From Trueperaceae bacterium (GTDB lineage: Bacteria > Deinococcota > Deinococci > Deinococcales > Trueperaceae): a stretch of 46,907 nucleotides of DNA. Shown here one piece after another: positions 1 to 46,907 of the stretch. Under the pieces are notes generated by a model. It searched no databases, was not told where the DNA came from, and worked only from the letters and a program-made list of their open reading frames with translations. A program made the translations under genes and the position numbers. The stretch spans positions 1 to 46,907 of the forward strand of contig PWQI01000208.1 of assembly GCA_003556805.1 (NCBI GenBank). Reading direction: 5' to 3'. Within the stretch, counting starts at the first letter, position 1; each line of letters begins with the position of its first letter.

Positions 1-224
1 ACGCTGGCGCCGGTCACTGCGGCGTCGCCGTCTCGGATCGTGACCTCGATCGAGGCCGGGCCGACGCGCGCCGGTCGCGTCAACAGCTCGACCGCGACGG
101 CACTCCCCGCGGCGGCGCCCTCACCGCTCGCGCGATCGCTCGGCGGTCGGCACGCGACCAGCAGGGTCAACACGAGCAGCGCGGCGAGCGACCAGGACAC
201 GAGGGTGGAGAGCGAACGGTGCAT
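1..224 (-). CDS. Putative lipoprotein with YtkA/FixH-like domain (partial, C-terminus outside window)
   Basis: The gene runs leftward off the window edge, so only about 74 N-terminal codons are visible. The protein starts MHRSLSTL, has a hydrophobic stretch and then a lipobox L-V-A-C with Cys at residue 25, so it should be lipidated and held at the outer face of the membrane. After the lipobox the pattern VELLTRPARVGPASIEVTI followed by R-D-G-D-A-A-V-T-G-A resembles the start of YtkA-like or FixH-like domains, small beta domains often associated with copper or cytochrome oxidase biogenesis. That family call rests on a short stretch and is tentative. The ATG at 224 is chosen because a TAGCAT box ends 6 nt upstream, giving a leaderless transcript. 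It is divergent from polA. Confidence 0.55.
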   Translation of the reverse strand, partial: MHRSLSTLVSWSLAALLVLTLLVACRPPSDRASGEGAAAGSAVAVELLTRPARVGPASIEVTIRDGDAAVTGAS

Positions 225-230
225 GTGGGC

Positions 231-236
231 ATGCTA
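231..236 (-). promoter_or_regulatory. Leaderless -10 box of the lipoprotein gene
   Basis: On the minus strand TAGCAT is followed by 6 nt and the ATG at 224. This fits the TANNNT -10 plus leaderless start seen at several other genes here. Confidence 0.45.
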
Positions 237-458
237 GCAGCGCCCTTGGCGGGCTGCTGTCTGGCGGTGGTGATGGAACCGCACTGCGACGACATGCAGG
301 CGGCGTTGTCGGCGGCGTTCGTGCTGATCGTCGCCGATGCGGACAGGGAGAACCGGCGGTACGACGAGGTCACCGAACATGGCCGGAGCCAGCACGCGGT
401 GTGGCCCCCGTGAACGGCACCCGCGGCTCGGTCGAGGAGCACCTAGGCGCCCATGCGC

Positions 459-464
459 TACCCT
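459..464 (+). promoter_or_regulatory. Candidate -10 box of polA
   Basis: TACCCT lies 9 nt before the GTG at 474. No clear -35 box is visible. The box overlaps the first codons after an upstream in-frame ATG at 453, which argues for the GTG start. Confidence 0.35.
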
Positions 465-473
465 GGCGGGGTC

Positions 474-3209
474 GTGCGAACCTTCTATCTCATCGACGGT
501 CACGCCCAGTTGTTCCGCGCCTACTACGCCCCGTTCAGGCCGCTCTCGAGCCCATCGGGCGAGCCGGTGAAGGCCGTGTACGTGTTCACGCAGATGCTGC
601 TGAACATCCTCGCCAAGGAGCGGCCCGACTACCTCGCCATCGCGTTCGACGTCTCTGACGAAACGACCGAACGCAAGGCCTTCTACCCCGCCTACAAGGA
701 GCAGCGCGAGGCGGCGCCCGACGACCTCCACGCCCAGTTCGACCGCGCCGTGCAGGTCATCGAGGCGATGGGGATCCCGATCTACACCGTCGACGGCTTC
801 GAGGCCGACGACGTCATCGCGACGATCGCGAAGAGGCTCGACGGGAGCGGCGTCGAGCTCCGGATCGCCAGCAAGGACAAGGACCTCCACCAGATCCTCA
901 CGCCGACGGTCAAGCTGTGGGACCCCAAGGACGGCACGCTCATCGACCCGAACACGCTCTGGGAGCTCCGTGGCTACCGCCCCGAGCAATCGGTGGAGAT
1001 CCAGACGCTCGTGGGCGACCCGACCGACAACGTTCCGGGCGTGGTCGGCGTCGGCGTGAAGACGGCGACGAAGCTGATCGAGCGCTACGGCAGCGCCGAC
1101 GCGGTGCTGGAGCACGCCGACGAGCAGACGCCGAAGCTGCGCGAGCGCCTGCTCGAGGCCAGGGACGTGCTGCCGATCACGCGGCAGCTCGTCACCCTGC
1201 GCGACGATCTCGACTTCCCCTTCGACCTGGAGGCGTGCGCGACGCCGCTCGTGACGCGCGATGCGGTGCAGGACCTGTTCGCCGAGCTCGGCTTCCGCTC
1301 GTTCGCCGACCAGCTCCCGTCCGAGCGCGGCGTCGCCCGCAGCGCCGAGCCCGGCACGCTCGGTTTCGGTGTCGCCGACGCGCCGCCGCCCGAGAGCGAC
1401 GTGACCTACCACCTCGTCGACACGCCCGAGTCGCTCGAGGTGCTGGTCGCCCAGCTGAGCGACCAGCGCGTGATCGCGCTCGACACCGAGACCACCAGCC
1501 TGCGCGTCGTCGACGCCGACCTGGTGGGCCTGGCCTTCGCCTGGCGCGCCGGTGAGGCGTGGTACGTGCCGGTGCGGAGCCACGTGGCCCGCACGCTCGA
1601 TCCGGCGACGACGATCGAGGCGCTCCGAGGCGTGCTCGAAGACGACGGCGTGACCAAGGTCGGTCAGAACCTGAAGTACGACCTGAGCGTCCTCGAAGGG
1701 GCGGGCGTGACGGTGCGGGGACCGCTGTTCGACACCATGATCGCCGCCTCGCTGCTCAACCCCGAGCGCCGCGGCGTCGGCATGGACGACTTGGCGCGCG
1801 ACCTCCTGGGCGTCACCACCACCCCGATCAGCGACCTGATCGGCAAGGGGAAGCAGCAGCGCTCGATGCTCGACGTGCCCATGGAGCAGCTGCTGCCGTA
1901 CGCGGCAGAGGACGCCGACGTGACGTGGCGCCTGTACGAGCGACTCGATCACGAGCTCGACGCCGCCGGCGGCCGGTTGCGCACGCTGTTCGACAGCGTC
2001 GAGGTCCCGCTGGTACGGGTGCTGGCCGCGATGGAGCGCGCCGGCATCACGCTCGACGTCGAGCGCCTGGCGGCCTACCGCGAGCAGCTCGCCGAGCGCA
2101 TCGACGCGCTCCGTGCGCAGGTCCTGGACGTCGCCGGCGGCGGCTTCAACGTCGACAGCCCGAAGCAGTTGTCGCAGGTCCTGTTCGAGCGGCTGAAGCT
2201 GCCGGTGGTCAGGAAGACCAAGACGGGCTACAGCACCGACGCCGAAGTGCTCGAGACGCTCGCGAGCGAGACCGGGCACCCCCTGCCGGCCCTTGTGCTC
2301 GAGTACCGCGAGCTCACCAAGCTGCTCGGCACCTACGTCGACCCCCTGCCGAGCTTCGTGTCGAAGCGCACCGGGCGGCTGCACGCCAGCTTCCACCAGG
2401 TCGGCGCCGCGACCGGCCGGCTGTCGTCGTCCGACCCGAACATCCAGAACATCCCGATCCGCAGCGACGCGGGCCGTGAGATCCGCCGGGCGTTCGTGGC
2501 GCGCGACGACGATCACCTGCTGCTGGCCGCCGACTACTCGCAGGTCGAGCTGCGCTTCTTGGCGCACTTCTCGGAGGACGAGGAGCTGTTGCGGGCTTTC
2601 CGCGAGGGGATCGACATCCATGCGTACGTCGCCTCGCAGATCTTCGAGCTGCCGTTGGGCGAGGTCGGCGCCGATCAACGCCGCGTGGCCAAGACCGTCA
2701 ACTTCGGCATCGTCTACGGTCAGGGCGCGTTTGGCCTGGCGCGCACGCTGCGCATCCCGCAGGCGGACGCGCGCGCGTTCATCGAGGCCTACAAGGCGCG
2801 CTACACCGGTCTCGATCGCTTCCTGCAGCGCTGCATCGAGGAGGCGAAGGAGCCCGGCGTCGTCGAGACCATCCTCGGCCGGCGCCGACCGATCCCGCAG
2901 GTGCACAGCCGTAACCCGAACGAGCGCGCGTTGGGCGAGCGTCTCGCGATCAACACCGTCATCCAGGGCTCCGCCGCCGACCTGATCAAGCTCGCCATGG
3001 TGCACCTCGCCGAGCGCCTCGACGATGCCGGGATGGCGACGCGCATGCTGATCCAGGTGCACGACGAGCTCGTGCTCGAGACCCCGAAGGCGGAGGCCGA
3101 GCGCGCCACTTCGATCACGGTCGACGCCATGGCCAACGCGCTCGAGCTGCGCGTGCCGCTCGTGGTGGACGCCTCGGCGGGACCGAATTGGCTCGAGGGG
3201 AAGGGCTGA
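474..3209 (+). CDS. polA: DNA polymerase I
   Basis: Replicative gap-filling and repair polymerase, about 911 aa, the usual length for a three-domain family A enzyme. The N-terminal 5'-3' exonuclease starts with V/M-RTFYLIDGHAQLFRAYY and contains FEADDVIAT and GDPTDNVPGV. The middle 3'-5' exonuclease domain keeps its acidic residues: ALDTETTSL (Exo I), VGQNLKYDL (Exo II) and YAAEDADV (Exo III), so proofreading is probably intact, unlike in Thermus Taq polymerase. The polymerase domain shows DYSQVELR (motif A), RRVAKTVNFGIVYG (motif B) and VHDELV (motif C). An in-frame ATG exists at 453, but its extra residues are not family-like and it sits upstream of the likely -10 box, so GTG 474 is preferred. 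surE follows 28 nt downstream. Confidence 0.97.
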   Translation: MRTFYLIDGHAQLFRAYYAPFRPLSSPSGEPVKAVYVFTQMLLNILAKERPDYLAIAFDVSDETTERKAFYPAYKEQREAAPDDLHAQFDRAVQVIEAMGIPIYTVDGFEADDVIATIAKRLDGSGVELRIASKDKDLHQILTPTVKLWDPKDGTLIDPNTLWELRGYRPEQSVEIQTLVGDPTDNVPGVVGVGVKTATKLIERYGSADAVLEHADEQTPKLRERLLEARDVLPITRQLVTLRDDLDFPFDLEACATPLVTRDAVQDLFAELGFRSFADQLPSERGVARSAEPGTLGFGVADAPPPESDVTYHLVDTPESLEVLVAQLSDQRVIALDTETTSLRVVDADLVGLAFAWRAGEAWYVPVRSHVARTLDPATTIEALRGVLEDDGVTKVGQNLKYDLSVLEGAGVTVRGPLFDTMIAASLLNPERRGVGMDDLARDLLGVTTTPISDLIGKGKQQRSMLDVPMEQLLPYAAEDADVTWRLYERLDHELDAAGGRLRTLFDSVEVPLVRVLAAMERAGITLDVERLAAYREQLAERIDALRAQVLDVAGGGFNVDSPKQLSQVLFERLKLPVVRKTKTGYSTDAEVLETLASETGHPLPALVLEYRELTKLLGTYVDPLPSFVSKRTGRLHASFHQVGAATGRLSSSDPNIQNIPIRSDAGREIRRAFVARDDDHLLLAADYSQVELRFLAHFSEDEELLRAFREGIDIHAYVASQIFELPLGEVGADQRRVAKTVNFGIVYGQGAFGLARTLRIPQADARAFIEAYKARYTGLDRFLQRCIEEAKEPGVVETILGRRRPIPQVHSRNPNERALGERLAINTVIQGSAADLIKLAMVHLAERLDDAGMATRMLIQVHDELVLETPKAEAERATSITVDAMANALELRVPLVVDASAGPNWLEGKG

Positions 3210-3220
3210 CGAGCGCGCGG

Positions 3221-3226
3221 TACACT
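3221..3226 (+). promoter_or_regulatory. Candidate -10 box of surE
   Basis: TACACT ends 11 nt before the surE ATG, with only a weak purine stretch (GGCAGG) between, so the transcript may be leaderless or have a very short leader. Confidence 0.35.
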
Positions 3227-3237
3227 GCGCGGCAGGT

Positions 3238-3969
3238 ATGCGCATCCTCGTGAGCAACGACGACGGGGTCCACAGCCCCGGTATCCTCGCGCTCGCCCGC
3301 GTCGCCCAGGATTACGGCGACGTTCGCGTGGTCGCGCCCGACGTCGAGCAATCGGCGATGGGACACGCGATCACCGTCCGGCGACCGCTCCATTACCACC
3401 GCACCCGCATCGACGGCCTCGATGCGTACCGGGTCGACGGCACCCCGGCAGACGCGGTCGCCCTCGGTGCGCACCACTGGGACAAGGTCGACTTGGTGCT
3501 TTCAGGCATCAACCTGGGGCTCAACATCGGCCACAACATCCGCCACTCCGGGACGGTGAGCGCCGCCATGCAAGCTGCCTTCCTGAGCATCCCCGCGATC
3601 GCCTTCAGCGGCCCCTCGAGCGACGACCCCGTAGATTACGGCGTGTTCGAGCCATATCTCCGTCAGGTCATCGAGCTCTTCCTCGATCTCGACGACTTGC
3701 CGCTGCTCAACGTGAACTTCCCGCTGCAGCCGAAAGGGCTGCGCTGGACGCGGCAGAGCGTGCGTCACTACGACGGCTACGTCATCCCCGGCGAGGACCC
3801 GATGGGCCGCACCCACTACTGGTTCGGTGAGGAGCCGCGGGAGCAGGTCGAGACGGGCACCGACCGCTGGGCCATCGAGCATGGGTACGTCTCGATGACG
3901 CCGCTGCGTCTCGACGTCACCGACGATCAACGCCTCGAGCGCGTCCTGCGCACGCTCCAGGACCGCTGA
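3238..3969 (+). CDS. surE: 5'/3'-nucleotidase SurE
   Basis: Cytoplasmic metal-dependent nucleoside monophosphate phosphatase, 243 aa, normal for the family. The N-terminal MRILVSNDDG carries the metal-binding pair D8-D9, and S39 lies in EQSAMGHAIT. GTPADAV and SGINLGLNIG, with the Asn that completes the metal site, are also present. It follows polA on the same strand but has its own TACACT box, so it may be transcribed separately. Confidence 0.95.
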   Translation: MRILVSNDDGVHSPGILALARVAQDYGDVRVVAPDVEQSAMGHAITVRRPLHYHRTRIDGLDAYRVDGTPADAVALGAHHWDKVDLVLSGINLGLNIGHNIRHSGTVSAAMQAAFLSIPAIAFSGPSSDDPVDYGVFEPYLRQVIELFLDLDDLPLLNVNFPLQPKGLRWTRQSVRHYDGYVIPGEDPMGRTHYWFGEEPREQVETGTDRWAIEHGYVSMTPLRLDVTDDQRLERVLRTLQDR

Positions 3970-3986
3970 GTCGCGCGGGGGCAGGG

Positions 3987-4430
3987 ATGCCGAGGATGAC
4001 GTACGCACGCTTCCGCCGCGTCCTGGCGGAGATGGTCGACGAGCTGCCGCCCGAGTTCATGCGCGGCCTGCAAGGCGTCCACGCCATCGAAGAGGCCAAG
4101 CCCGAAGAGGACTTCGTCGACGTCTGGCGCATGGGCGAGTACCTCGACCCAGGCAGCGAGCAGTTCCTCGGAGCCGGCGAGGGGCTCGGGCGCCACGTTG
4201 CGCTCTACTACGGCAGCTTCGTCCACGTGGCCGGCGACGACCCCGAGTTCGACTGGGAGGAGGAGATGTGGGAGACGCTGACGCACGAGCTGCGCCACCA
4301 CGTCGAGTCCCTCGCCGGCGACGACAGCCTGAACATCGAAGACGAGGTCGTCGCGCGTGACTTCGAGCGCCGTGACGACGATCCGCCGGGCGAGCGCCGG
4401 TCGTGGCGTTGGCCCTGGCAGCGCAAGTGA
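3987..4430 (+). CDS. Metallopeptidase family protein (zincin-like, PF06262 type)
   Basis: A 147-aa protein with the zinc-binding motif H100-E101-L-R-H104 followed by H and E107 in HELRHHVESLAG, and an acidic C-terminal DEV, the pattern of the small MPN-like zincin family often annotated as metallopeptidase family protein. Most family members are short (about 120-150 aa) cytoplasmic proteins of unknown substrate. The C-terminus is Arg/Trp-rich (RRSWRWPWQRK), which is unusual. The start at 3987 follows GGGGGCAGGG; an ATG at 3996 is also possible. It lies 17 nt after surE and may be cotranscribed with it. Confidence 0.8.
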   Translation: MPRMTYARFRRVLAEMVDELPPEFMRGLQGVHAIEEAKPEEDFVDVWRMGEYLDPGSEQFLGAGEGLGRHVALYYGSFVHVAGDDPEFDWEEEMWETLTHELRHHVESLAGDDSLNIEDEVVARDFERRDDDPPGERRSWRWPWQRK

Positions 4431-4447
4431 CGCGCGCGCCGGCGCGA

Positions 4448-4453
4448 TAGACT
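4448..4453 (+). promoter_or_regulatory. Candidate -10 box of the ABC/purine operon
   Basis: TAGACT lies about 90 nt before the binding-protein start at 4544. A consensus -35 is not apparent. A GGAGGT ribosome binding site precedes the ATG, so this transcript would have a normal leader. Confidence 0.35.
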
Positions 4454-4543
4454 GGCGATCGCACGGGCGACCCCGGTCGCTCGACCCCCGTCCACTCGAC
4501 GCGTTCCGAGCGACACCAGCCACTCGACCTTGGAGGTCCACAC

Positions 4544-6094
4544 ATGCGCACGCCCCTCGTCCTGCTCGCCCTCACGCTGGCGTGGCTGTTCGGCCATGCG
4601 CTCGCGCAGGCGGAGACGCCGACCCCCGGCGGCACGGCCATCGTCGTGCTCGGTAGCGACCCCGAGCACCTGAACGCCGCCATCAGCACCGGCTACCCGA
4701 TCGGCGCGGTCGGTGCCAGTCTCTACAGCGCCCTCGTCTACCTCGACCGCGACGGCGTGCCGCGCGGTGAACTCGCCGAGTCGTGGACCGTCTCCGACGA
4801 CGACCGCGTCTACACCTTCACGCTGCGGCCGGCCACCTTCCACGACGGTACGCCCGTCACGAGCGCCGACGTGGTGTTCACGATGGAGGAGGTGCTCGCA
4901 CCGAACCACGGTCGCTTCCTCAACGCCTACCGCAACATCGCGAGCATCACCGCCCCGGACGACGCCACCGTGGTGATCGAACTCACGCAGCCCTACGCGC
5001 CCTTGATCAACCTGCTGACCGTGTTCGAGGCGCCGATCCTGCCCAAGCACGTCTTCGAGGGCACCGATCCGCTCACCAACCCCGCCAACGAGGCGCCCAT
5101 CGGCAGCGGCCCGTTCCGCTTCGTCGAGTGGGTCCGAGGCGAGCGCGTGACGCTCGAGCGCTTCGAGGACTACTTCCTCGACAATGCCCTGCTCGACCGC
5201 CTGATCTACCGCGTCGTGCCGCAAGACGCCGCCCGCTCGGTCGCGCTCGAGGTGGGCGAGGCCGACGTCGTGTGGGGCTTCTACATGCCCCCCGCCGACC
5301 TCGACCGGCTCGATGCCAACCCCAACATCGAGGTCTGGAAGGGCCTGACCATCCCGTCGCTGTACTTCGTCTTCGTCAACACCGACAACCCCGCCCTCGA
5401 CGACGTGCGCGTGCGCCAGGCGCTCATGTTCGCCATCGATCGCGAGCAGATCGTCGAGCAGGCGCAGGGCGGCCTCGGCGAGGTCGCCGGCGGACCCTTC
5501 GGCGCCGGCTTCGCCTACGCCTACGACGAGGCGACCGACTACCGCACCCTCTACCCGTTTGATCCCGAGCGCGCCCGCGAGTTGCTGGCCGAGGCCGGGG
5601 TCGGCGACCTGACGCTCACCTTCGTCTACGACAGCGCCCGCGGCGCGTTCGCGGCCGCGGCGGAGATCATGCGCGACAACCTGCGCCAGGTTGGCATCAC
5701 CCTCAACGTGCAACCCGTCGAGCGCTCCGTCATGGTCGAGCGGGTCTACGGTCGCGACTACGACCTCTCGATGCAGTCGTTCACCTCCAGCGGCGACCCC
5801 GCCATCGGGTACCACCGCATCTACCTCAGCGCCGAGCGCGGCGCCAACTTCGTCAACGCGACCGGCTATGCCAACGCCGAGGTCGACGAGCTCCTCAACG
5901 CCGCCGCCGGTCTTGCGGACCGTGACGCCCGCGCCGCTGCGTACACCGAGGTGCTCGCCATCCTGGCGAACGACGTCCCCACGCTGGCGATCTTCGACGA
6001 GCTCTCAACCCAAGCCGCGGCCGCCAACCTGCGTGGCCTGCTCGTGCGCTTCGACCAGCGCGACGGCCTCGAGTACGCGTGGTTGGCGCCTTGA
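4544..6094 (+). CDS. ABC transporter substrate-binding protein, family 5 (peptide/nickel/opine type)
   Basis: Secreted or membrane-associated solute receptor of 516 aa. Residues 1-21 form a Sec signal peptide ending H-A-L-A before Q. The mature protein shows family SBP_bac_5 features: GTAIVVLGSDPEHLN, LAESWTVSDDDRVYTFTLR, FHDGTPVTSADVVFTMEEV and GSGPFRFVEW. GGAGGT at the proper distance sets the ATG. It is the first gene of an operon with two permeases, two ATPases, a nucleoside phosphorylase, adenine deaminase and an M20 peptidase. Family 5 proteins mostly bind peptides, but the linked purine enzymes make a nucleoside-type ligand possible. That is inference from context only. Confidence 0.93.
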   Translation: MRTPLVLLALTLAWLFGHALAQAETPTPGGTAIVVLGSDPEHLNAAISTGYPIGAVGASLYSALVYLDRDGVPRGELAESWTVSDDDRVYTFTLRPATFHDGTPVTSADVVFTMEEVLAPNHGRFLNAYRNIASITAPDDATVVIELTQPYAPLINLLTVFEAPILPKHVFEGTDPLTNPANEAPIGSGPFRFVEWVRGERVTLERFEDYFLDNALLDRLIYRVVPQDAARSVALEVGEADVVWGFYMPPADLDRLDANPNIEVWKGLTIPSLYFVFVNTDNPALDDVRVRQALMFAIDREQIVEQAQGGLGEVAGGPFGAGFAYAYDEATDYRTLYPFDPERARELLAEAGVGDLTLTFVYDSARGAFAAAAEIMRDNLRQVGITLNVQPVERSVMVERVYGRDYDLSMQSFTSSGDPAIGYHRIYLSAERGANFVNATGYANAEVDELLNAAAGLADRDARAAAYTEVLAILANDVPTLAIFDELSTQAAAANLRGLLVRFDQRDGLEYAWLAP

Positions 6095-6172
6095 GCGTGA
6101 CGACGATCCAACGCCGCCGGCGGCCGCGCAACCAGCGCTGACGTCGGTGCGGACCACACACACGAGGCGCGC

Positions 6173-7162
6173 GTGAGCGCGGGCCGAGGCACCAAGGCGC
6201 TCGGGGCATACGCCCTCGAGCGCCTCGTCAACGCCGTGCCACTCGTGCTCGGCGTGATCGTGGTCAACTTCCTGCTCATCTCGCTCGCGCCGGGTGACCC
6301 GGTGACGGCCCTCATCGGCGAGTTCCCGGCACCACCGGAGTACGTCGAACGCGTCCGCGCCCAGTACGGTCTCGATCAGAGCGTCCCCGAGCGGCTGGTC
6401 AGGTACCTGGGCAGCGTGGTGCGCGGCGATCTCGGGTTCAGCTTCGCCAATCGGCAGCCCGTGCTCGACCTCGTCGTCCAGCGGCTGGGGCGCACGATGC
6501 TGCTGATGCTCACCACGGTGGTCCTTGCGACCTTCGTCGGCGTCGTCCTGGGTGTGTGGGCGGCCCGTCGCCCGAACTCCGCGGTCGACGGTGGCGCGAC
6601 GGGCTTCGCTCTTGCCGGGTACTCGATCCCCGAGTTCTGGCTGGGCCAGATCCTGATCCTGGTGTTCGCCGTCTGGCTCGGCTGGCTGCCCGCCGGTGGG
6701 TTCCGCAGCATCCGGGCCGAGTACGTCGGACTGGACGCCGTGTGGGACCAAGCGCGGCACATGATCCTGCCGGTGCTGGCGCTGTCGTTTCGCTACATGG
6801 CGATCACGACCCGGTTGACGCGAGCGAGCCTGCTCGAGGTCATGAACGCCGACTACATCCTCGCCGCTCGCGCGCGGGGCCTGTCGGAGCGGCGGGTGTT
6901 GTGGGAGCACGGCCTGCGCGCCGCGGCGCTGCCGATCATCACCGTGATCGGTTACAACTTCAGCTTCATCGTCGCGGGCTCCGCCCTGGTGGAGACCGTG
7001 TTCGGCTGGCCCGGCGTCGGGCGACTGATGTACGACTCGATCTTCACGCGCGACTACCCGGTCCTGCTCGGGATCCTCCTGCTCGTGTCGATCACCGTCA
7101 TCCTGGTGAACCTCGTCACCGACATCGCCTACGCGCTGGCCGACCCACGGGTGCGTTACTGA
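6173..7162 (+). CDS. ABC transporter permease, DppB type
   Basis: Integral membrane permease of 329 aa starting with GTG at 6173. It has the N-terminal helix (VPLVLGVIVVNFLLISLAPG), the APGDPV motif after TM1, GLDQSVPERLVRYLG, RGDLGFSF and the ATPase-coupling loop around ADYILAARARGLSERRVLWEH. About six membrane segments are visible. The C-terminus ends in LVTDIAYALADPRVRY, the canonical DppB/OppB ending. Its stop overlaps the next start (TGATG). It should form a heterodimer with the next gene product. Confidence 0.95.
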   Translation: MSAGRGTKALGAYALERLVNAVPLVLGVIVVNFLLISLAPGDPVTALIGEFPAPPEYVERVRAQYGLDQSVPERLVRYLGSVVRGDLGFSFANRQPVLDLVVQRLGRTMLLMLTTVVLATFVGVVLGVWAARRPNSAVDGGATGFALAGYSIPEFWLGQILILVFAVWLGWLPAGGFRSIRAEYVGLDAVWDQARHMILPVLALSFRYMAITTRLTRASLLEVMNADYILAARARGLSERRVLWEHGLRAAALPIITVIGYNFSFIVAGSALVETVFGWPGVGRLMYDSIFTRDYPVLLGILLLVSITVILVNLVTDIAYALADPRVRY

Positions 7163-8024
7163 TGGCCGCGAGCGCTCCCGCCGCCACGGTCGGCGCCGCC
7201 GCCGTCTGGGGCCAGCTGATGCGTCAGCGGCGCGGTCTCTTGGGACTCGCCATGATCGTCGTGCTGGCGCTCGTCGCGATCCTCGCGCCCTGGCTCGCGC
7301 CGCACGACCCGTTCAGCACCTCTCGCAACGCCTTCCTCCCGCCTGGCAGCGCCGGCCACCTGCTCGGCACCGATCACCTCGGCCGCGACGTGCTCTCGGG
7401 CGTCATCTACGGTTCGCGCGTGTCGCTGATCGTCGGTCTCGCGGCGGCCTTCACGGCCACCGTGATCGGCATCCTCGTCGGCGCCGTCAGCGGTTTCTTC
7501 GGCGGCCTCGTGGACGAGATCCTCATGCGGATCACCGAGCTCTTCCAGATCATCCCGCGCTTCGTGTTGGCGCTGATCGTCGTGGCCTTCTTCGGGTCCG
7601 GGCTCTTCAACCTGATCCTCGTGATCGGCATCCTCAGTTGGCCGCAGACCGCCCGCTTGGTGCGCAGCCAGTTCCTGCGCCACCGCACACTGCCCTACGT
7701 CGACGCCGCGCGCGTGCTCGGGATGCGGCCCGTCAGGATCATCTTCCGGGAGATCCTCCCGAACGTGTTGGCGCCGGTGATCGTCGTCGCGTCGCTGGAC
7801 ATCGCCCAGGCGATCCTGCTCGAGGCGAGCCTCGGCTTCTTCGGCCTGGGTGATCCGAACCTGCGCAGCTGGGGCGGCATGCTGAACACCGCCCAAGGCT
7901 ACGTGCAGCGCGCCTGGTGGATGAGCGTGTTCCCCGGGGTCGCGATCTCGCTCGCGGTGCTCGGCTTCAACCTGTTCGGCGACGGCCTCAACGACGCCAC
8001 CGACCCGCGTCTGCGGAGTGGCTC

Positions 8025-8028
<4 letters not shown>
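7162..8028 (+). CDS. ABC transporter permease, DppC type
   Basis: Second permease of the importer, 288 aa. The ATG at 7162 overlaps the dppB-type stop. Features are an N-terminal helix, APWLAPHDP, HLLGTDHLGRDVLSGVIYG, six predicted helices, the coupling loop YVDAARVLGMRPVRIIFRE and the ending GDGLNDATDPRLR, all typical of DppC/OppC. The stop overlaps the GTG of the following ATPase gene (GTGA), so the genes are likely translationally coupled. Confidence 0.95.
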
Positions 8029-9043
<1,015 letters not shown>

Positions 9044-9047
<4 letters not shown>

Positions 9048-10144
9048 GCTCCGACGCACCCATCATCGCGACCGATGCTCTGGTGAAGCACTTCCCCACG
9101 GGCCGCTCGCTGTTCGGGCGCCGACGCGTCGTCAGGGCCGTCAACGGCGTCGACCTGCACGTCTCGGCCGGCGAGACGCTCGCGCTCGTAGGCGAGAGCG
9201 GCTGCGGCAAGACCACCACCGCCCGCGTGGTGCTCGGACTCGAGCAGCCCACGGGCGGCGGGCTGCGCTACCACGGCACGCCGGTCGGGTCCCTCGACTC
9301 CGAGGCCCGGGCTCGCTTCCGGCGCCGCGTCCAGGTGGTGTTCCAAGACAGCAACGCCTCGCTCAACCCACGCAAGACCCTGCGCGAGATCCTCACCACC
9401 GCCCTGGTCGTGTCGGGCACGATCCCCTCGCGCGCCCGAGCGCGCCTGCGCGAGCGTGTCGCGCAGCTCCTCGACGACGTCGGGCTCAGCCCCGCAGCGA
9501 GCTTCCTCGACCGGCTCCCGCACGAGCTCTCGGGTGGTCAGCGTCAGCGTGTGGGCATCGCGCGCGCCCTGGCCCCCGAGCCCGAGCTGGTGATCGCCGA
9601 CGAGCCCGTCTCGGCGCTCGACATCAGCGTTCGTGCCCAGGTGCTGGAACTGATGGCCCGCATCCAGCGCGAGCGGGGTGTGGCCTTCTTGCTCATCTCG
9701 CACGACCTGGCGGTCGTCCGCCACGTCGCCGCACGGGTGGCGGTGATGTACTTGGGTCGCATCATCGAAGAGGGCCCGGTGGACGCCGTGTTCGGCAACC
9801 CCATCCATCCCTACACCGCCGCGCTGGTCGACGCCACACCGCTTCCCGACCCCCGTCCCGAAGTGCGCGGGCGCGGCCACCTCGACGTCTCGGGTGACGT
9901 TCCCTCGCCGATCGACCTGCCGAGCGGCTGCGCCTTCCACCCCCGCTGCCCCATCGCCGTCGCGCACTGTCGCGAGACGGTTCCCTTGCTGGCGACGCCC
10001 ACAGGCGGCGCCGACCTCGGCGGGCACCGCGTCGCCTGTCATCGCGCCGACGAGCGCGTGGCCGGCCTCGAGCTCCCCATCACCCCGTCTGCCGGCGCCC
10101 CCCCTGCATCCCAGGCGCCGCCCACGAAGGAGTCCCCCGCATGA
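9044..10144 (+). CDS. ABC transporter ATP-binding protein, DppF type
   Basis: Partner ATPase of 366 aa. It has Walker A GESGCGKTT, Q-loop VVFQDSNASLNPR, signature LSGGQRQRVGIARAL, Walker B LVIADEPVSALD and LLISHDLAVV. The C-terminal extension has CAFHPRCP. The start (GTG 9044) overlaps the preceding stop, and the stop overlaps the ATG of the phosphorylase gene, showing that importer and purine genes are one transcription unit. The tail after residue 345 is Ala/Pro-rich and probably disordered. Confidence 0.94.
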
Positions 10145-10893
10145 CCGATGCCCCAGTCGTCCAACGCCACATCCGCACCGCACCCGGAGACGTCGCGCCG
10201 TACGTCCTGATCCCCGGCGATCCGGGGCGTGCCGAGCGCATCGCCGAAGCGTTCGGCAGCGCCACGCTCGTCGCTCGCCATAGGGAGTACGTCCTCTACA
10301 CCGGCACCACGCCGGCGGGCACGCCGATCAGCGTCTGCTCGACCGGCATCGGTGGGCCCTCGGCCTCGATCGCCGTCGAAGAGCTCATCCGCGTGGGCGC
10401 GACCCACTTCATCCGCGTCGGCTCCGCCGGTGGTCGACGCCCCGGACTCCCGATCGGCTCCGTCGTCGTGGTCACGGGCGCCTACCGCGGTGACGGCACC
10501 TCGCTCGACTACATGCCGTTGCCGTTCCCGGCCGTGGCCGACCTCGACGTCACGCTTGCCCTCCGACACGCCGCCGAGGCGGAACTCGGGGAGCGCGCAC
10601 TCGAGGGCATCGTCTACACCCGCGACGCCTTCTACCGCCGCGATGACGGTCTCAACGCGTTGCTGACGGCCAGCAACGTGGTGGCCGCCGAGCAGGAGTG
10701 CGCCACCGTCTTCGTCGTCGGCGCCGTGCGCGGGGTCAAGGTCGGCGCCGTCCTCGGCACCGACAGCAACATCCTGCTGAGCGAACAGCCGACGCAGGCC
10801 GAGAAGGAGGCGATCTTCCAGCGCGCCGAGGCGACCACGATCCAGATCGCCATGCGGGCCGTCGACGACCTCCACGCGGCGCGGCGCACGTGA
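10141..10893 (+). CDS. Nucleoside phosphorylase (uridine/purine phosphorylase, NP-I family)
   Basis: A 250-aa cytoplasmic enzyme that cleaves a nucleoside with phosphate to base and ribose-1-phosphate. The phosphate-binding motif IPGDPGRAERIAE, the family signature CSTGIGGPSASIAVEEL and GATHFIRVGSAGG are clear, and the fold length is right for Udp/DeoD. The IPGDPGR and GIGGPSASIA forms look closest to uridine phosphorylase, but adjacency to adenine deaminase leaves purine specificity open. ATG 10141 overlaps the previous stop, and the next gene starts on its last codon. Confidence 0.9.
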   Translation: MTDAPVVQRHIRTAPGDVAPYVLIPGDPGRAERIAEAFGSATLVARHREYVLYTGTTPAGTPISVCSTGIGGPSASIAVEELIRVGATHFIRVGSAGGRRPGLPIGSVVVVTGAYRGDGTSLDYMPLPFPAVADLDVTLALRHAAEAELGERALEGIVYTRDAFYRRDDGLNALLTASNVVAAEQECATVFVVGAVRGVKVGAVLGTDSNILLSEQPTQAEKEAIFQRAEATTIQIAMRAVDDLHAARRT

Positions 10894-12623
10894 GCGCCGC
10901 CGTTCGGCGCGACACCCTGGTCACGGACGCCACCATCGTCGACGTGATCACGCAGAGCACGTACCGCGGCTGGTTCGCCATCCAGCGCGGCCGCTTCGTC
11001 GAGGTCGAGGCGGGCGACGCGCCCGACGAGCGCGTGGTGAGCGCCACCGAGGTGCTCGACGCCGCGGGCGCTTACGTGGTGCCAAGCCTCCTCGACGTCC
11101 ACATGCACATCGAGAGCAGCCTGGTCACCCCGCGCCGCTTCGCCGAGGCCGTGCTGCCCTGGGGTACGACGACGGTGCTGCAAGACCCGCACGAGATCGG
11201 CAACGTGCTCGGTCCCAAGGGCATCCTGTGGATGATCCATGCCGCCCGCGGTCTGCCGTTGCGTGTGCTCTCGGCGATCCCGAGTTGCGTCCCCGCGACG
11301 TCGGCCGAGCTCGAGACACCGAACGCCAGCATCACCCCCGACGACGTCGTGCGGCTGGCCGAGGAGCCCGGCGTGGTCGCGTTGGGCGAGATGATGGACT
11401 TCCAGGGACTGATCACAGGCGATACGCACCTACAAGGGATGCTCGCCGCCGGCGCCGCGGCCGGACTCAGCCTCGAGGGGCACGTCCCGACGCTCACCGG
11501 ACCCGACCTGTCGCGCTACGTCGCGCACGGCATCCGCTCCGACCACACCCTCATGACGCCGACGAAGCTGCACGAACAGCTCCGTAAGGGGCTGTGGGTG
11601 ATGGTGCAGGAGAAGTCGCTCAGCAGCGAGCTGGTGGACGCCGTCATGGCTCTGCGAGATCGGAGCCGCGTCATGCTGATCACCGACGACGTGATGCCCA
11701 ACCGCCTGGTCGGCGGCCACATGAGCCGGCTGATCACGACCGCGGTGTCGCTCGGATGGGACCCCCTCGACGCCCTCGCGGCCGCGACGCTGCGCCCGGC
11801 GACCTACCTCGGTCTCGACGACCTGGGCGCCATCGCCCCGGGCAAGCAGGCCGACTTCCTCGTGATGGACGACGTCACCGCGTTCCCGCCACAGCTGGTC
11901 TTCCGCGGCGGTGAGCGCGTGGCCGAGGGCGGCCGTGCGCGTCCAGTGGCCGTCGAGACGCCCAACGCGCCGTTCCTCGCCAGCCCGTACCGCGTCGAGC
12001 ACGTCCCAGCGGAGCGCTTCGCGCTGCCGACCGGCCCCGGCGAGCGTGAGGTCCGCGCGCGCGTCATCGCCGTGAACCAGGTCAACAGCTTCACCACCCT
12101 GGACGAACGCCTCGTCCACGTCTCGGACGGTGTGCCGCGCGACGACGACCTGGCACTGGCGACCGTCATCCCACGGGCGTCGCTCGTCGAAGCCGCTCCC
12201 GAGCGGCTCGAGATCGGCCTGGTGTCCGGCCTCGGGCTCGAACGCGGCGCCTGGGCGGCGACCTTCGCTCACGACAGCCACAACGTGTTCGTGCTCGGCC
12301 GCACGCCGCGTGCGATGCAGGAGGCGCTCGACGCGCTCCTCGCCCTGGGCGGCGGCATGGTCGTCGTGCCCGGCGACGGGGCCACACCGGTGTCGCTGCC
12401 GTTGCCGCTCGCGGGGCTGCTCAGCGACGAGCCGATCGACGCCGTTGCCGAGCTGTTCGACGCGTTGGAGCAGGCCTTGCGCGACGCCGGCGTCGGCGTC
12501 AAGCACCCCGTGCTCCTCCTGACGCTGCTCCCGCTGACCGTCAGCCCGGGCTGGAAGCTCAGCGACAAGGGCGTGGTCGACGTGGCCGGCAGACGCGTGC
12601 TGCCGACGCTGATCGACGCGTGA
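10890..12623 (+). CDS. ade: Adenine deaminase
   Basis: Cytoplasmic metal-dependent amidohydrolase of 577 aa, the family's usual size, converting adenine to hypoxanthine and ammonia. Key motifs are DVHMHIESSLVTPRRFAEAV (metal-binding H-x-H), WGTTTVLQDPHEIGNV, ALGEMMDFQGL, LEGHVP, RSDHTLM and LITDDVMPN. The C-terminal adenine-deaminase domain has VNQVNSF and FAHDSHNVFVLG. GTG 10890 overlaps the phosphorylase stop. Together with the phosphorylase it would carry out adenosine to adenine to hypoxanthine salvage. Confidence 0.95.
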   Translation: MSAAVRRDTLVTDATIVDVITQSTYRGWFAIQRGRFVEVEAGDAPDERVVSATEVLDAAGAYVVPSLLDVHMHIESSLVTPRRFAEAVLPWGTTTVLQDPHEIGNVLGPKGILWMIHAARGLPLRVLSAIPSCVPATSAELETPNASITPDDVVRLAEEPGVVALGEMMDFQGLITGDTHLQGMLAAGAAAGLSLEGHVPTLTGPDLSRYVAHGIRSDHTLMTPTKLHEQLRKGLWVMVQEKSLSSELVDAVMALRDRSRVMLITDDVMPNRLVGGHMSRLITTAVSLGWDPLDALAAATLRPATYLGLDDLGAIAPGKQADFLVMDDVTAFPPQLVFRGGERVAEGGRARPVAVETPNAPFLASPYRVEHVPAERFALPTGPGEREVRARVIAVNQVNSFTTLDERLVHVSDGVPRDDDLALATVIPRASLVEAAPERLEIGLVSGLGLERGAWAATFAHDSHNVFVLGRTPRAMQEALDALLALGGGMVVVPGDGATPVSLPLPLAGLLSDEPIDAVAELFDALEQALRDAGVGVKHPVLLLTLLPLTVSPGWKLSDKGVVDVAGRRVLPTLIDA

Positions 12624-13768
12624 CGGCGGCCGCCGCCCTGCGCGCGCGCCTGCGCGACGACCTGCTTGCGCTCTGCGCGATCCCCAGCCCGAGCCGAGCC
12701 GAGCGGTCCGTGGTCGACCACGTGGCCGCCGCGTGCCGTGCGCTCGGCGCCAGCGTGCGCGAGGACGACGCGGGCCAGCGCGTGGGCGGCGACGCCGGCA
12801 ACCTGATCGCCGAGCTCCCGGGCGGCCGGCCCGAGCGCGTGCTCCTGAACGCCCACGTCGACACCGTGCCGCTGGTCCCCGGCGTGCTGCTCGAGCCTGT
12901 CGCAGAGGCCGCGGACGACAGCGCCGGCGAAGGCGTGATCGTGCGCTGCCGCGACCCTCAGGTGCTCGGTTCCGATGACAAGGCCGGCGTCGCGATCGTG
13001 CTCGAGCTCATGCGGCGCGCCGCGGCCACCCCCGTGGGCGACCGGCCGACCCTGCTCGCGGTCTTCACGATCGGAGAGGAGCGCGGTCTGCAGGGGGCGC
13101 AGCATCTCGACGTGGCGGCGCTGCGTGCCGACCTCGGCTTCGTCTTCGATGGCGAGGTCGGCGTCGGCGAGGTGATCGGTGCCGCCGTGTACAAGCAGGC
13201 ACTCACGCTGCGCGTGCTCGGTCGGCGCGCGCACGCGGCGCTCGAGCCGGAGCGCGGCGTCCACGCCCTGCTCGCCGCCGCGGCCGTGGTCCAGGCCTTC
13301 CCGCTCGGGCGCGACGGCGACGTGGTCGCCAACCTCGGGCGCGTCGAGGGTGGCGGCGCGAGCAACGTCGTGCCGGACGAGGTGATGCTCACGGGCGAGG
13401 CACGCGCCTTCGACGAGCGTGTGCTCGAGGCGCTCCTCGAGCACATCGAGCGGGTCGCCCACGAGGCCGTCAGGCCGCTCGGGGCGTCGGTCGAGTTCGC
13501 GAGCGAGCGGCTCTACGACGGCTACGACCTCGGTGACGATGCGACGCCTTTCGCATGGCTGCGCGCCGCTGCGCCCGCGCACGGCATCGAGCTCAAGAAG
13601 GTGCGCTCGATCGGAAGTTCGGACACCAACGTCTTCAACCAGCGTGGCGTACCCACCGTCAACGTCGGGATCGGCATGCACGACATCCACTCGGTCGACG
13701 AGTGGATCGACGTCCGCGACCTCGCTCGGGCGTGCGGTTGGGTGGGCGACGCCCTCGGACTCGGCTGA
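12620..13768 (+). CDS. M20 family metallopeptidase (PepT-like)
   Basis: A 382-aa zinc hydrolase. The di-zinc ligands appear in NAHVDTV, LGSDDKAG, TIGEERG and HDIHSVDE, and the dimerisation domain begins near residue 190 with GAAVYKQALTLRVLGRRAHA. The layout resembles tripeptidase PepT and related M20 enzymes more than M20 amidohydrolases. GTG 12620 overlaps the adenine deaminase stop, so it closes the importer/purine operon. The substrate is unknown; it could process imported peptides or a conjugated nucleoside. Confidence 0.9.
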   Translation: MTAAAALRARLRDDLLALCAIPSPSRAERSVVDHVAAACRALGASVREDDAGQRVGGDAGNLIAELPGGRPERVLLNAHVDTVPLVPGVLLEPVAEAADDSAGEGVIVRCRDPQVLGSDDKAGVAIVLELMRRAAATPVGDRPTLLAVFTIGEERGLQGAQHLDVAALRADLGFVFDGEVGVGEVIGAAVYKQALTLRVLGRRAHAALEPERGVHALLAAAAVVQAFPLGRDGDVVANLGRVEGGGASNVVPDEVMLTGEARAFDERVLEALLEHIERVAHEAVRPLGASVEFASERLYDGYDLGDDATPFAWLRAAAPAHGIELKKVRSIGSSDTNVFNQRGVPTVNVGIGMHDIHSVDEWIDVRDLARACGWVGDALGLG

Positions 13769-13826
13769 CGCAGCGGCCTGCTCTCGGGTGGGGTCGCCGT
13801 CAGGTGCGGAGCGTGCCTCGCGGGCG

Positions 13827-13832
13827 TACATT
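13827..13832 (+). promoter_or_regulatory. Leaderless -10 box of the thioredoxin-like gene
   Basis: TACATT is followed by 6 nt and the ATG at 13839, with no ribosome binding site between. Confidence 0.5.
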
Positions 13833-13838
13833 GAACCC

Positions 13839-14318
13839 ATGCCTGACCAGGTGCGCGTTCTCGAACCGTGGCTCGGCGACTGGGTCCAGGGCCCGCAGCT
13901 CGGGCCACCGAGTTCGTGGGGCCGACCCGGCATCGCCCTCCTGTTCAACCTCGAATGCGCTGGTTGCGTCTCACGCGCGGTCCCCTGGCTCAAGCGCGCC
14001 GAGCCGGGCCTGCGCGACCACGCCATCGTGTTCGCCGTGCATACCGCCTACGGGCACCGGGTGCTCGGGCGCGACGCGGTCGTGCCGAACCTCGAGCGCT
14101 TCGCCCGCGACTTCGCGCGCCTGCCGTTCCCGGTCGCGCTCGATCGCACCGGCGATTGGGCCGAGGAGATGGGCGCCCAGGGAACCCCGCACTGGTTCGT
14201 GTGGAGCGCCGACGGCGCCGTCGAGCGCAGCGTGTACGGTTCCCAGGAGAACGCGCTGACCCGCCTCGAGTACGTGCTCGAGGCGTGGGGCGCACCGTCC
14301 GACGAGCCGAACGGGTGA
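13839..14318 (+). CDS. Thioredoxin-like (TlpA/peroxiredoxin-fold) protein, cytoplasmic
   Basis: A 159-aa protein with no signal peptide. A C40-A-G-C43 pair sits after the first beta strand (LLFNLECAGC), and a cis-Pro motif GTPHWFVW lies near residue 120, followed by the strand that ends thioredoxin folds. HTAYGH before the middle of the protein resembles TlpA/redoxin proteins. It is probably a thiol reductase or redox carrier; the partner is unknown. It has its own leaderless promoter and converges with sbcC, whose stop lies 16 nt away. Confidence 0.75.
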   Translation: MPDQVRVLEPWLGDWVQGPQLGPPSSWGRPGIALLFNLECAGCVSRAVPWLKRAEPGLRDHAIVFAVHTAYGHRVLGRDAVVPNLERFARDFARLPFPVALDRTGDWAEEMGAQGTPHWFVWSADGAVERSVYGSQENALTRLEYVLEAWGAPSDEPNG

Positions 14319-14333
14319 TCGCCTCCGTGCCCG

Positions 14334-17300
14334 TCACTCGTTGACGCGAACCTCCAGTCGGCTGCCGCCTTCGCCTGCGCTCACGACCAGCTGCACCGGG
14401 ATGAGACGCTTGAGGTCCTCGACGTGGCTGATGACGCCGATCAACCGGCCCGCCGTGTGCGGCAGCGTCCGCAACGTGTGCGTCACCTGGTCGAGGGTGG
14501 CCCGGTCCAAGCTGCCGAACCCCTCGTCGATGAAGAGCGCCTCGATCGGGTGGCGCGAGCGTTGCGCGATGTCGGAGAGCCCGAGTGCCAACGCCAGCGC
14601 CGCCAGGAACCCCTCGCCGCCGCTCAGCGTCCGCGCCGGTCGGCGCACGCTGTCGACGAAGTGGTCTGCGACCTCCAGGCCGAGGCCGCTCGCGCTCGCC
14701 GAGGTGGTGTCGCGGACAAGGTGCAGGGTGTAGCGCCCCGCCGTCATCTCGCGCAGGTGCTGGTTGCCGACCTGCAACACGTCGTGGAACTGGCGCTGGA
14801 GGACGAAGGTCTCGAGGTCGACCTTGGGACGACCCGGCACGGTCCCACCGGCAAGCCGGGCGAGGCGCGTCGCGGCCGAGAGCTTCGCCTCCAGCGCCCG
14901 ATACGCCGCGTCGGCTTCGTCGAACGCTGCGGCCTGGCGGGCGAGCCTGTCGTGCGACCGTTGCGCTGCCGAGAGGGCCTCGTCGGCTTCGCGCCAGGCG
15001 GTGTGCGCTGCTGCGAGCGCCTCTGCGACGACCGCCAGGTCGGGTCGCTCGACGTCCGCCAGCGCGGCGCCGAGCTCGTCGCGCTGGGCCGTCGCGCGTG
15101 CTCGCGCCTCGTCGTGGGCGTCGATGCGCCCCTCGAGGTCGGAGATGGTGGGCTCGTCGAGGCGAGCGGCGATGAACGCTGCCTCGTCGGCGAAGCCGCC
15201 CGCCTCGAGGCCGTGGGCGAACGCCTCCTCGGCCTCGCGAGCGTCGCGTTCGCTCGCCGCGTGCCGCGACGCGCGTTCCTCGAGCCGCGAGGCGATCGCG
15301 GCGAACTCCCGTCGGGCGTCCGCCTCACGCTCCGTCGCCTGCGACAGCGCGTGCTCGAGCGCATCGGCGTGGGCCGTGGCCGCTGCTAAACGCTCGAGGA
15401 ACCGCTCGGTGTCGGCGGCGTCGGCCGGGAGCTTCGCGAGCGTTCGGTCGATGTCGCGCTGATGCGCGGCCGCGTCGGCCTCGTCGCGGCCGATGGCGAG
15501 CGTGATGGCGTTCAGGCGCTCATCAGCGGACTCCGCCTCCTGGCCGAGCGCCTCGAGGCGTCGCTCGATCTCCACGATGCGCTTCGCCGCCGCCTGGGCG
15601 CTCGTGAACGCGTCCGTCGCGTCGGCGAGGTCGCGCTCCAGGGCTGCGGTGTCGGGACGCCCCTCGGGCCAACCCTGCTCTGCGAGCGCCGCGTCGCGCT
15701 GCGAGCGGTGCAGCTCCAGCGTCGCCTCGAGGCCGGCCCGCTCCTGTTGGAGCGCCTGGAACCGGTGCAGGGCCGCTTCGAGTGCTGCCGGCTCGGTCGC
15801 GGTGTGCGGTGCCGGGTGGTGCGTGCTGCCGCAGACGGGGCAGGGCTCGCCGTCGACCAAGCCGACGCTGACGAGACCGGCGGCGTTGGAGCGGAGCAGA
15901 TGCAACAGGGTGCCTGCGCCCTCATCGTGATCGTCACCGGCCTCGAGGCGTTCGAGGTGGACGGTGGCGTCGGCGATCCTAGCCTCCAGCGAGACGATCG
16001 CCGCCAGCGCAGCGCTGCGCCGCTGGCACGCCTCACGACGCTCGCGCGCTGCCTCGAGGGCATCGGCGCTCACGCGGCGCGTCTCACGCTCGCCTCGCAG
16101 GCCGGCTCGCTCGGCGTCGAGCGTCTGGCGCTGCTCGCGCGCTCGGTCGAACTCGGAGCGTGCGGCGGCGATGCGTTCACGGAGGGCGGCGTGCTCCGAG
16201 CGCTGCGTGCCGAGGCCGCGAACGTCGGGCTCGAGGGCCGTCAAACGCTGCACGAGGTCGCGCGCCTCGCTGCGCTCCCGATCTCGGCCGCGCCCGGTGG
16301 CGAGCTCGGCGACGGCCGTCTCGTGGCGCGCCCGAGCCGCCACCTCCTCCTCGCTGGTGGCGTCCCTCGCGACGAGCGCCGCGTCCCGCTCGGCATGCGC
16401 TCGGGTGCGTCGCTCGAAGGCGACCTCGAGCCGCAGAGCCCGCCGAGCCACACGGAGGCGCTCACGCTCCGCCTGGATCGCGGCCTCGTCGGCCTCGATC
16501 CTGCGTAGGCGTTCCACGTGTTCGTCGAGCTGCTCGAACCGCGCCAGCGTGGCCTTCGCCTCGAGTTGCCGCGCGTGGGCGGCGTCGCGCGCGGTCTCAC
16601 GCTGCGTGCGCAGGGCGATCGCGTCGCTGAGCGCGGCCTCGGCTTCCTTCAGGGTGTGCTGGAGGGCCTCGCGGTGCGCGACGCCGGCCTGCTCGAGCAC
16701 CTGGTCGCGCGCGCGGCGTTGCGCCTCGCCCGCCTGGTTGAGTTCGCTGGCGATGCCCTTGAGGTGGGTCGTGAGATCGGCGAAGCGCTGCGTGTCGAAC
16801 AGGCGCTTGAGGATTGCCTCGCGGGCCTTGTCGTCGGTCACCACCTCGCGGAACTGGCCCTGCGGCAGCACCACGGTCTGACGGAACTGCTCGACGCCCA
16901 GCCCGAGCAGCGACTGGACGGCATGGCTCGCCTCGGTCGACTTCTCGGCCAGGGTCTCGGCGACGCCGCCGGTGGCGTCGAGACGCTCGAGTCGCGCCTC
17001 GGCCTGACGCGTGACGCCCGCGCTGCCGTCGCCCCGGGTGCGGGCCACCTGTTGGGTCGGATGGCGCACGACGCGATAGCGGGAGGTGCCGACGGCGAAC
17101 TCGAGCTCGACGCTGGTGCGCTCCAAGGGGGCGAGGCTGCTCACGAAACTCGAACCGCCGCGCTCGGGTCCGCCCTTGGCGTCGCCGAAGAGCGCGAAGG
17201 TCATCGCGTCGAGGAGCGTGCTCTTGCCAGCGCCCGTGGGGCCATGGATCAGGAACATGCCGTGTCGGCCGAGTCGATCGAAGTCGACGGTGACGCTCCC

Positions 17301-17345
17301 CGGGAAGGGGCCGAAGGACGTCAAGACGAGCCGAACCGGCCTCAC
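14334..17345 (-). CDS. sbcC: Exonuclease subunit SbcC (Rad50-like ATPase)
   Basis: Large SMC-like ATPase of 1003 aa that pairs with SbcD to process hairpins and double-strand ends. Walker A is GPTGAGKSTLLDAM near residue 33. Long Ala/Glu/Arg-rich coiled coils flank the zinc hook C502-P-V-C505, almost exactly in the middle. The C-terminal signature is LSGGEGFLAALALALGL and Walker B is ALFIDEGFGSLD. The GTG start at 17345 overlaps the sbcD stop (GTGA), so the two are one operon. The reading frame remains open upstream, but that part is the mirror of sbcD and not coding. Confidence 0.96.
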   Translation of the reverse strand: MRPVRLVLTSFGPFPGSVTVDFDRLGRHGMFLIHGPTGAGKSTLLDAMTFALFGDAKGGPERGGSSFVSSLAPLERTSVELEFAVGTSRYRVVRHPTQQVARTRGDGSAGVTRQAEARLERLDATGGVAETLAEKSTEASHAVQSLLGLGVEQFRQTVVLPQGQFREVVTDDKAREAILKRLFDTQRFADLTTHLKGIASELNQAGEAQRRARDQVLEQAGVAHREALQHTLKEAEAALSDAIALRTQRETARDAAHARQLEAKATLARFEQLDEHVERLRRIEADEAAIQAERERLRVARRALRLEVAFERRTRAHAERDAALVARDATSEEEVAARARHETAVAELATGRGRDRERSEARDLVQRLTALEPDVRGLGTQRSEHAALRERIAAARSEFDRAREQRQTLDAERAGLRGERETRRVSADALEAARERREACQRRSAALAAIVSLEARIADATVHLERLEAGDDHDEGAGTLLHLLRSNAAGLVSVGLVDGEPCPVCGSTHHPAPHTATEPAALEAALHRFQALQQERAGLEATLELHRSQRDAALAEQGWPEGRPDTAALERDLADATDAFTSAQAAAKRIVEIERRLEALGQEAESADERLNAITLAIGRDEADAAAHQRDIDRTLAKLPADAADTERFLERLAAATAHADALEHALSQATEREADARREFAAIASRLEERASRHAASERDAREAEEAFAHGLEAGGFADEAAFIAARLDEPTISDLEGRIDAHDEARARATAQRDELGAALADVERPDLAVVAEALAAAHTAWREADEALSAAQRSHDRLARQAAAFDEADAAYRALEAKLSAATRLARLAGGTVPGRPKVDLETFVLQRQFHDVLQVGNQHLREMTAGRYTLHLVRDTTSASASGLGLEVADHFVDSVRRPARTLSGGEGFLAALALALGLSDIAQRSRHPIEALFIDEGFGSLDRATLDQVTHTLRTLPHTAGRLIGVISHVEDLKRLIPVQLVVSAGEGGSRLEVRVNE

Positions 17346-18541
17346 GTCTCGCGGCCGCCTTCGAGGCGTTGCAGCGCCTCGCGCAGCACCGCTCGTTCGA
17401 GTTCGTCGAGGCGCTCGTCGGCTCCGTACACGTGCGTGTAGAAGGCCTCGAACACCTGCTCGACCGAGTGTCGGCTCGGGTCGGGAACGTCGAAAGCCTC
17501 GTCGGGAGCGACGTCGAGCCAGCGCTGCTCGAACACCGCGTTGGGGTAGACCTCGTTCAGCCGTGCTTGGGCGTGTGGGACCGGATCGCGATCGGTGACG
17601 CTGGCCAGCAGGTAGTCGTCGCTCCGGGGGTCGCCGGCGGAGCGGAGCGCTTCGCCCTCGCGCAGGAGCTCCGCGAAGCTCAGGTCCGCGACCACGCGCA
17701 CTCGGCGCTGGACCTCCAGGGGCACGATCCACACCTCCGGCCGGGTGCCAGCGCTGGCGCCGTCGTCCCAGCGGGCGACCGTGACGCTCTTCGACGGATG
17801 CTCGTCGAACGCATACGGGTAGAGGCTGCCGGCGTAGCGCACGTGCGAGTGTCGGCTCGCCGCGTGGGGCGCGTGCAGGTGCCCCAAGGCGACGTAGTCG
17901 AAGGCCGCGAGCGTGCTGGCCCGCACGCCCCCGGCGCCCCCGACCATGATGGGGTCCTCGCTGCTGTCCTCCTCGACGCTGCCAGCGACGAAGGCATGGG
18001 CGATCGCGACGCGCGGGTGCCCTCCGCGGGTGGCGCCGAGGGCGCGGTCGACGAGATGCCGCATCGCCGTGTCGTAATCGAAGTCGTCGAGCTCGATCGG
18101 TGAGGCGCCTTCGGTCGCGTCGCGCTCGAGCAGGGCGCGCACGCGTGGCGGCTTGTGGAAGGGGAGGCCGAACAGCTCGAGCCCCGCGAGGACCAGGCCC
18201 TCGTGGGCGTGCTCCAGGTCGTTGAGGATGTACAGGCCGCTGGTGCGCGTCAGGTGGGTGTTGTAGCCGAGGCGCTCGGCGTGGTCGTGGTTGCCGGGGA
18301 TCGCCACGATTGGAGCGCGACGCGTGATCTCCTGCGTGATCCACGTCCACGTGCGGATCGCCGAGAGCGGCTGACGTTCGGGGACGTCGAAGATGTCGCC
18401 AGCGATCACGACCACGTCGGGCTGCTCCGCGTCGATGACGTCGAGGAGCCGCTCGAGCGCCTCGCGCTGCTCGTTCGCCAGGTCGAAGCGCTTGAGGCGC
18501 TTTCCCAGGTGCCAATCTGCCGTGTGGAGGACCTTGGGCAC
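17342..18541 (-). CDS. sbcD: Exonuclease subunit SbcD (Mre11-like nuclease)
   Basis: Metal-dependent 3'-5' exonuclease and endonuclease of 399 aa. The calcineurin-type phosphoesterase motifs are HTADWHLG, VIAGDIFD, IPGNHD, IAHAF and ALGHLHAPH. GTG 18541 is preferred over an ATG 84 nt further upstream because the family begins with (K)VLHTADWHLG and because TATCCT lies 8 nt before this GTG. It is first in the sbcDC operon and diverges from the small secreted protein gene. Confidence 0.95.
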   Translation of the reverse strand: MPKVLHTADWHLGKRLKRFDLANEQREALERLLDVIDAEQPDVVVIAGDIFDVPERQPLSAIRTWTWITQEITRRAPIVAIPGNHDHAERLGYNTHLTRTSGLYILNDLEHAHEGLVLAGLELFGLPFHKPPRVRALLERDATEGASPIELDDFDYDTAMRHLVDRALGATRGGHPRVAIAHAFVAGSVEEDSSEDPIMVGGAGGVRASTLAAFDYVALGHLHAPHAASRHSHVRYAGSLYPYAFDEHPSKSVTVARWDDGASAGTRPEVWIVPLEVQRRVRVVADLSFAELLREGEALRSAGDPRSDDYLLASVTDRDPVPHAQARLNEVYPNAVFEQRWLDVAPDEAFDVPDPSRHSVEQVFEAFYTHVYGADERLDELERAVLREALQRLEGGRET

Positions 18542-18549
18542 GATGCGCC

Positions 18550-18555
18550 AGGATA
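18550..18555 (-). promoter_or_regulatory. Leaderless -10 box of sbcDC
   Basis: On the minus strand TATCCT is followed by 8 nt and the GTG at 18541. No Shine-Dalgarno sequence intervenes. Confidence 0.5.
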
Positions 18556-18665
18556 CCGGCTCGTTCACCAAGGCGGCGTCGGCGTGGGCTCGTGTGGATG
18601 GTGCCCTACGAAAACGTCCGCGCACGCGCGTACCGGCGTTCGCACAACGTTCACGTGCGCGCTCC

Positions 18666-18671
18666 TATGCT
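18666..18671 (+). promoter_or_regulatory. Candidate -10 box of the secreted small protein gene
   Basis: TATGCT lies about 40 nt before the ATG at 18713, leaving room for the GGAAGGAG ribosome binding site. A -35 box is not obvious. Confidence 0.35.
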
Positions 18672-18712
18672 CCGATCACGCTCGGTGCCACCGAGACGGA
18701 AGGAGCACCACC

Positions 18713-19276
18713 ATGATCAGGATCCTGGTTCCCATCGCCGCACTCGTACTGGCCGCTGTGGCCTTCGCGCAAGGTCCACGCTTCGCCGACGCTCCCCGGG
18801 CCGGCGTGGCCGCTCGCGAACAGTCGCTACAGCTGCAACAGGGGGGACAGTTCGGACCTAGCCGGCTCGGTGCGAGCATGCGCGGCGCCCTGCACGGCGC
18901 CATCGGCCTGAGCGAAGCCGAGCTGCACGCCCGCAAGGAGGCGGGCGCTTCGATCGCCATGATCGCCGCCGAGGAAGGCATCGGCCGGGAGGCCCTGCGC
19001 GCCGTGTTCGTGCGGCAGCGCGGCGACGCCATCGCAGCCCTCCTCGACGCAAGCGCGATCACCACGGCCCAAGCCGAGCGAATGGTGGAGCGTGGCAGCG
19101 AGGTGTTCGACACCGTCGTCGACCGCGAGGGGATCGCTGGTGGCCAGCACGCAACGGGCGAGCCGCTGATGGCGCAGCGCACCGATGCGCCGCGTGGACC
19201 ACGTTCGGCCGGCGAGGACCGCCAGCACCGGATGGAGCCGATGGTGCGGGGGCCGCACGGCCAGCGAGGGCGCTGA
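18713..19276 (+). CDS. Secreted small helical protein next to a two-component system
   Basis: A 187-aa protein with a Sec signal peptide (MIRILVPIAALVLAAVAFA before Q). Residues about 65-140 are helical and follow the pattern G-L-S-E-A-E-L plus A-S-I-A-M-I-A-A-E-E-G-I plus A-I-T-T-A-Q-A-E-R-M, as in extracytoplasmic proteins with repeated helix-turn units for sensing or regulation (DUF2680-like or Spy/CpxP-like in general shape). The C-terminus is polar and Met/His/Arg-rich. I do not assign a family with confidence. GGAAGGAG sets the ATG. The gene lies 87 nt before a response regulator and may be its target or modulator. Confidence 0.6.
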   Translation: MIRILVPIAALVLAAVAFAQGPRFADAPRAGVAAREQSLQLQQGGQFGPSRLGASMRGALHGAIGLSEAELHARKEAGASIAMIAAEEGIGREALRAVFVRQRGDAIAALLDASAITTAQAERMVERGSEVFDTVVDREGIAGGQHATGEPLMAQRTDAPRGPRSAGEDRQHRMEPMVRGPHGQRGR

Positions 19277-19349
19277 CGAGGTCTGGAACGATCGCATGTC
19301 GCCATATCGGGCAGCATGCCGACCCCGGTCGACATACTGCCAACGGCCG

Positions 19350-19355
19350 TAGACT
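19350..19355 (+). promoter_or_regulatory. Leaderless -10 box of the response regulator gene
   Basis: TAGACT is followed by 8 nt and the ATG at 19364. TCGACA at 19329-19334 resembles a -35 box but with a short 15-nt spacer. Confidence 0.5.
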
Positions 19356-19363
19356 GAGGCGTC

Positions 19364-20032
19364 ATGCCCGGTGAGCGCATCCTGATCGTCGAGGACGAGG
19401 CTCGGATCGCTGCGGTGCTCGAGCGCTACCTGCGCGCCGAGGGGTTCCAGGTCGAGCGCGCAGGCGATGGCAAGCGTGCGCTCGAGCTGTGGCGGGCGGC
19501 GTCGCCCGACCTCATCCTGCTCGACCTGATGCTGCCCGAGATCGACGGCGTCGCCGTGGCGACGCACATCCGCGCGACGTCGGACGTACCTATCATCATG
19601 CTGACGGCCAAGGTGGAGGAGGACGACCGGCTGACCGGCCTTGGCGTCGGTGCCGACGACTACGTGACCAAGCCGTTCAGCCCGCGTGAGGTGGTGGCGC
19701 GCGTCCACGCGGTCCTGCGGCGGGCGTCCGGGCAGGTTCGAAGCGCCCGTCAGCATGCGGTCGGTGCGTTGAGGATCGACCTCGACGCCTTCGCGGCGTA
19801 CTGCGGCGAGACGCGCTTGGAGATCAGCCCCACGCAATTCCGTATGCTCGCCGCACTCGCGGCCCGAGCCGGCGTTGCCCTGCGGCGCCAGGAACTGCTC
19901 GAGGGTCGGGCCGACGGCTTCACCGACGTCCGCACGGTCGACGCGCATGTGAAGAACCTGCGCCGTCGGCTGGGTGCGTGTGCCGAGCAGCTCGAGACGG
20001 TCCGCGGCGTCGGCTACCGGTTGCGACCGTGA
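19364..20032 (+). CDS. OmpR-family response regulator
   Basis: DNA-binding regulator of 222 aa. The receiver domain (residues 1-115) has the acidic pair E10-D11, phosphoacceptor D54 in ILLDLMLP, T81 and K103 in TKPF. The winged-helix domain (about 130-222) has LEISPTQFRMLAALA, TVDAHVKNLRRRLG and the ending VRGVGYRLRP. It is followed without gap by its histidine kinase (GTGA overlap). Likely targets include the small secreted protein upstream, by analogy with CpxR/BaeR systems; this is inference. Confidence 0.93.
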   Translation: MPGERILIVEDEARIAAVLERYLRAEGFQVERAGDGKRALELWRAASPDLILLDLMLPEIDGVAVATHIRATSDVPIIMLTAKVEEDDRLTGLGVGADDYVTKPFSPREVVARVHAVLRRASGQVRSARQHAVGALRIDLDAFAAYCGETRLEISPTQFRMLAALAARAGVALRRQELLEGRADGFTDVRTVDAHVKNLRRRLGACAEQLETVRGVGYRLRP

Positions 20033-21144
20033 GCCTCGCGGTCCGCGTGTTGCTCACCGTGGCGCTCACGGCGCTCTTCTCGGCCAGCCTGACGGGGTAC
20101 CTGAGCTATCGCGCGGCGTCGGAGCGCGTGCCGCGGGCGTTCGGCGTGGCGCAGGCCCCCCGCGGCGGGGGTCCCGGGGGTGCCGGGCCTTTCGCAGAGC
20201 CCGGTGGTGCGATGGGCGCATCGCGGGCGCTGCTGGCCGAGCTGCAAGGGGCGACGTTCAGCGCCGCCGCGATCGCTCTCGTCGTGGCCATGGCGGTGGG
20301 TGGCTGGATCGCGCTGCGAGCGAGCCGTCCGATCTCACGTGTGGCGGAGGTCACGCGGCGCTACGGCGCCGGCGAACGCTGGGTGCGCGCGGAACCGAGC
20401 GGTCCGACGGAAGTCGTGGCGCTGGCGCGTGTGTTCAACGACACCGCAGATCGCCTGCAGGCCGAAGAGGACCAGCGGCAGCGCTTCACGACCGACGTGG
20501 CGCACGAGCTGCGCACCCCGCTCACCGTCCTCAAGAGCGAACTCGAGGCTCTACAGGACGGGCTCATGCAGCCCGACGACGAGACCCTGCAGCAGCTCCT
20601 GCAGCAGGTCGACCTCCTCGGTCGCCTGGTCGCCGATCTGCGCCTCGTGACCCTGGCCGAAGCCGGTGAACTGACCCTGCATCGCCAGCGGCTCGACCTC
20701 GGTGCGCTCGCGCGTGAGGCGGGCGCTGCCTTCCAGGCCCGTGCCGCCAGTGCCGGCGTCGTGCTGCGCATCGACGCCGAGCGTGTGGTGGTGGACGCCG
20801 ATGCGGAACGGCTGCGGCAGGTGCTCAACGCGCTCGTCGACAACGCGCTGCTCCACGCAGCGCAGAGCACCACGGTCGACGTCGTGGTACGGCGTGACGG
20901 TGAGCGAGCCGTGCTCGAGGTGCTCGATGACGGGCCAGGCATCGCCGCGCAGGAGGTGCCGAACGTGTTCCGACGCTTCTACCGAGTCGACGCCTCGCGT
21001 CGTCCTGGAACTGGCGGCTCGGGTCTCGGACTGTCGATCGTGGCGGCGATCGTCGCGCTCCACGGGGGTACCGTGGACGTCTTGCAGCGCGCCGAGGGTG
21101 GGGCCCGGTTGCGCGTCGAACTGCCGTGTGCGCCCGATGCCTGA
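20029..21144 (+). CDS. Sensor histidine kinase (HAMP-HisKA-HATPase, BaeS/CpxA type)
   Basis: Membrane sensor of 371 aa. TM1 is about residues 5-24 and TM2 about 78-96; the short external loop between them is Gly/Pro-rich (R45-G-G-G-P-G-G-A-G-P), a poor candidate for a folded ligand domain. A HAMP linker leads to the phosphoacceptor H159 in DVAHELRTPL. The ATPase domain has N-box LVDNAL, G1 DDGPGI, F-box FRRFYR and G2 GGSGLGLSIV. GTG 20029 overlaps the regulator stop. Signals are probably sensed within the membrane or through the neighbouring secreted protein. Confidence 0.93.
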   Translation: MSLAVRVLLTVALTALFSASLTGYLSYRAASERVPRAFGVAQAPRGGGPGGAGPFAEPGGAMGASRALLAELQGATFSAAAIALVVAMAVGGWIALRASRPISRVAEVTRRYGAGERWVRAEPSGPTEVVALARVFNDTADRLQAEEDQRQRFTTDVAHELRTPLTVLKSELEALQDGLMQPDDETLQQLLQQVDLLGRLVADLRLVTLAEAGELTLHRQRLDLGALAREAGAAFQARAASAGVVLRIDAERVVVDADAERLRQVLNALVDNALLHAAQSTTVDVVVRRDGERAVLEVLDDGPGIAAQEVPNVFRRFYRVDASRRPGTGGSGLGLSIVAAIVALHGGTVDVLQRAEGGARLRVELPCAPDA

Positions 21145-21187
21145 TCCAGGCGGACACCTGTACCGGCGCTGGGTGACCGCACGCGCG

Positions 21188-21193
21188 TACACT
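21188..21193 (+). promoter_or_regulatory. Candidate -10 box of the Fur-family gene
   Basis: TACACT ends 2 nt before an ATG at 21196 and 11 nt before a second in-frame ATG at 21205. If this is the promoter, only the second ATG can be transcribed. Confidence 0.4.
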
Positions 21194-21204
21194 CCATGCT
21201 GAGC

Positions 21205-21666
21205 ATGTCCCACCACACCTGGAACTACCAACGCGCCCTGCGCGCTGCCGGCTACCGGGTCACGCATCAGCGGGAACTCGTCATGGACGTGATCTGTGAG
21301 AGTGGGGGTCGGATGAGCGCGCGAGAGGTGTGCACGGCGGTACGGAGGCGCGAGGCGACGGTCAACGACGCGACGGTGTACCGGAACCTGCACTTCCTGA
21401 GCGAGCGTGGGCTGATCCGGCCAGTCGAGCAGCAAGGGCAGACGCACTACGAACTGGCCGGGCCCAACCCCGCGCACCATCATCTCGCGTGCCGCGTCTG
21501 CGGCGCCGAGCGGGAGGTGCATCATGACGTTACAGACGCGTTCTATGGCCTCGTCGAGGAGCGCTTCGGGTTCCGTGTCACCAGCGACCACCTGGTGCTC
21601 GAGGGACTGTGTGAAGTGTGCGTGAGGGCGTCCGGGACGAATGCCGCTGTCACCCATCGACGTTGA
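21205..21666 (+). CDS. Fur-family metalloregulator (Fur/Zur/PerR)
   Basis: A 153-aa repressor. The N-terminal winged helix has GYRVTHQRELVMDVI and NDATVYRNLHFLSERGLI. The C-terminal dimerisation domain has the regulatory His-rich segment AHHHLACRVCG, a structural zinc pair C-R-V-C and a second pair C-E-V-C near the end. The metal specificity (iron, zinc or peroxide sensing) cannot be decided from sequence. The ATG at 21205 is chosen over 21196 because of the promoter position. A perfect inverted repeat lies at its 3' end, in front of the operon it most likely controls. Confidence 0.88.
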   Translation: MSHHTWNYQRALRAAGYRVTHQRELVMDVICESGGRMSAREVCTAVRRREATVNDATVYRNLHFLSERGLIRPVEQQGQTHYELAGPNPAHHHLACRVCGAEREVHHDVTDAFYGLVEERFGFRVTSDHLVLEGLCEVCVRASGTNAAVTHRR

Positions 21667-21694
21667 CAAATGATTCTTGGGTCGGAAGAATCGT
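21663..21694 (+). promoter_or_regulatory. Promoter with palindromic operator for the membrane/DOMON operon
   Basis: TTGACA (21663-21668) overlaps the stop of the Fur-family gene. GATTCTT (21672-21678) and AAGAATC (21686-21692) form a perfect 7-bp inverted repeat with a 7-bp spacer; extending one step outward gives one mismatch and then another match. AAGAAT at 21686 is a possible -10 at 17-bp spacing. The palindrome thus fills the space between -35 and -10, where a repressor would block RNA polymerase. Its AT-rich arms, in very GC-rich DNA and next to a fur-type gene, suggest a Fur-family box. No T-run follows, so it is less likely a terminator. Confidence 0.6.
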
Positions 21695-21779
21695 AGGTGA
21701 GGCTACAGAGCTTCGGTCCTGACCGTGCATCAACGCGCTGCCGCGATGGGCACGGTTCCTACACCCGAGGAGGTGCTCC

Positions 21780-22223
21780 GTGATACCCGCGCTTCGAAGC
21801 GCAACGAACACGACTGCACGTACGCTCGAGATCGTCCGGGTCGTGCTCCTGCTGTTGATCTTGGGAGCGTTCGTCATGTACCCGGTCGAACTCTTCATCA
21901 TCGGCCACTGGCTCGACTCGTGGGAGTCGTTGATCCCGTTCTGGATCACCATCCCAGGTGTGATCTTCACCGTCTGGATCTTCTTCGATCGCAAGACCCC
22001 ATGGGTGCGCTGGGCGTTCATCATCACCATGTGGGCGGCCATCGTCACCGGCCTGGTCGGTGCCTACTGGCACTGGATCTGGAACATGGAGGACACCCGG
22101 GGCATCGCGTGGAACTGGTCGTACGCGATGGATCAATTCCACGGCTTCCGTCCCGTCTTGGCAGCGATGGCCTACACCAACATGGGTGTGACCGGCCTCG
22201 CCTGCATCTTCCGGGCGCGATAG
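21780..22223 (+). CDS. Four-helix membrane protein A (paralogue of the next gene)
   Basis: A 147-aa integral membrane protein with predicted helices at about 16-36, 50-69, 77-100 and 123-145. I do not recognise a named family. It aligns with the following protein along its whole length: Y34-x-V-E37-x-x-x-I-x-H43-W-x-D-S, P-F-W-x-T-x-x-G, H98-x-I-W-N and F-R-P-V-L-A-x-x-A-Y-T-N-x-G-x-x-G-L. The shared E37, H43 and H98 are candidate metal or heme ligands. The GTG start is set by a strong GAGGAGG site. It is first in a three-gene operon behind a Fur-type operator. Confidence 0.75.
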   Translation: MIPALRSATNTTARTLEIVRVVLLLLILGAFVMYPVELFIIGHWLDSWESLIPFWITIPGVIFTVWIFFDRKTPWVRWAFIITMWAAIVTGLVGAYWHWIWNMEDTRGIAWNWSYAMDQFHGFRPVLAAMAYTNMGVTGLACIFRAR

Positions 22224-22232
22224 GAGACCGCG

Positions 22233-22760
22233 ATGCTTGAACGTTGGATGAACGCCAAGACCGAGGAGGGCAAGGTCCTCGGGTTCCTGCAGAACTTCTT
22301 CTTGCTCATCGCCGCATTCGGCTTCTTCTTCTATGGTGTCGAGCACTGGGTGATCGACCACTACATGGAGAGCTTCTGGGCGCGCTGGCCGTTCTACGTG
22401 TCGATGATCGGGTTCCCGCTCGCGATCGTCATGTTCTTCACCACACACAAGGCGGTGCGTCTACCGTTCACCATCTGGATGGTGGTATCGGTCCTGACCG
22501 GGTTCGCTGGTGCGTTGCTGCACCTGATCTGGAACGCCAACGACCTCGGGGTCAGCCTGTTCACCATCTCCGGTCTCCTGGAGTCGTTCCAGGTCCCGTA
22601 CCGCCCGGTCCTCGCCGGACTCGCCCATACGCACGTCGGCGCCGTCGGCTTGGTCGTCGGCTTGACCGCCGCCGTCAAGGAGTCTTCATCGTCCTCCGCG
22701 CCTCCACACACGGCGCCGCGCGATACTGCGGTAACTCGCACCGAAAGGAACGCCCCATGA
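22233..22760 (+). CDS. Four-helix membrane protein B (paralogue of the preceding gene)
   Basis: A 175-aa membrane protein with helices at about 16-36, 52-68, 76-98 and 122-146, then a polar Ser/Pro/Thr-rich tail. Residues Y34, V36, E37, I41 and H43 fall at the same numbers as in protein A, followed by E46-S47, P52-F53-Y, H96-x-I-W-N and Y-R-P-V-L-A-x-x-A-H131-T-H133. Extra histidines (H38, H71, H131, H133) are present in this copy only. The two proteins probably pair in the membrane. TAGGAGA precedes the ATG, and the stop overlaps the ATG of the DOMON gene. Confidence 0.75.
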   Translation: MLERWMNAKTEEGKVLGFLQNFFLLIAAFGFFFYGVEHWVIDHYMESFWARWPFYVSMIGFPLAIVMFFTTHKAVRLPFTIWMVVSVLTGFAGALLHLIWNANDLGVSLFTISGLLESFQVPYRPVLAGLAHTHVGAVGLVVGLTAAVKESSSSSAPPHTAPRDTAVTRTERNAP

Positions 22761-23320
22761 TCAAGCTCATCACCGCCACCGTCTTCGCCCTCCTCATCAG
22801 CTTCGCCGTTGCGCAGCCCACCATCGACGGCGCCATCGCCGACGGCGAGTACGCCAACACCGTCACGCACGACGACTCCGGCATGGTCGTGTACTGGACC
22901 ATCGACGACGACATGATCTACATGGGCTTCACGCTCGAGGCGCGCGGTTTGGTCGGTATCGGCTGGGGTGACGAGATGACCAACCGCAAGGCCGGCTTCG
23001 ACGTCATCATCGTGACCGAAATGGACGGCGAGTTCGTCGCGCTCGACATGTTCCAGGAGAGCGCCCGCGGCGAGCCGGTGCTCGATAGCGAAGAGGGCGG
23101 CAGCAACAGCATCGTCGACTTCGCGGCGAGCCACGAAGGCGACCTCTGGACCGTCGAGTTCTCCCGCCCGCTCGACACCGGTGAAGACACCGACGTGGCG
23201 ATCACGCCCGGCACCCCGATGATCTTCATGGGCGCCTACGCCAACGTGATGGATCCGAGCCGTGCGCACGGCCGCAGCACGCAGGGCGGCGCCTGGTACA
23301 TCGAGGACTTCACCTTCTGA
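22757..23320 (+). CDS. Secreted DOMON-domain protein
   Basis: A 187-aa protein with a Sec signal peptide (cleavage after A-V-A before Q20) and one DOMON-like domain. The pattern TIDGAIADGEYANT, GMVVYWTIDDDMIYMGF, GWGDEM, and the late segment with P-S-R-A-H-G-R-S matches secreted DOMON proteins, which can bind heme b through a Met and a late His. H near residue 172 is the candidate heme His. GAAAGGA lies before the ATG, which overlaps the upstream stop (ATGA). It probably works outside the membrane with the two four-helix proteins, for example as an electron or heme/metal carrier. Confidence 0.75.
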   Translation: MIKLITATVFALLISFAVAQPTIDGAIADGEYANTVTHDDSGMVVYWTIDDDMIYMGFTLEARGLVGIGWGDEMTNRKAGFDVIIVTEMDGEFVALDMFQESARGEPVLDSEEGGSNSIVDFAASHEGDLWTVEFSRPLDTGEDTDVAITPGTPMIFMGAYANVMDPSRAHGRSTQGGAWYIEDFTF

Positions 23321-23387
23321 CCTTCTGACGCTGACCCGCGCACCATCGCGCAGACGCGTCACACCCGTACGGGAGTGGCGCACCACA

Positions 23388-23421
23388 TCGCCCCCACGAT
23401 CGGCAACGGTCGTGGGGGCGA
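23388..23421. terminator. Long hairpin between convergent genes
   Basis: TCGCCCCCACGA (23388-23399) and TCGTGGGGGCGA (23410-23421) form a perfect 12-bp stem with a 10-nt loop, between the DOMON gene on the plus strand and the DUF454 gene on the minus strand. There is no T-run on either side, so it is a candidate bidirectional terminator or 3' end stabiliser rather than a classical intrinsic terminator. Confidence 0.6.
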
Positions 23422-23430
23422 GCGCGTGGA

Positions 23431-23913
23431 TCAGACGGCGCGGTGCGGACGGGTCGGGATCACGCGGACGAACACGTACAGCTGGATCAGCGCCGCGCCG
23501 GCCAGGAACGCGCGCAGCGGCCACGACGGGACCAGCCAGATGGCCGTCGCGAGCATGAGGCTCCAGCTGAACGCGATGGTGGCGGCCTTGAACCGCAGCG
23601 TCAGGCCTCGGCCGCTCTGCAGGTCGTGGAGCAGCGGACCGAAGCGCTTGTGCTCCATGAGCCAGCGATGGAGACGGGGGCTGCTCCGCGCGAACGCGAA
23701 CGCGGTGAGGAGCAGGAACGGCGTGGTCGGGATGCCCCGCACCACGATGCCGATCATCGCGAGTGTGAACGTCAGGCAACCGAAGGCGAAGTACGCCGCT
23801 CGTACGAGCGGGTTCGCTGCCGGTCCCGTTGCTGCGGCTGGCACGGCGACGACCCGGTCGGGCGGAGGCGAGCGCTTCGACGCGGGCTCGTGGGGAGGCT
23901 CGGAAGCGGCCAT
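23431..23913 (-). CDS. DUF454 (YbaN) family inner-membrane protein
   Basis: A 160-aa protein with a polar N-terminal stretch of about 35 residues and then the YbaN pattern: FAFGCLTFTLAMIGIVVRGI, PTTPFLLLTAFAFARSSPRLHRWL, FGPLL and a helix pair at about 115-150. The family is widespread, membrane-embedded and of unknown function. The ATG at 23913 has a TACGCT box 8 nt upstream, so the transcript is probably leaderless. It converges with the DOMON gene. Confidence 0.85.
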   Translation of the reverse strand: MAASEPPHEPASKRSPPPDRVVAVPAAATGPAANPLVRAAYFAFGCLTFTLAMIGIVVRGIPTTPFLLLTAFAFARSSPRLHRWLMEHKRFGPLLHDLQSGRGLTLRFKAATIAFSWSLMLATAIWLVPSWPLRAFLAGAALIQLYVFVRVIPTRPHRAV

Positions 23914-23921
23914 CAGGCATG

Positions 23922-23927
23922 AGCGTA
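23922..23927 (-). promoter_or_regulatory. Leaderless -10 box of the DUF454 gene
   Basis: On the minus strand TACGCT is followed by 8 nt and the ATG at 23913. Confidence 0.45.
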
Positions 23928-23950
23928 GCCCTGGTTGGGCGACCGGTCAA

Positions 23951-24056
23951 CGTGTACGCGACACGGTGGCGAGCGGACTCGATGGACGAGTGTCCCTGCG
24001 GACCGCGTCGCTAATGTGGACAATGGAGTCCAGGAACCCCCGGCCATGAAGGCCGG
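23951..24056. promoter_or_regulatory. Divergent regulatory region before the DUF2249 gene
   Basis: This short intergenic region holds three small inverted repeats: CGTGT-N5-ACACG (23951-23965), ACTCG-N5-CGAGT (23977-23991) and CCGGCC-N5-GGCCGG (24040-24056). TAATGT at 24012-24017 is a possible -10 for the DUF2249 gene; the last hairpin would then be in its 5' leader just before the ribosome binding site. No regulator can be named. Confidence 0.35.
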
Positions 24057-24071
24057 TCGAGGAGGACCGTC

Positions 24072-24323
24072 ATGCATCCAACCGTCCCCGCCGTGGACAC
24101 GATCACCATCGACGTTGCGAGCCTGCCAGCTGGCTCGTGCCGCCAGACCATCGAGAACACCTTCGAGTCGCTCGCACCTGGCGCCGCCCTCGAGATCGTC
24201 GTCGACCACGACCCCGCACCCCTGCGGCAGCGCTTCGCGTCGACGCGTCCGGGCGCCTCACAGTGGACGTACCTCGAAGCGGGACCGACGACCTGGCGTG
24301 TCCGGGTGGAGCGGCTCGCCTGA
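24072..24323 (+). CDS. DUF2249 domain protein
   Basis: An 83-aa cytoplasmic protein. The pattern TITIDVASLPAGSCRQTIEN, F-x-S-L-A-P-G-A-A-L-E-I-V-V-D-H-D-P-x-P-L, and the ending W-R-V-R-V-E-R matches DUF2249, a small alpha/beta domain common near nitrogen-oxide respiration and hemerythrin genes. The biochemical role is unknown. GAGGAGG sets the ATG. The YwiC-like gene starts 14 nt after its stop, so the two are probably cotranscribed. Confidence 0.82.
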   Translation: MHPTVPAVDTITIDVASLPAGSCRQTIENTFESLAPGAALEIVVDHDPAPLRQRFASTRPGASQWTYLEAGPTTWRVRVERLA

Positions 24324-24337
24324 CGTCGGCACACCGC

Positions 24338-25108
24338 GTGCGCCTCCGCACGGTCGCACTCCCCGTCGAGCACGGCGCGTGGGGCTTTCTCCTCGAGCCC
24401 GCGCTCCTCGGGCTCCTGGTCGCGTGGAGTTCCGCGGGCGTGGCACTCGTGATCGCGGGGCTGGCCGCGATCGTGCTCCAGACCCCCCTCAGCCTGGCGC
24501 TCAGCGACGTGCGGCGGCGGCGCGTCTACCCGAGGACCGGCCTCGCCTGGCGCTTCGTGGCCTTGTACGGCGTCATCCTCGGCGCCGCGGTGGTGGTGGC
24601 GATCGTGCTGGCGGGCACACCCGCGATCCTGGTACCCGCGCTCATCGCGGTGCCGCTCGCGCTCGGGCAGCTCTGGTTCGACGCGCACGGGCGCTCGCGC
24701 GAGTTCGCCCCCGAGGTGCTCGGCGCGCTCGCCATCGGGTCGCTCGCCTCCTGCATCGCCGTCGCCGCCGGGTGGAGCATCGTTGCTGCGTTGGGCCTAT
24801 GGGCGCTGCTCGCCGCCCGGAGCGTCCCCACGATCGCGTACGTGCGGGCGCGCTTGCGCCTCGAGCGCGGCCACACCGTCGACCCCACGCGTGTGTGGGC
24901 CATGCACCTGCTCGCGTTGGCGCTCGTGGCGGTCGCCGTGGCGTTCACCGATCTCGCCTGGCTCGTCCTCGTCCCGTATGTGGCGCTGGCTGGCCGCGCG
25001 GCGCTGGGCGTGTCGCGCCTGCGTGTCAGCGTGCCGGCCAAGGTCATCGGTTTCCGCGAGCTCGGCTTCGGCGTCGCGCTCGTCGCGCTCCTCGCTCTCG
25101 TGCTCTGA
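24338..25108 (+). CDS. YwiC-like membrane protein
   Basis: A 256-aa integral membrane protein with about seven hydrophobic segments. The N-terminal motif ALPVEHGAWGFLLEPALLGL (P-x-E-H-G-x-W) and the later GQLWFDAHGRSREFAPEVLGA are characteristic of the YwiC-like family. In Bacillus ywiC lies near the nitrate-respiration genes narK and fnr; the function is not established. The GTG at 24338 is the first start after the DUF2249 stop and places the family motif close to the N-terminus. Confidence 0.8.
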   Translation: MRLRTVALPVEHGAWGFLLEPALLGLLVAWSSAGVALVIAGLAAIVLQTPLSLALSDVRRRRVYPRTGLAWRFVALYGVILGAAVVVAIVLAGTPAILVPALIAVPLALGQLWFDAHGRSREFAPEVLGALAIGSLASCIAVAAGWSIVAALGLWALLAARSVPTIAYVRARLRLERGHTVDPTRVWAMHLLALALVAVAVAFTDLAWLVLVPYVALAGRAALGVSRLRVSVPAKVIGFRELGFGVALVALLALVL

Positions 25109-25109
25109 C

Positions 25110-25125
25110 GCACGAGTGGTCGTGC
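25110..25125 (+). repeat. Small inverted repeat between the YwiC-like gene and the sugar-transporter promoter
   Basis: GCACGA and TCGTGC form a 6-bp perfect stem with a 4-nt loop, directly after the YwiC-like stop and 6 nt before TTGACA. It may be a weak terminator or an operator. Confidence 0.35.
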
Positions 25126-25131
25126 ACTGCG

Positions 25132-25161
25132 TTGACACGCCCTTTGCCGCGGGCGGATACT
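25132..25161 (+). promoter_or_regulatory. Sigma-70 type promoter of the carbohydrate ABC operon
   Basis: TTGACA (25132-25137) and GATACT (25156-25161) are separated by 18 bp. This is one of the clearest -35/-10 pairs in the window. It would give a leader of about 310 nt before the binding-protein ATG. Confidence 0.6.
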
Positions 25162-25476
25162 GGTGGAGTCGAATGCGTTCGCGCGCACCCTCGCTCTTGG
25201 GCGCAGCGCCGCACGAGGCCACGCCCCGTGTGGCGTCGGTCGGCACGATGCCAGGAGCATCGACGACCCCGTGTCGGCCTTTGCGTCGGCGCCGGCGAGC
25301 GCATTCTGTAGACACATCGTCCGATCGTGACGCTCGGCGCACGCGGCAAGCGCCCGCCAACCGGCCGAGCATCGCCGTCTCGAGGAGGTGGTCACGAAGG
25401 AGCAGCGAACGGTTCCCCATCGTTCTGCACCAGGGGCCGTGTCGACGCGTGGCCCCTCATCATCACGGAGGTACCC
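25162..25476 (+). other. Long non-coding leader upstream of the sugar-binding protein gene
   Basis: I see no convincing coding sequence in this stretch. A second weak -10-like TAGACA is at 25309-25314. Close to the start codon, AGGGGCC (25432-25438) and GGCCCCT (25451-25457) can pair with a 12-nt loop containing possible G-U pairs, just before the GGAGG site at 25467. The region may regulate translation. I do not recognise a known riboswitch. Confidence 0.35.
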
Positions 25477-26802
25477 ATGCGAACGATCTTCACCCTCGTC
25501 TTCGCCCTGTCGCTCGGCCTGGCCAGCGCACAGCTGACCTTCTGGACGACCGAAGAGCAGCCCGAGCGAATGGCGATCCAGAACCAGATCGCATCCGACT
25601 TCGAGTCCGCCACTGGCATCAGCGTCACCGTCGTGCCCGTCACGGAGAGCCAGCTGGCGGAGCGCGTCACGGCCGCCTTCGCGGCAGGAGACTTGCCCGA
25701 TGTCATCTTCCACCCCGTGAACTACGCCCTCGGATGGGCCGAAGCCGGCGTCATCGACACCGCTGCGGCGACCGAGGTCATCGACCAGCTCGGACGCGGG
25801 ACCTTCGGTACCGCGGCCCTCGATCTGGTCGAGTTCGGTGGTGAGTTCACATCCGTGCCCGCCGACGGCTGGACGCAGCTGCTGCTGTACCGAGCGGATC
25901 TCTTCGAAGAGGCCGGCCTCGAGCCTCCCACGACCTTCGAGGCCATCCTCGCGGCAGTCGAGGCGCTGCACGATCCACCGAACATGTACGGCTTCGTCGC
26001 CGCCACCGACCCGAGCCAGGACTACATGATGCAGGTGTTCGAGCACTTCGCACTCGCGAACGGCGTGCACCTGGTGGACGACATGGGCAACATCACACTC
26101 GACGTACCGGAGATGGTCGAGACGCTCGAGTTCTACAAGGAGCTCGCCGAGGCGAGCCCGCCGGGGAACCTGTACTGGCTGCAGTCGCGCGAACTGTATC
26201 AAGACGGAAGCGCGGCCATGATCGTCTGGTCGCCCTTCATCATCCCCTCGCTGGTCGGCCTGCGCGATGAAGTGCCGGTCACGGCCGACGAGGACCACTA
26301 CTCAGGTTGGCTGGCCGAGCGCACCGAGTTCGCGACCCGCATCGCCGGGCCGAGCAACCCGACGGGCGCCGGCTGGGCCCAGCTGCAGTACTTGGCCATC
26401 ACCGTCGACGCCGACATCGACGCCTCGCAGGAGTTCATCAGCTACCTGCTGAGCGACGGCTACCTCGACTGGATGTCGATGGCGCCACAAGGCAAGTTCC
26501 CGGTCCGCTCCGGCACCGTCGATGAGCCCGACTTGTACGCCCAGGGCTGGGCGGGCCTCGAGATCGGTGTCGATCGCTTCCAGCCGCTCTCAGACTTCTA
26601 CGACGATGACGTGATCAACGCGATCGTCGAGGGCCTCGAGACGGGCAGCCGCTGGGGCTTCGCCCAGGATGAGGGCGCCCTCGTCGGGACGCTGTACGGC
26701 ACCCGCGTCATGGCCGAGCTCGTGCGCGAGTTCCTCGACGGTGACCGCACCGCCGAGGAGACTGCCCGCGAGATGCAGAGCCGCGTCGAAGCGCTGCGCT
26801 GA
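25477..26802 (+). CDS. Carbohydrate ABC transporter substrate-binding protein (family 1)
   Basis: Secreted sugar receptor of 441 aa. The signal peptide ends at A-S-A before Q. The mature N-terminus has the family pattern LTFWTTEEQPER, then AAFAAGDLPDVIFHPVNYAL, L-L-L-Y-R-A-D-L-F-E-E-A-G-L-E-P-P-T-T-F and D-G-S-A-A-M-I-V-W-S-P-F. This is the SBP_bac_1 layout used for sugars and polyols. GGAGG sets the ATG, although the frame stays open further upstream. A strong stem-loop follows the stop. The sugar is not identifiable. Confidence 0.93.
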   Translation: MRTIFTLVFALSLGLASAQLTFWTTEEQPERMAIQNQIASDFESATGISVTVVPVTESQLAERVTAAFAAGDLPDVIFHPVNYALGWAEAGVIDTAAATEVIDQLGRGTFGTAALDLVEFGGEFTSVPADGWTQLLLYRADLFEEAGLEPPTTFEAILAAVEALHDPPNMYGFVAATDPSQDYMMQVFEHFALANGVHLVDDMGNITLDVPEMVETLEFYKELAEASPPGNLYWLQSRELYQDGSAAMIVWSPFIIPSLVGLRDEVPVTADEDHYSGWLAERTEFATRIAGPSNPTGAGWAQLQYLAITVDADIDASQEFISYLLSDGYLDWMSMAPQGKFPVRSGTVDEPDLYAQGWAGLEIGVDRFQPLSDFYDDDVINAIVEGLETGSRWGFAQDEGALVGTLYGTRVMAELVREFLDGDRTAEETAREMQSRVEALR

Positions 26803-26812
26803 GCGTGCTCCC

Positions 26813-26842
26813 GGATGGCCGACCCAGCGGGGTCGGCCATCC
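26813..26842 (+). terminator. Stem-loop between binding-protein and permease genes
   Basis: GGATGGCCGACCC (26813-26825) and GGGTCGGCCATCC (26830-26842) form a perfect 13-bp stem with loop AGCG, 11 nt after the binding-protein stop, followed by GCTCCTATTTG. It is probably an attenuating terminator or mRNA-stabilising hairpin that lets the binding protein be made in excess over the permeases, as in the malE-malF case. Confidence 0.7.
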
Positions 26843-26875
26843 GCTCCTATTTGATCGAACGTAAGGAGGGGTCGC

Positions 26876-28141
26876 ATGGCGGTGCGACGCATGACGCTCG
26901 AGGCCAGGGAAGCGCGCCTCGCGTACTGGATGTTGGCGCCGACGTTCGCCGTCATCCTCCTGATCGTGCTCTTCCCGGTCCTGCTCAACGTGTGGCTCAG
27001 CTTCAAACCCGTCACCCTTGCCGATCTACGCGCGCCGGTGCCGGTCGCCAACGAGCGCGTGATGCAGCAGCCGGAGGACGCAGGTGACGAACTCGTCTTG
27101 CGCCTCACGATGCGCAACGGGAGCCAGCGCATCACGCTGTTCGGGGTCGATTGGCAGAAGACGCTCCCAGCTGGCCTCACGCTGACGACGGTCGAGCCGC
27201 GATGCGAGCAGGACGGGCGCACGGTCGCCTGTGCGTTCGGCGACTGGGAGGGAGGCTACCGGGAGACGCTGGAACTCACGTTCGTGGCCGACGCCGCCTA
27301 TCTCGAGGCCGGCTCGCCCGACGTGCGCGAGGCCCCGACCGACATGCGCGCGCAGGCGGAGAACATCATCACGAGCTTCGTGTTCACGCTCGACAACTAT
27401 CGGCGCGTCCTGACCGGTACGGACTTCTGGCCGTCGCTGCGCATCACGCTCGTGTACACGTTCTTCAGCTCGGTCGGATCGATCCTGCTCGGGCTGTTCG
27501 CCGCGCAACTGCTCAACTCGCGCTTCCGCGGCCAGGGGATGTTGCGAGGCCTGTTCCTGTTCCCGTACGTCGCTCCCGTCATCGCGGTGGCGTTCGTGTG
27601 GGCGTTCTTCCTGGATCCCTTCAGCGGCACCGTGAACGCCCTCGGCCAGCGCTGGGACCTGCTGGCCGGACCGGTCAACTTCCTGGGCCAGCGTTCGATC
27701 GAGCTGAGCCTCTTCGGGCTGTCCTTCGCCTTCCCGTTGGCGCTCGCATCGGTGGTCGCCTTCAGCTCGTGGAACTACTTCCCGTTCGCGTTCCTGTTCA
27801 TCCTGGCGAGGCTGCAGGCCGTACCGGTCGACATGTACGAGGCGGCCGACGTCGATGGGGCAGGACCCTTCGCCCAGTTCTGGTACATCACGCTGCCGAA
27901 CCTCGCGGGCATCCTGGCGGTCCTCTTCTTGCTTCGCTTCATGTTCCTGATCAACAAGTTCGAGGACATCTTCCTGCTCACCGGCGGTGCCGCGGGTACG
28001 AAGAACCTGCCCGTCCTGATCTACGACGAGGCGTTCGCTCGCTCCGACATCGGCGCTGGATCGGCGGTCGCGATGGTCCTGTTCCTGGTCCTGTTGATCT
28101 TCATGTTCTTCTACTACCGCTTCGCCCCGGAGAACGAATGA
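26876..28141 (+). CDS. Carbohydrate ABC transporter permease (MalF type) with inserted DUF11-like domain
   Basis: Membrane permease of 421 aa, longer than the usual 290-320. TM1 is at about 20-42. Residues about 46-160 are an insertion facing outside, with the beta-domain pattern LRLTMRNGSQ, WQKTLPAGLTLTTVEPRC and G-R-T-V-A-C-A-F-G-D-W, which resembles DUF11/CARDB repeats; C110 and C119 could form a disulphide. The rest is a standard MalF-type core with the coupling motif MYEAADVDGAGPFAQFWYI. The position of the insert is like the P2 loop of MalF, which contacts the binding protein. AAGGAGG precedes the ATG. The stop overlaps the next start. Confidence 0.9.
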   Translation: MAVRRMTLEAREARLAYWMLAPTFAVILLIVLFPVLLNVWLSFKPVTLADLRAPVPVANERVMQQPEDAGDELVLRLTMRNGSQRITLFGVDWQKTLPAGLTLTTVEPRCEQDGRTVACAFGDWEGGYRETLELTFVADAAYLEAGSPDVREAPTDMRAQAENIITSFVFTLDNYRRVLTGTDFWPSLRITLVYTFFSSVGSILLGLFAAQLLNSRFRGQGMLRGLFLFPYVAPVIAVAFVWAFFLDPFSGTVNALGQRWDLLAGPVNFLGQRSIELSLFGLSFAFPLALASVVAFSSWNYFPFAFLFILARLQAVPVDMYEAADVDGAGPFAQFWYITLPNLAGILAVLFLLRFMFLINKFEDIFLLTGGAAGTKNLPVLIYDEAFARSDIGAGSAVAMVLFLVLLIFMFFYYRFAPENE

Positions 28142-29400
28142 TGTCCGCGACGAACGCCATCACCCGGCCGACCCTGTCACCGGCGTCGATCGCGATCGCC
28201 GCGGGCGTCGGCAGCCTCACGGTGGGCATGGTCGTCGCGCTGTGGGCGTTGGTCGCCTCCGTGGTCGGTGGCATGGTCACGGTCCTCCCGCTCGGTCAGG
28301 CGCTGCTCGTCGGTCTGGCGCTCGGCGCCGTGATCGGCGCCTTCCGCGAGCGGCGCGACACGCCGCTGGTGATCGCGGTCGGCGCCGGTCTCGTCGTGGC
28401 GCTCGTGTGGTTGCTCGTCAGCGGCTTCCGCCCCCTCGGTCTCGAGGCCGTCGAGCCCGTGTGGGGCGTGGCCTATGCCTTCATCGCGCTGGCTGTCGCG
28501 GGCCAGCTGGTGCGCTACGGTCTGCGCGACTTCGACCTGAGGCGGCCACGGCGCGACGTGCTCGAACGGGTGATCGTGCGGTTGTTGCGCGGCTTCGGTT
28601 TCTCGTTCTTCGCCGTGATCATCCTCTTCCCGTTCTGGTACATGCTGTCGGCGTCGCTGAAGGGGCGCGCCGCGATGCTGCGCGATCCTGCGAACCTCGC
28701 CATCGAGTTCCACCTGGGTGTGCGTCAGTTGCTGGTCGGGTACCGCGAGGTGCTGTTCACCTTCGACTTCTTGAACTTCATCGGCAACAGCGCGCTCGTG
28801 GCCTTCGTGACCATGGTCGTGACGCTCGTGATGGCGGTGCTCGGTGCCTACGCCGTCACGCGCCTGGCGTTCCCCGGCCGCACCTTCCTGTCGAGGTCGA
28901 TCCTGCTCATATACATGTTCCCGGCGATCGTACTGGTGATCCCGCTCTACGCGGTCTTCACGCAGCTCGGCTTGCGCAACACCCTGCCCGGGCTGTTGAT
29001 CGTGTACCCGGCCACCACGATCCCGGTGGCGTTGTACATGCTCCGCAGCTACTTCCAGACGTTGCCGAAGGACCTCGAGGAGGCCGGGTTGATCGATGGT
29101 TGCACGCGTGCACAGGTGATCTGGCGCATCACCTTGCCGCTGTCGATGCCCGCCATGGCGTCGGTCGGCCTCTACGTGTTCATGATCGCGTGGAACGAGT
29201 TCCTGTTCGCGTTCATGTTCCTCGACAACCCCGCGATCTTCACGCTCCCGCGCGGCATGGTCATGCTCGACAGCCAGGAGGTGCCGCGACAGTACTTGAT
29301 GGCCGGCGCCATGATCATCACGCTGCCGATCATGCTGCTGTTCTTCTGGTTCGAGAAGTACCTGGTCGGCGGCCTGACCGCCGGCGGCGTCAAGGGCTGA
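28138..29400 (+). CDS. Carbohydrate ABC transporter permease (MalG type) with extra N-terminal helices
   Basis: Permease of 420 aa, against about 280 for typical MalG. Residues about 20-135 hold four additional hydrophobic segments before the canonical core, which starts near FSFFAVIILFPFWYMLSAS. The coupling motif is L-E-E-A-G-L-I-D-G-C-T-R-A-Q-V-I-W, and the ending EKYLVGGLTAGGVKG is canonical. ATG codons at 28138 and 28141 are both possible; the first overlaps the previous stop. No ATPase is encoded in the operon, so a shared MalK/MsmX-type ATPase encoded elsewhere is expected. Confidence 0.92.
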   Translation: MMSATNAITRPTLSPASIAIAAGVGSLTVGMVVALWALVASVVGGMVTVLPLGQALLVGLALGAVIGAFRERRDTPLVIAVGAGLVVALVWLLVSGFRPLGLEAVEPVWGVAYAFIALAVAGQLVRYGLRDFDLRRPRRDVLERVIVRLLRGFGFSFFAVIILFPFWYMLSASLKGRAAMLRDPANLAIEFHLGVRQLLVGYREVLFTFDFLNFIGNSALVAFVTMVVTLVMAVLGAYAVTRLAFPGRTFLSRSILLIYMFPAIVLVIPLYAVFTQLGLRNTLPGLLIVYPATTIPVALYMLRSYFQTLPKDLEEAGLIDGCTRAQVIWRITLPLSMPAMASVGLYVFMIAWNEFLFAFMFLDNPAIFTLPRGMVMLDSQEVPRQYLMAGAMIITLPIMLLFFWFEKYLVGGLTAGGVKG

Positions 29401-29401
29401 C

Positions 29402-30661
29402 GTGCGCGCCCTCTACGTCTCGACGCGGCTCGCGGGCACGGACGGCGTGAGCCTCGAGAACGCCAAGCTCCTCCACGTGTTGGAGGAGCTCGGCTTCTCG
29501 CCCCACATGTGCGCGGGTGAGCTCGACGCGGACGGACCACCCGGGACCCTGGTTCCGGAGCTGCACTTCCGAGACCCGTCGGCGGTCGAGCTCGGCGAGC
29601 GCTTCTTCGGGCCGGGCGGCGGCGATCCCAGCCTGCGTGACGACCTGCGCGCACGGGCCGACACGCTGCGCGGCGAGCTGGAGCGAGTCGTCGACGAGGT
29701 ACGGCCCGATCTCCTGGTGTTGCAGAACGTGTGGGCGGTGCCGATGCAGCTGCCGCTCGCCGAGGCGCTGGCGGCGCTGGTTGCCGAGCGCGCCATCCCC
29801 ACCCTCTCGCACGAGCACGACTACCACTGGGAACGCGAACGCTTCGCCGAGGCGCGCCTGCCGAGCTACCTCGACAGCTACTTCCCGTTCGACGCCCCCT
29901 CGGTCTGCCACCTAGCGATCAACAGCCTCGCCGCGGATGCGCTACGGCGACGCCGCGGCGTCGAGGCGCTGGTGCTCCCGAACGTGCTCGACTTCGATAC
30001 GCCGGCCCCTGAGCCCGACGCCTTCGCGGCGACCTTCCGCGAGGCGATCGGCCTGACGGACGAGCAGCGCCTGATCCTGCAACCGACACGCGTGATCCCA
30101 CGCAAGGGCATCGAGCTCGCGATCGACCTGCTCGCCGAGCTCGACGACCCGCGCAACGTCCTGGTCATCACCCACGCCGCCGGGGACGAGGGGCTCGACT
30201 ACCTGCGTGCCCTCGAGCAGCGCGCTCGCGAGCGCTCGGTCGACCTGCGCCTGGTCGACCACGTCGTCGGCGCGACGCGCGCGCCCGGCCCGGACGGGAC
30301 GCCACGGTTCGCGCTGTGGGATACCTATCCCCATGCCGACCTGGTGACCTACCCGAGCCTCTACGAGGGGTTCGGCAACGCCTTGCTGGAGACGATCTGG
30401 TTCCGAAAGGCGGCGCTCGTCAACCGCTACGCCGTCTACGCGGCCGACATCGCGCCGAAAGGGTTCCGTTTCGTCGAGATCGATGGCGCGGTGACGCCCG
30501 TGGCCGTGCGTGCGTTCGGCGCGCTGCTGGATGACCCCGCGGCGCGGGATGCGATGGCGGAGCACAACCTGCGCTTGGCCCGGACACACTTCGGCTATGG
30601 AGCGCTGCGCCGCGTCGTCGCCTCCGCACTCGCCGCGCTCGGGCTGCCAACCGCACCCTGA
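29402..30661 (+). CDS. GT4-family glycosyltransferase
   Basis: A 419-aa GT-B enzyme. The N-terminal Rossmann domain begins MRALYVSTRLAGTDGVSLE (a Gly-rich acceptor-side loop). HEHDYHWERERF lies near the middle. The C-terminal domain has LQPTRVIPRKGIELAIDLLA (the typical P-x-R-x-x-x-x-K-G motif) and the nucleotide-sugar site YPSLYEGFGNALLETIW (E-x7-E). It starts one base after the permease stop, so it belongs to the sugar-importer operon and may use or make the imported sugar or a related compatible solute. The exact donor and acceptor are unknown. Confidence 0.88.
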   Translation: MRALYVSTRLAGTDGVSLENAKLLHVLEELGFSPHMCAGELDADGPPGTLVPELHFRDPSAVELGERFFGPGGGDPSLRDDLRARADTLRGELERVVDEVRPDLLVLQNVWAVPMQLPLAEALAALVAERAIPTLSHEHDYHWERERFAEARLPSYLDSYFPFDAPSVCHLAINSLAADALRRRRGVEALVLPNVLDFDTPAPEPDAFAATFREAIGLTDEQRLILQPTRVIPRKGIELAIDLLAELDDPRNVLVITHAAGDEGLDYLRALEQRARERSVDLRLVDHVVGATRAPGPDGTPRFALWDTYPHADLVTYPSLYEGFGNALLETIWFRKAALVNRYAVYAADIAPKGFRFVEIDGAVTPVAVRAFGALLDDPAARDAMAEHNLRLARTHFGYGALRRVVASALAALGLPTAP

Positions 30662-30680
30662 TACCCGGATAGGGTATCCT
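30661..30680 (+). promoter_or_regulatory. Palindromic operator overlapping the -10 of the DUF302 gene (site 1)
   Basis: ATACCC-N5-GGGTAT (30661-30677) is a perfect inverted repeat. Its last three bases begin the -10 box TATCCT (30675-30680). It starts directly at the end of the glycosyltransferase gene. Two more copies precede other nearby genes. The pattern resembles operators of CsoR/CstR-type repressors. Confidence 0.6.
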
Positions 30681-30699
30681 TGCGGCAGGAGGCACGGCC

Positions 30700-31104
30700 A
30701 TGGATCCACTCCGCGTCACCGTCCCATCGTCGATCGACCAGGCGCGCAGCGCGCTCGAGGTCGCGCTGAAGTCGAAGGGCTTCGGCATCCTCACTGAGAT
30801 CGACCTGCAGGCCACGTTCAGCGCCAAACTCGGCGCCGACCACGAGGGCCACCGAATCCTCGGCGTGTGCAAGCCGCAACTCGCCAAACAGGCGCTCGAC
30901 CTGGATCGCGACGTCGCGCTGCTCCTGCCGTGCACCGTCACGCTGCGCGAGGTCGAGGGCGGTACCGAGGTGATCGCGATCGATCCGCAGCACGTGTTCA
31001 CGCTCGCCGCGAGCGACACGCGGGCGCAACTGGTGCCGCTGGCCGCACAGGTCCGTGCCGAACTGGCCGAGGCTCTCGCGGGGATCGACGTCAGCGTGGC
31101 TTGA
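30700..31104 (+). CDS. DUF302 family protein
   Basis: A 134-aa cytoplasmic protein with the DUF302 pattern: A-R-S-A-L-E-V-A-L-K-S-K-G-F-G-I-L-T-E-I-D near the N-terminus, GHRILGVCKPQLAKQAL and DVALLLPCTVTLREV in the middle. DUF302 proteins are small alpha/beta proteins of unknown activity, often found near CsoR/CstR-type regulators and sulphur or metal genes. AGGAGG sets the ATG. The gene has its own promoter with a palindromic operator. Confidence 0.87.
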   Translation: MDPLRVTVPSSIDQARSALEVALKSKGFGILTEIDLQATFSAKLGADHEGHRILGVCKPQLAKQALDLDRDVALLLPCTVTLREVEGGTEVIAIDPQHVFTLAASDTRAQLVPLAAQVRAELAEALAGIDVSVA

Positions 31105-31157
31105 GGCGCGCCTCGAACCCCGTCGAACGGGCGTGGACCGCACTCGCGTCGGCCGGT

Positions 31158-32150
31158 TCAACCGGGCGCCCGGGGGGCGGTTGCGGCGGCCAGCCCCGAC
31201 AAGTACGCGCCTTCGACACGCCCATCACCGAACGCGTCGCCCGCGAGCGTCAGCCCGGTGGTGACCTCGAACGCTCGCTCTGCGAGCGTGTACTCGGGTT
31301 GCGCGTACCGCCAGCGATGGTGGAAGCTCCACGTTGGGTCGGTGTCCCACGGCAGCAGGGGACGCGCGGCGGCGAGGAGGTCCGCCACGATCACCTCGGG
31401 TCGGTCGTCGAAGCGCAGGCGGCTGTAGCTCGGCGTGGCGTGCAGGAGCAGCGTGACACCGTCGGCGGTGCCGGGTGCGCGACGACTGGAGTCGTGGGCG
31501 ATCCACGCGAGGTCGGGATGCTCGGGCAGTTGCACACCCGGCCATCGTGGCGCCTCGACGCCGCCGAAGCCGAGCGCCACGGTATGGCACGGGGCGTAGG
31601 TGACGGCCTCGAGCCTGCCGCGGACGTCGTTCGTGATGTCGATGTCGGTAAGTAGGGCCAGGGCTTGTGGGACCGGCGCCGTCACGATCACGGAGGTCGC
31701 TCGGAAGGTGGGGCCGTCCCGCGTTGCGACGCTCCAGCTGTCTGCGTCGGGCCGCACCGCGGCGACCGTCGTATGGAGGCGAACGTCCAGCCCCTCGGCG
31801 AGCGCCTTGCCGATGGCGTTCATGCCCTCGGGGCAGGCGTAGCGGGGGTTCGACTCGGCACTCGCCATGCGCCACCCTTCGACCGCCGTCCAGCGTGCGA
31901 CGCCGCGGCTCCACTCCGTGACGACCCCCGCGGCCGACCATGCCTCCACCTGAGCAGCGAAGCGCTCGTCGCGGACGGTGATGAACTGCGCCCCGTGGTC
32001 GATCCGCTGACCGTGCACGGTGCGGCTCGCCGCGCGACCGCCGAACCCACGGCTCTTCTCGAGCACGACGACGTCGGCACCGCTGGCGCGCAGACTGCGC
32101 GCGGCGACGAGACCGGCTACGCCGGCACCGATGACGAGGACGTCGGCCAT
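31158..32150 (-). CDS. FAD-dependent amine oxidase-like protein (renalase/UbiH-like NAD(P)/FAD oxidoreductase)
   Basis: A 330-aa protein beginning MADVLVIGAGVAGLVAARSL, the dinucleotide-binding G-x-G-x-x-G, followed by VVVLEKSRGFGGRAASR (the amine-oxidase E-K-x-x-x-x-G-G-R) and DHGAQFITVR. The C-terminal FAD-contact segment is LTLAGDAFGDGRVEGAYLSG. The size and D-H-G-A-Q-F-x-T motif match the bacterial renalase-like group, whose substrates may be abnormal NAD(P)H isomers; this is a guess from family resemblance. The ATG at 32150 has TATCCT 8 nt upstream, so it is probably leaderless. Confidence 0.82.
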   Translation of the reverse strand: MADVLVIGAGVAGLVAARSLRASGADVVVLEKSRGFGGRAASRTVHGQRIDHGAQFITVRDERFAAQVEAWSAAGVVTEWSRGVARWTAVEGWRMASAESNPRYACPEGMNAIGKALAEGLDVRLHTTVAAVRPDADSWSVATRDGPTFRATSVIVTAPVPQALALLTDIDITNDVRGRLEAVTYAPCHTVALGFGGVEAPRWPGVQLPEHPDLAWIAHDSSRRAPGTADGVTLLLHATPSYSRLRFDDRPEVIVADLLAAARPLLPWDTDPTWSFHHRWRYAQPEYTLAERAFEVTTGLTLAGDAFGDGRVEGAYLSGLAAATAPRAPG

Positions 32151-32158
32151 GTCGGGCG

Positions 32159-32164
32159 AGGATA
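32159..32164 (-). promoter_or_regulatory. Leaderless -10 box of the FAD oxidoreductase gene
   Basis: TATCCT on the minus strand is followed by 8 nt and the ATG at 32150. Unlike the nearby palindromic sites, this one has no inverted repeat. Confidence 0.45.
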
Positions 32165-32214
32165 CCGCGGCGTGACCTGCCGACCGTGTCCGCTCCCTCC
32201 GTTCGACGATCGCG

Positions 32215-32234
32215 GTACCCCGCTGGGGTATCAT
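32215..32234 (+). promoter_or_regulatory. Palindromic operator overlapping the -10 of the Lgt-like/TlpA gene (site 2)
   Basis: GTACCC-N5-GGGTAT (32215-32231) matches the other two sites except for the first base. The -10 box TATCAT (32229-32234) shares its first three bases with the right arm, as at sites 1 and 3. Confidence 0.55.
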
Positions 32235-32240
32235 CGCCGC

Positions 32241-32294
32241 ATGGCGACGACGGGGGCCACGGATGAGAGGAGCGGCGCGATATGGGTGCGCTGA
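32241..32294 (+). CDS. Possible 17-codon upstream ORF
   Basis: An ATG 6 nt after the TATCAT box opens a short frame, MATTGATDERSGAIWVR, that ends inside the first codons of the next gene. In a leaderless transcript it would be read first and could couple translation to the GAGAGGAG-preceded start at 32282. It may also be only a chance frame. Confidence 0.25.
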   Translation: MATTGATDERSGAIWVR

Positions 32295-33085
32295 GCATCG
32301 GTCCGCTCGTCCTCTCACTCGACCGCGCGTACGCGGGTGTCGGATTCTTGGTGTTGCTGGCCGGCGCAGAACTGCTCGCCCGCCGTGGTCGACCGGAACT
32401 GGCGACGTGGGGTTGGTACGCCGCGCTCGCGGCGTTCGTCGGGGCTCGCCTCGGCTTCGTGCTGGAGAACCTCGACTTCTACCGTTCGACGCCGGGCGCC
32501 GTGTTCGCGATCTGGCAAGGTGGCTTCGCCCCCTGGTGGGGGATCGCGGCGGCCGCGCTCGTCAGCCTCGTGTTCGCGCTTCGCCTCCCGGCGCTGCGGG
32601 GCGCCATGGCCGGTCTCGGGCTCGCCGCGATCGCCGCCTGGTGGATCCCCTCGGGCCTCCTGACGCCGGTGACGGGGGCCGCTGGCGCGGCGCTGCCGAC
32701 GCTGACGCTGGCGTCGCTCGACGGACCCGAGACGCGGCTCGACCGGCTCCCGACCGGCGCCATCGTCAACGTCTGGGCGACGTGGTGCCCGCCCTGTCGC
32801 CGCGAGCTGCCGGTCTTCTTCGCGGCGGCGGAGCAGCATCCGGACGTCGCGGTGTTGCTCGTGAACCAGCGCGAGAGCGCGGCGCTGGTTCGTGGCTACC
32901 TGGAGGGCGCCGGGTTCCCGAGCGCCGGCGTGCTCCTCGACCCCGACGGCGCCGTCGGGTCGACGTTGCGGGTGGTGGGGCTGCCGACCACCTTCGCGTT
33001 CGACGCGACCGGCGCGTTGGTCGACGTCCACGTCGGTGAGATCTCGGCGCCGGCCCTCGCCGCGATGATCGCGCGCGTCCGCTGA
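32282..33085 (+). CDS. Membrane-anchored thioredoxin: Lgt-like N-terminal domain fused to TlpA-like domain
   Basis: A 267-aa protein. Residues 1-125 have about four membrane segments that resemble the first half of prolipoprotein diacylglyceryl transferase: AFVGARLGFVLENLDFY and AIWQGGF. The residues that follow in true Lgt (S-F-H-G-G with the catalytic His) are replaced by A-P-W-W-G, so Lgt activity is unlikely. Residues about 135-267 are a TlpA-type thioredoxin with IVNVWATWC169-P-P-C172 and cis-Pro GLPTTFAF. The thioredoxin domain should face outside and act in disulphide reduction or cytochrome or copper-site maturation. The ATG at 32282 has GAGAGGAG upstream. Confidence 0.82.
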   Translation: MGALSIGPLVLSLDRAYAGVGFLVLLAGAELLARRGRPELATWGWYAALAAFVGARLGFVLENLDFYRSTPGAVFAIWQGGFAPWWGIAAAALVSLVFALRLPALRGAMAGLGLAAIAAWWIPSGLLTPVTGAAGAALPTLTLASLDGPETRLDRLPTGAIVNVWATWCPPCRRELPVFFAAAEQHPDVAVLLVNQRESAALVRGYLEGAGFPSAGVLLDPDGAVGSTLRVVGLPTTFAFDATGALVDVHVGEISAPALAAMIARVR

Positions 33086-33098
33086 TCAGCCCTGCCGT

Positions 33099-33317
33099 TC
33101 AGCCGATGCCCAGCACCTGACACACGGTACCGGTGACGCCGAAGACGAGCAGGAGGAAGCCGATCGCGATCGCCGCGACGCCGAGCAGCATGGTCTCGGT
33201 GCGGGCCACCGAGGCGACTTCCGCGAGCTGTGCGCCGTGCCCGACGAAGAACCGGATGACGGCGGCGGTGCCGATCACGAGCACGAGCGCTCCGAGAACC
33301 AGCATGAACACACACAT
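33099..33317 (-). CDS. Small two-helix membrane protein
   Basis: A 72-aa hydrophobic protein with helices at about 2-22 (MCVFMLVLGALVLVIG) and 43-62 and a short basic/polar loop. I do not recognise a family. The internal ATG at 33317 is chosen over a longer frame because GGAGG lies 6 nt upstream and the extra N-terminal residues are low quality. It converges with the Lgt-like/TlpA gene and lies just downstream of the carbonic anhydrase gene on the same strand, so it may be cotranscribed with it. Confidence 0.55.
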   Translation of the reverse strand: MCVFMLVLGALVLVIGTAAVIRFFVGHGAQLAEVASVARTETMLLGVAAIAIGFLLLVFGVTGTVCQVLGIG

Positions 33318-33464
33318 GACGGCCTCCAGACCGGGCAGGGGCACCCCCGACCCACTCGGGCGCGGTGCGAAGAACCGCAGGATCGACGTGGGGGACGCCA
33401 CTCGTCTCGGCCACGAGGCCTGATGGGTGCACTCGCACCCGTACGCTTCCATGGTAGCGCTGCT

Positions 33465-34091
33465 TCAGGGCGCCGTGAGGTGCGTGCGCCCGCTTGCCAG
33501 CTCGTAGGTGAGGCCGGCCACCCCGAGGCGGCCGTCGGCGACCCGCGTCGCGATGACGGGCCCGGCGTGGCTCAGGGCGGCGACCGTCATGCGCAGGTGT
33601 GCCTCGCCTGCGCGACATGCGAGCGCCTCCACGCCCTCATCGGCGTCGCCGCGGCGGGCGGCGACGGCCACCGCGGGCGCCAGCGGTGCCAGCACCTGGG
33701 CCAGGTGGCCTTCGGGCACGTCGTCGCCGCCGAAGGTCGCGGCGGCGGCACGCACCGCGCCGCACGCCTCGTGGGCCATGACGACGATCAGCGACACGCC
33801 GAGCTCGAGCACTGCGAACTCGAGGCTGGCGAGCGCCCCAGGCGTGAGGACCTGGCCGGCGTTGCGCACGATGAAGAGGTCTCCGAGGCCTTGGTCGAAC
33901 ACGAGCGTCGGCGGCACGCGCGCATCGGAGCAGGCGAGGATCGCGGCGATCGGGTGCTGGCCCTCGGCCAAGCTGGCGCGCGTCTCCCGCCCCTGGTGCG
34001 GGTGGCGCGGCGCGTCGGTAGCGTAGCGTTCGTTGCCCTCGAGGAGTGTGGCGAGGACCGACGCGGCGGCGGGAGGGAGGTGGACGCCCAT
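33465..34091 (-). CDS. Beta-type carbonic anhydrase
   Basis: A 208-aa cytoplasmic zinc enzyme for CO2 hydration. Zinc ligands are C54 in ILACSDAR, H107 and C110 in MAHEACGA; the catalytic pair D56-R58 is intact. FDQGLGDLFIVRNAGQ and LEFAVLELGV are typical. The motif is AHEACGA rather than the common GHTxCGA, a conservative change. The ATG at 34091 is only 6 nt after a TATCTT box that overlaps a palindromic operator, so the mRNA is probably leaderless. A carbonic anhydrase under such an operator is unusual. Confidence 0.92.
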   Translation of the reverse strand: MGVHLPPAAASVLATLLEGNERYATDAPRHPHQGRETRASLAEGQHPIAAILACSDARVPPTLVFDQGLGDLFIVRNAGQVLTPGALASLEFAVLELGVSLIVVMAHEACGAVRAAAATFGGDDVPEGHLAQVLAPLAPAVAVAARRGDADEGVEALACRAGEAHLRMTVAALSHAGPVIATRVADGRLGVAGLTYELASGRTHLTAP

Positions 34092-34097
34092 GCCCAC

Positions 34098-34117
34098 AAG
34101 ATACCCCGGGCGGGTAT
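34098..34117 (-). promoter_or_regulatory. Palindromic operator overlapping the -10 of the carbonic anhydrase gene (site 3)
   Basis: ATACCC-N5-GGGTAT (34101-34117) is a perfect inverted repeat. On the minus strand its end forms the start of the -10 box TATCTT (34103-34098), which is 6 nt from the ATG. Confidence 0.6.
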
Positions 34118-34150
34118 GTGAGGCAAGGTCGTGACGGGAGCGTGGACCGT

Positions 34151-35221
34151 TCAGCCGGTCGAGAAGGGGAGGGGCGGTTGAACGACGCGCCGGTCGGCGG
34201 GGAAGAGCCCGCTCAGGCTCACGCCGACCAGCCGCAAGGCCCCCTCGGGTCGCGGCGTCGCGAACAGCAGCGCATCGGCCCACGGGCGCAGGTCCGCGGT
34301 CGAGGCCACGGGCGTCGCAGGGGTGGTGGAGCGGGTGATCACCCGGAAATCTCGGTACTTGACCTTCACCGTCACCGTGCGCGCGGCCAGGCGCGCGCGA
34401 ACGAGGCGGCGCCCGACCGCCTCGCAGACGGCCGCGAGCTCGCTCTCCAGGTCGTCGCGCGCGCTGAGGTCGCGGTCGAACGTTCGCTCCGCGCCGATCG
34501 ACTTGCGGCGGCGGTCCGGGACGACTGGGCGGTCGTCGACGCCTCGCGCCACCAGGCGCAGGAACGTCGCGAGCTTGCCGACGGCGCCGGCCAACGCCGC
34601 CTCGTCGACGCGCAGCAGGTCGGCGCCCGTGTGCACACCGAGGGCATGGAGGCGCTCTGCGGTCCGCGGTCCGACGCCGAAGAACGCCTCGATGGGCAGC
34701 GTGGCGACGAACGCCGGCACCTCTGCAGGGGTCACCACCGTCAGGCCGTCGGGTTTGTGCATGCCGGAGGCAACCTTCGCCACGAATTTGCCGTTGGCGA
34801 CGCCGGCGGAGGCCGTGAGGCCGGTCGTCGCTCGTATCTCGGCCTTGATCGCGCGCGCGAGCAGCGTCCCGGAAGGCGGTCCGCGTTTGGGCTCGGTGAC
34901 GTCGAGGAAGGCCTCGTCGAGCGCGAGTGGCTCGACCAGGTCGGTGAAGGAGCGGAACACCTCGTGCACCGCAGCGGACGCCTCGTGGTACGCCGCGAAG
35001 CGCGGTGGGACCACGATGAGCTCGGGGCACGCGCGTCGGGCGACGACGGTCGGCATCGCTGAGCGGACCCCGAAGCGGCGTGCCTCGTACGAGGCCGTCA
35101 TGACGACGCCCCGTTCGCTCGCACCCCCGACGGCCACGGGGCGTCCTCGCAAACTCGGCTCGTCGCGCTGCTCCACGGCGGCGTAGAACGCGTCCATGTC
35201 GACGTGCACAACCTTGCGCAC
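34151..35221 (-). CDS. dinB: DNA polymerase IV (Y family)
   Basis: Translesion polymerase of 356 aa. The palm motifs are HVDMDAFYAAVEQRD and LALDEAFLDVT, with steric-gate region and SYEARRFGVRSAMP. The thumb has FFGVGPRTAERLHALGV and the little finger follows with RRKSIGAERTF. The C-terminal QPPLPF is a plausible sliding-clamp binding peptide. GTG 35221 is chosen because the family starts (M)RKVVHVDMDAF and TAGCGT lies 7 nt upstream; another in-frame GTG is at 35230. Confidence 0.94.
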   Translation of the reverse strand: MRKVVHVDMDAFYAAVEQRDEPSLRGRPVAVGGASERGVVMTASYEARRFGVRSAMPTVVARRACPELIVVPPRFAAYHEASAAVHEVFRSFTDLVEPLALDEAFLDVTEPKRGPPSGTLLARAIKAEIRATTGLTASAGVANGKFVAKVASGMHKPDGLTVVTPAEVPAFVATLPIEAFFGVGPRTAERLHALGVHTGADLLRVDEAALAGAVGKLATFLRLVARGVDDRPVVPDRRRKSIGAERTFDRDLSARDDLESELAAVCEAVGRRLVRARLAARTVTVKVKYRDFRVITRSTTPATPVASTADLRPWADALLFATPRPEGALRLVGVSLSGLFPADRRVVQPPLPFSTG

Positions 35222-35228
35222 CGAGGCC

Positions 35229-35234
35229 ACGCTA
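35229..35234 (-). promoter_or_regulatory. Leaderless -10 box of dinB
   Basis: TAGCGT on the minus strand is followed by 7 nt and the GTG at 35221. Confidence 0.4.
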
Positions 35235-35298
35235 GCAGGCGGGGAGGCGGGTGTCGCTGCGTCAGGGTGATCGACGACCGCGGGCCCGTGTGACGCGC

Positions 35299-35304
35299 CA
35301 TAGT
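35299..35304 (+). promoter_or_regulatory. Leaderless -10 box of the racemase gene
   Basis: CATAGT is followed by 7 nt and the ATG at 35312. Its first base differs from TANNNT, but spacing and context fit the other leaderless starts. Confidence 0.35.
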
Positions 35305-35311
35305 AGGGGCC

Positions 35312-36424
35312 ATGCGCATCGAACAGATCGAGCTCCGCGAGGTCGCCATGCGGCTGCGTTTCCGCTTCGAGACCAGCTTCGGCGCCGAGCAGGACCGTCG
35401 GATCCTGTTGGTCACGGTCCGTGGCGATGGGGAAGAGGGCGTCGCCGAGTGCGTCGCGGGCGAGTTCCCGGGGTACGCCTACGAGACACGCGACACCGCT
35501 TGGGGTGTCATCAAGGACTTCGTGGCGCCCGTGGTGATGGGGCGGGACTACGCCACCCCGCACCAACTCCTCCACGATCTGCGCTTCGTGCGCGGTCACA
35601 ACATGGCGGTCGCGGCGGTCGAGATGGCGCTGTGGGACCTGCACGCCAAGTCGCTCGGCGTACCGCTCTGGCACCTGCTGGGGGGCGTTCGCACGGCGGT
35701 GCCTGTCGGGGTGTCGATCGGCATCCAGGCGAGCGCCGAGGCGACGGTGGAGGAGGCGCGCACGCACCTCGCGCAGGGCTACCGGCGGGTGAAGCTCAAG
35801 ATCAAACCGGGTTGGGACGTCGTCCCGGTGCGTGCGGTACGCGAGGCGTTCCCTGATGCCGACGTCACGGTCGATGCCAACAGCGCCTATCGCCTGACGG
35901 ACGCACCGATCCTGCGCCAGCTCGACGCCTTCGACTTGGCGTACGTCGAGCAGCCGCTCGCGCACGACGACCTGGTCGACCACGCCACCCTACAGGCGCA
36001 GCTCAGCACGTCGATCTGCCTCGACGAGTCGATCCACAGCGCCGAGGACGCCCGCAAGGGACTCCAGATCGGGGCCGGACGGGTGATCAACGTGAAGGTC
36101 GGTCGCGTGCGCGGCTACGTCGCCGCCAGGCGCCTGCACGACGTCGCGGTGTCGTTCGGCGCACCCGTGTGGTGCGGCGGCATGCTCGAGTCGGGCGTCG
36201 GTCGAGCCCACAACCTGCACGTCTCCACCCTCGAGGGCTTCGTGCTGCCGGGTGATACGAGCAGCGCGAGCCGCTACTGGGACGAGGACATCGTGGAGCC
36301 GCTGCTCGACGCGGTCGACGGCGTCCAGCAGGTGCCCGAGGGCGCCGGTATCGGGGTGACGCTCAAGCATGACCTGGTCGAGCGGTTGACGCAGCGCGTC
36401 GAGGTGCTCTCTGCGTCCGGCTGA
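35312..36424 (+). CDS. N-acylamino acid racemase / o-succinylbenzoate synthase (enolase superfamily)
   Basis: A 370-aa enolase-superfamily enzyme. The catalytic lysine pair is K161-L-K163 and K262 (NVKVGR), with metal ligands D188 (DANSAY), E213 (YVEQPL) and D238 (CLDES). This arrangement is that of the NSAR/OSBS group; the Deinococcus N-acylamino acid racemase has the same motifs. No menaquinone genes are adjacent, so the racemase role is the more natural reading, but these enzymes are often bifunctional. It appears to be monocistronic. Confidence 0.9.
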   Translation: MRIEQIELREVAMRLRFRFETSFGAEQDRRILLVTVRGDGEEGVAECVAGEFPGYAYETRDTAWGVIKDFVAPVVMGRDYATPHQLLHDLRFVRGHNMAVAAVEMALWDLHAKSLGVPLWHLLGGVRTAVPVGVSIGIQASAEATVEEARTHLAQGYRRVKLKIKPGWDVVPVRAVREAFPDADVTVDANSAYRLTDAPILRQLDAFDLAYVEQPLAHDDLVDHATLQAQLSTSICLDESIHSAEDARKGLQIGAGRVINVKVGRVRGYVAARRLHDVAVSFGAPVWCGGMLESGVGRAHNLHVSTLEGFVLPGDTSSASRYWDEDIVEPLLDAVDGVQQVPEGAGIGVTLKHDLVERLTQRVEVLSASG

Positions 36425-36451
36425 GGCGCTGTGCGCCAGCGGGGTGTAGGA

Positions 36452-36463
36452 GGCCTCGAGGCC
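36452..36463. repeat. 12-bp perfect palindrome downstream of the racemase gene
   Basis: GGCCTCGAGGCC is a perfect palindrome in the gap between the racemase gene and the rrf2 promoter. A weak GGCGC-TGT-GCGCC hairpin lies just upstream at 36425-36437. Either may mark the 3' end of the racemase transcript. Confidence 0.3.
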
Positions 36464-36535
36464 GCTTGTGAAAGCGAGCACGAATACGTGTCCAGGTCGG
36501 GACGCGCGCTGTGCGGCCGATCGGGACATTCGGGG

Positions 36536-36587
36536 TTGACACCCATCCCCCGGCTTCATAGACTTCCTCATAGACGACAAGGACATC
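36536..36587 (+). promoter_or_regulatory. Promoter of the Rrf2-family gene with direct repeat and possible operator
   Basis: TTGACA (36536-36541) and TAGACT (36559-36564) have the ideal 17-bp spacing. TCATAGAC occurs twice, 12 bp apart (36556-36563 and 36568-36575), covering the -10 and the start site. GACAAGGACATC (36576-36587) follows and recurs with 10 of 12 matches upstream of the hydrogenase genes. These are candidate autoregulatory sites. Confidence 0.6.
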
Positions 36588-36642
36588 TAGAACTCCGCTT
36601 TGGCGGTGGCCGCGATGCCGGGTCGACGAGGAGGTCACGAGG

Positions 36643-37065
36643 ATGACGCAGTCCACGGGGTACGCGATCACGGCGCTCGGCCACGTCGCGTCTTCGGGTG
36701 GGAAGGCACTGTTCATCAAGGACATCGCGGAGGCGACTGGCCTCCCACACCCGTACCTCGCCAAGATCATCCACACGCTCGCTCGGCGCGGTCTTGCCGT
36801 CACCCGGCGCGGTGTTGGCGGGGGTGTCGCGTTGGCTCGTGAACCGGGCGACATCACCCTCTACGACATCGCCTACGCCCTCGACGACCCACTGCTCGAG
36901 GAGCGCTGCATGCTCGGAACCGCCGAGTGCAGCGATGAACGCGCCTGTCCGGCACACGCCTTCTGGACACAGCACCGGAAGGACCAGATCGACTTCTTGC
37001 GTACCAGCACCTTGGCAGACGTCGCCGCCTTCGAGCGGCGCCAACGCGATAAGGGCGCGGCGTGA
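36643..37065 (+). CDS. Rrf2-family transcriptional regulator, probable Fe-S protein
   Basis: A 140-aa winged-helix regulator. The DNA-binding part has YAITALGHVASSGG, FIKDIAEATGLPHPYLAKII, LARRGLAVTRRGVGGGVALA. The C-terminal part has three cysteines, C89, C96 and C102, in the C-x6-C-x5-C spacing that binds an Fe-S cluster in IscR, NsrR and RsrR relatives. GAGGAGG sets the ATG. It lies 141 nt upstream of the hydrogenase operon on the same strand and is the natural candidate for its redox- or oxygen-responsive regulator. Confidence 0.88.
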   Translation: MTQSTGYAITALGHVASSGGKALFIKDIAEATGLPHPYLAKIIHTLARRGLAVTRRGVGGGVALAREPGDITLYDIAYALDDPLLEERCMLGTAECSDERACPAHAFWTQHRKDQIDFLRTSTLADVAAFERRQRDKGAA

Positions 37066-37108
37066 TCTGCGTCGCGACGAAGAGGGGGGTGGGTCTACCA
37101 CGATTGCT

Positions 37109-37120
37109 GATAAGGTCATC
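37109..37120 (+). promoter_or_regulatory. Candidate regulator site upstream of the hydrogenase operon
   Basis: GATAAGGTCATC matches GACAAGGACATC in the rrf2 leader at 10 of 12 positions. It lies about 90 nt before the small-subunit ATG. TAAGGT within it could serve as a -10 box, but no -35 is visible. Confidence 0.35.
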
Positions 37121-37206
37121 CGCAAGTCGGGAACGCGGCCCGCCATGAGCGCCCCCGCCCCCTCACGCCTCGACACCCGCCAACCGCAACGCACCAGGAG
37201 GACCGC

Positions 37207-38469
37207 ATGAATCGACCGCACACGCAGACCGAGCCCCCGGCCCAGGCGCCGACACAGGAGCACTCGCCGCGCGAGTACTACGAGCGCCTGGCGGCCGAGG
37301 CCGATGCCCACATGGACCGGCTCGAGGCCAAGGAGCCCCTGAAGGAGCTCACGCTCGAGACGCTGCTCAAGCGCCGCGGTGTGACCCGCCGCGAGTTCCT
37401 GAAGATGGTCGCGGTCACCACCGCCGCCCTCTCGCTGCCGTCGATCTTCGACCTGCGCGTCGCCCGCGCCGCGGAACTCGCCACCCGCCTGCCGGTGATC
37501 TGGCAAGAGCTGCAGTCGTGCACGGGGAACAGCATCGCGCTCTTGCGCAACGCCAACCCCGGCGTCGACGCGCTGCTGCTCGACCTCATCAGCCTCGAGT
37601 ACTCCGAGGTGCTGATGGCGCCGTCGGGCCAAGCGGCCGAAGACGTCCTCGAGGCCGCCATCGAGCGCTACGACGGCCAGTACATCGCCGTCTTCGAGGG
37701 TTCGGTCCCGGTCGCCGACGGCGGCAACTACCTCACGATCGGCCCCGCCGGCCACACCGGCATCGAGATCGTCGAGCACATCTCTCGCCACGCCGCCGCC
37801 ATCGTCGCGGCAGGCACCTGCGCAGCCTACGGTGGCATCCCCGCCGCCCGGCCCAACCCGACCGCCGCGCTGGGCATCGCCGACTTCCTGAACACGCGCC
37901 GGATCAACACGCCGGTCGTCAACCTGCCGGCCTGCCCGGTGTCGAGCACCAACATCGTCGGCACGATCCTGGAGTACGCCATGTTCGGCCGGCTGCCCCA
38001 GCTCGACGCTTTCGGCCGCCCGCTGTGGGCCTACCGCGACCGCATCCACGACAAGTGCGAGCGCCGCAGCCACTTCGATGCCGGTCAGTTCGTCGAGGGC
38101 TGGAACGACCAAGAGGGCCTCAAGCGCGGCCTGTGCCTCTTCAAGGTCGGCTGCAAGGGCCCGATGGCCTACAACAACTGCGGTGTCGTCCGGTACAACG
38201 AGGGCACCTCTTGGCCGATCATGGCCGGTCACGGCTGCATCGGTTGCAGCGAGCCGGGCTTCTGGGACACCATGACCCCGTTCGAAGAGCCGCTCCCCGG
38301 TCGCGTCTACCCCTTGCCCTTCGGCCTCGACGCCGATGCGGACACCATCGGTGCGGTCGCCCTGGGCGCCGCCGCAGTCGGGATCGCCGCGCACGCCGGC
38401 GCCACCGTCGTCAAGAGCGCGCTCGAGCAGCGCCAGGCGAAGCAAGAGCCGCCTAAGAAGGAGCAATAA
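37207..38469 (+). CDS. [NiFe]-hydrogenase small subunit (group 1, membrane-bound uptake type)
   Basis: Electron-transfer subunit of 420 aa. The Tat motif TRREFLK (R61-R62) follows an unusually long 60-residue N-region, so the folded enzyme is exported. Distal cluster ligands are H and C in IHDKCERRSHFDAG and the cysteines of GLCLFKVGCKGP. The medial cluster cysteines are in YNNC and GHGCIGC. For the proximal cluster, C105 (SCTGN), GTCAAYGG and PACPVS supply three cysteines, but the fourth expected position is N108 (AAC codon at 37528-37530). A C-terminal helix near 375-400 is the membrane anchor. AGGAGG precedes the ATG. The extra cysteines of oxygen-tolerant group 1d enzymes are absent. Confidence 0.95.
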   Translation: MNRPHTQTEPPAQAPTQEHSPREYYERLAAEADAHMDRLEAKEPLKELTLETLLKRRGVTRREFLKMVAVTTAALSLPSIFDLRVARAAELATRLPVIWQELQSCTGNSIALLRNANPGVDALLLDLISLEYSEVLMAPSGQAAEDVLEAAIERYDGQYIAVFEGSVPVADGGNYLTIGPAGHTGIEIVEHISRHAAAIVAAGTCAAYGGIPAARPNPTAALGIADFLNTRRINTPVVNLPACPVSSTNIVGTILEYAMFGRLPQLDAFGRPLWAYRDRIHDKCERRSHFDAGQFVEGWNDQEGLKRGLCLFKVGCKGPMAYNNCGVVRYNEGTSWPIMAGHGCIGCSEPGFWDTMTPFEEPLPGRVYPLPFGLDADADTIGAVALGAAAVGIAAHAGATVVKSALEQRQAKQEPPKKEQ

Positions 38470-38472
38470 GCC

Positions 38473-40161
38473 GTGGCGAGACACGTCATTGACCCCATCA
38501 CGCGCATCGAAGGCCACCTGCGGATCGAGATCGAAGTCGACGACAACGGGACCATCGAAGACGCGCTCTCCAGCAGCACCGCCTTCCGCGGCATGGAGAC
38601 GATCATGAAGGGCCGCGACCCGCGCGACGTGGGCATGTTCGCCCAGCGCATCTGCGGCGTGTGCACCTTCCACCACTACGAGCGCGGGGTCGAAGCGACC
38701 GAGCACACCTACGGCGTGCAGATCCCACCGAACGCGCGTTCGCTTCGCAACCTGATCTGGGCCGCGCAGCTCGTCAACGATCACGCGGTGCACTTCTACC
38801 AACTCCACTCGATGGATTGGTGGAACGTCATCAGCGCGCTCGGCGCCGATCCCGAGCTGGCCACCGAGGTCGCCCACGAGTACCACCCGACCCCGTACAA
38901 CGCCTCCGTGAGCCACTACACCCGCGTCGCGCAGCGCCTCACCGCGTTCGCCGAGAGCGGGCAGCTCGGCCCCTTCACGGGCGGATACTGGGAGCACCCC
39001 GGCTACAAGCTCACGCCGGAGGAGAACCTCATCCTCGCCTCGCATTACCTCGACAACCTGGCCGTCCAGCGGCTCAGCGCGCAAGCGACCGCCGTCTTCG
39101 GGGGCAAGAACCCGCACCCGCAGAGCCTGATCGTCGGGGGCGTCACGTCCAACCGTGACGGCATCGACCCGAACCGCATCGCGCAGTATCAGTTCCTGAT
39201 GCAGCAGGCGATGGACTTCGTGGAGCGCGCGTACCTGCCCGACATGGAGCTCCTCGGCCGCCGCTACGGCGACGAGGCCATGGCGGGCTGGGGTGGTGGC
39301 GTTCGAAACTACATGAGCTTCGGCGCACTCCCGCAGAACGAGCTGCCGCTCGACCAGCGCTCGTACTTCCTGCCGGCCGGGATCGTGATGGGTCGGGACC
39401 TCTCCACCGTTCAGCCCGTCGACCCGATGCAGATCGGGGAAGAGGTCGCGCACGCCTGGTACACCTACAGCGGCGGCGAGACCTCGCTCCATCCGCTGCG
39501 CGGCCAGACCAACCCCGCCTACGAGGGTCTCAACCCCGACGGTACGCTCCGTACCGAGGGTGGCTACAGCTGGGTGAAGGCGCCCCGCTACGACGGCGCT
39601 CCCATGGAGGTCGGTCCACTGGCGCGCTTCATCGTCGCCTACGCCGCCGGCCACGAGGGCGTCCGACAGCTCATGGACGACTACACCTCCAAGCTCGGCG
39701 TCCCCTTCGAGTTCTGGTACTCCACCGTCGGCCGCACCGTCGTCCGGGGGCTCGAGACGAAGCTCGTCGGCGACCACATCCCGACGATGATCGCCCAACT
39801 TACGAACAACGTCGCGGGTGGCGACGAGCGCTTCTTCAACCGCTACACGGCCCGCGACGGCGAGGGCTACGGTATGGCCGAGGCTCCGCGCGGCGCGCTC
39901 AGCCACTGGGTCGTCGTGCGCAACGGCGTCGTCGACAACTACCAGGCCGTCGTGCCCACCACGTGGAACGCCAGCCCGAAGGACGGCCGCGAGCAGCGCG
40001 GGCCGTACGAGGCGTCACTCGTCGGGCAGCCCATGGCCGATCCGACCCAGCCGCTCGAGGTCATCCGCACCATCCACTCGTTCGACCCATGCCTCGCCTG
40101 TGCGGTGCACATCTTGAACCGCGACGGTGAGGAGATCGCCCATCACGAAGTGGGGGTGTGA
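38473..40161 (+). CDS. [NiFe]-hydrogenase large subunit
   Basis: Catalytic subunit of 562 aa. The N-terminal active-site pair is in RICGVCTFHH and the C-terminal pair in SFDPCLACAVH; these four cysteines hold the NiFe centre. After the final His of L2 a 16-residue tail remains, to be removed by the maturation protease encoded downstream. The L1 continuation F-H-H-Y-E-R-G-V-E-A differs from the usual T-x-V-H-A-L-A-S-V-R-A, though the C-x2-C-x3-H spacing is kept. The GTG start is 3 nt after the small-subunit stop. It is exported together with the small subunit. Confidence 0.96.
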   Translation: MARHVIDPITRIEGHLRIEIEVDDNGTIEDALSSSTAFRGMETIMKGRDPRDVGMFAQRICGVCTFHHYERGVEATEHTYGVQIPPNARSLRNLIWAAQLVNDHAVHFYQLHSMDWWNVISALGADPELATEVAHEYHPTPYNASVSHYTRVAQRLTAFAESGQLGPFTGGYWEHPGYKLTPEENLILASHYLDNLAVQRLSAQATAVFGGKNPHPQSLIVGGVTSNRDGIDPNRIAQYQFLMQQAMDFVERAYLPDMELLGRRYGDEAMAGWGGGVRNYMSFGALPQNELPLDQRSYFLPAGIVMGRDLSTVQPVDPMQIGEEVAHAWYTYSGGETSLHPLRGQTNPAYEGLNPDGTLRTEGGYSWVKAPRYDGAPMEVGPLARFIVAYAAGHEGVRQLMDDYTSKLGVPFEFWYSTVGRTVVRGLETKLVGDHIPTMIAQLTNNVAGGDERFFNRYTARDGEGYGMAEAPRGALSHWVVVRNGVVDNYQAVVPTTWNASPKDGREQRGPYEASLVGQPMADPTQPLEVIRTIHSFDPCLACAVHILNRDGEEIAHHEVGV

Positions 40162-41015
40162 CCGTGGCGACCAGCACCGTACGAGCACGGCCGAAGGCGG
40201 TCGTGCTCCAGAAGCCCGGGCGGCCGCGGATGGTCGTGTACGTCTTCGGACGCTACATCCGGATCGCCCACTGGGTGAGGAACGGCCTGCTCATCTGGCT
40301 GGTCCTGTCCGGCATCTACATCGGGAACCCGTTCCTCGCGCGCAACCTCGCGAGTGAGGCATCCGAGATCTTCATCATGGCGCAGGTGCGTGGCTGGCAC
40401 GTCATCGCCGGCTGGATCCTGCTCGCCATGACGCTCGTGCGCATCTTCCAGTTCCTGTTCATCCGCCAAGACGGCAAGCTCGGCCTCGGCGCCGAGCTCC
40501 GGATGGCGCCGGTGATGTTCAGCTGGAGGGCGTGGCGCGACCAGCTCGCCTTCTACTTGCTGATGAGGCGCGACCACCCGCACTTCACCTACAGCAACTA
40601 CGGGCCCCTGCAGTACCTCGTCTACACCATGCTCTACGCCTCGCTGCTGGTGATCAGCGTCACCGGCATCATCCTCGCTGCCCCGTACCTCTCGAGCGGG
40701 ATCGCCGTCTGGAGCGCGGACATCATGCGGCCCATCGAGGTCTGGATGGGTGGCCTCGCCAACGTGCGCGCGGTGCACCGCTTCGTCATGTGGTTCTTCA
40801 TCCTGTTCACGGTGGCCCACATCTACATGGCCGTGTGGAACAGCATGCGAACCGGTAACCTGCTGATCGAGGGCATCGTCTCGGGCTTCGCCGCCAAGGA
40901 CGACGACGTGCACTCCCGCCCGGCGACGGACGAAGAGCTCGAGCCTGCGGCCAAGACCGAGAAGAAGTCAACCCCGTCCGAGAAGAAGTCACCCAATGCC
41001 GGAGGGAAGCACTGA
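40158..41015 (+). CDS. Ni/Fe-hydrogenase b-type cytochrome subunit
   Basis: A 285-aa membrane cytochrome that passes electrons from the small subunit to quinone. Four or five helices carry the heme-ligand histidines: R-I-A-H-W, RGWHVIAGW, VHRFVMWFFI and VAHIYMAVW. The overall pattern is that of HyaC/HupC. The C-terminal 45 residues are a charged Lys/Glu/Ser-rich tail, longer than usual. GTG 40158 overlaps the large-subunit stop, and the stop overlaps the protease start (TGATG). Confidence 0.93.
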   Translation: MTVATSTVRARPKAVVLQKPGRPRMVVYVFGRYIRIAHWVRNGLLIWLVLSGIYIGNPFLARNLASEASEIFIMAQVRGWHVIAGWILLAMTLVRIFQFLFIRQDGKLGLGAELRMAPVMFSWRAWRDQLAFYLLMRRDHPHFTYSNYGPLQYLVYTMLYASLLVISVTGIILAAPYLSSGIAVWSADIMRPIEVWMGGLANVRAVHRFVMWFFILFTVAHIYMAVWNSMRTGNLLIEGIVSGFAAKDDDVHSRPATDEELEPAAKTEKKSTPSEKKSPNAGGKH

Positions 41016-41572
41016 TGAATGACGCACGCTCGCTCCTCGTGCTCGGCGTCGGCAACGTCTTCTACGGCGACGAAGGCGCGGGCGTGCACCTGGTGCATTA
41101 CCTGCGCCAGAGGTTCGCCTTCCCGGAGGGCGTCGAGGTCGTCGACGGCGGTACCCTCGGATGGCAGCTGCTGAACTTGATCGCGCAGTACGACCACGTG
41201 ATCCTCGTCGACGCGGTCTGCGCCCCACCGGGCAAGGTCTACCGCTTCGACCGCGACAGCATCCCGGATGAGATCGGCTACGGCAAGCTCTCGTCACACG
41301 AGTGGGAGGTCCCCGACCTCCTGTCGGCGATGGACCTCTACGGCGACCTCCCCGAGGTCACGTGCGTCGCCATCGGCGTCCGACCGCTCGAGTTCGAAAC
41401 CGGCGAGATCGGCGTCGCCCTGACGGACACCGTGCGCGAGCGCATGCCCGCGCTCGCCACGGTGGTCGTCCAGGAGATCGAGCGCCTGGGCGTCGCCCTG
41501 AGCGACCTGCGTCCCGAACTCGCAGCCGACGAGCGTTTCAGCGCCGAGGAGATCGTCCTGACGCATGCATGA
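41015..41572 (+). CDS. Hydrogenase maturation protease (HyaD/HupD type)
   Basis: A 185-aa endopeptidase that cleaves the C-terminal tail of the large subunit after nickel insertion. VLGVGNVFYGDEGAGVHLV carries the nickel-binding Glu, VDAVC the Asp and LSSHEW the His. The C-terminus extends about 20 residues beyond the common core. The ATG overlaps the preceding stop, and the gene overlaps the start of hypA by a few codons. Confidence 0.93.
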   Translation: MNDARSLLVLGVGNVFYGDEGAGVHLVHYLRQRFAFPEGVEVVDGGTLGWQLLNLIAQYDHVILVDAVCAPPGKVYRFDRDSIPDEIGYGKLSSHEWEVPDLLSAMDLYGDLPEVTCVAIGVRPLEFETGEIGVALTDTVRERMPALATVVVQEIERLGVALSDLRPELAADERFSAEEIVLTHA

Positions 41573-41912
41573 GTTCGGGCTCGTGATCAGCATGATCGAC
41601 CTGGCCGAGGAAGCCGCGCGCAAGGAAGGCGCGGACGTCATCGAGGCCATCCACGTCGAGATCGGGGCCCTGTCGGGCGTCGTCCCGGAGGCGCTCGAGT
41701 TCGCCTTCGGCGGCGCCCGCGCGGGCACGATGGCGGCCACCGCTCGATTGGAGGTGACGTACATCCCCGCCATCGCGTACTGTGCGACATGCCAGTCCGA
41801 GTTCGAACTCGACAACCGCTTCGGGATCGCCATGTGTCCCACCTGTGATACGCCCTCGGCCGACCTCCGTCAGGGGCGCGAGATGCACGTGAGCCATCTG
41901 GAGGTCGCGTGA
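41565..41912 (+). CDS. hypA: Hydrogenase nickel-insertion protein HypA
   Basis: A 115-aa nickel chaperone. The N-terminal M-H2-E is the conserved nickel site. The zinc site is built by C-A-T-C and C-P-T-C in YCATCQSEF and AMCPTCDT. It delivers nickel with HypB. The ATG overlaps the protease stop, and its end overlaps hypB, so the pair is translationally linked. Confidence 0.95.
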   Translation: MHEFGLVISMIDLAEEAARKEGADVIEAIHVEIGALSGVVPEALEFAFGGARAGTMAATARLEVTYIPAIAYCATCQSEFELDNRFGIAMCPTCDTPSADLRQGREMHVSHLEVA

Positions 41913-42631
41913 TGGCCGATCCCGTCGCCACGCGCGACGTGCGCGTCAGCCCTCACGGCACGGCCGTGACGCCTGGCGCTCGCGTCGTCCAGGTCCAGAA
42001 GTCGCTCATGACGCACAACGACGGCGTCGCCGCAGCCAACCGAGCGGCGTTCGAGGGCTGCCTGGTCCTGAACATCGTGTCGTCCCCGGGTTCGGGGAAG
42101 ACCGCCCTGCTCGAGCGCAGCGTGCGCGAGCTCGCGGGTGACCTGCGCGTCGCCGTCGTCGTCGGCGATCTCGAGACCGACAACGACGCGATCCGGATCC
42201 ACGCGGCCGGAGCGCCGTCGGTGCAGATCGTCACCGGCACCGTGTGCCATCTCGAGGCCGAGATGGTGGCGCGCGCCGTCGACCAGCTCGACCTTGCAGG
42301 CCTCGACGTGCTCGTGATCGAGAACGTCGGCAACCTCGTGTGCCCAGCATCCTGGGACCTCGGTGAGGACTTGCGGGTCACGCTGCTGTCGACCACCGAG
42401 GGCGAGGACAAGCCGCTCAAGTACCCACGCATCTTCAAGGACGCCGACGCCGTGGTGATCAACAAGGTCGACATCGCCGAGGCGGTCGGCTTCGATCGCG
42501 AGCGCGCGCTCGACGCCGTCGCGAAGGTGTCGCCCGGCACACCGGTGTTCGAACTGTCGGCTCGCACCGGCGAAGGCATGGACGCCTGGTTGGCGTTCGT
42601 GCGCGAGCGCCTGGCCGCCAAGCGAGGCTGA
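41909..42631 (+). CDS. hypB: Hydrogenase nickel-incorporation GTPase HypB
   Basis: A 240-aa SIMIBI GTPase. The P-loop is SSPGSGKT, followed by VVVGDLETDNDA, IENVGNLVCPASWDLGE and the base-binding NKVD. There is no N-terminal C-x2-C-G-C site and no His-rich stretch, so nickel storage is unlikely. GTG 41909 and ATG 41912 are both possible starts; either overlaps the hypA end. Confidence 0.95.
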   Translation: MMADPVATRDVRVSPHGTAVTPGARVVQVQKSLMTHNDGVAAANRAAFEGCLVLNIVSSPGSGKTALLERSVRELAGDLRVAVVVGDLETDNDAIRIHAAGAPSVQIVTGTVCHLEAEMVARAVDQLDLAGLDVLVIENVGNLVCPASWDLGEDLRVTLLSTTEGEDKPLKYPRIFKDADAVVINKVDIAEAVGFDRERALDAVAKVSPGTPVFELSARTGEGMDAWLAFVRERLAAKRG

Positions 42632-42635
42632 CGCG

Positions 42636-44939
42636 GTGCCGCTCGAGCGGCGCCGCCTGCGCGTCAGCGGGACGGTGCAGGGCGTCGGGTTTCGCCCCTT
42701 CATCTATCGGCTCGCCCGCCAATACGGCCTTGCCGGCTGGGTCCGCAACGACGTGCACGGCGTCACCATCGAAGCGGTCGCCGAGGGTGGCGTGCTGGAC
42801 GCCTTCGCCGTCTCGATCCCGGCCGAGGCGCCGCCGGCAGCGCGCGTCGAGAGCGTGCGCGAGTTGGAGCGCGGCGAGCCTGGCCGAGAGCTGCCGACGG
42901 GCTTCGTGATCGTCGAGAGCGAGGACGCCGAGGGCGTCACCACGGCGATCTCGCCCGACCTTCCGGTCTGCGACGATTGCCTGCGCGAGATGCGCGACCC
43001 GAGCGACAGGCGCCACCGGTACCCGTTCATCAACTGCACCAACTGCGGACCGCGCTACTCGATCATCGAGGCGCTGCCGTACGACCGGCCGCTCACGACC
43101 ATGCGGTCGTTCCCCATGTGCGGTCCGTGCGAGGCCGAGTATCACGACCCTCTCGATCGCCGCTTCCACGCCCAACCGACCGCCTGCCCCGTCTGCGGCC
43201 CGCGGTTGCGCTTCGTCGTGGACGCGGACGGGACGGATGAGGCCTGGGACGACGCCGCCGTGCGGGCCACCGTGGCCGCGCTGCGCGCCGGCGCGATCGT
43301 CGCGATCAAGGGCCTCGGTGGCTACCACCTCGCCTGCGACGCGACCGACGAGCGTGCCGTGGGTGCCCTGCGTGAGCGGAAGTACCGCAAGGAGAAGCCC
43401 TTCGCCGTCATGGGGAGCGACCTCGCCGCTCTGGAGCCGCACGTGATGCTCGACGCCGCCTCGCGAGCGCTCCTGGCTGGCGCCGAGCGCCCCATCGCGC
43501 TCCTCCCGAAGCGCGGCGACGCCCTGCCGGCCGACCTTGCGCCGGACAACGCCTCGCTCGGTGTGATGCTCCCCTACACGCCCGTCCACCACCTGCTCTT
43601 CGACGACGGTGCTCCACCGCTGCTGGTCATGACCAGCGCCAACCGCTCGTCCGAGCCGATCGCGTACCGCGACGAGGAAGCGCTCGAGCGGCTCGCAGGG
43701 CTCGCGGACGCCTTCCTGATCGGCGAGCGCCCGATCGCGCGCCGGGTCGACGACAGCGTCGCCCAGGTGGTCGCGGGCAGGCCCGCCGTGGCGCGTCGCG
43801 CACGCGGTTACGCCCCGGCGCCGGTGGTTCGTTCGGAGCGGTTCGACGTGCCGCTGCTCGCGCTCGGGGCCGAGCTCAAGAGCAGCATCACGCTCGCCGT
43901 CGGCGGCGCGGCCTACGTCTCCCAACACCTCGGAGACTTGAGCGAGTACGAGTCCTTCGTCGCCTTCCAGGAGACGGTGCACGACCTGTGCGCCATGTAC
44001 CGCGTCGACCCGCGCAGCGTCCGGCTTGTGCATGACCTCCACCCGGCCTACCCCAGCACGCGTTTCGCCGAGCAACTCGGTGGCGAACGCGTGGCCGTCC
44101 AGCATCACGCCGCGCACGTCGCCAGCGTGCTGGCCGAGCAGGGCGCCTGGGACACGCGCGTGCTCGGCATCGCGTTCGACGGCGCCGGTCTCGGCGACGA
44201 CGGAGCGGTGTGGGGCGGCGAGGTCTTCGTCGGGAGTCTCGTGGCCGGTCTCCGGCGTGTGGCCCACCTCCGGCCGGCGTACCTGCCGGGTGGCGACGCC
44301 GCCGCCCGCACGCCCGTCCAGGCGGCGGTCGGCTGGCTCGCGGCCCTCGGTGACGGCGTGTGGGAGCGTGTCGCTGCGCAGCCCATCGCCTTGCCGACCG
44401 CGCGGGTGCAGGTCGCTCGGCGGCTGATCGAGCGCGATCTCAACACCTTCACCACCACCAGTGTCGGGCGCCTGTTCGACACCGTCGCCGCCCTCACGGG
44501 GTTCCACCGCAGCATGACGTTCGAGGGGCAGGCCGCCATCGGACTCGAGGCGGCCGCCCTCGAGGCGCGAGCCGCGGGCGCCGATAGGGCGCCGTACCCG
44601 TGGCCGTTCGACGGCCGCGTCTGGGACCACGCTCCGCTGTTGGACGCGGTGCTCCACGACCTCGAGCGCGGTCGCTCACGCGGCGAGGTCGCCCTGCGGT
44701 TCCACGAGGCGCTGGCCCAGGGCGTGGCGGAGGCGGCCCTGACGCTGCGCGCCGAGCACGCCTTCGAGCGCGTCGTGCTCAGCGGAGGCGTGTTCCAGAA
44801 CGCGCTCCTGGTCGAGCGGACGGAATGCCGACTTGACAACGTGGACATTCAGCACTGGCGCAACACACTCGTGCCGACGAACGATGGGGGCATATCGTTG
44901 GGCCAGGCCGCTCTGGCCGCCTGTATGCCGGGAGGTTGA
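42636..44939 (+). CDS. hypF: Carbamoyltransferase HypF
   Basis: A 767-aa enzyme that makes the cyanide precursor for the active-site iron. Domains in order: acylphosphatase (VSGTVQGVGFRPFIYRLA, about 8-90), two zinc-finger motifs (C-D-D-C plus C-T-N-C, then C-G-P-C plus C-P-V-C, about 105-190), YrdC-like (AIVAIKGLGGYHLACDA, about 200-380) and Kae1-like (VQHHAAHVASVL, GIAFDGAGLGDDGAVWGGE, VLSGGVFQNALL, about 400-760). The GTG start is 4 nt after the hypB stop. The length is normal, so no truncation is suspected. Confidence 0.96.
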   Translation: MPLERRRLRVSGTVQGVGFRPFIYRLARQYGLAGWVRNDVHGVTIEAVAEGGVLDAFAVSIPAEAPPAARVESVRELERGEPGRELPTGFVIVESEDAEGVTTAISPDLPVCDDCLREMRDPSDRRHRYPFINCTNCGPRYSIIEALPYDRPLTTMRSFPMCGPCEAEYHDPLDRRFHAQPTACPVCGPRLRFVVDADGTDEAWDDAAVRATVAALRAGAIVAIKGLGGYHLACDATDERAVGALRERKYRKEKPFAVMGSDLAALEPHVMLDAASRALLAGAERPIALLPKRGDALPADLAPDNASLGVMLPYTPVHHLLFDDGAPPLLVMTSANRSSEPIAYRDEEALERLAGLADAFLIGERPIARRVDDSVAQVVAGRPAVARRARGYAPAPVVRSERFDVPLLALGAELKSSITLAVGGAAYVSQHLGDLSEYESFVAFQETVHDLCAMYRVDPRSVRLVHDLHPAYPSTRFAEQLGGERVAVQHHAAHVASVLAEQGAWDTRVLGIAFDGAGLGDDGAVWGGEVFVGSLVAGLRRVAHLRPAYLPGGDAAARTPVQAAVGWLAALGDGVWERVAAQPIALPTARVQVARRLIERDLNTFTTTSVGRLFDTVAALTGFHRSMTFEGQAAIGLEAAALEARAAGADRAPYPWPFDGRVWDHAPLLDAVLHDLERGRSRGEVALRFHEALAQGVAEAALTLRAEHAFERVVLSGGVFQNALLVERTECRLDNVDIQHWRNTLVPTNDGGISLGQAALAACMPGG

Positions 44940-44941
44940 CC

Positions 44942-45172
44942 ATGTGTTTAGGAGTTCCACACGAAGTCGTCGAAGTGCTCGATGCCGACCGCTGCCTGAT
45001 CAAGATCGGTGGAGCGGTGCAACACTGCTTCATCGGCCTGGTCGACGATCTGAAGCCGGGTGATTGGGTGGTCGTCCACGCCGGCTTCGCGATCGACAAG
45101 ATCGCCCAGGAGGACGCCCAGGCCAACCTGGAGCTGATCCATCAGTACCTGGAGCCGTACCCCAGTGCCTGA
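44942..45172 (+). CDS. hypC: Hydrogenase assembly chaperone HypC
   Basis: A 76-aa chaperone that carries the Fe(CN)2CO unit with HypD. The ATG at 44942 is fixed by the essential N-terminal M-C in MCLGVPHEVVEV, where Cys2 becomes the first residue after Met removal; a TTG two codons upstream would spoil this. GGAGG at 44931-44935 is well placed. The gene overlaps hypD by a few codons. Confidence 0.96.
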   Translation: MCLGVPHEVVEVLDADRCLIKIGGAVQHCFIGLVDDLKPGDWVVVHAGFAIDKIAQEDAQANLELIHQYLEPYPSA

Positions 45173-46358
45173 GGTCCGCGCGACCCGCGATCCGCAGGCG
45201 CCGTTCGAGCCGCACACCTACAAGGACCCCTCGCTCGTGGCCGATCTGCAGCGCCGCATCGGCGAGCTCGCGGTTGAGATCGGTCGGCCCGTCAAGCTCA
45301 TGCACATCTGCGGAACGCACGAGCACGAGATGGGACGCTATGCGCTGCGCGACCTGCTTCCGGCGAGCGTCGACGTCTTGGCTGGGCCGGGATGCCCGGT
45401 GTGCGTGTGCGACAACGAGTACATCAACATGGCCATCCAGCTGTCGCTGCGGCCGAACACGATCCTGACGTCGTTCGGCGACATGTTGGCGGTCCCCGGC
45501 AGCATCCCGCTCGAGGGTGAGCGCCGCGGCGACGTGCGCATGAGCCTGCTCGATGCGCGGGCCCGTGGCGGCGACGTCCGGGCGGTCTACAGCGTCTTCG
45601 ACGCCAAGCGGATCGCCGAGCAGAACCCCGACAAGCAGGTGGTGTTCTTCTCGGTCGGTTTCGAGACCACGGTCGTGGCCGTCGCCGCGATGCTCAAGCG
45701 CGGTGTTCCCGACAACCTCAGCGTGATCGAGGCGAACTACTACACGCCGCCGGCGACGCGCCTCCTACCGACCCTCGACGGCTTCGACATCGAAGGCTTC
45801 ATCCTGCCCGGGCACGCGGTCACGATCACGGGGTTGCGTGTGTACGAGGAGCTCCCCGCGCTCGGCATCGCATGCGCCTCGGGCGGCTTCGAGCCGGTCG
45901 ACGTCCTCGCGTCCGTGGCATCCCTGCTCGAGCAGGTACGCGACGGCGCTCCAACGGTCTCGAACCCCTACCAACGGCTCGTGAAGTACGACGGGAACGA
46001 ACGCGCCAAGGCCGAACTGAACGAGGTCTTCGAGCTTGCGCCGATCCGCTGGCGCGGCATCGCCGAGATCCCGCTGTCGGGCTATAAGCTGCGCGAACCC
46101 TACTGGCACGCGAGTGCTGCCAGGCGCTTCGCTGGCCAGCTCGACGAGGTCGCCCTGCGCGGCGCCGAGCATCCCAAGGGGTGCCGCTGCGCCGAGGTGA
46201 CCCTCGGCCAGATCCGCCCCGACGAGTGCGGCGTGTTCGGCACGCTCTGCACGCCAGACAGCCCGTACGGACCATGCATGGTCAGCCACGAGGGCACGTG
46301 CCGCGCCTGGTACACGTACGGCATGCACAAGGAGCAGCTCCGTGTCGAAACCGTCTGA
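45165..46358 (+). CDS. hypD: Hydrogenase formation protein HypD
   Basis: A 397-aa scaffold for assembly of the Fe(CN)2CO unit. It has the HypC-contact and active motif HICGTHEHE, GPGCPVC, SFGDMLAVPGS, SVGFETT and LPGHAV. The C-terminal region has cysteines in KGCRCAEV, ECGVFGTLC and GPC for its [4Fe-4S] cluster. The start overlaps hypC, and its end overlaps hypE by 17 nt. Confidence 0.96.
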   Translation: MPEVRATRDPQAPFEPHTYKDPSLVADLQRRIGELAVEIGRPVKLMHICGTHEHEMGRYALRDLLPASVDVLAGPGCPVCVCDNEYINMAIQLSLRPNTILTSFGDMLAVPGSIPLEGERRGDVRMSLLDARARGGDVRAVYSVFDAKRIAEQNPDKQVVFFSVGFETTVVAVAAMLKRGVPDNLSVIEANYYTPPATRLLPTLDGFDIEGFILPGHAVTITGLRVYEELPALGIACASGGFEPVDVLASVASLLEQVRDGAPTVSNPYQRLVKYDGNERAKAELNEVFELAPIRWRGIAEIPLSGYKLREPYWHASAARRFAGQLDEVALRGAEHPKGCRCAEVTLGQIRPDECGVFGTLCTPDSPYGPCMVSHEGTCRAWYTYGMHKEQLRVETV

Positions 46359-46907
46359 GGACACCCTCACCGCGGAGCGGCCCGTCGGCGCCTCGCGCTA
46401 CGACACCGTCCGCCTGAGCCACGGCTCGGGCGGCAAGCTCACGCTCGAGCTCATCGAGGAGCTGTTCGTCGCCACGTTCAGCAACGAGCCGCTCAAGGAG
46501 CTGACCGACGCCGCCATCCTGCACAACCCCGGCGGACGGATCGCCTTCGCGACCGACTCCCACACCGTCAAGCCCGCCTTCTTCCCGGGGGGCGACATCG
46601 GCCGGCTGGCGGTCGCCGGCACGGTCAACGACCTCGCCGTGATGGGCGCCACGCCGCTCTACATGAGCGCCGCCTTCCTGCTCGAGGAGGGCTACGACAT
46701 GGACGAGCTCGCGCGGGTCGTGCGGTCCATGAAGGTCACCGCCGACGAGGCCGGTGTGTCGATCGTCGCTGGCGACACCAAGGTGCTCGAGCGCGGCCAT
46801 GGCGACGGCATCTTCATCAACACCACGGGTATCGGCTTCCTGCCCGACGACGTCCAGATGGGTGTCGCCTTCGTCCGGCCCGGCGACAAGGTGCTCGTGA
46901 ACGGCAC
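46342..46907 (+). CDS. hypE: Hydrogenase expression/formation protein HypE (partial, C-terminus outside window)
   Basis: The visible 188 codons start with GTG 46342 (GGAGCAG upstream) and show RLSHGSGGKLTLELIEE, FATDSHTVKPAFFPGGDIG, GTVNDLAVMGA and VAGDTKVLERG, the ATP-binding part of HypE. It dehydrates the HypF-made thiocarboxamide to thiocyanate on its C-terminal Cys, which lies beyond the window. It overlaps hypD and continues the operon. Confidence 0.95.
   Translation, partial: MSKPSEDTLTAERPVGASRYDTVRLSHGSGGKLTLELIEELFVATFSNEPLKELTDAAILHNPGGRIAFATDSHTVKPAFFPGGDIGRLAVAGTVNDLAVMGATPLYMSAAFLLEEGYDMDELARVVRSMKVTADEAGVSIVAGDTKVLERGHGDGIFINTTGIGFLPDDVQMGVAFVRPGDKVLVNG

Follow-up and report, generated by a model that had tools for sequence, protein, structure and literature searches.

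A three-gene set, referred to here as A-B-C, encodes two paralogous membrane proteins (A and B) and an exported DOMON protein (C). Its products probably relay electrons out of the cell membrane to enzymes beyond it. In Thermus the set directly follows TtrB-TtrA-like genes that lack the NrfD membrane subunit. We favour, tentatively though as a real possibility, a membrane module that oxidises quinol and, by way of a heme-b-type DOMON carrier, would feed periplasmic reductases, A and B replacing NrfD for TtrBA in Thermus. The set is conserved and apparently undescribed, as far as searches of an open-access library go: these gave no account of an A-B-C system, nor of a DOMON protein paired with tetrathionate reductase. 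An MtrA-DOMON protein is described, in another context, in a passage of PMC8805035.

Operon layout and upstream region

The set was studied in a window of 46,907 nucleotides from a Trueperaceae bacterium (GCA_003556805.1, contig PWQI01000208.1, positions 1-46,907, forward strand; Table 1). A Fur-family gene is followed, after 113 bp, by A, B and C in a tight operon. B starts 9 nt past the stop of A, and the start of C overlaps the stop of B by 4 nt (ATGA), which is the abutting and overlapping order that an earlier, sequence-only reading had given. The GTG start of A is preceded by a GGAGG site, as read by eye.

Table 1. Features of the A-B-C operon and its upstream region (window coordinates)
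Feature	Position	Strand	Basis
OmpR-type response regulator, first of the upstream gene set in the window's genus	19364..20032	+	Pfam Response_reg 4e-31, Trans_reg_C 2e-15
Sensor histidine kinase (HAMP, HisKA, HATPase)	19978..21144	+	Pfam
Fur-family regulator, 156 aa, immediately 5' of the A-B-C promoter	21196..21666	+	Pfam FUR 2e-21
Promoter-like site TTGACA-N17-AAGAAT	21663..21691	+	10/12 consensus bases
Perfect inverted repeat GATTCTT-GGGTCGG-AAGAATC (7-7-7), overlapping the promoter	21672..21692		Pattern scan
A, four-helix membrane protein, 147 aa, N-in/C-in	21780..22223	+	AlphaFold2; conservation; no family
B, paralogous membrane protein, 175 aa, extra invariant His38, His132, His134	22233..22760	+	Alignment
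C, exported DOMON protein, 187 aa, invariant K78 and H171	22757..23320	+	Pfam DOMON 3.7e-18; structure model

The gene order around the response regulator is the same in two further loci (L098 and L094), and a histidine kinase gene also lies upstream of Fur in these and in L035; the kinase start as listed falls within the regulator gene and might have been set too far 5'. The Fur-family protein scores 76.8 bits against the Pfam profile (PF01475, cut-off 23.1) and stays below all NCBIfam cut-offs for Fur, PerR and Zur. The promoter-like site is found once, compared with a mean of 0.4 in shuffled sequences; its TTGACA hexamer is identical in L098 and L094, where the second hexamer reads AAGAAT and GAGAAT, respectively. 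The inverted repeat is the sole match in the window at up to two mismatches (0 of 100 shuffles have one) and the sole place in the genome at up to one, and its core GATTC-N11-GAATC is retained in both aligned relatives (L098, L094). Judged from these patterns, it is likely an operator. The operators known for the Fur family are of the 7-1-7 type, which the 7-7-7 layout of this candidate does not match. A Fur-family gene and a 7-7-7 palindrome do lie directly upstream of A, as first proposed.

The idea that linkage to fur would recur as a general feature is not supported. Fur lies beside A-B-C in the four ABC-carrying genomes of the window's genus; in one set of 19 ABC loci, two of which start inside A, it was matched in two, both from this genus, and it was found in none of 14 other ABC loci examined and none of seven further ones. 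Since Fur was found beside ABC only in the window's genus, metal control is local at most; the window operon may be under the local control of the two-component system, the Fur-type regulator and the single candidate operator.

The membrane proteins A and B

Profile alignment shows A and B to be homologues (hhalign probability 99.9, E 5.8e-37, 143 columns, 30% identity), in agreement with the ancient duplication claimed beforehand. Y34, E37, H43, H98, N102 and R124-P125, among them the shared residues singled out in that claim, are invariant in all 33 aligned rows (18 A, 15 B; the alignment omits five B rows, L084, L085, L088, L089 and L100, as well as the truncated A of L092 and L100; H98 is H97 in B's own numbering). 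B has H38 and H132 as additional invariant residues, plus H134, at which position 11 of 18 A rows likewise have His. No Cys is conserved in aligned A, B or C.

The AlphaFold2 model of A (pLDDT 90.3, pTM 0.84) contains long helices at residues 11-41, 48-69, 74-106 and 126-143. Positive-inside charges place the set Y34, E37, H43, H98, N102 and R124 at the outer face. The conserved Glu and His had been expected in the membrane: they are conserved, but by the positive-inside rule lie at the outer end of the helices and not mid-membrane.

No relative of A or B was found in Pfam, NCBIfam, PHROGs or PDB, so that the earlier statement of no known family stands for these collections. Holin and 8xMP, with E values of 0.054 and 5.9, stayed under the cut-offs and were rejected, and a calicivirus polyprotein match in one of 33 A/B members (0.0059) was taken as chance. 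A Foldseek search with the model of A gave nothing with E under 0.001, and the best VIA-align Z of 9.5 falls within the range given for unrelated helical bundles; NrfD and b561 are absent from the best 50 rows of that search, which argues neither for nor against a relation.

Two known membrane partners invite comparison. Passages of PMC8076601 describe NrfD as built from two repeats of four helices, the first of which contains a quinone site on the P side, and name His, Asn, Asp and Tyr residues at this site. A and B resemble NrfD/TtrC (PF03916, CISM reductases) in providing two four-helix units with a conserved His/acid/Tyr set at the outer face. They differ in being two separate paralogous genes that are accompanied by a DOMON gene, and in sequence: hhalign against NrfD gives a probability of 0.5 and no profile similarity, nor is there a Pfam NrfD hit. 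In plants and animals, DOMON-cytochrome b561 proteins pair an outer DOMON domain with membrane helices. The outer DOMON protein C and the helices of A and B are reminiscent of this arrangement; however, Pfam gives no b561 match for A or B up to an E value of 10, and the two are separate four-helix chains with another His pattern.

The DOMON protein C

C matches Pfam DOMON (PF03351) with 66.3 bits (cut-off 32.7) and EB_dh (PF09459) with 27.1 bits (E 5.4e-6), below the cut-off of 33.3, and a signal peptide was recognised by eye; the operon does contain the exported DOMON protein announced by the sequence-only reading. The nearest solved folds to its model (pLDDT 81.4, only about 52 over residues 171-187) are the DOMON domain of DBH (Z 15.4), EbdC (12.9), NxrC (12.0) and the fungal cellobiose dehydrogenase cytochrome (11.5), and the C profile matches a 55-residue stretch of NxrC in PDB (1.8e-6). 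This modelling supports a predicted cytochrome-like fold for C as a DOMON protein. To our knowledge, the DBH DOMON domain, its best structural match, is not a heme protein.

H171 is invariant in 18/18 C rows (the broken C of L088 is left out) and in 11/11 rows with distant relatives, and sits in the low-confidence part of the model. K78 is likewise invariant in 18/18 rows, but the alignment has a 13-residue gap there; the Met of the distant relatives is absent from C. C shares its fold and its export signal (recognised by eye), and possibly a carrier role at an iron-sulfur subunit, with EbdC and NxrC, the heme-b gamma subunits of the type II DMSO-reductase family (PF09459/DOMON). In contrast to these, neither a Met/Lys nor a Met/His pair of ligands could be confirmed for C (Met/Lys ligation of the EbdC heme is given in a passage of PMC8840923), and its gene occurs together with those of membrane proteins and, in Thermus, of an enzyme of the TtrA type.

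Gene order in Thermus

Two types of TtrA can be distinguished by their neighbours. Among the 12 copies with at least 78% identity to an ABC-linked query, NrfD is adjacent to none and ABC to ten, whose TtrA matches end 76-89 nt from A, while all 12 genomes possess ABC. In the remaining two (G072 and G065, the latter a 65% complete genome whose TtrA frame has four stops) ABC lies on another contig. By contrast, the other 17 copies (at most 70% identity; two pieces of G018 counted once) have NrfD adjacent in 16 cases and ABC in none, the NrfD-less one (G027) being a fragment; since Thermus genomes are related, these counts are not independent. The fetched loci have the order TtrB-NrfD-TtrA in six cases and TtrB-TtrA-A-B-C in five, and a 12-sequence tree places the two types in wholly distinct groups (support 100/100). 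A and B occupy, in Thermus only and not in the window, the gene-order niche of NrfD beside TtrBA. This complementary pattern backs electron transfer, the reading already suggested from the sequence. Thermus sp. 2.9 (G069) retains A and B beside fragments resembling the ttr sensor and regulator; neither TtrA nor YedE was found there, and the match to C is spread across two frames, a pattern that speaks for joint decay.

The window's genome, the ten other ABC-carrying genomes of its family, a Meiothermus MAG and seven Thermus genomes have ABC but no matching TtrA at E up to 1e-50, with the NrfD-linked TtrA type present in two of the seven; TtrBA hence cannot be the only partner of ABC. Tetrathionate as the substrate is a guess, because the Thermus TtrA reaches 391 of 1750 bits, far under the curated TtrA cut-off. 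Further NrfD genes lie elsewhere in most of these Thermus genomes, and TtrBA might conceivably be served by one of them.

A YeeE/YedE-family gene follows C on its 3' side in 14 of 18 ABC-carrying Thermus genomes, which are all those where the family was found (lists read by eye; G062 taken as Thermus from its place in the numbering; the G050 gene is cut by the contig end). Together with the TtrBA neighbour, this would suit an A-B-C that is itself a sulfur-compound:quinone oxidoreductase, converting e.g. thiosulfate to tetrathionate, and tied to YeeE/YedE-type import in Thermus. We consider this the least probable of the explanations weighed here: the family also occurs in 4 of 9 Thermus genomes without ABC, the aligned proteins lack a conserved cysteine, and in Trueperaceae the YedE-family matches, among the matches listed, lie on contigs other than that of ABC. 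YedE as an obligate partner was rejected on the same Thermus counts; YeeE/YedE (TsuA) thiosulfate import genes are neighbours of ABC in Thermus, yet encode a separate protein outside the conserved set.

Distribution and distant relatives

The cassette was found in one Armatimonadota MAG and in 31 of 111 genomes of the phylum (Deinococcota). B occurs in exactly those 31 genomes that have a strong A match, which supports two partners kept together. Scans of viral contigs with B and C gave no relative; on plasmids no relative of B turned up, and none of the distant L078 homologue either.

Distant relatives, in whose loci the C-like frame was identified by profile, stand in other surroundings, although crude gene callers mean that such neighbour lists can miss genes. 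In L077 an A/B homologue and two Rieske protein genes point in opposite, divergent directions, and one of the Rieske genes gives a TAT-signal hit. A C-like gene lies near a multicopper oxidase, CueP and a P-type ATPase in L123, and an A/B-like gene near a multicopper oxidase (Pfam), with HMA and CsoR-like genes named by eye, in L078. The Armatimonadota MAG has ABC-2 transporter genes, read as NosFY-like, and YtkA/FixH near ABC. A general nos link suggested by this MAG was rejected, because the nos propeller family occurs in 14 genomes and just 2 of them have ABC.

The copper genes in L123 and L078, and the Fur-type gene with its unique candidate operator immediately upstream in the window's genus, would be expected if A-B-C were a bacterial split DOMON-cytochrome b561 reductase of periplasmic ferric or cupric ions, under Fur-type control in the genus. 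This is unlikely, given that Pfam-scanned ABC neighbours show no metal family except Fur in the genus, that Fur was not found outside it and that A and B lack a Pfam b561 match (E up to 10); the TtrBA pattern would also be left unexplained. Still less probable is that the Glu, His, Asn and Arg sites of A and B (E/H/H/N/R) bind metal and that A-B-C inserts or transports copper or another metal, with C as a metal-side redox or binding protein. The invariant outer-face Glu and His, the extra His of B, the copper context of some distant relatives and the transporter and YtkA/FixH genes of the Armatimonadota MAG would fit such a role, but no Cys is conserved, the nos association is as sparse as stated above, and the NrfD pattern points towards electron transfer.

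Proposed mechanism and implications

Under the electron-transfer reading, A and B would lie side by side as two four-helix bundles, presumably a heterodimer, and bind menaquinol at the periplasmic face, where Y34, E37, H43, H98 and R124 of each chain are located. Electrons would then pass to a putative heme b in exported C and on to a periplasmic acceptor. In Thermus this acceptor would most likely be TtrB-TtrA, a tetrathionate-reductase-type molybdoenzyme without its NrfD subunit (TtrC), for whose two four-helix repeats A and B might stand in, and C may bind to the iron-sulfur subunit in the manner of EbdC in ethylbenzene dehydrogenase. The Thermus gene order, the joint decay in G069, the two-repeat layout of NrfD, the folds nearest to C with its invariant H171, and the Rieske neighbours in L077 favour this reading; the ABC genomes without TtrA, the missing profile similarity to NrfD, the absent Met of C, the low model confidence at H171, the DBH domain as best fold match, the low TtrA score, the relatedness of the Thermus genomes and their further NrfD genes weigh against it. 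That A-B is a new class of quinol-oxidising anchor, without sequence relation to known anchors and mirroring the two-repeat layout of NrfD, with a DOMON heme-b carrier of unusual Lys/His ligation, with NrfD displaced in Thermus and with other periplasmic reductases as partners elsewhere, is conceivable and rather doubtful in this full form.

We know of few kinds of membrane subunit that link the quinone pool to periplasmic molybdoenzymes. If the electron-transfer reading is true, a pair of genes found in place of the absent NrfD and accompanied by a DOMON protein would extend that list, and a function would be assigned to a membrane protein family for which neither Pfam nor NCBIfam gave an entry.

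Organisation of the operon

The sequence-only reading had proposed an operon of two related membrane proteins (A and B) and a secreted DOMON protein (C), preceded by a Fur-family gene and a palindromic operator; the three genes were found at the proposed positions (see table). A gap of 9 nt separates A from B, while B and C overlap by 4 nt (ATGA), and the same strand carries, further upstream, response regulator and histidine kinase genes and the Fur-family gene, which ends at 21666. The perfect inverted repeat overlies a promoter-like site and has a single copy in the window; one mismatch being allowed, it is still the single site in the 3.5-Mb genome. Since, in addition, two congeneric relatives retain TTGACA and GATTC-N11-GAATC, this operator candidate looks specific to the A-B-C operon. 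Downstream, at 23431-25108, the window carries DUF454 (minus strand), DUF2249 and YwiC-like genes, which are retained in the fetched loci L098 and L100. DUF2249 and YwiC are frequent neighbours of anaerobic respiration genes.

Features of the A-B-C operon in the window
Feature	Position	Strand	Description
TTGACA-N17-AAGAAT	21663-21691		promoter-like, between Fur and A
GATTCTT-N7-AAGAATC	21672-21692		perfect inverted repeat
A	21780-22223	+	membrane protein gene
B	22233-22760	+	membrane protein gene
C	22757-23320	+	exported DOMON protein gene

Membrane proteins A and B

Profile comparison bore out the paralogy of A and B and linked the two to a wider family from five genomes (hhalign probability 98.5), which retains the motif Glu, two His and Asn. 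No relatives of either were found in Pfam, NCBIfam, PHROGs or PDB. Four long helices are predicted for A with high confidence. Acidic residues prevail in the loop after helix 1 (Lys+Arg 0.15 per sequence versus Asp+Glu 1.45) and in the long loop that follows helix 3 (1.42 versus 3.45), basic ones in the loop after helix 2 (2.5 versus 0.6) and at the chain ends (2.2 versus 1.5 at one, 1.6 versus 0.2 at the other). From this charge balance, both termini should be cytoplasmic, and Y34, E37, H43, H98, N102 and R124 should face outside. B has two invariant histidines of its own, H38 and H132; a third, H134, is likewise invariant in B, and 11 of the 18 A rows share this His.

The exported DOMON protein C

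The model of C resembles the DOMON domain of DBH (Z 15.4, rmsd 2.8, 145 aligned), EbdC (Z 12.9, rmsd 3.1, 158 aligned), NxrC (Z 12.0, rmsd 3.2, 159 aligned) and the cytochrome of cellobiose dehydrogenase (Z 11.5, rmsd 3.1, 146 aligned). H171 is invariant across C and its distant relatives, in a region where the model is weak (mean pLDDT 52 for residues 171-180); C lacks the Met that its distant relatives have, but its K78 is invariant. The heme ligands of EbdC are described as Met and Lys (PMC8840923), and heme binding by C is thus plausible.

Distribution of the cassette

Across 111 genomes from the phylum to which the window belongs (Deinococcota, judging from the named loci), B is present in 31 and strong A in the identical 31, three more having a weak A-like match only. 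C was matched in 30 of the 31, split across two frames in Thermus sp. 2.9 (possibly a sequencing error); in the remaining genome a contig edge ends the locus. A distant C-like DOMON gene occurs without strong A or B in six further Deinococcota genomes. Scanning of a named genome collection yielded 19 loci (8 Thermus, 1 Meiothermus MAG, 9 Trueperaceae MAGs and 1 Armatimonadota MAG), all with the order A-B-C within contig reach. The cassette was found in one of 43 Armatimonadota genomes searched, and this copy may reflect transfer (to or from) or a binning error, which are indistinguishable from one MAG. At that locus (L093), a 378-aa EB_dh protein (5540-6676; 5.5e-26) and two small membrane proteins lacking a Pfam match (4149-5140) are encoded upstream of A-B-C, preceded by ABC-transporter, YtkA/FixH and Rrf2 genes.

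Association with TtrBA in Thermus

A TtrA-like gene ends 76-89 nt from A in ten Thermus genomes. It is preceded by a TtrB-like gene in all five fetched loci of these, beyond which lie PhnD-like and kinase genes and, where read far enough, a LuxR-type regulator. The best NCBIfam match of the large subunit is TtrA (7.5e-117, but well under the curated cut-off), and that of the small subunit TtrB. Canonical TtrABC is described as including an NrfD-type subunit (PMC8076601). In the ABC-linked TtrA clade, however, NrfD is adjacent in 0/12 and A-B-C in 10/12, whereas among other TtrA copies NrfD is adjacent in 16/17 and A-B-C in 0/17. A tree of 12 TtrA sequences splits the NrfD-less and NrfD-linked sets with full support; as it is rooted at the midpoint only, loss of NrfD from ABC-linked TtrBA is the simpler reading rather than proof.

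All 12 genomes with NrfD-less TtrA possess A-B-C, which is not adjacent in G072 and G065 (the TtrA frame of the latter has 4 stops). Among 27 Thermus genomes, 11 have A-B-C and NrfD-less TtrA, 7 A-B-C only, 9 neither and none this TtrA type only (Fisher p 0.003, kinship ignored; the genomes are related and the counts non-independent). A YeeE/YedE-family gene (PF04143) follows C in 14 of 18 ABC-carrying Thermus genomes. In G072 a DUF4397 protein gene (L122:5696-6358) lies downstream of NrfD-less TtrBA, with A-B-C on a different contig. Neither TtrA nor YedE was found in Thermus sp. 2.9, where fragments resembling the ttr-type kinase and regulator adjoin A (L134:7688-8349), one with a GerE match, the other without a Pfam match; this is perhaps a decaying respiratory locus.

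Neighbours in Trueperaceae

A two-component system and Fur precede the cassette in the window, L098 and L094, and a kinase and Fur in L035. Neighbours at all loci were assigned by simple gene callers, with Pfam applied to part of them. The proposed Fur link holds within the window's genus and was seen at no other locus covered: Fur was matched in 2 of the 19 collection loci, both of that genus (two of the 19 lack sequence upstream of A), and beside A-B-C in 0/14 other loci (one ends inside A) and 0/7 further ones. No TtrBA or YedE was recognised adjoining the cassette in Trueperaceae loci outside the window's genus, and no gene at the window locus points to an electron acceptor; our proposal is at its weakest for the function in the organism of the window. 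In L079 and L080 (Trueperaceae genus g10), a distant A/B homologue near a two-component system follows a gene read by eye as a helix-hairpin-helix protein, and both genomes also possess complete A-B-C.

Proposed function

Distant homologues have other company. One of A/B (L077:3526-5191) lies in divergent orientation to a pair of Rieske protein genes and to a two-component system. A copper cluster in L123 (CueP, multicopper oxidase, P-type ATPase) includes a C-like DOMON gene and, ~4 kb beyond, the gene of a remotely A-like membrane protein (E 0.007), the interval being occupied by YceI, cytochrome c7 and DUF5666 genes; L127 has a remote A-like match of E 0.001 (stretch considered in both, about 1200-16500). 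Distant homologues are found near multicopper oxidase or other copper genes, as in L123. Such Rieske and copper-gene neighbours suggest that the membrane family is frequently coupled to periplasmic redox proteins, and they keep alive the alternatives that A-B-C is a metal reductase or handles metal.

A quinol-oxidising module fits the cassette. NrfD is described as two four-helix repeats with a quinone site at the P-side, in the first repeat (PMC8076601); in its place, and instead of two repeats in one subunit, stand two paralogous four-helix proteins with putatively outward Tyr, Glu, His and Arg, together with a proposed carrier sharing the fold of EbdC. Quinol would be oxidised at A/B, and electrons would pass to heme b in C, then to the FeS clusters of TtrB and the molybdenum site of TtrA. 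In genomes without TtrBA, C would have to pass them to a different acceptor.
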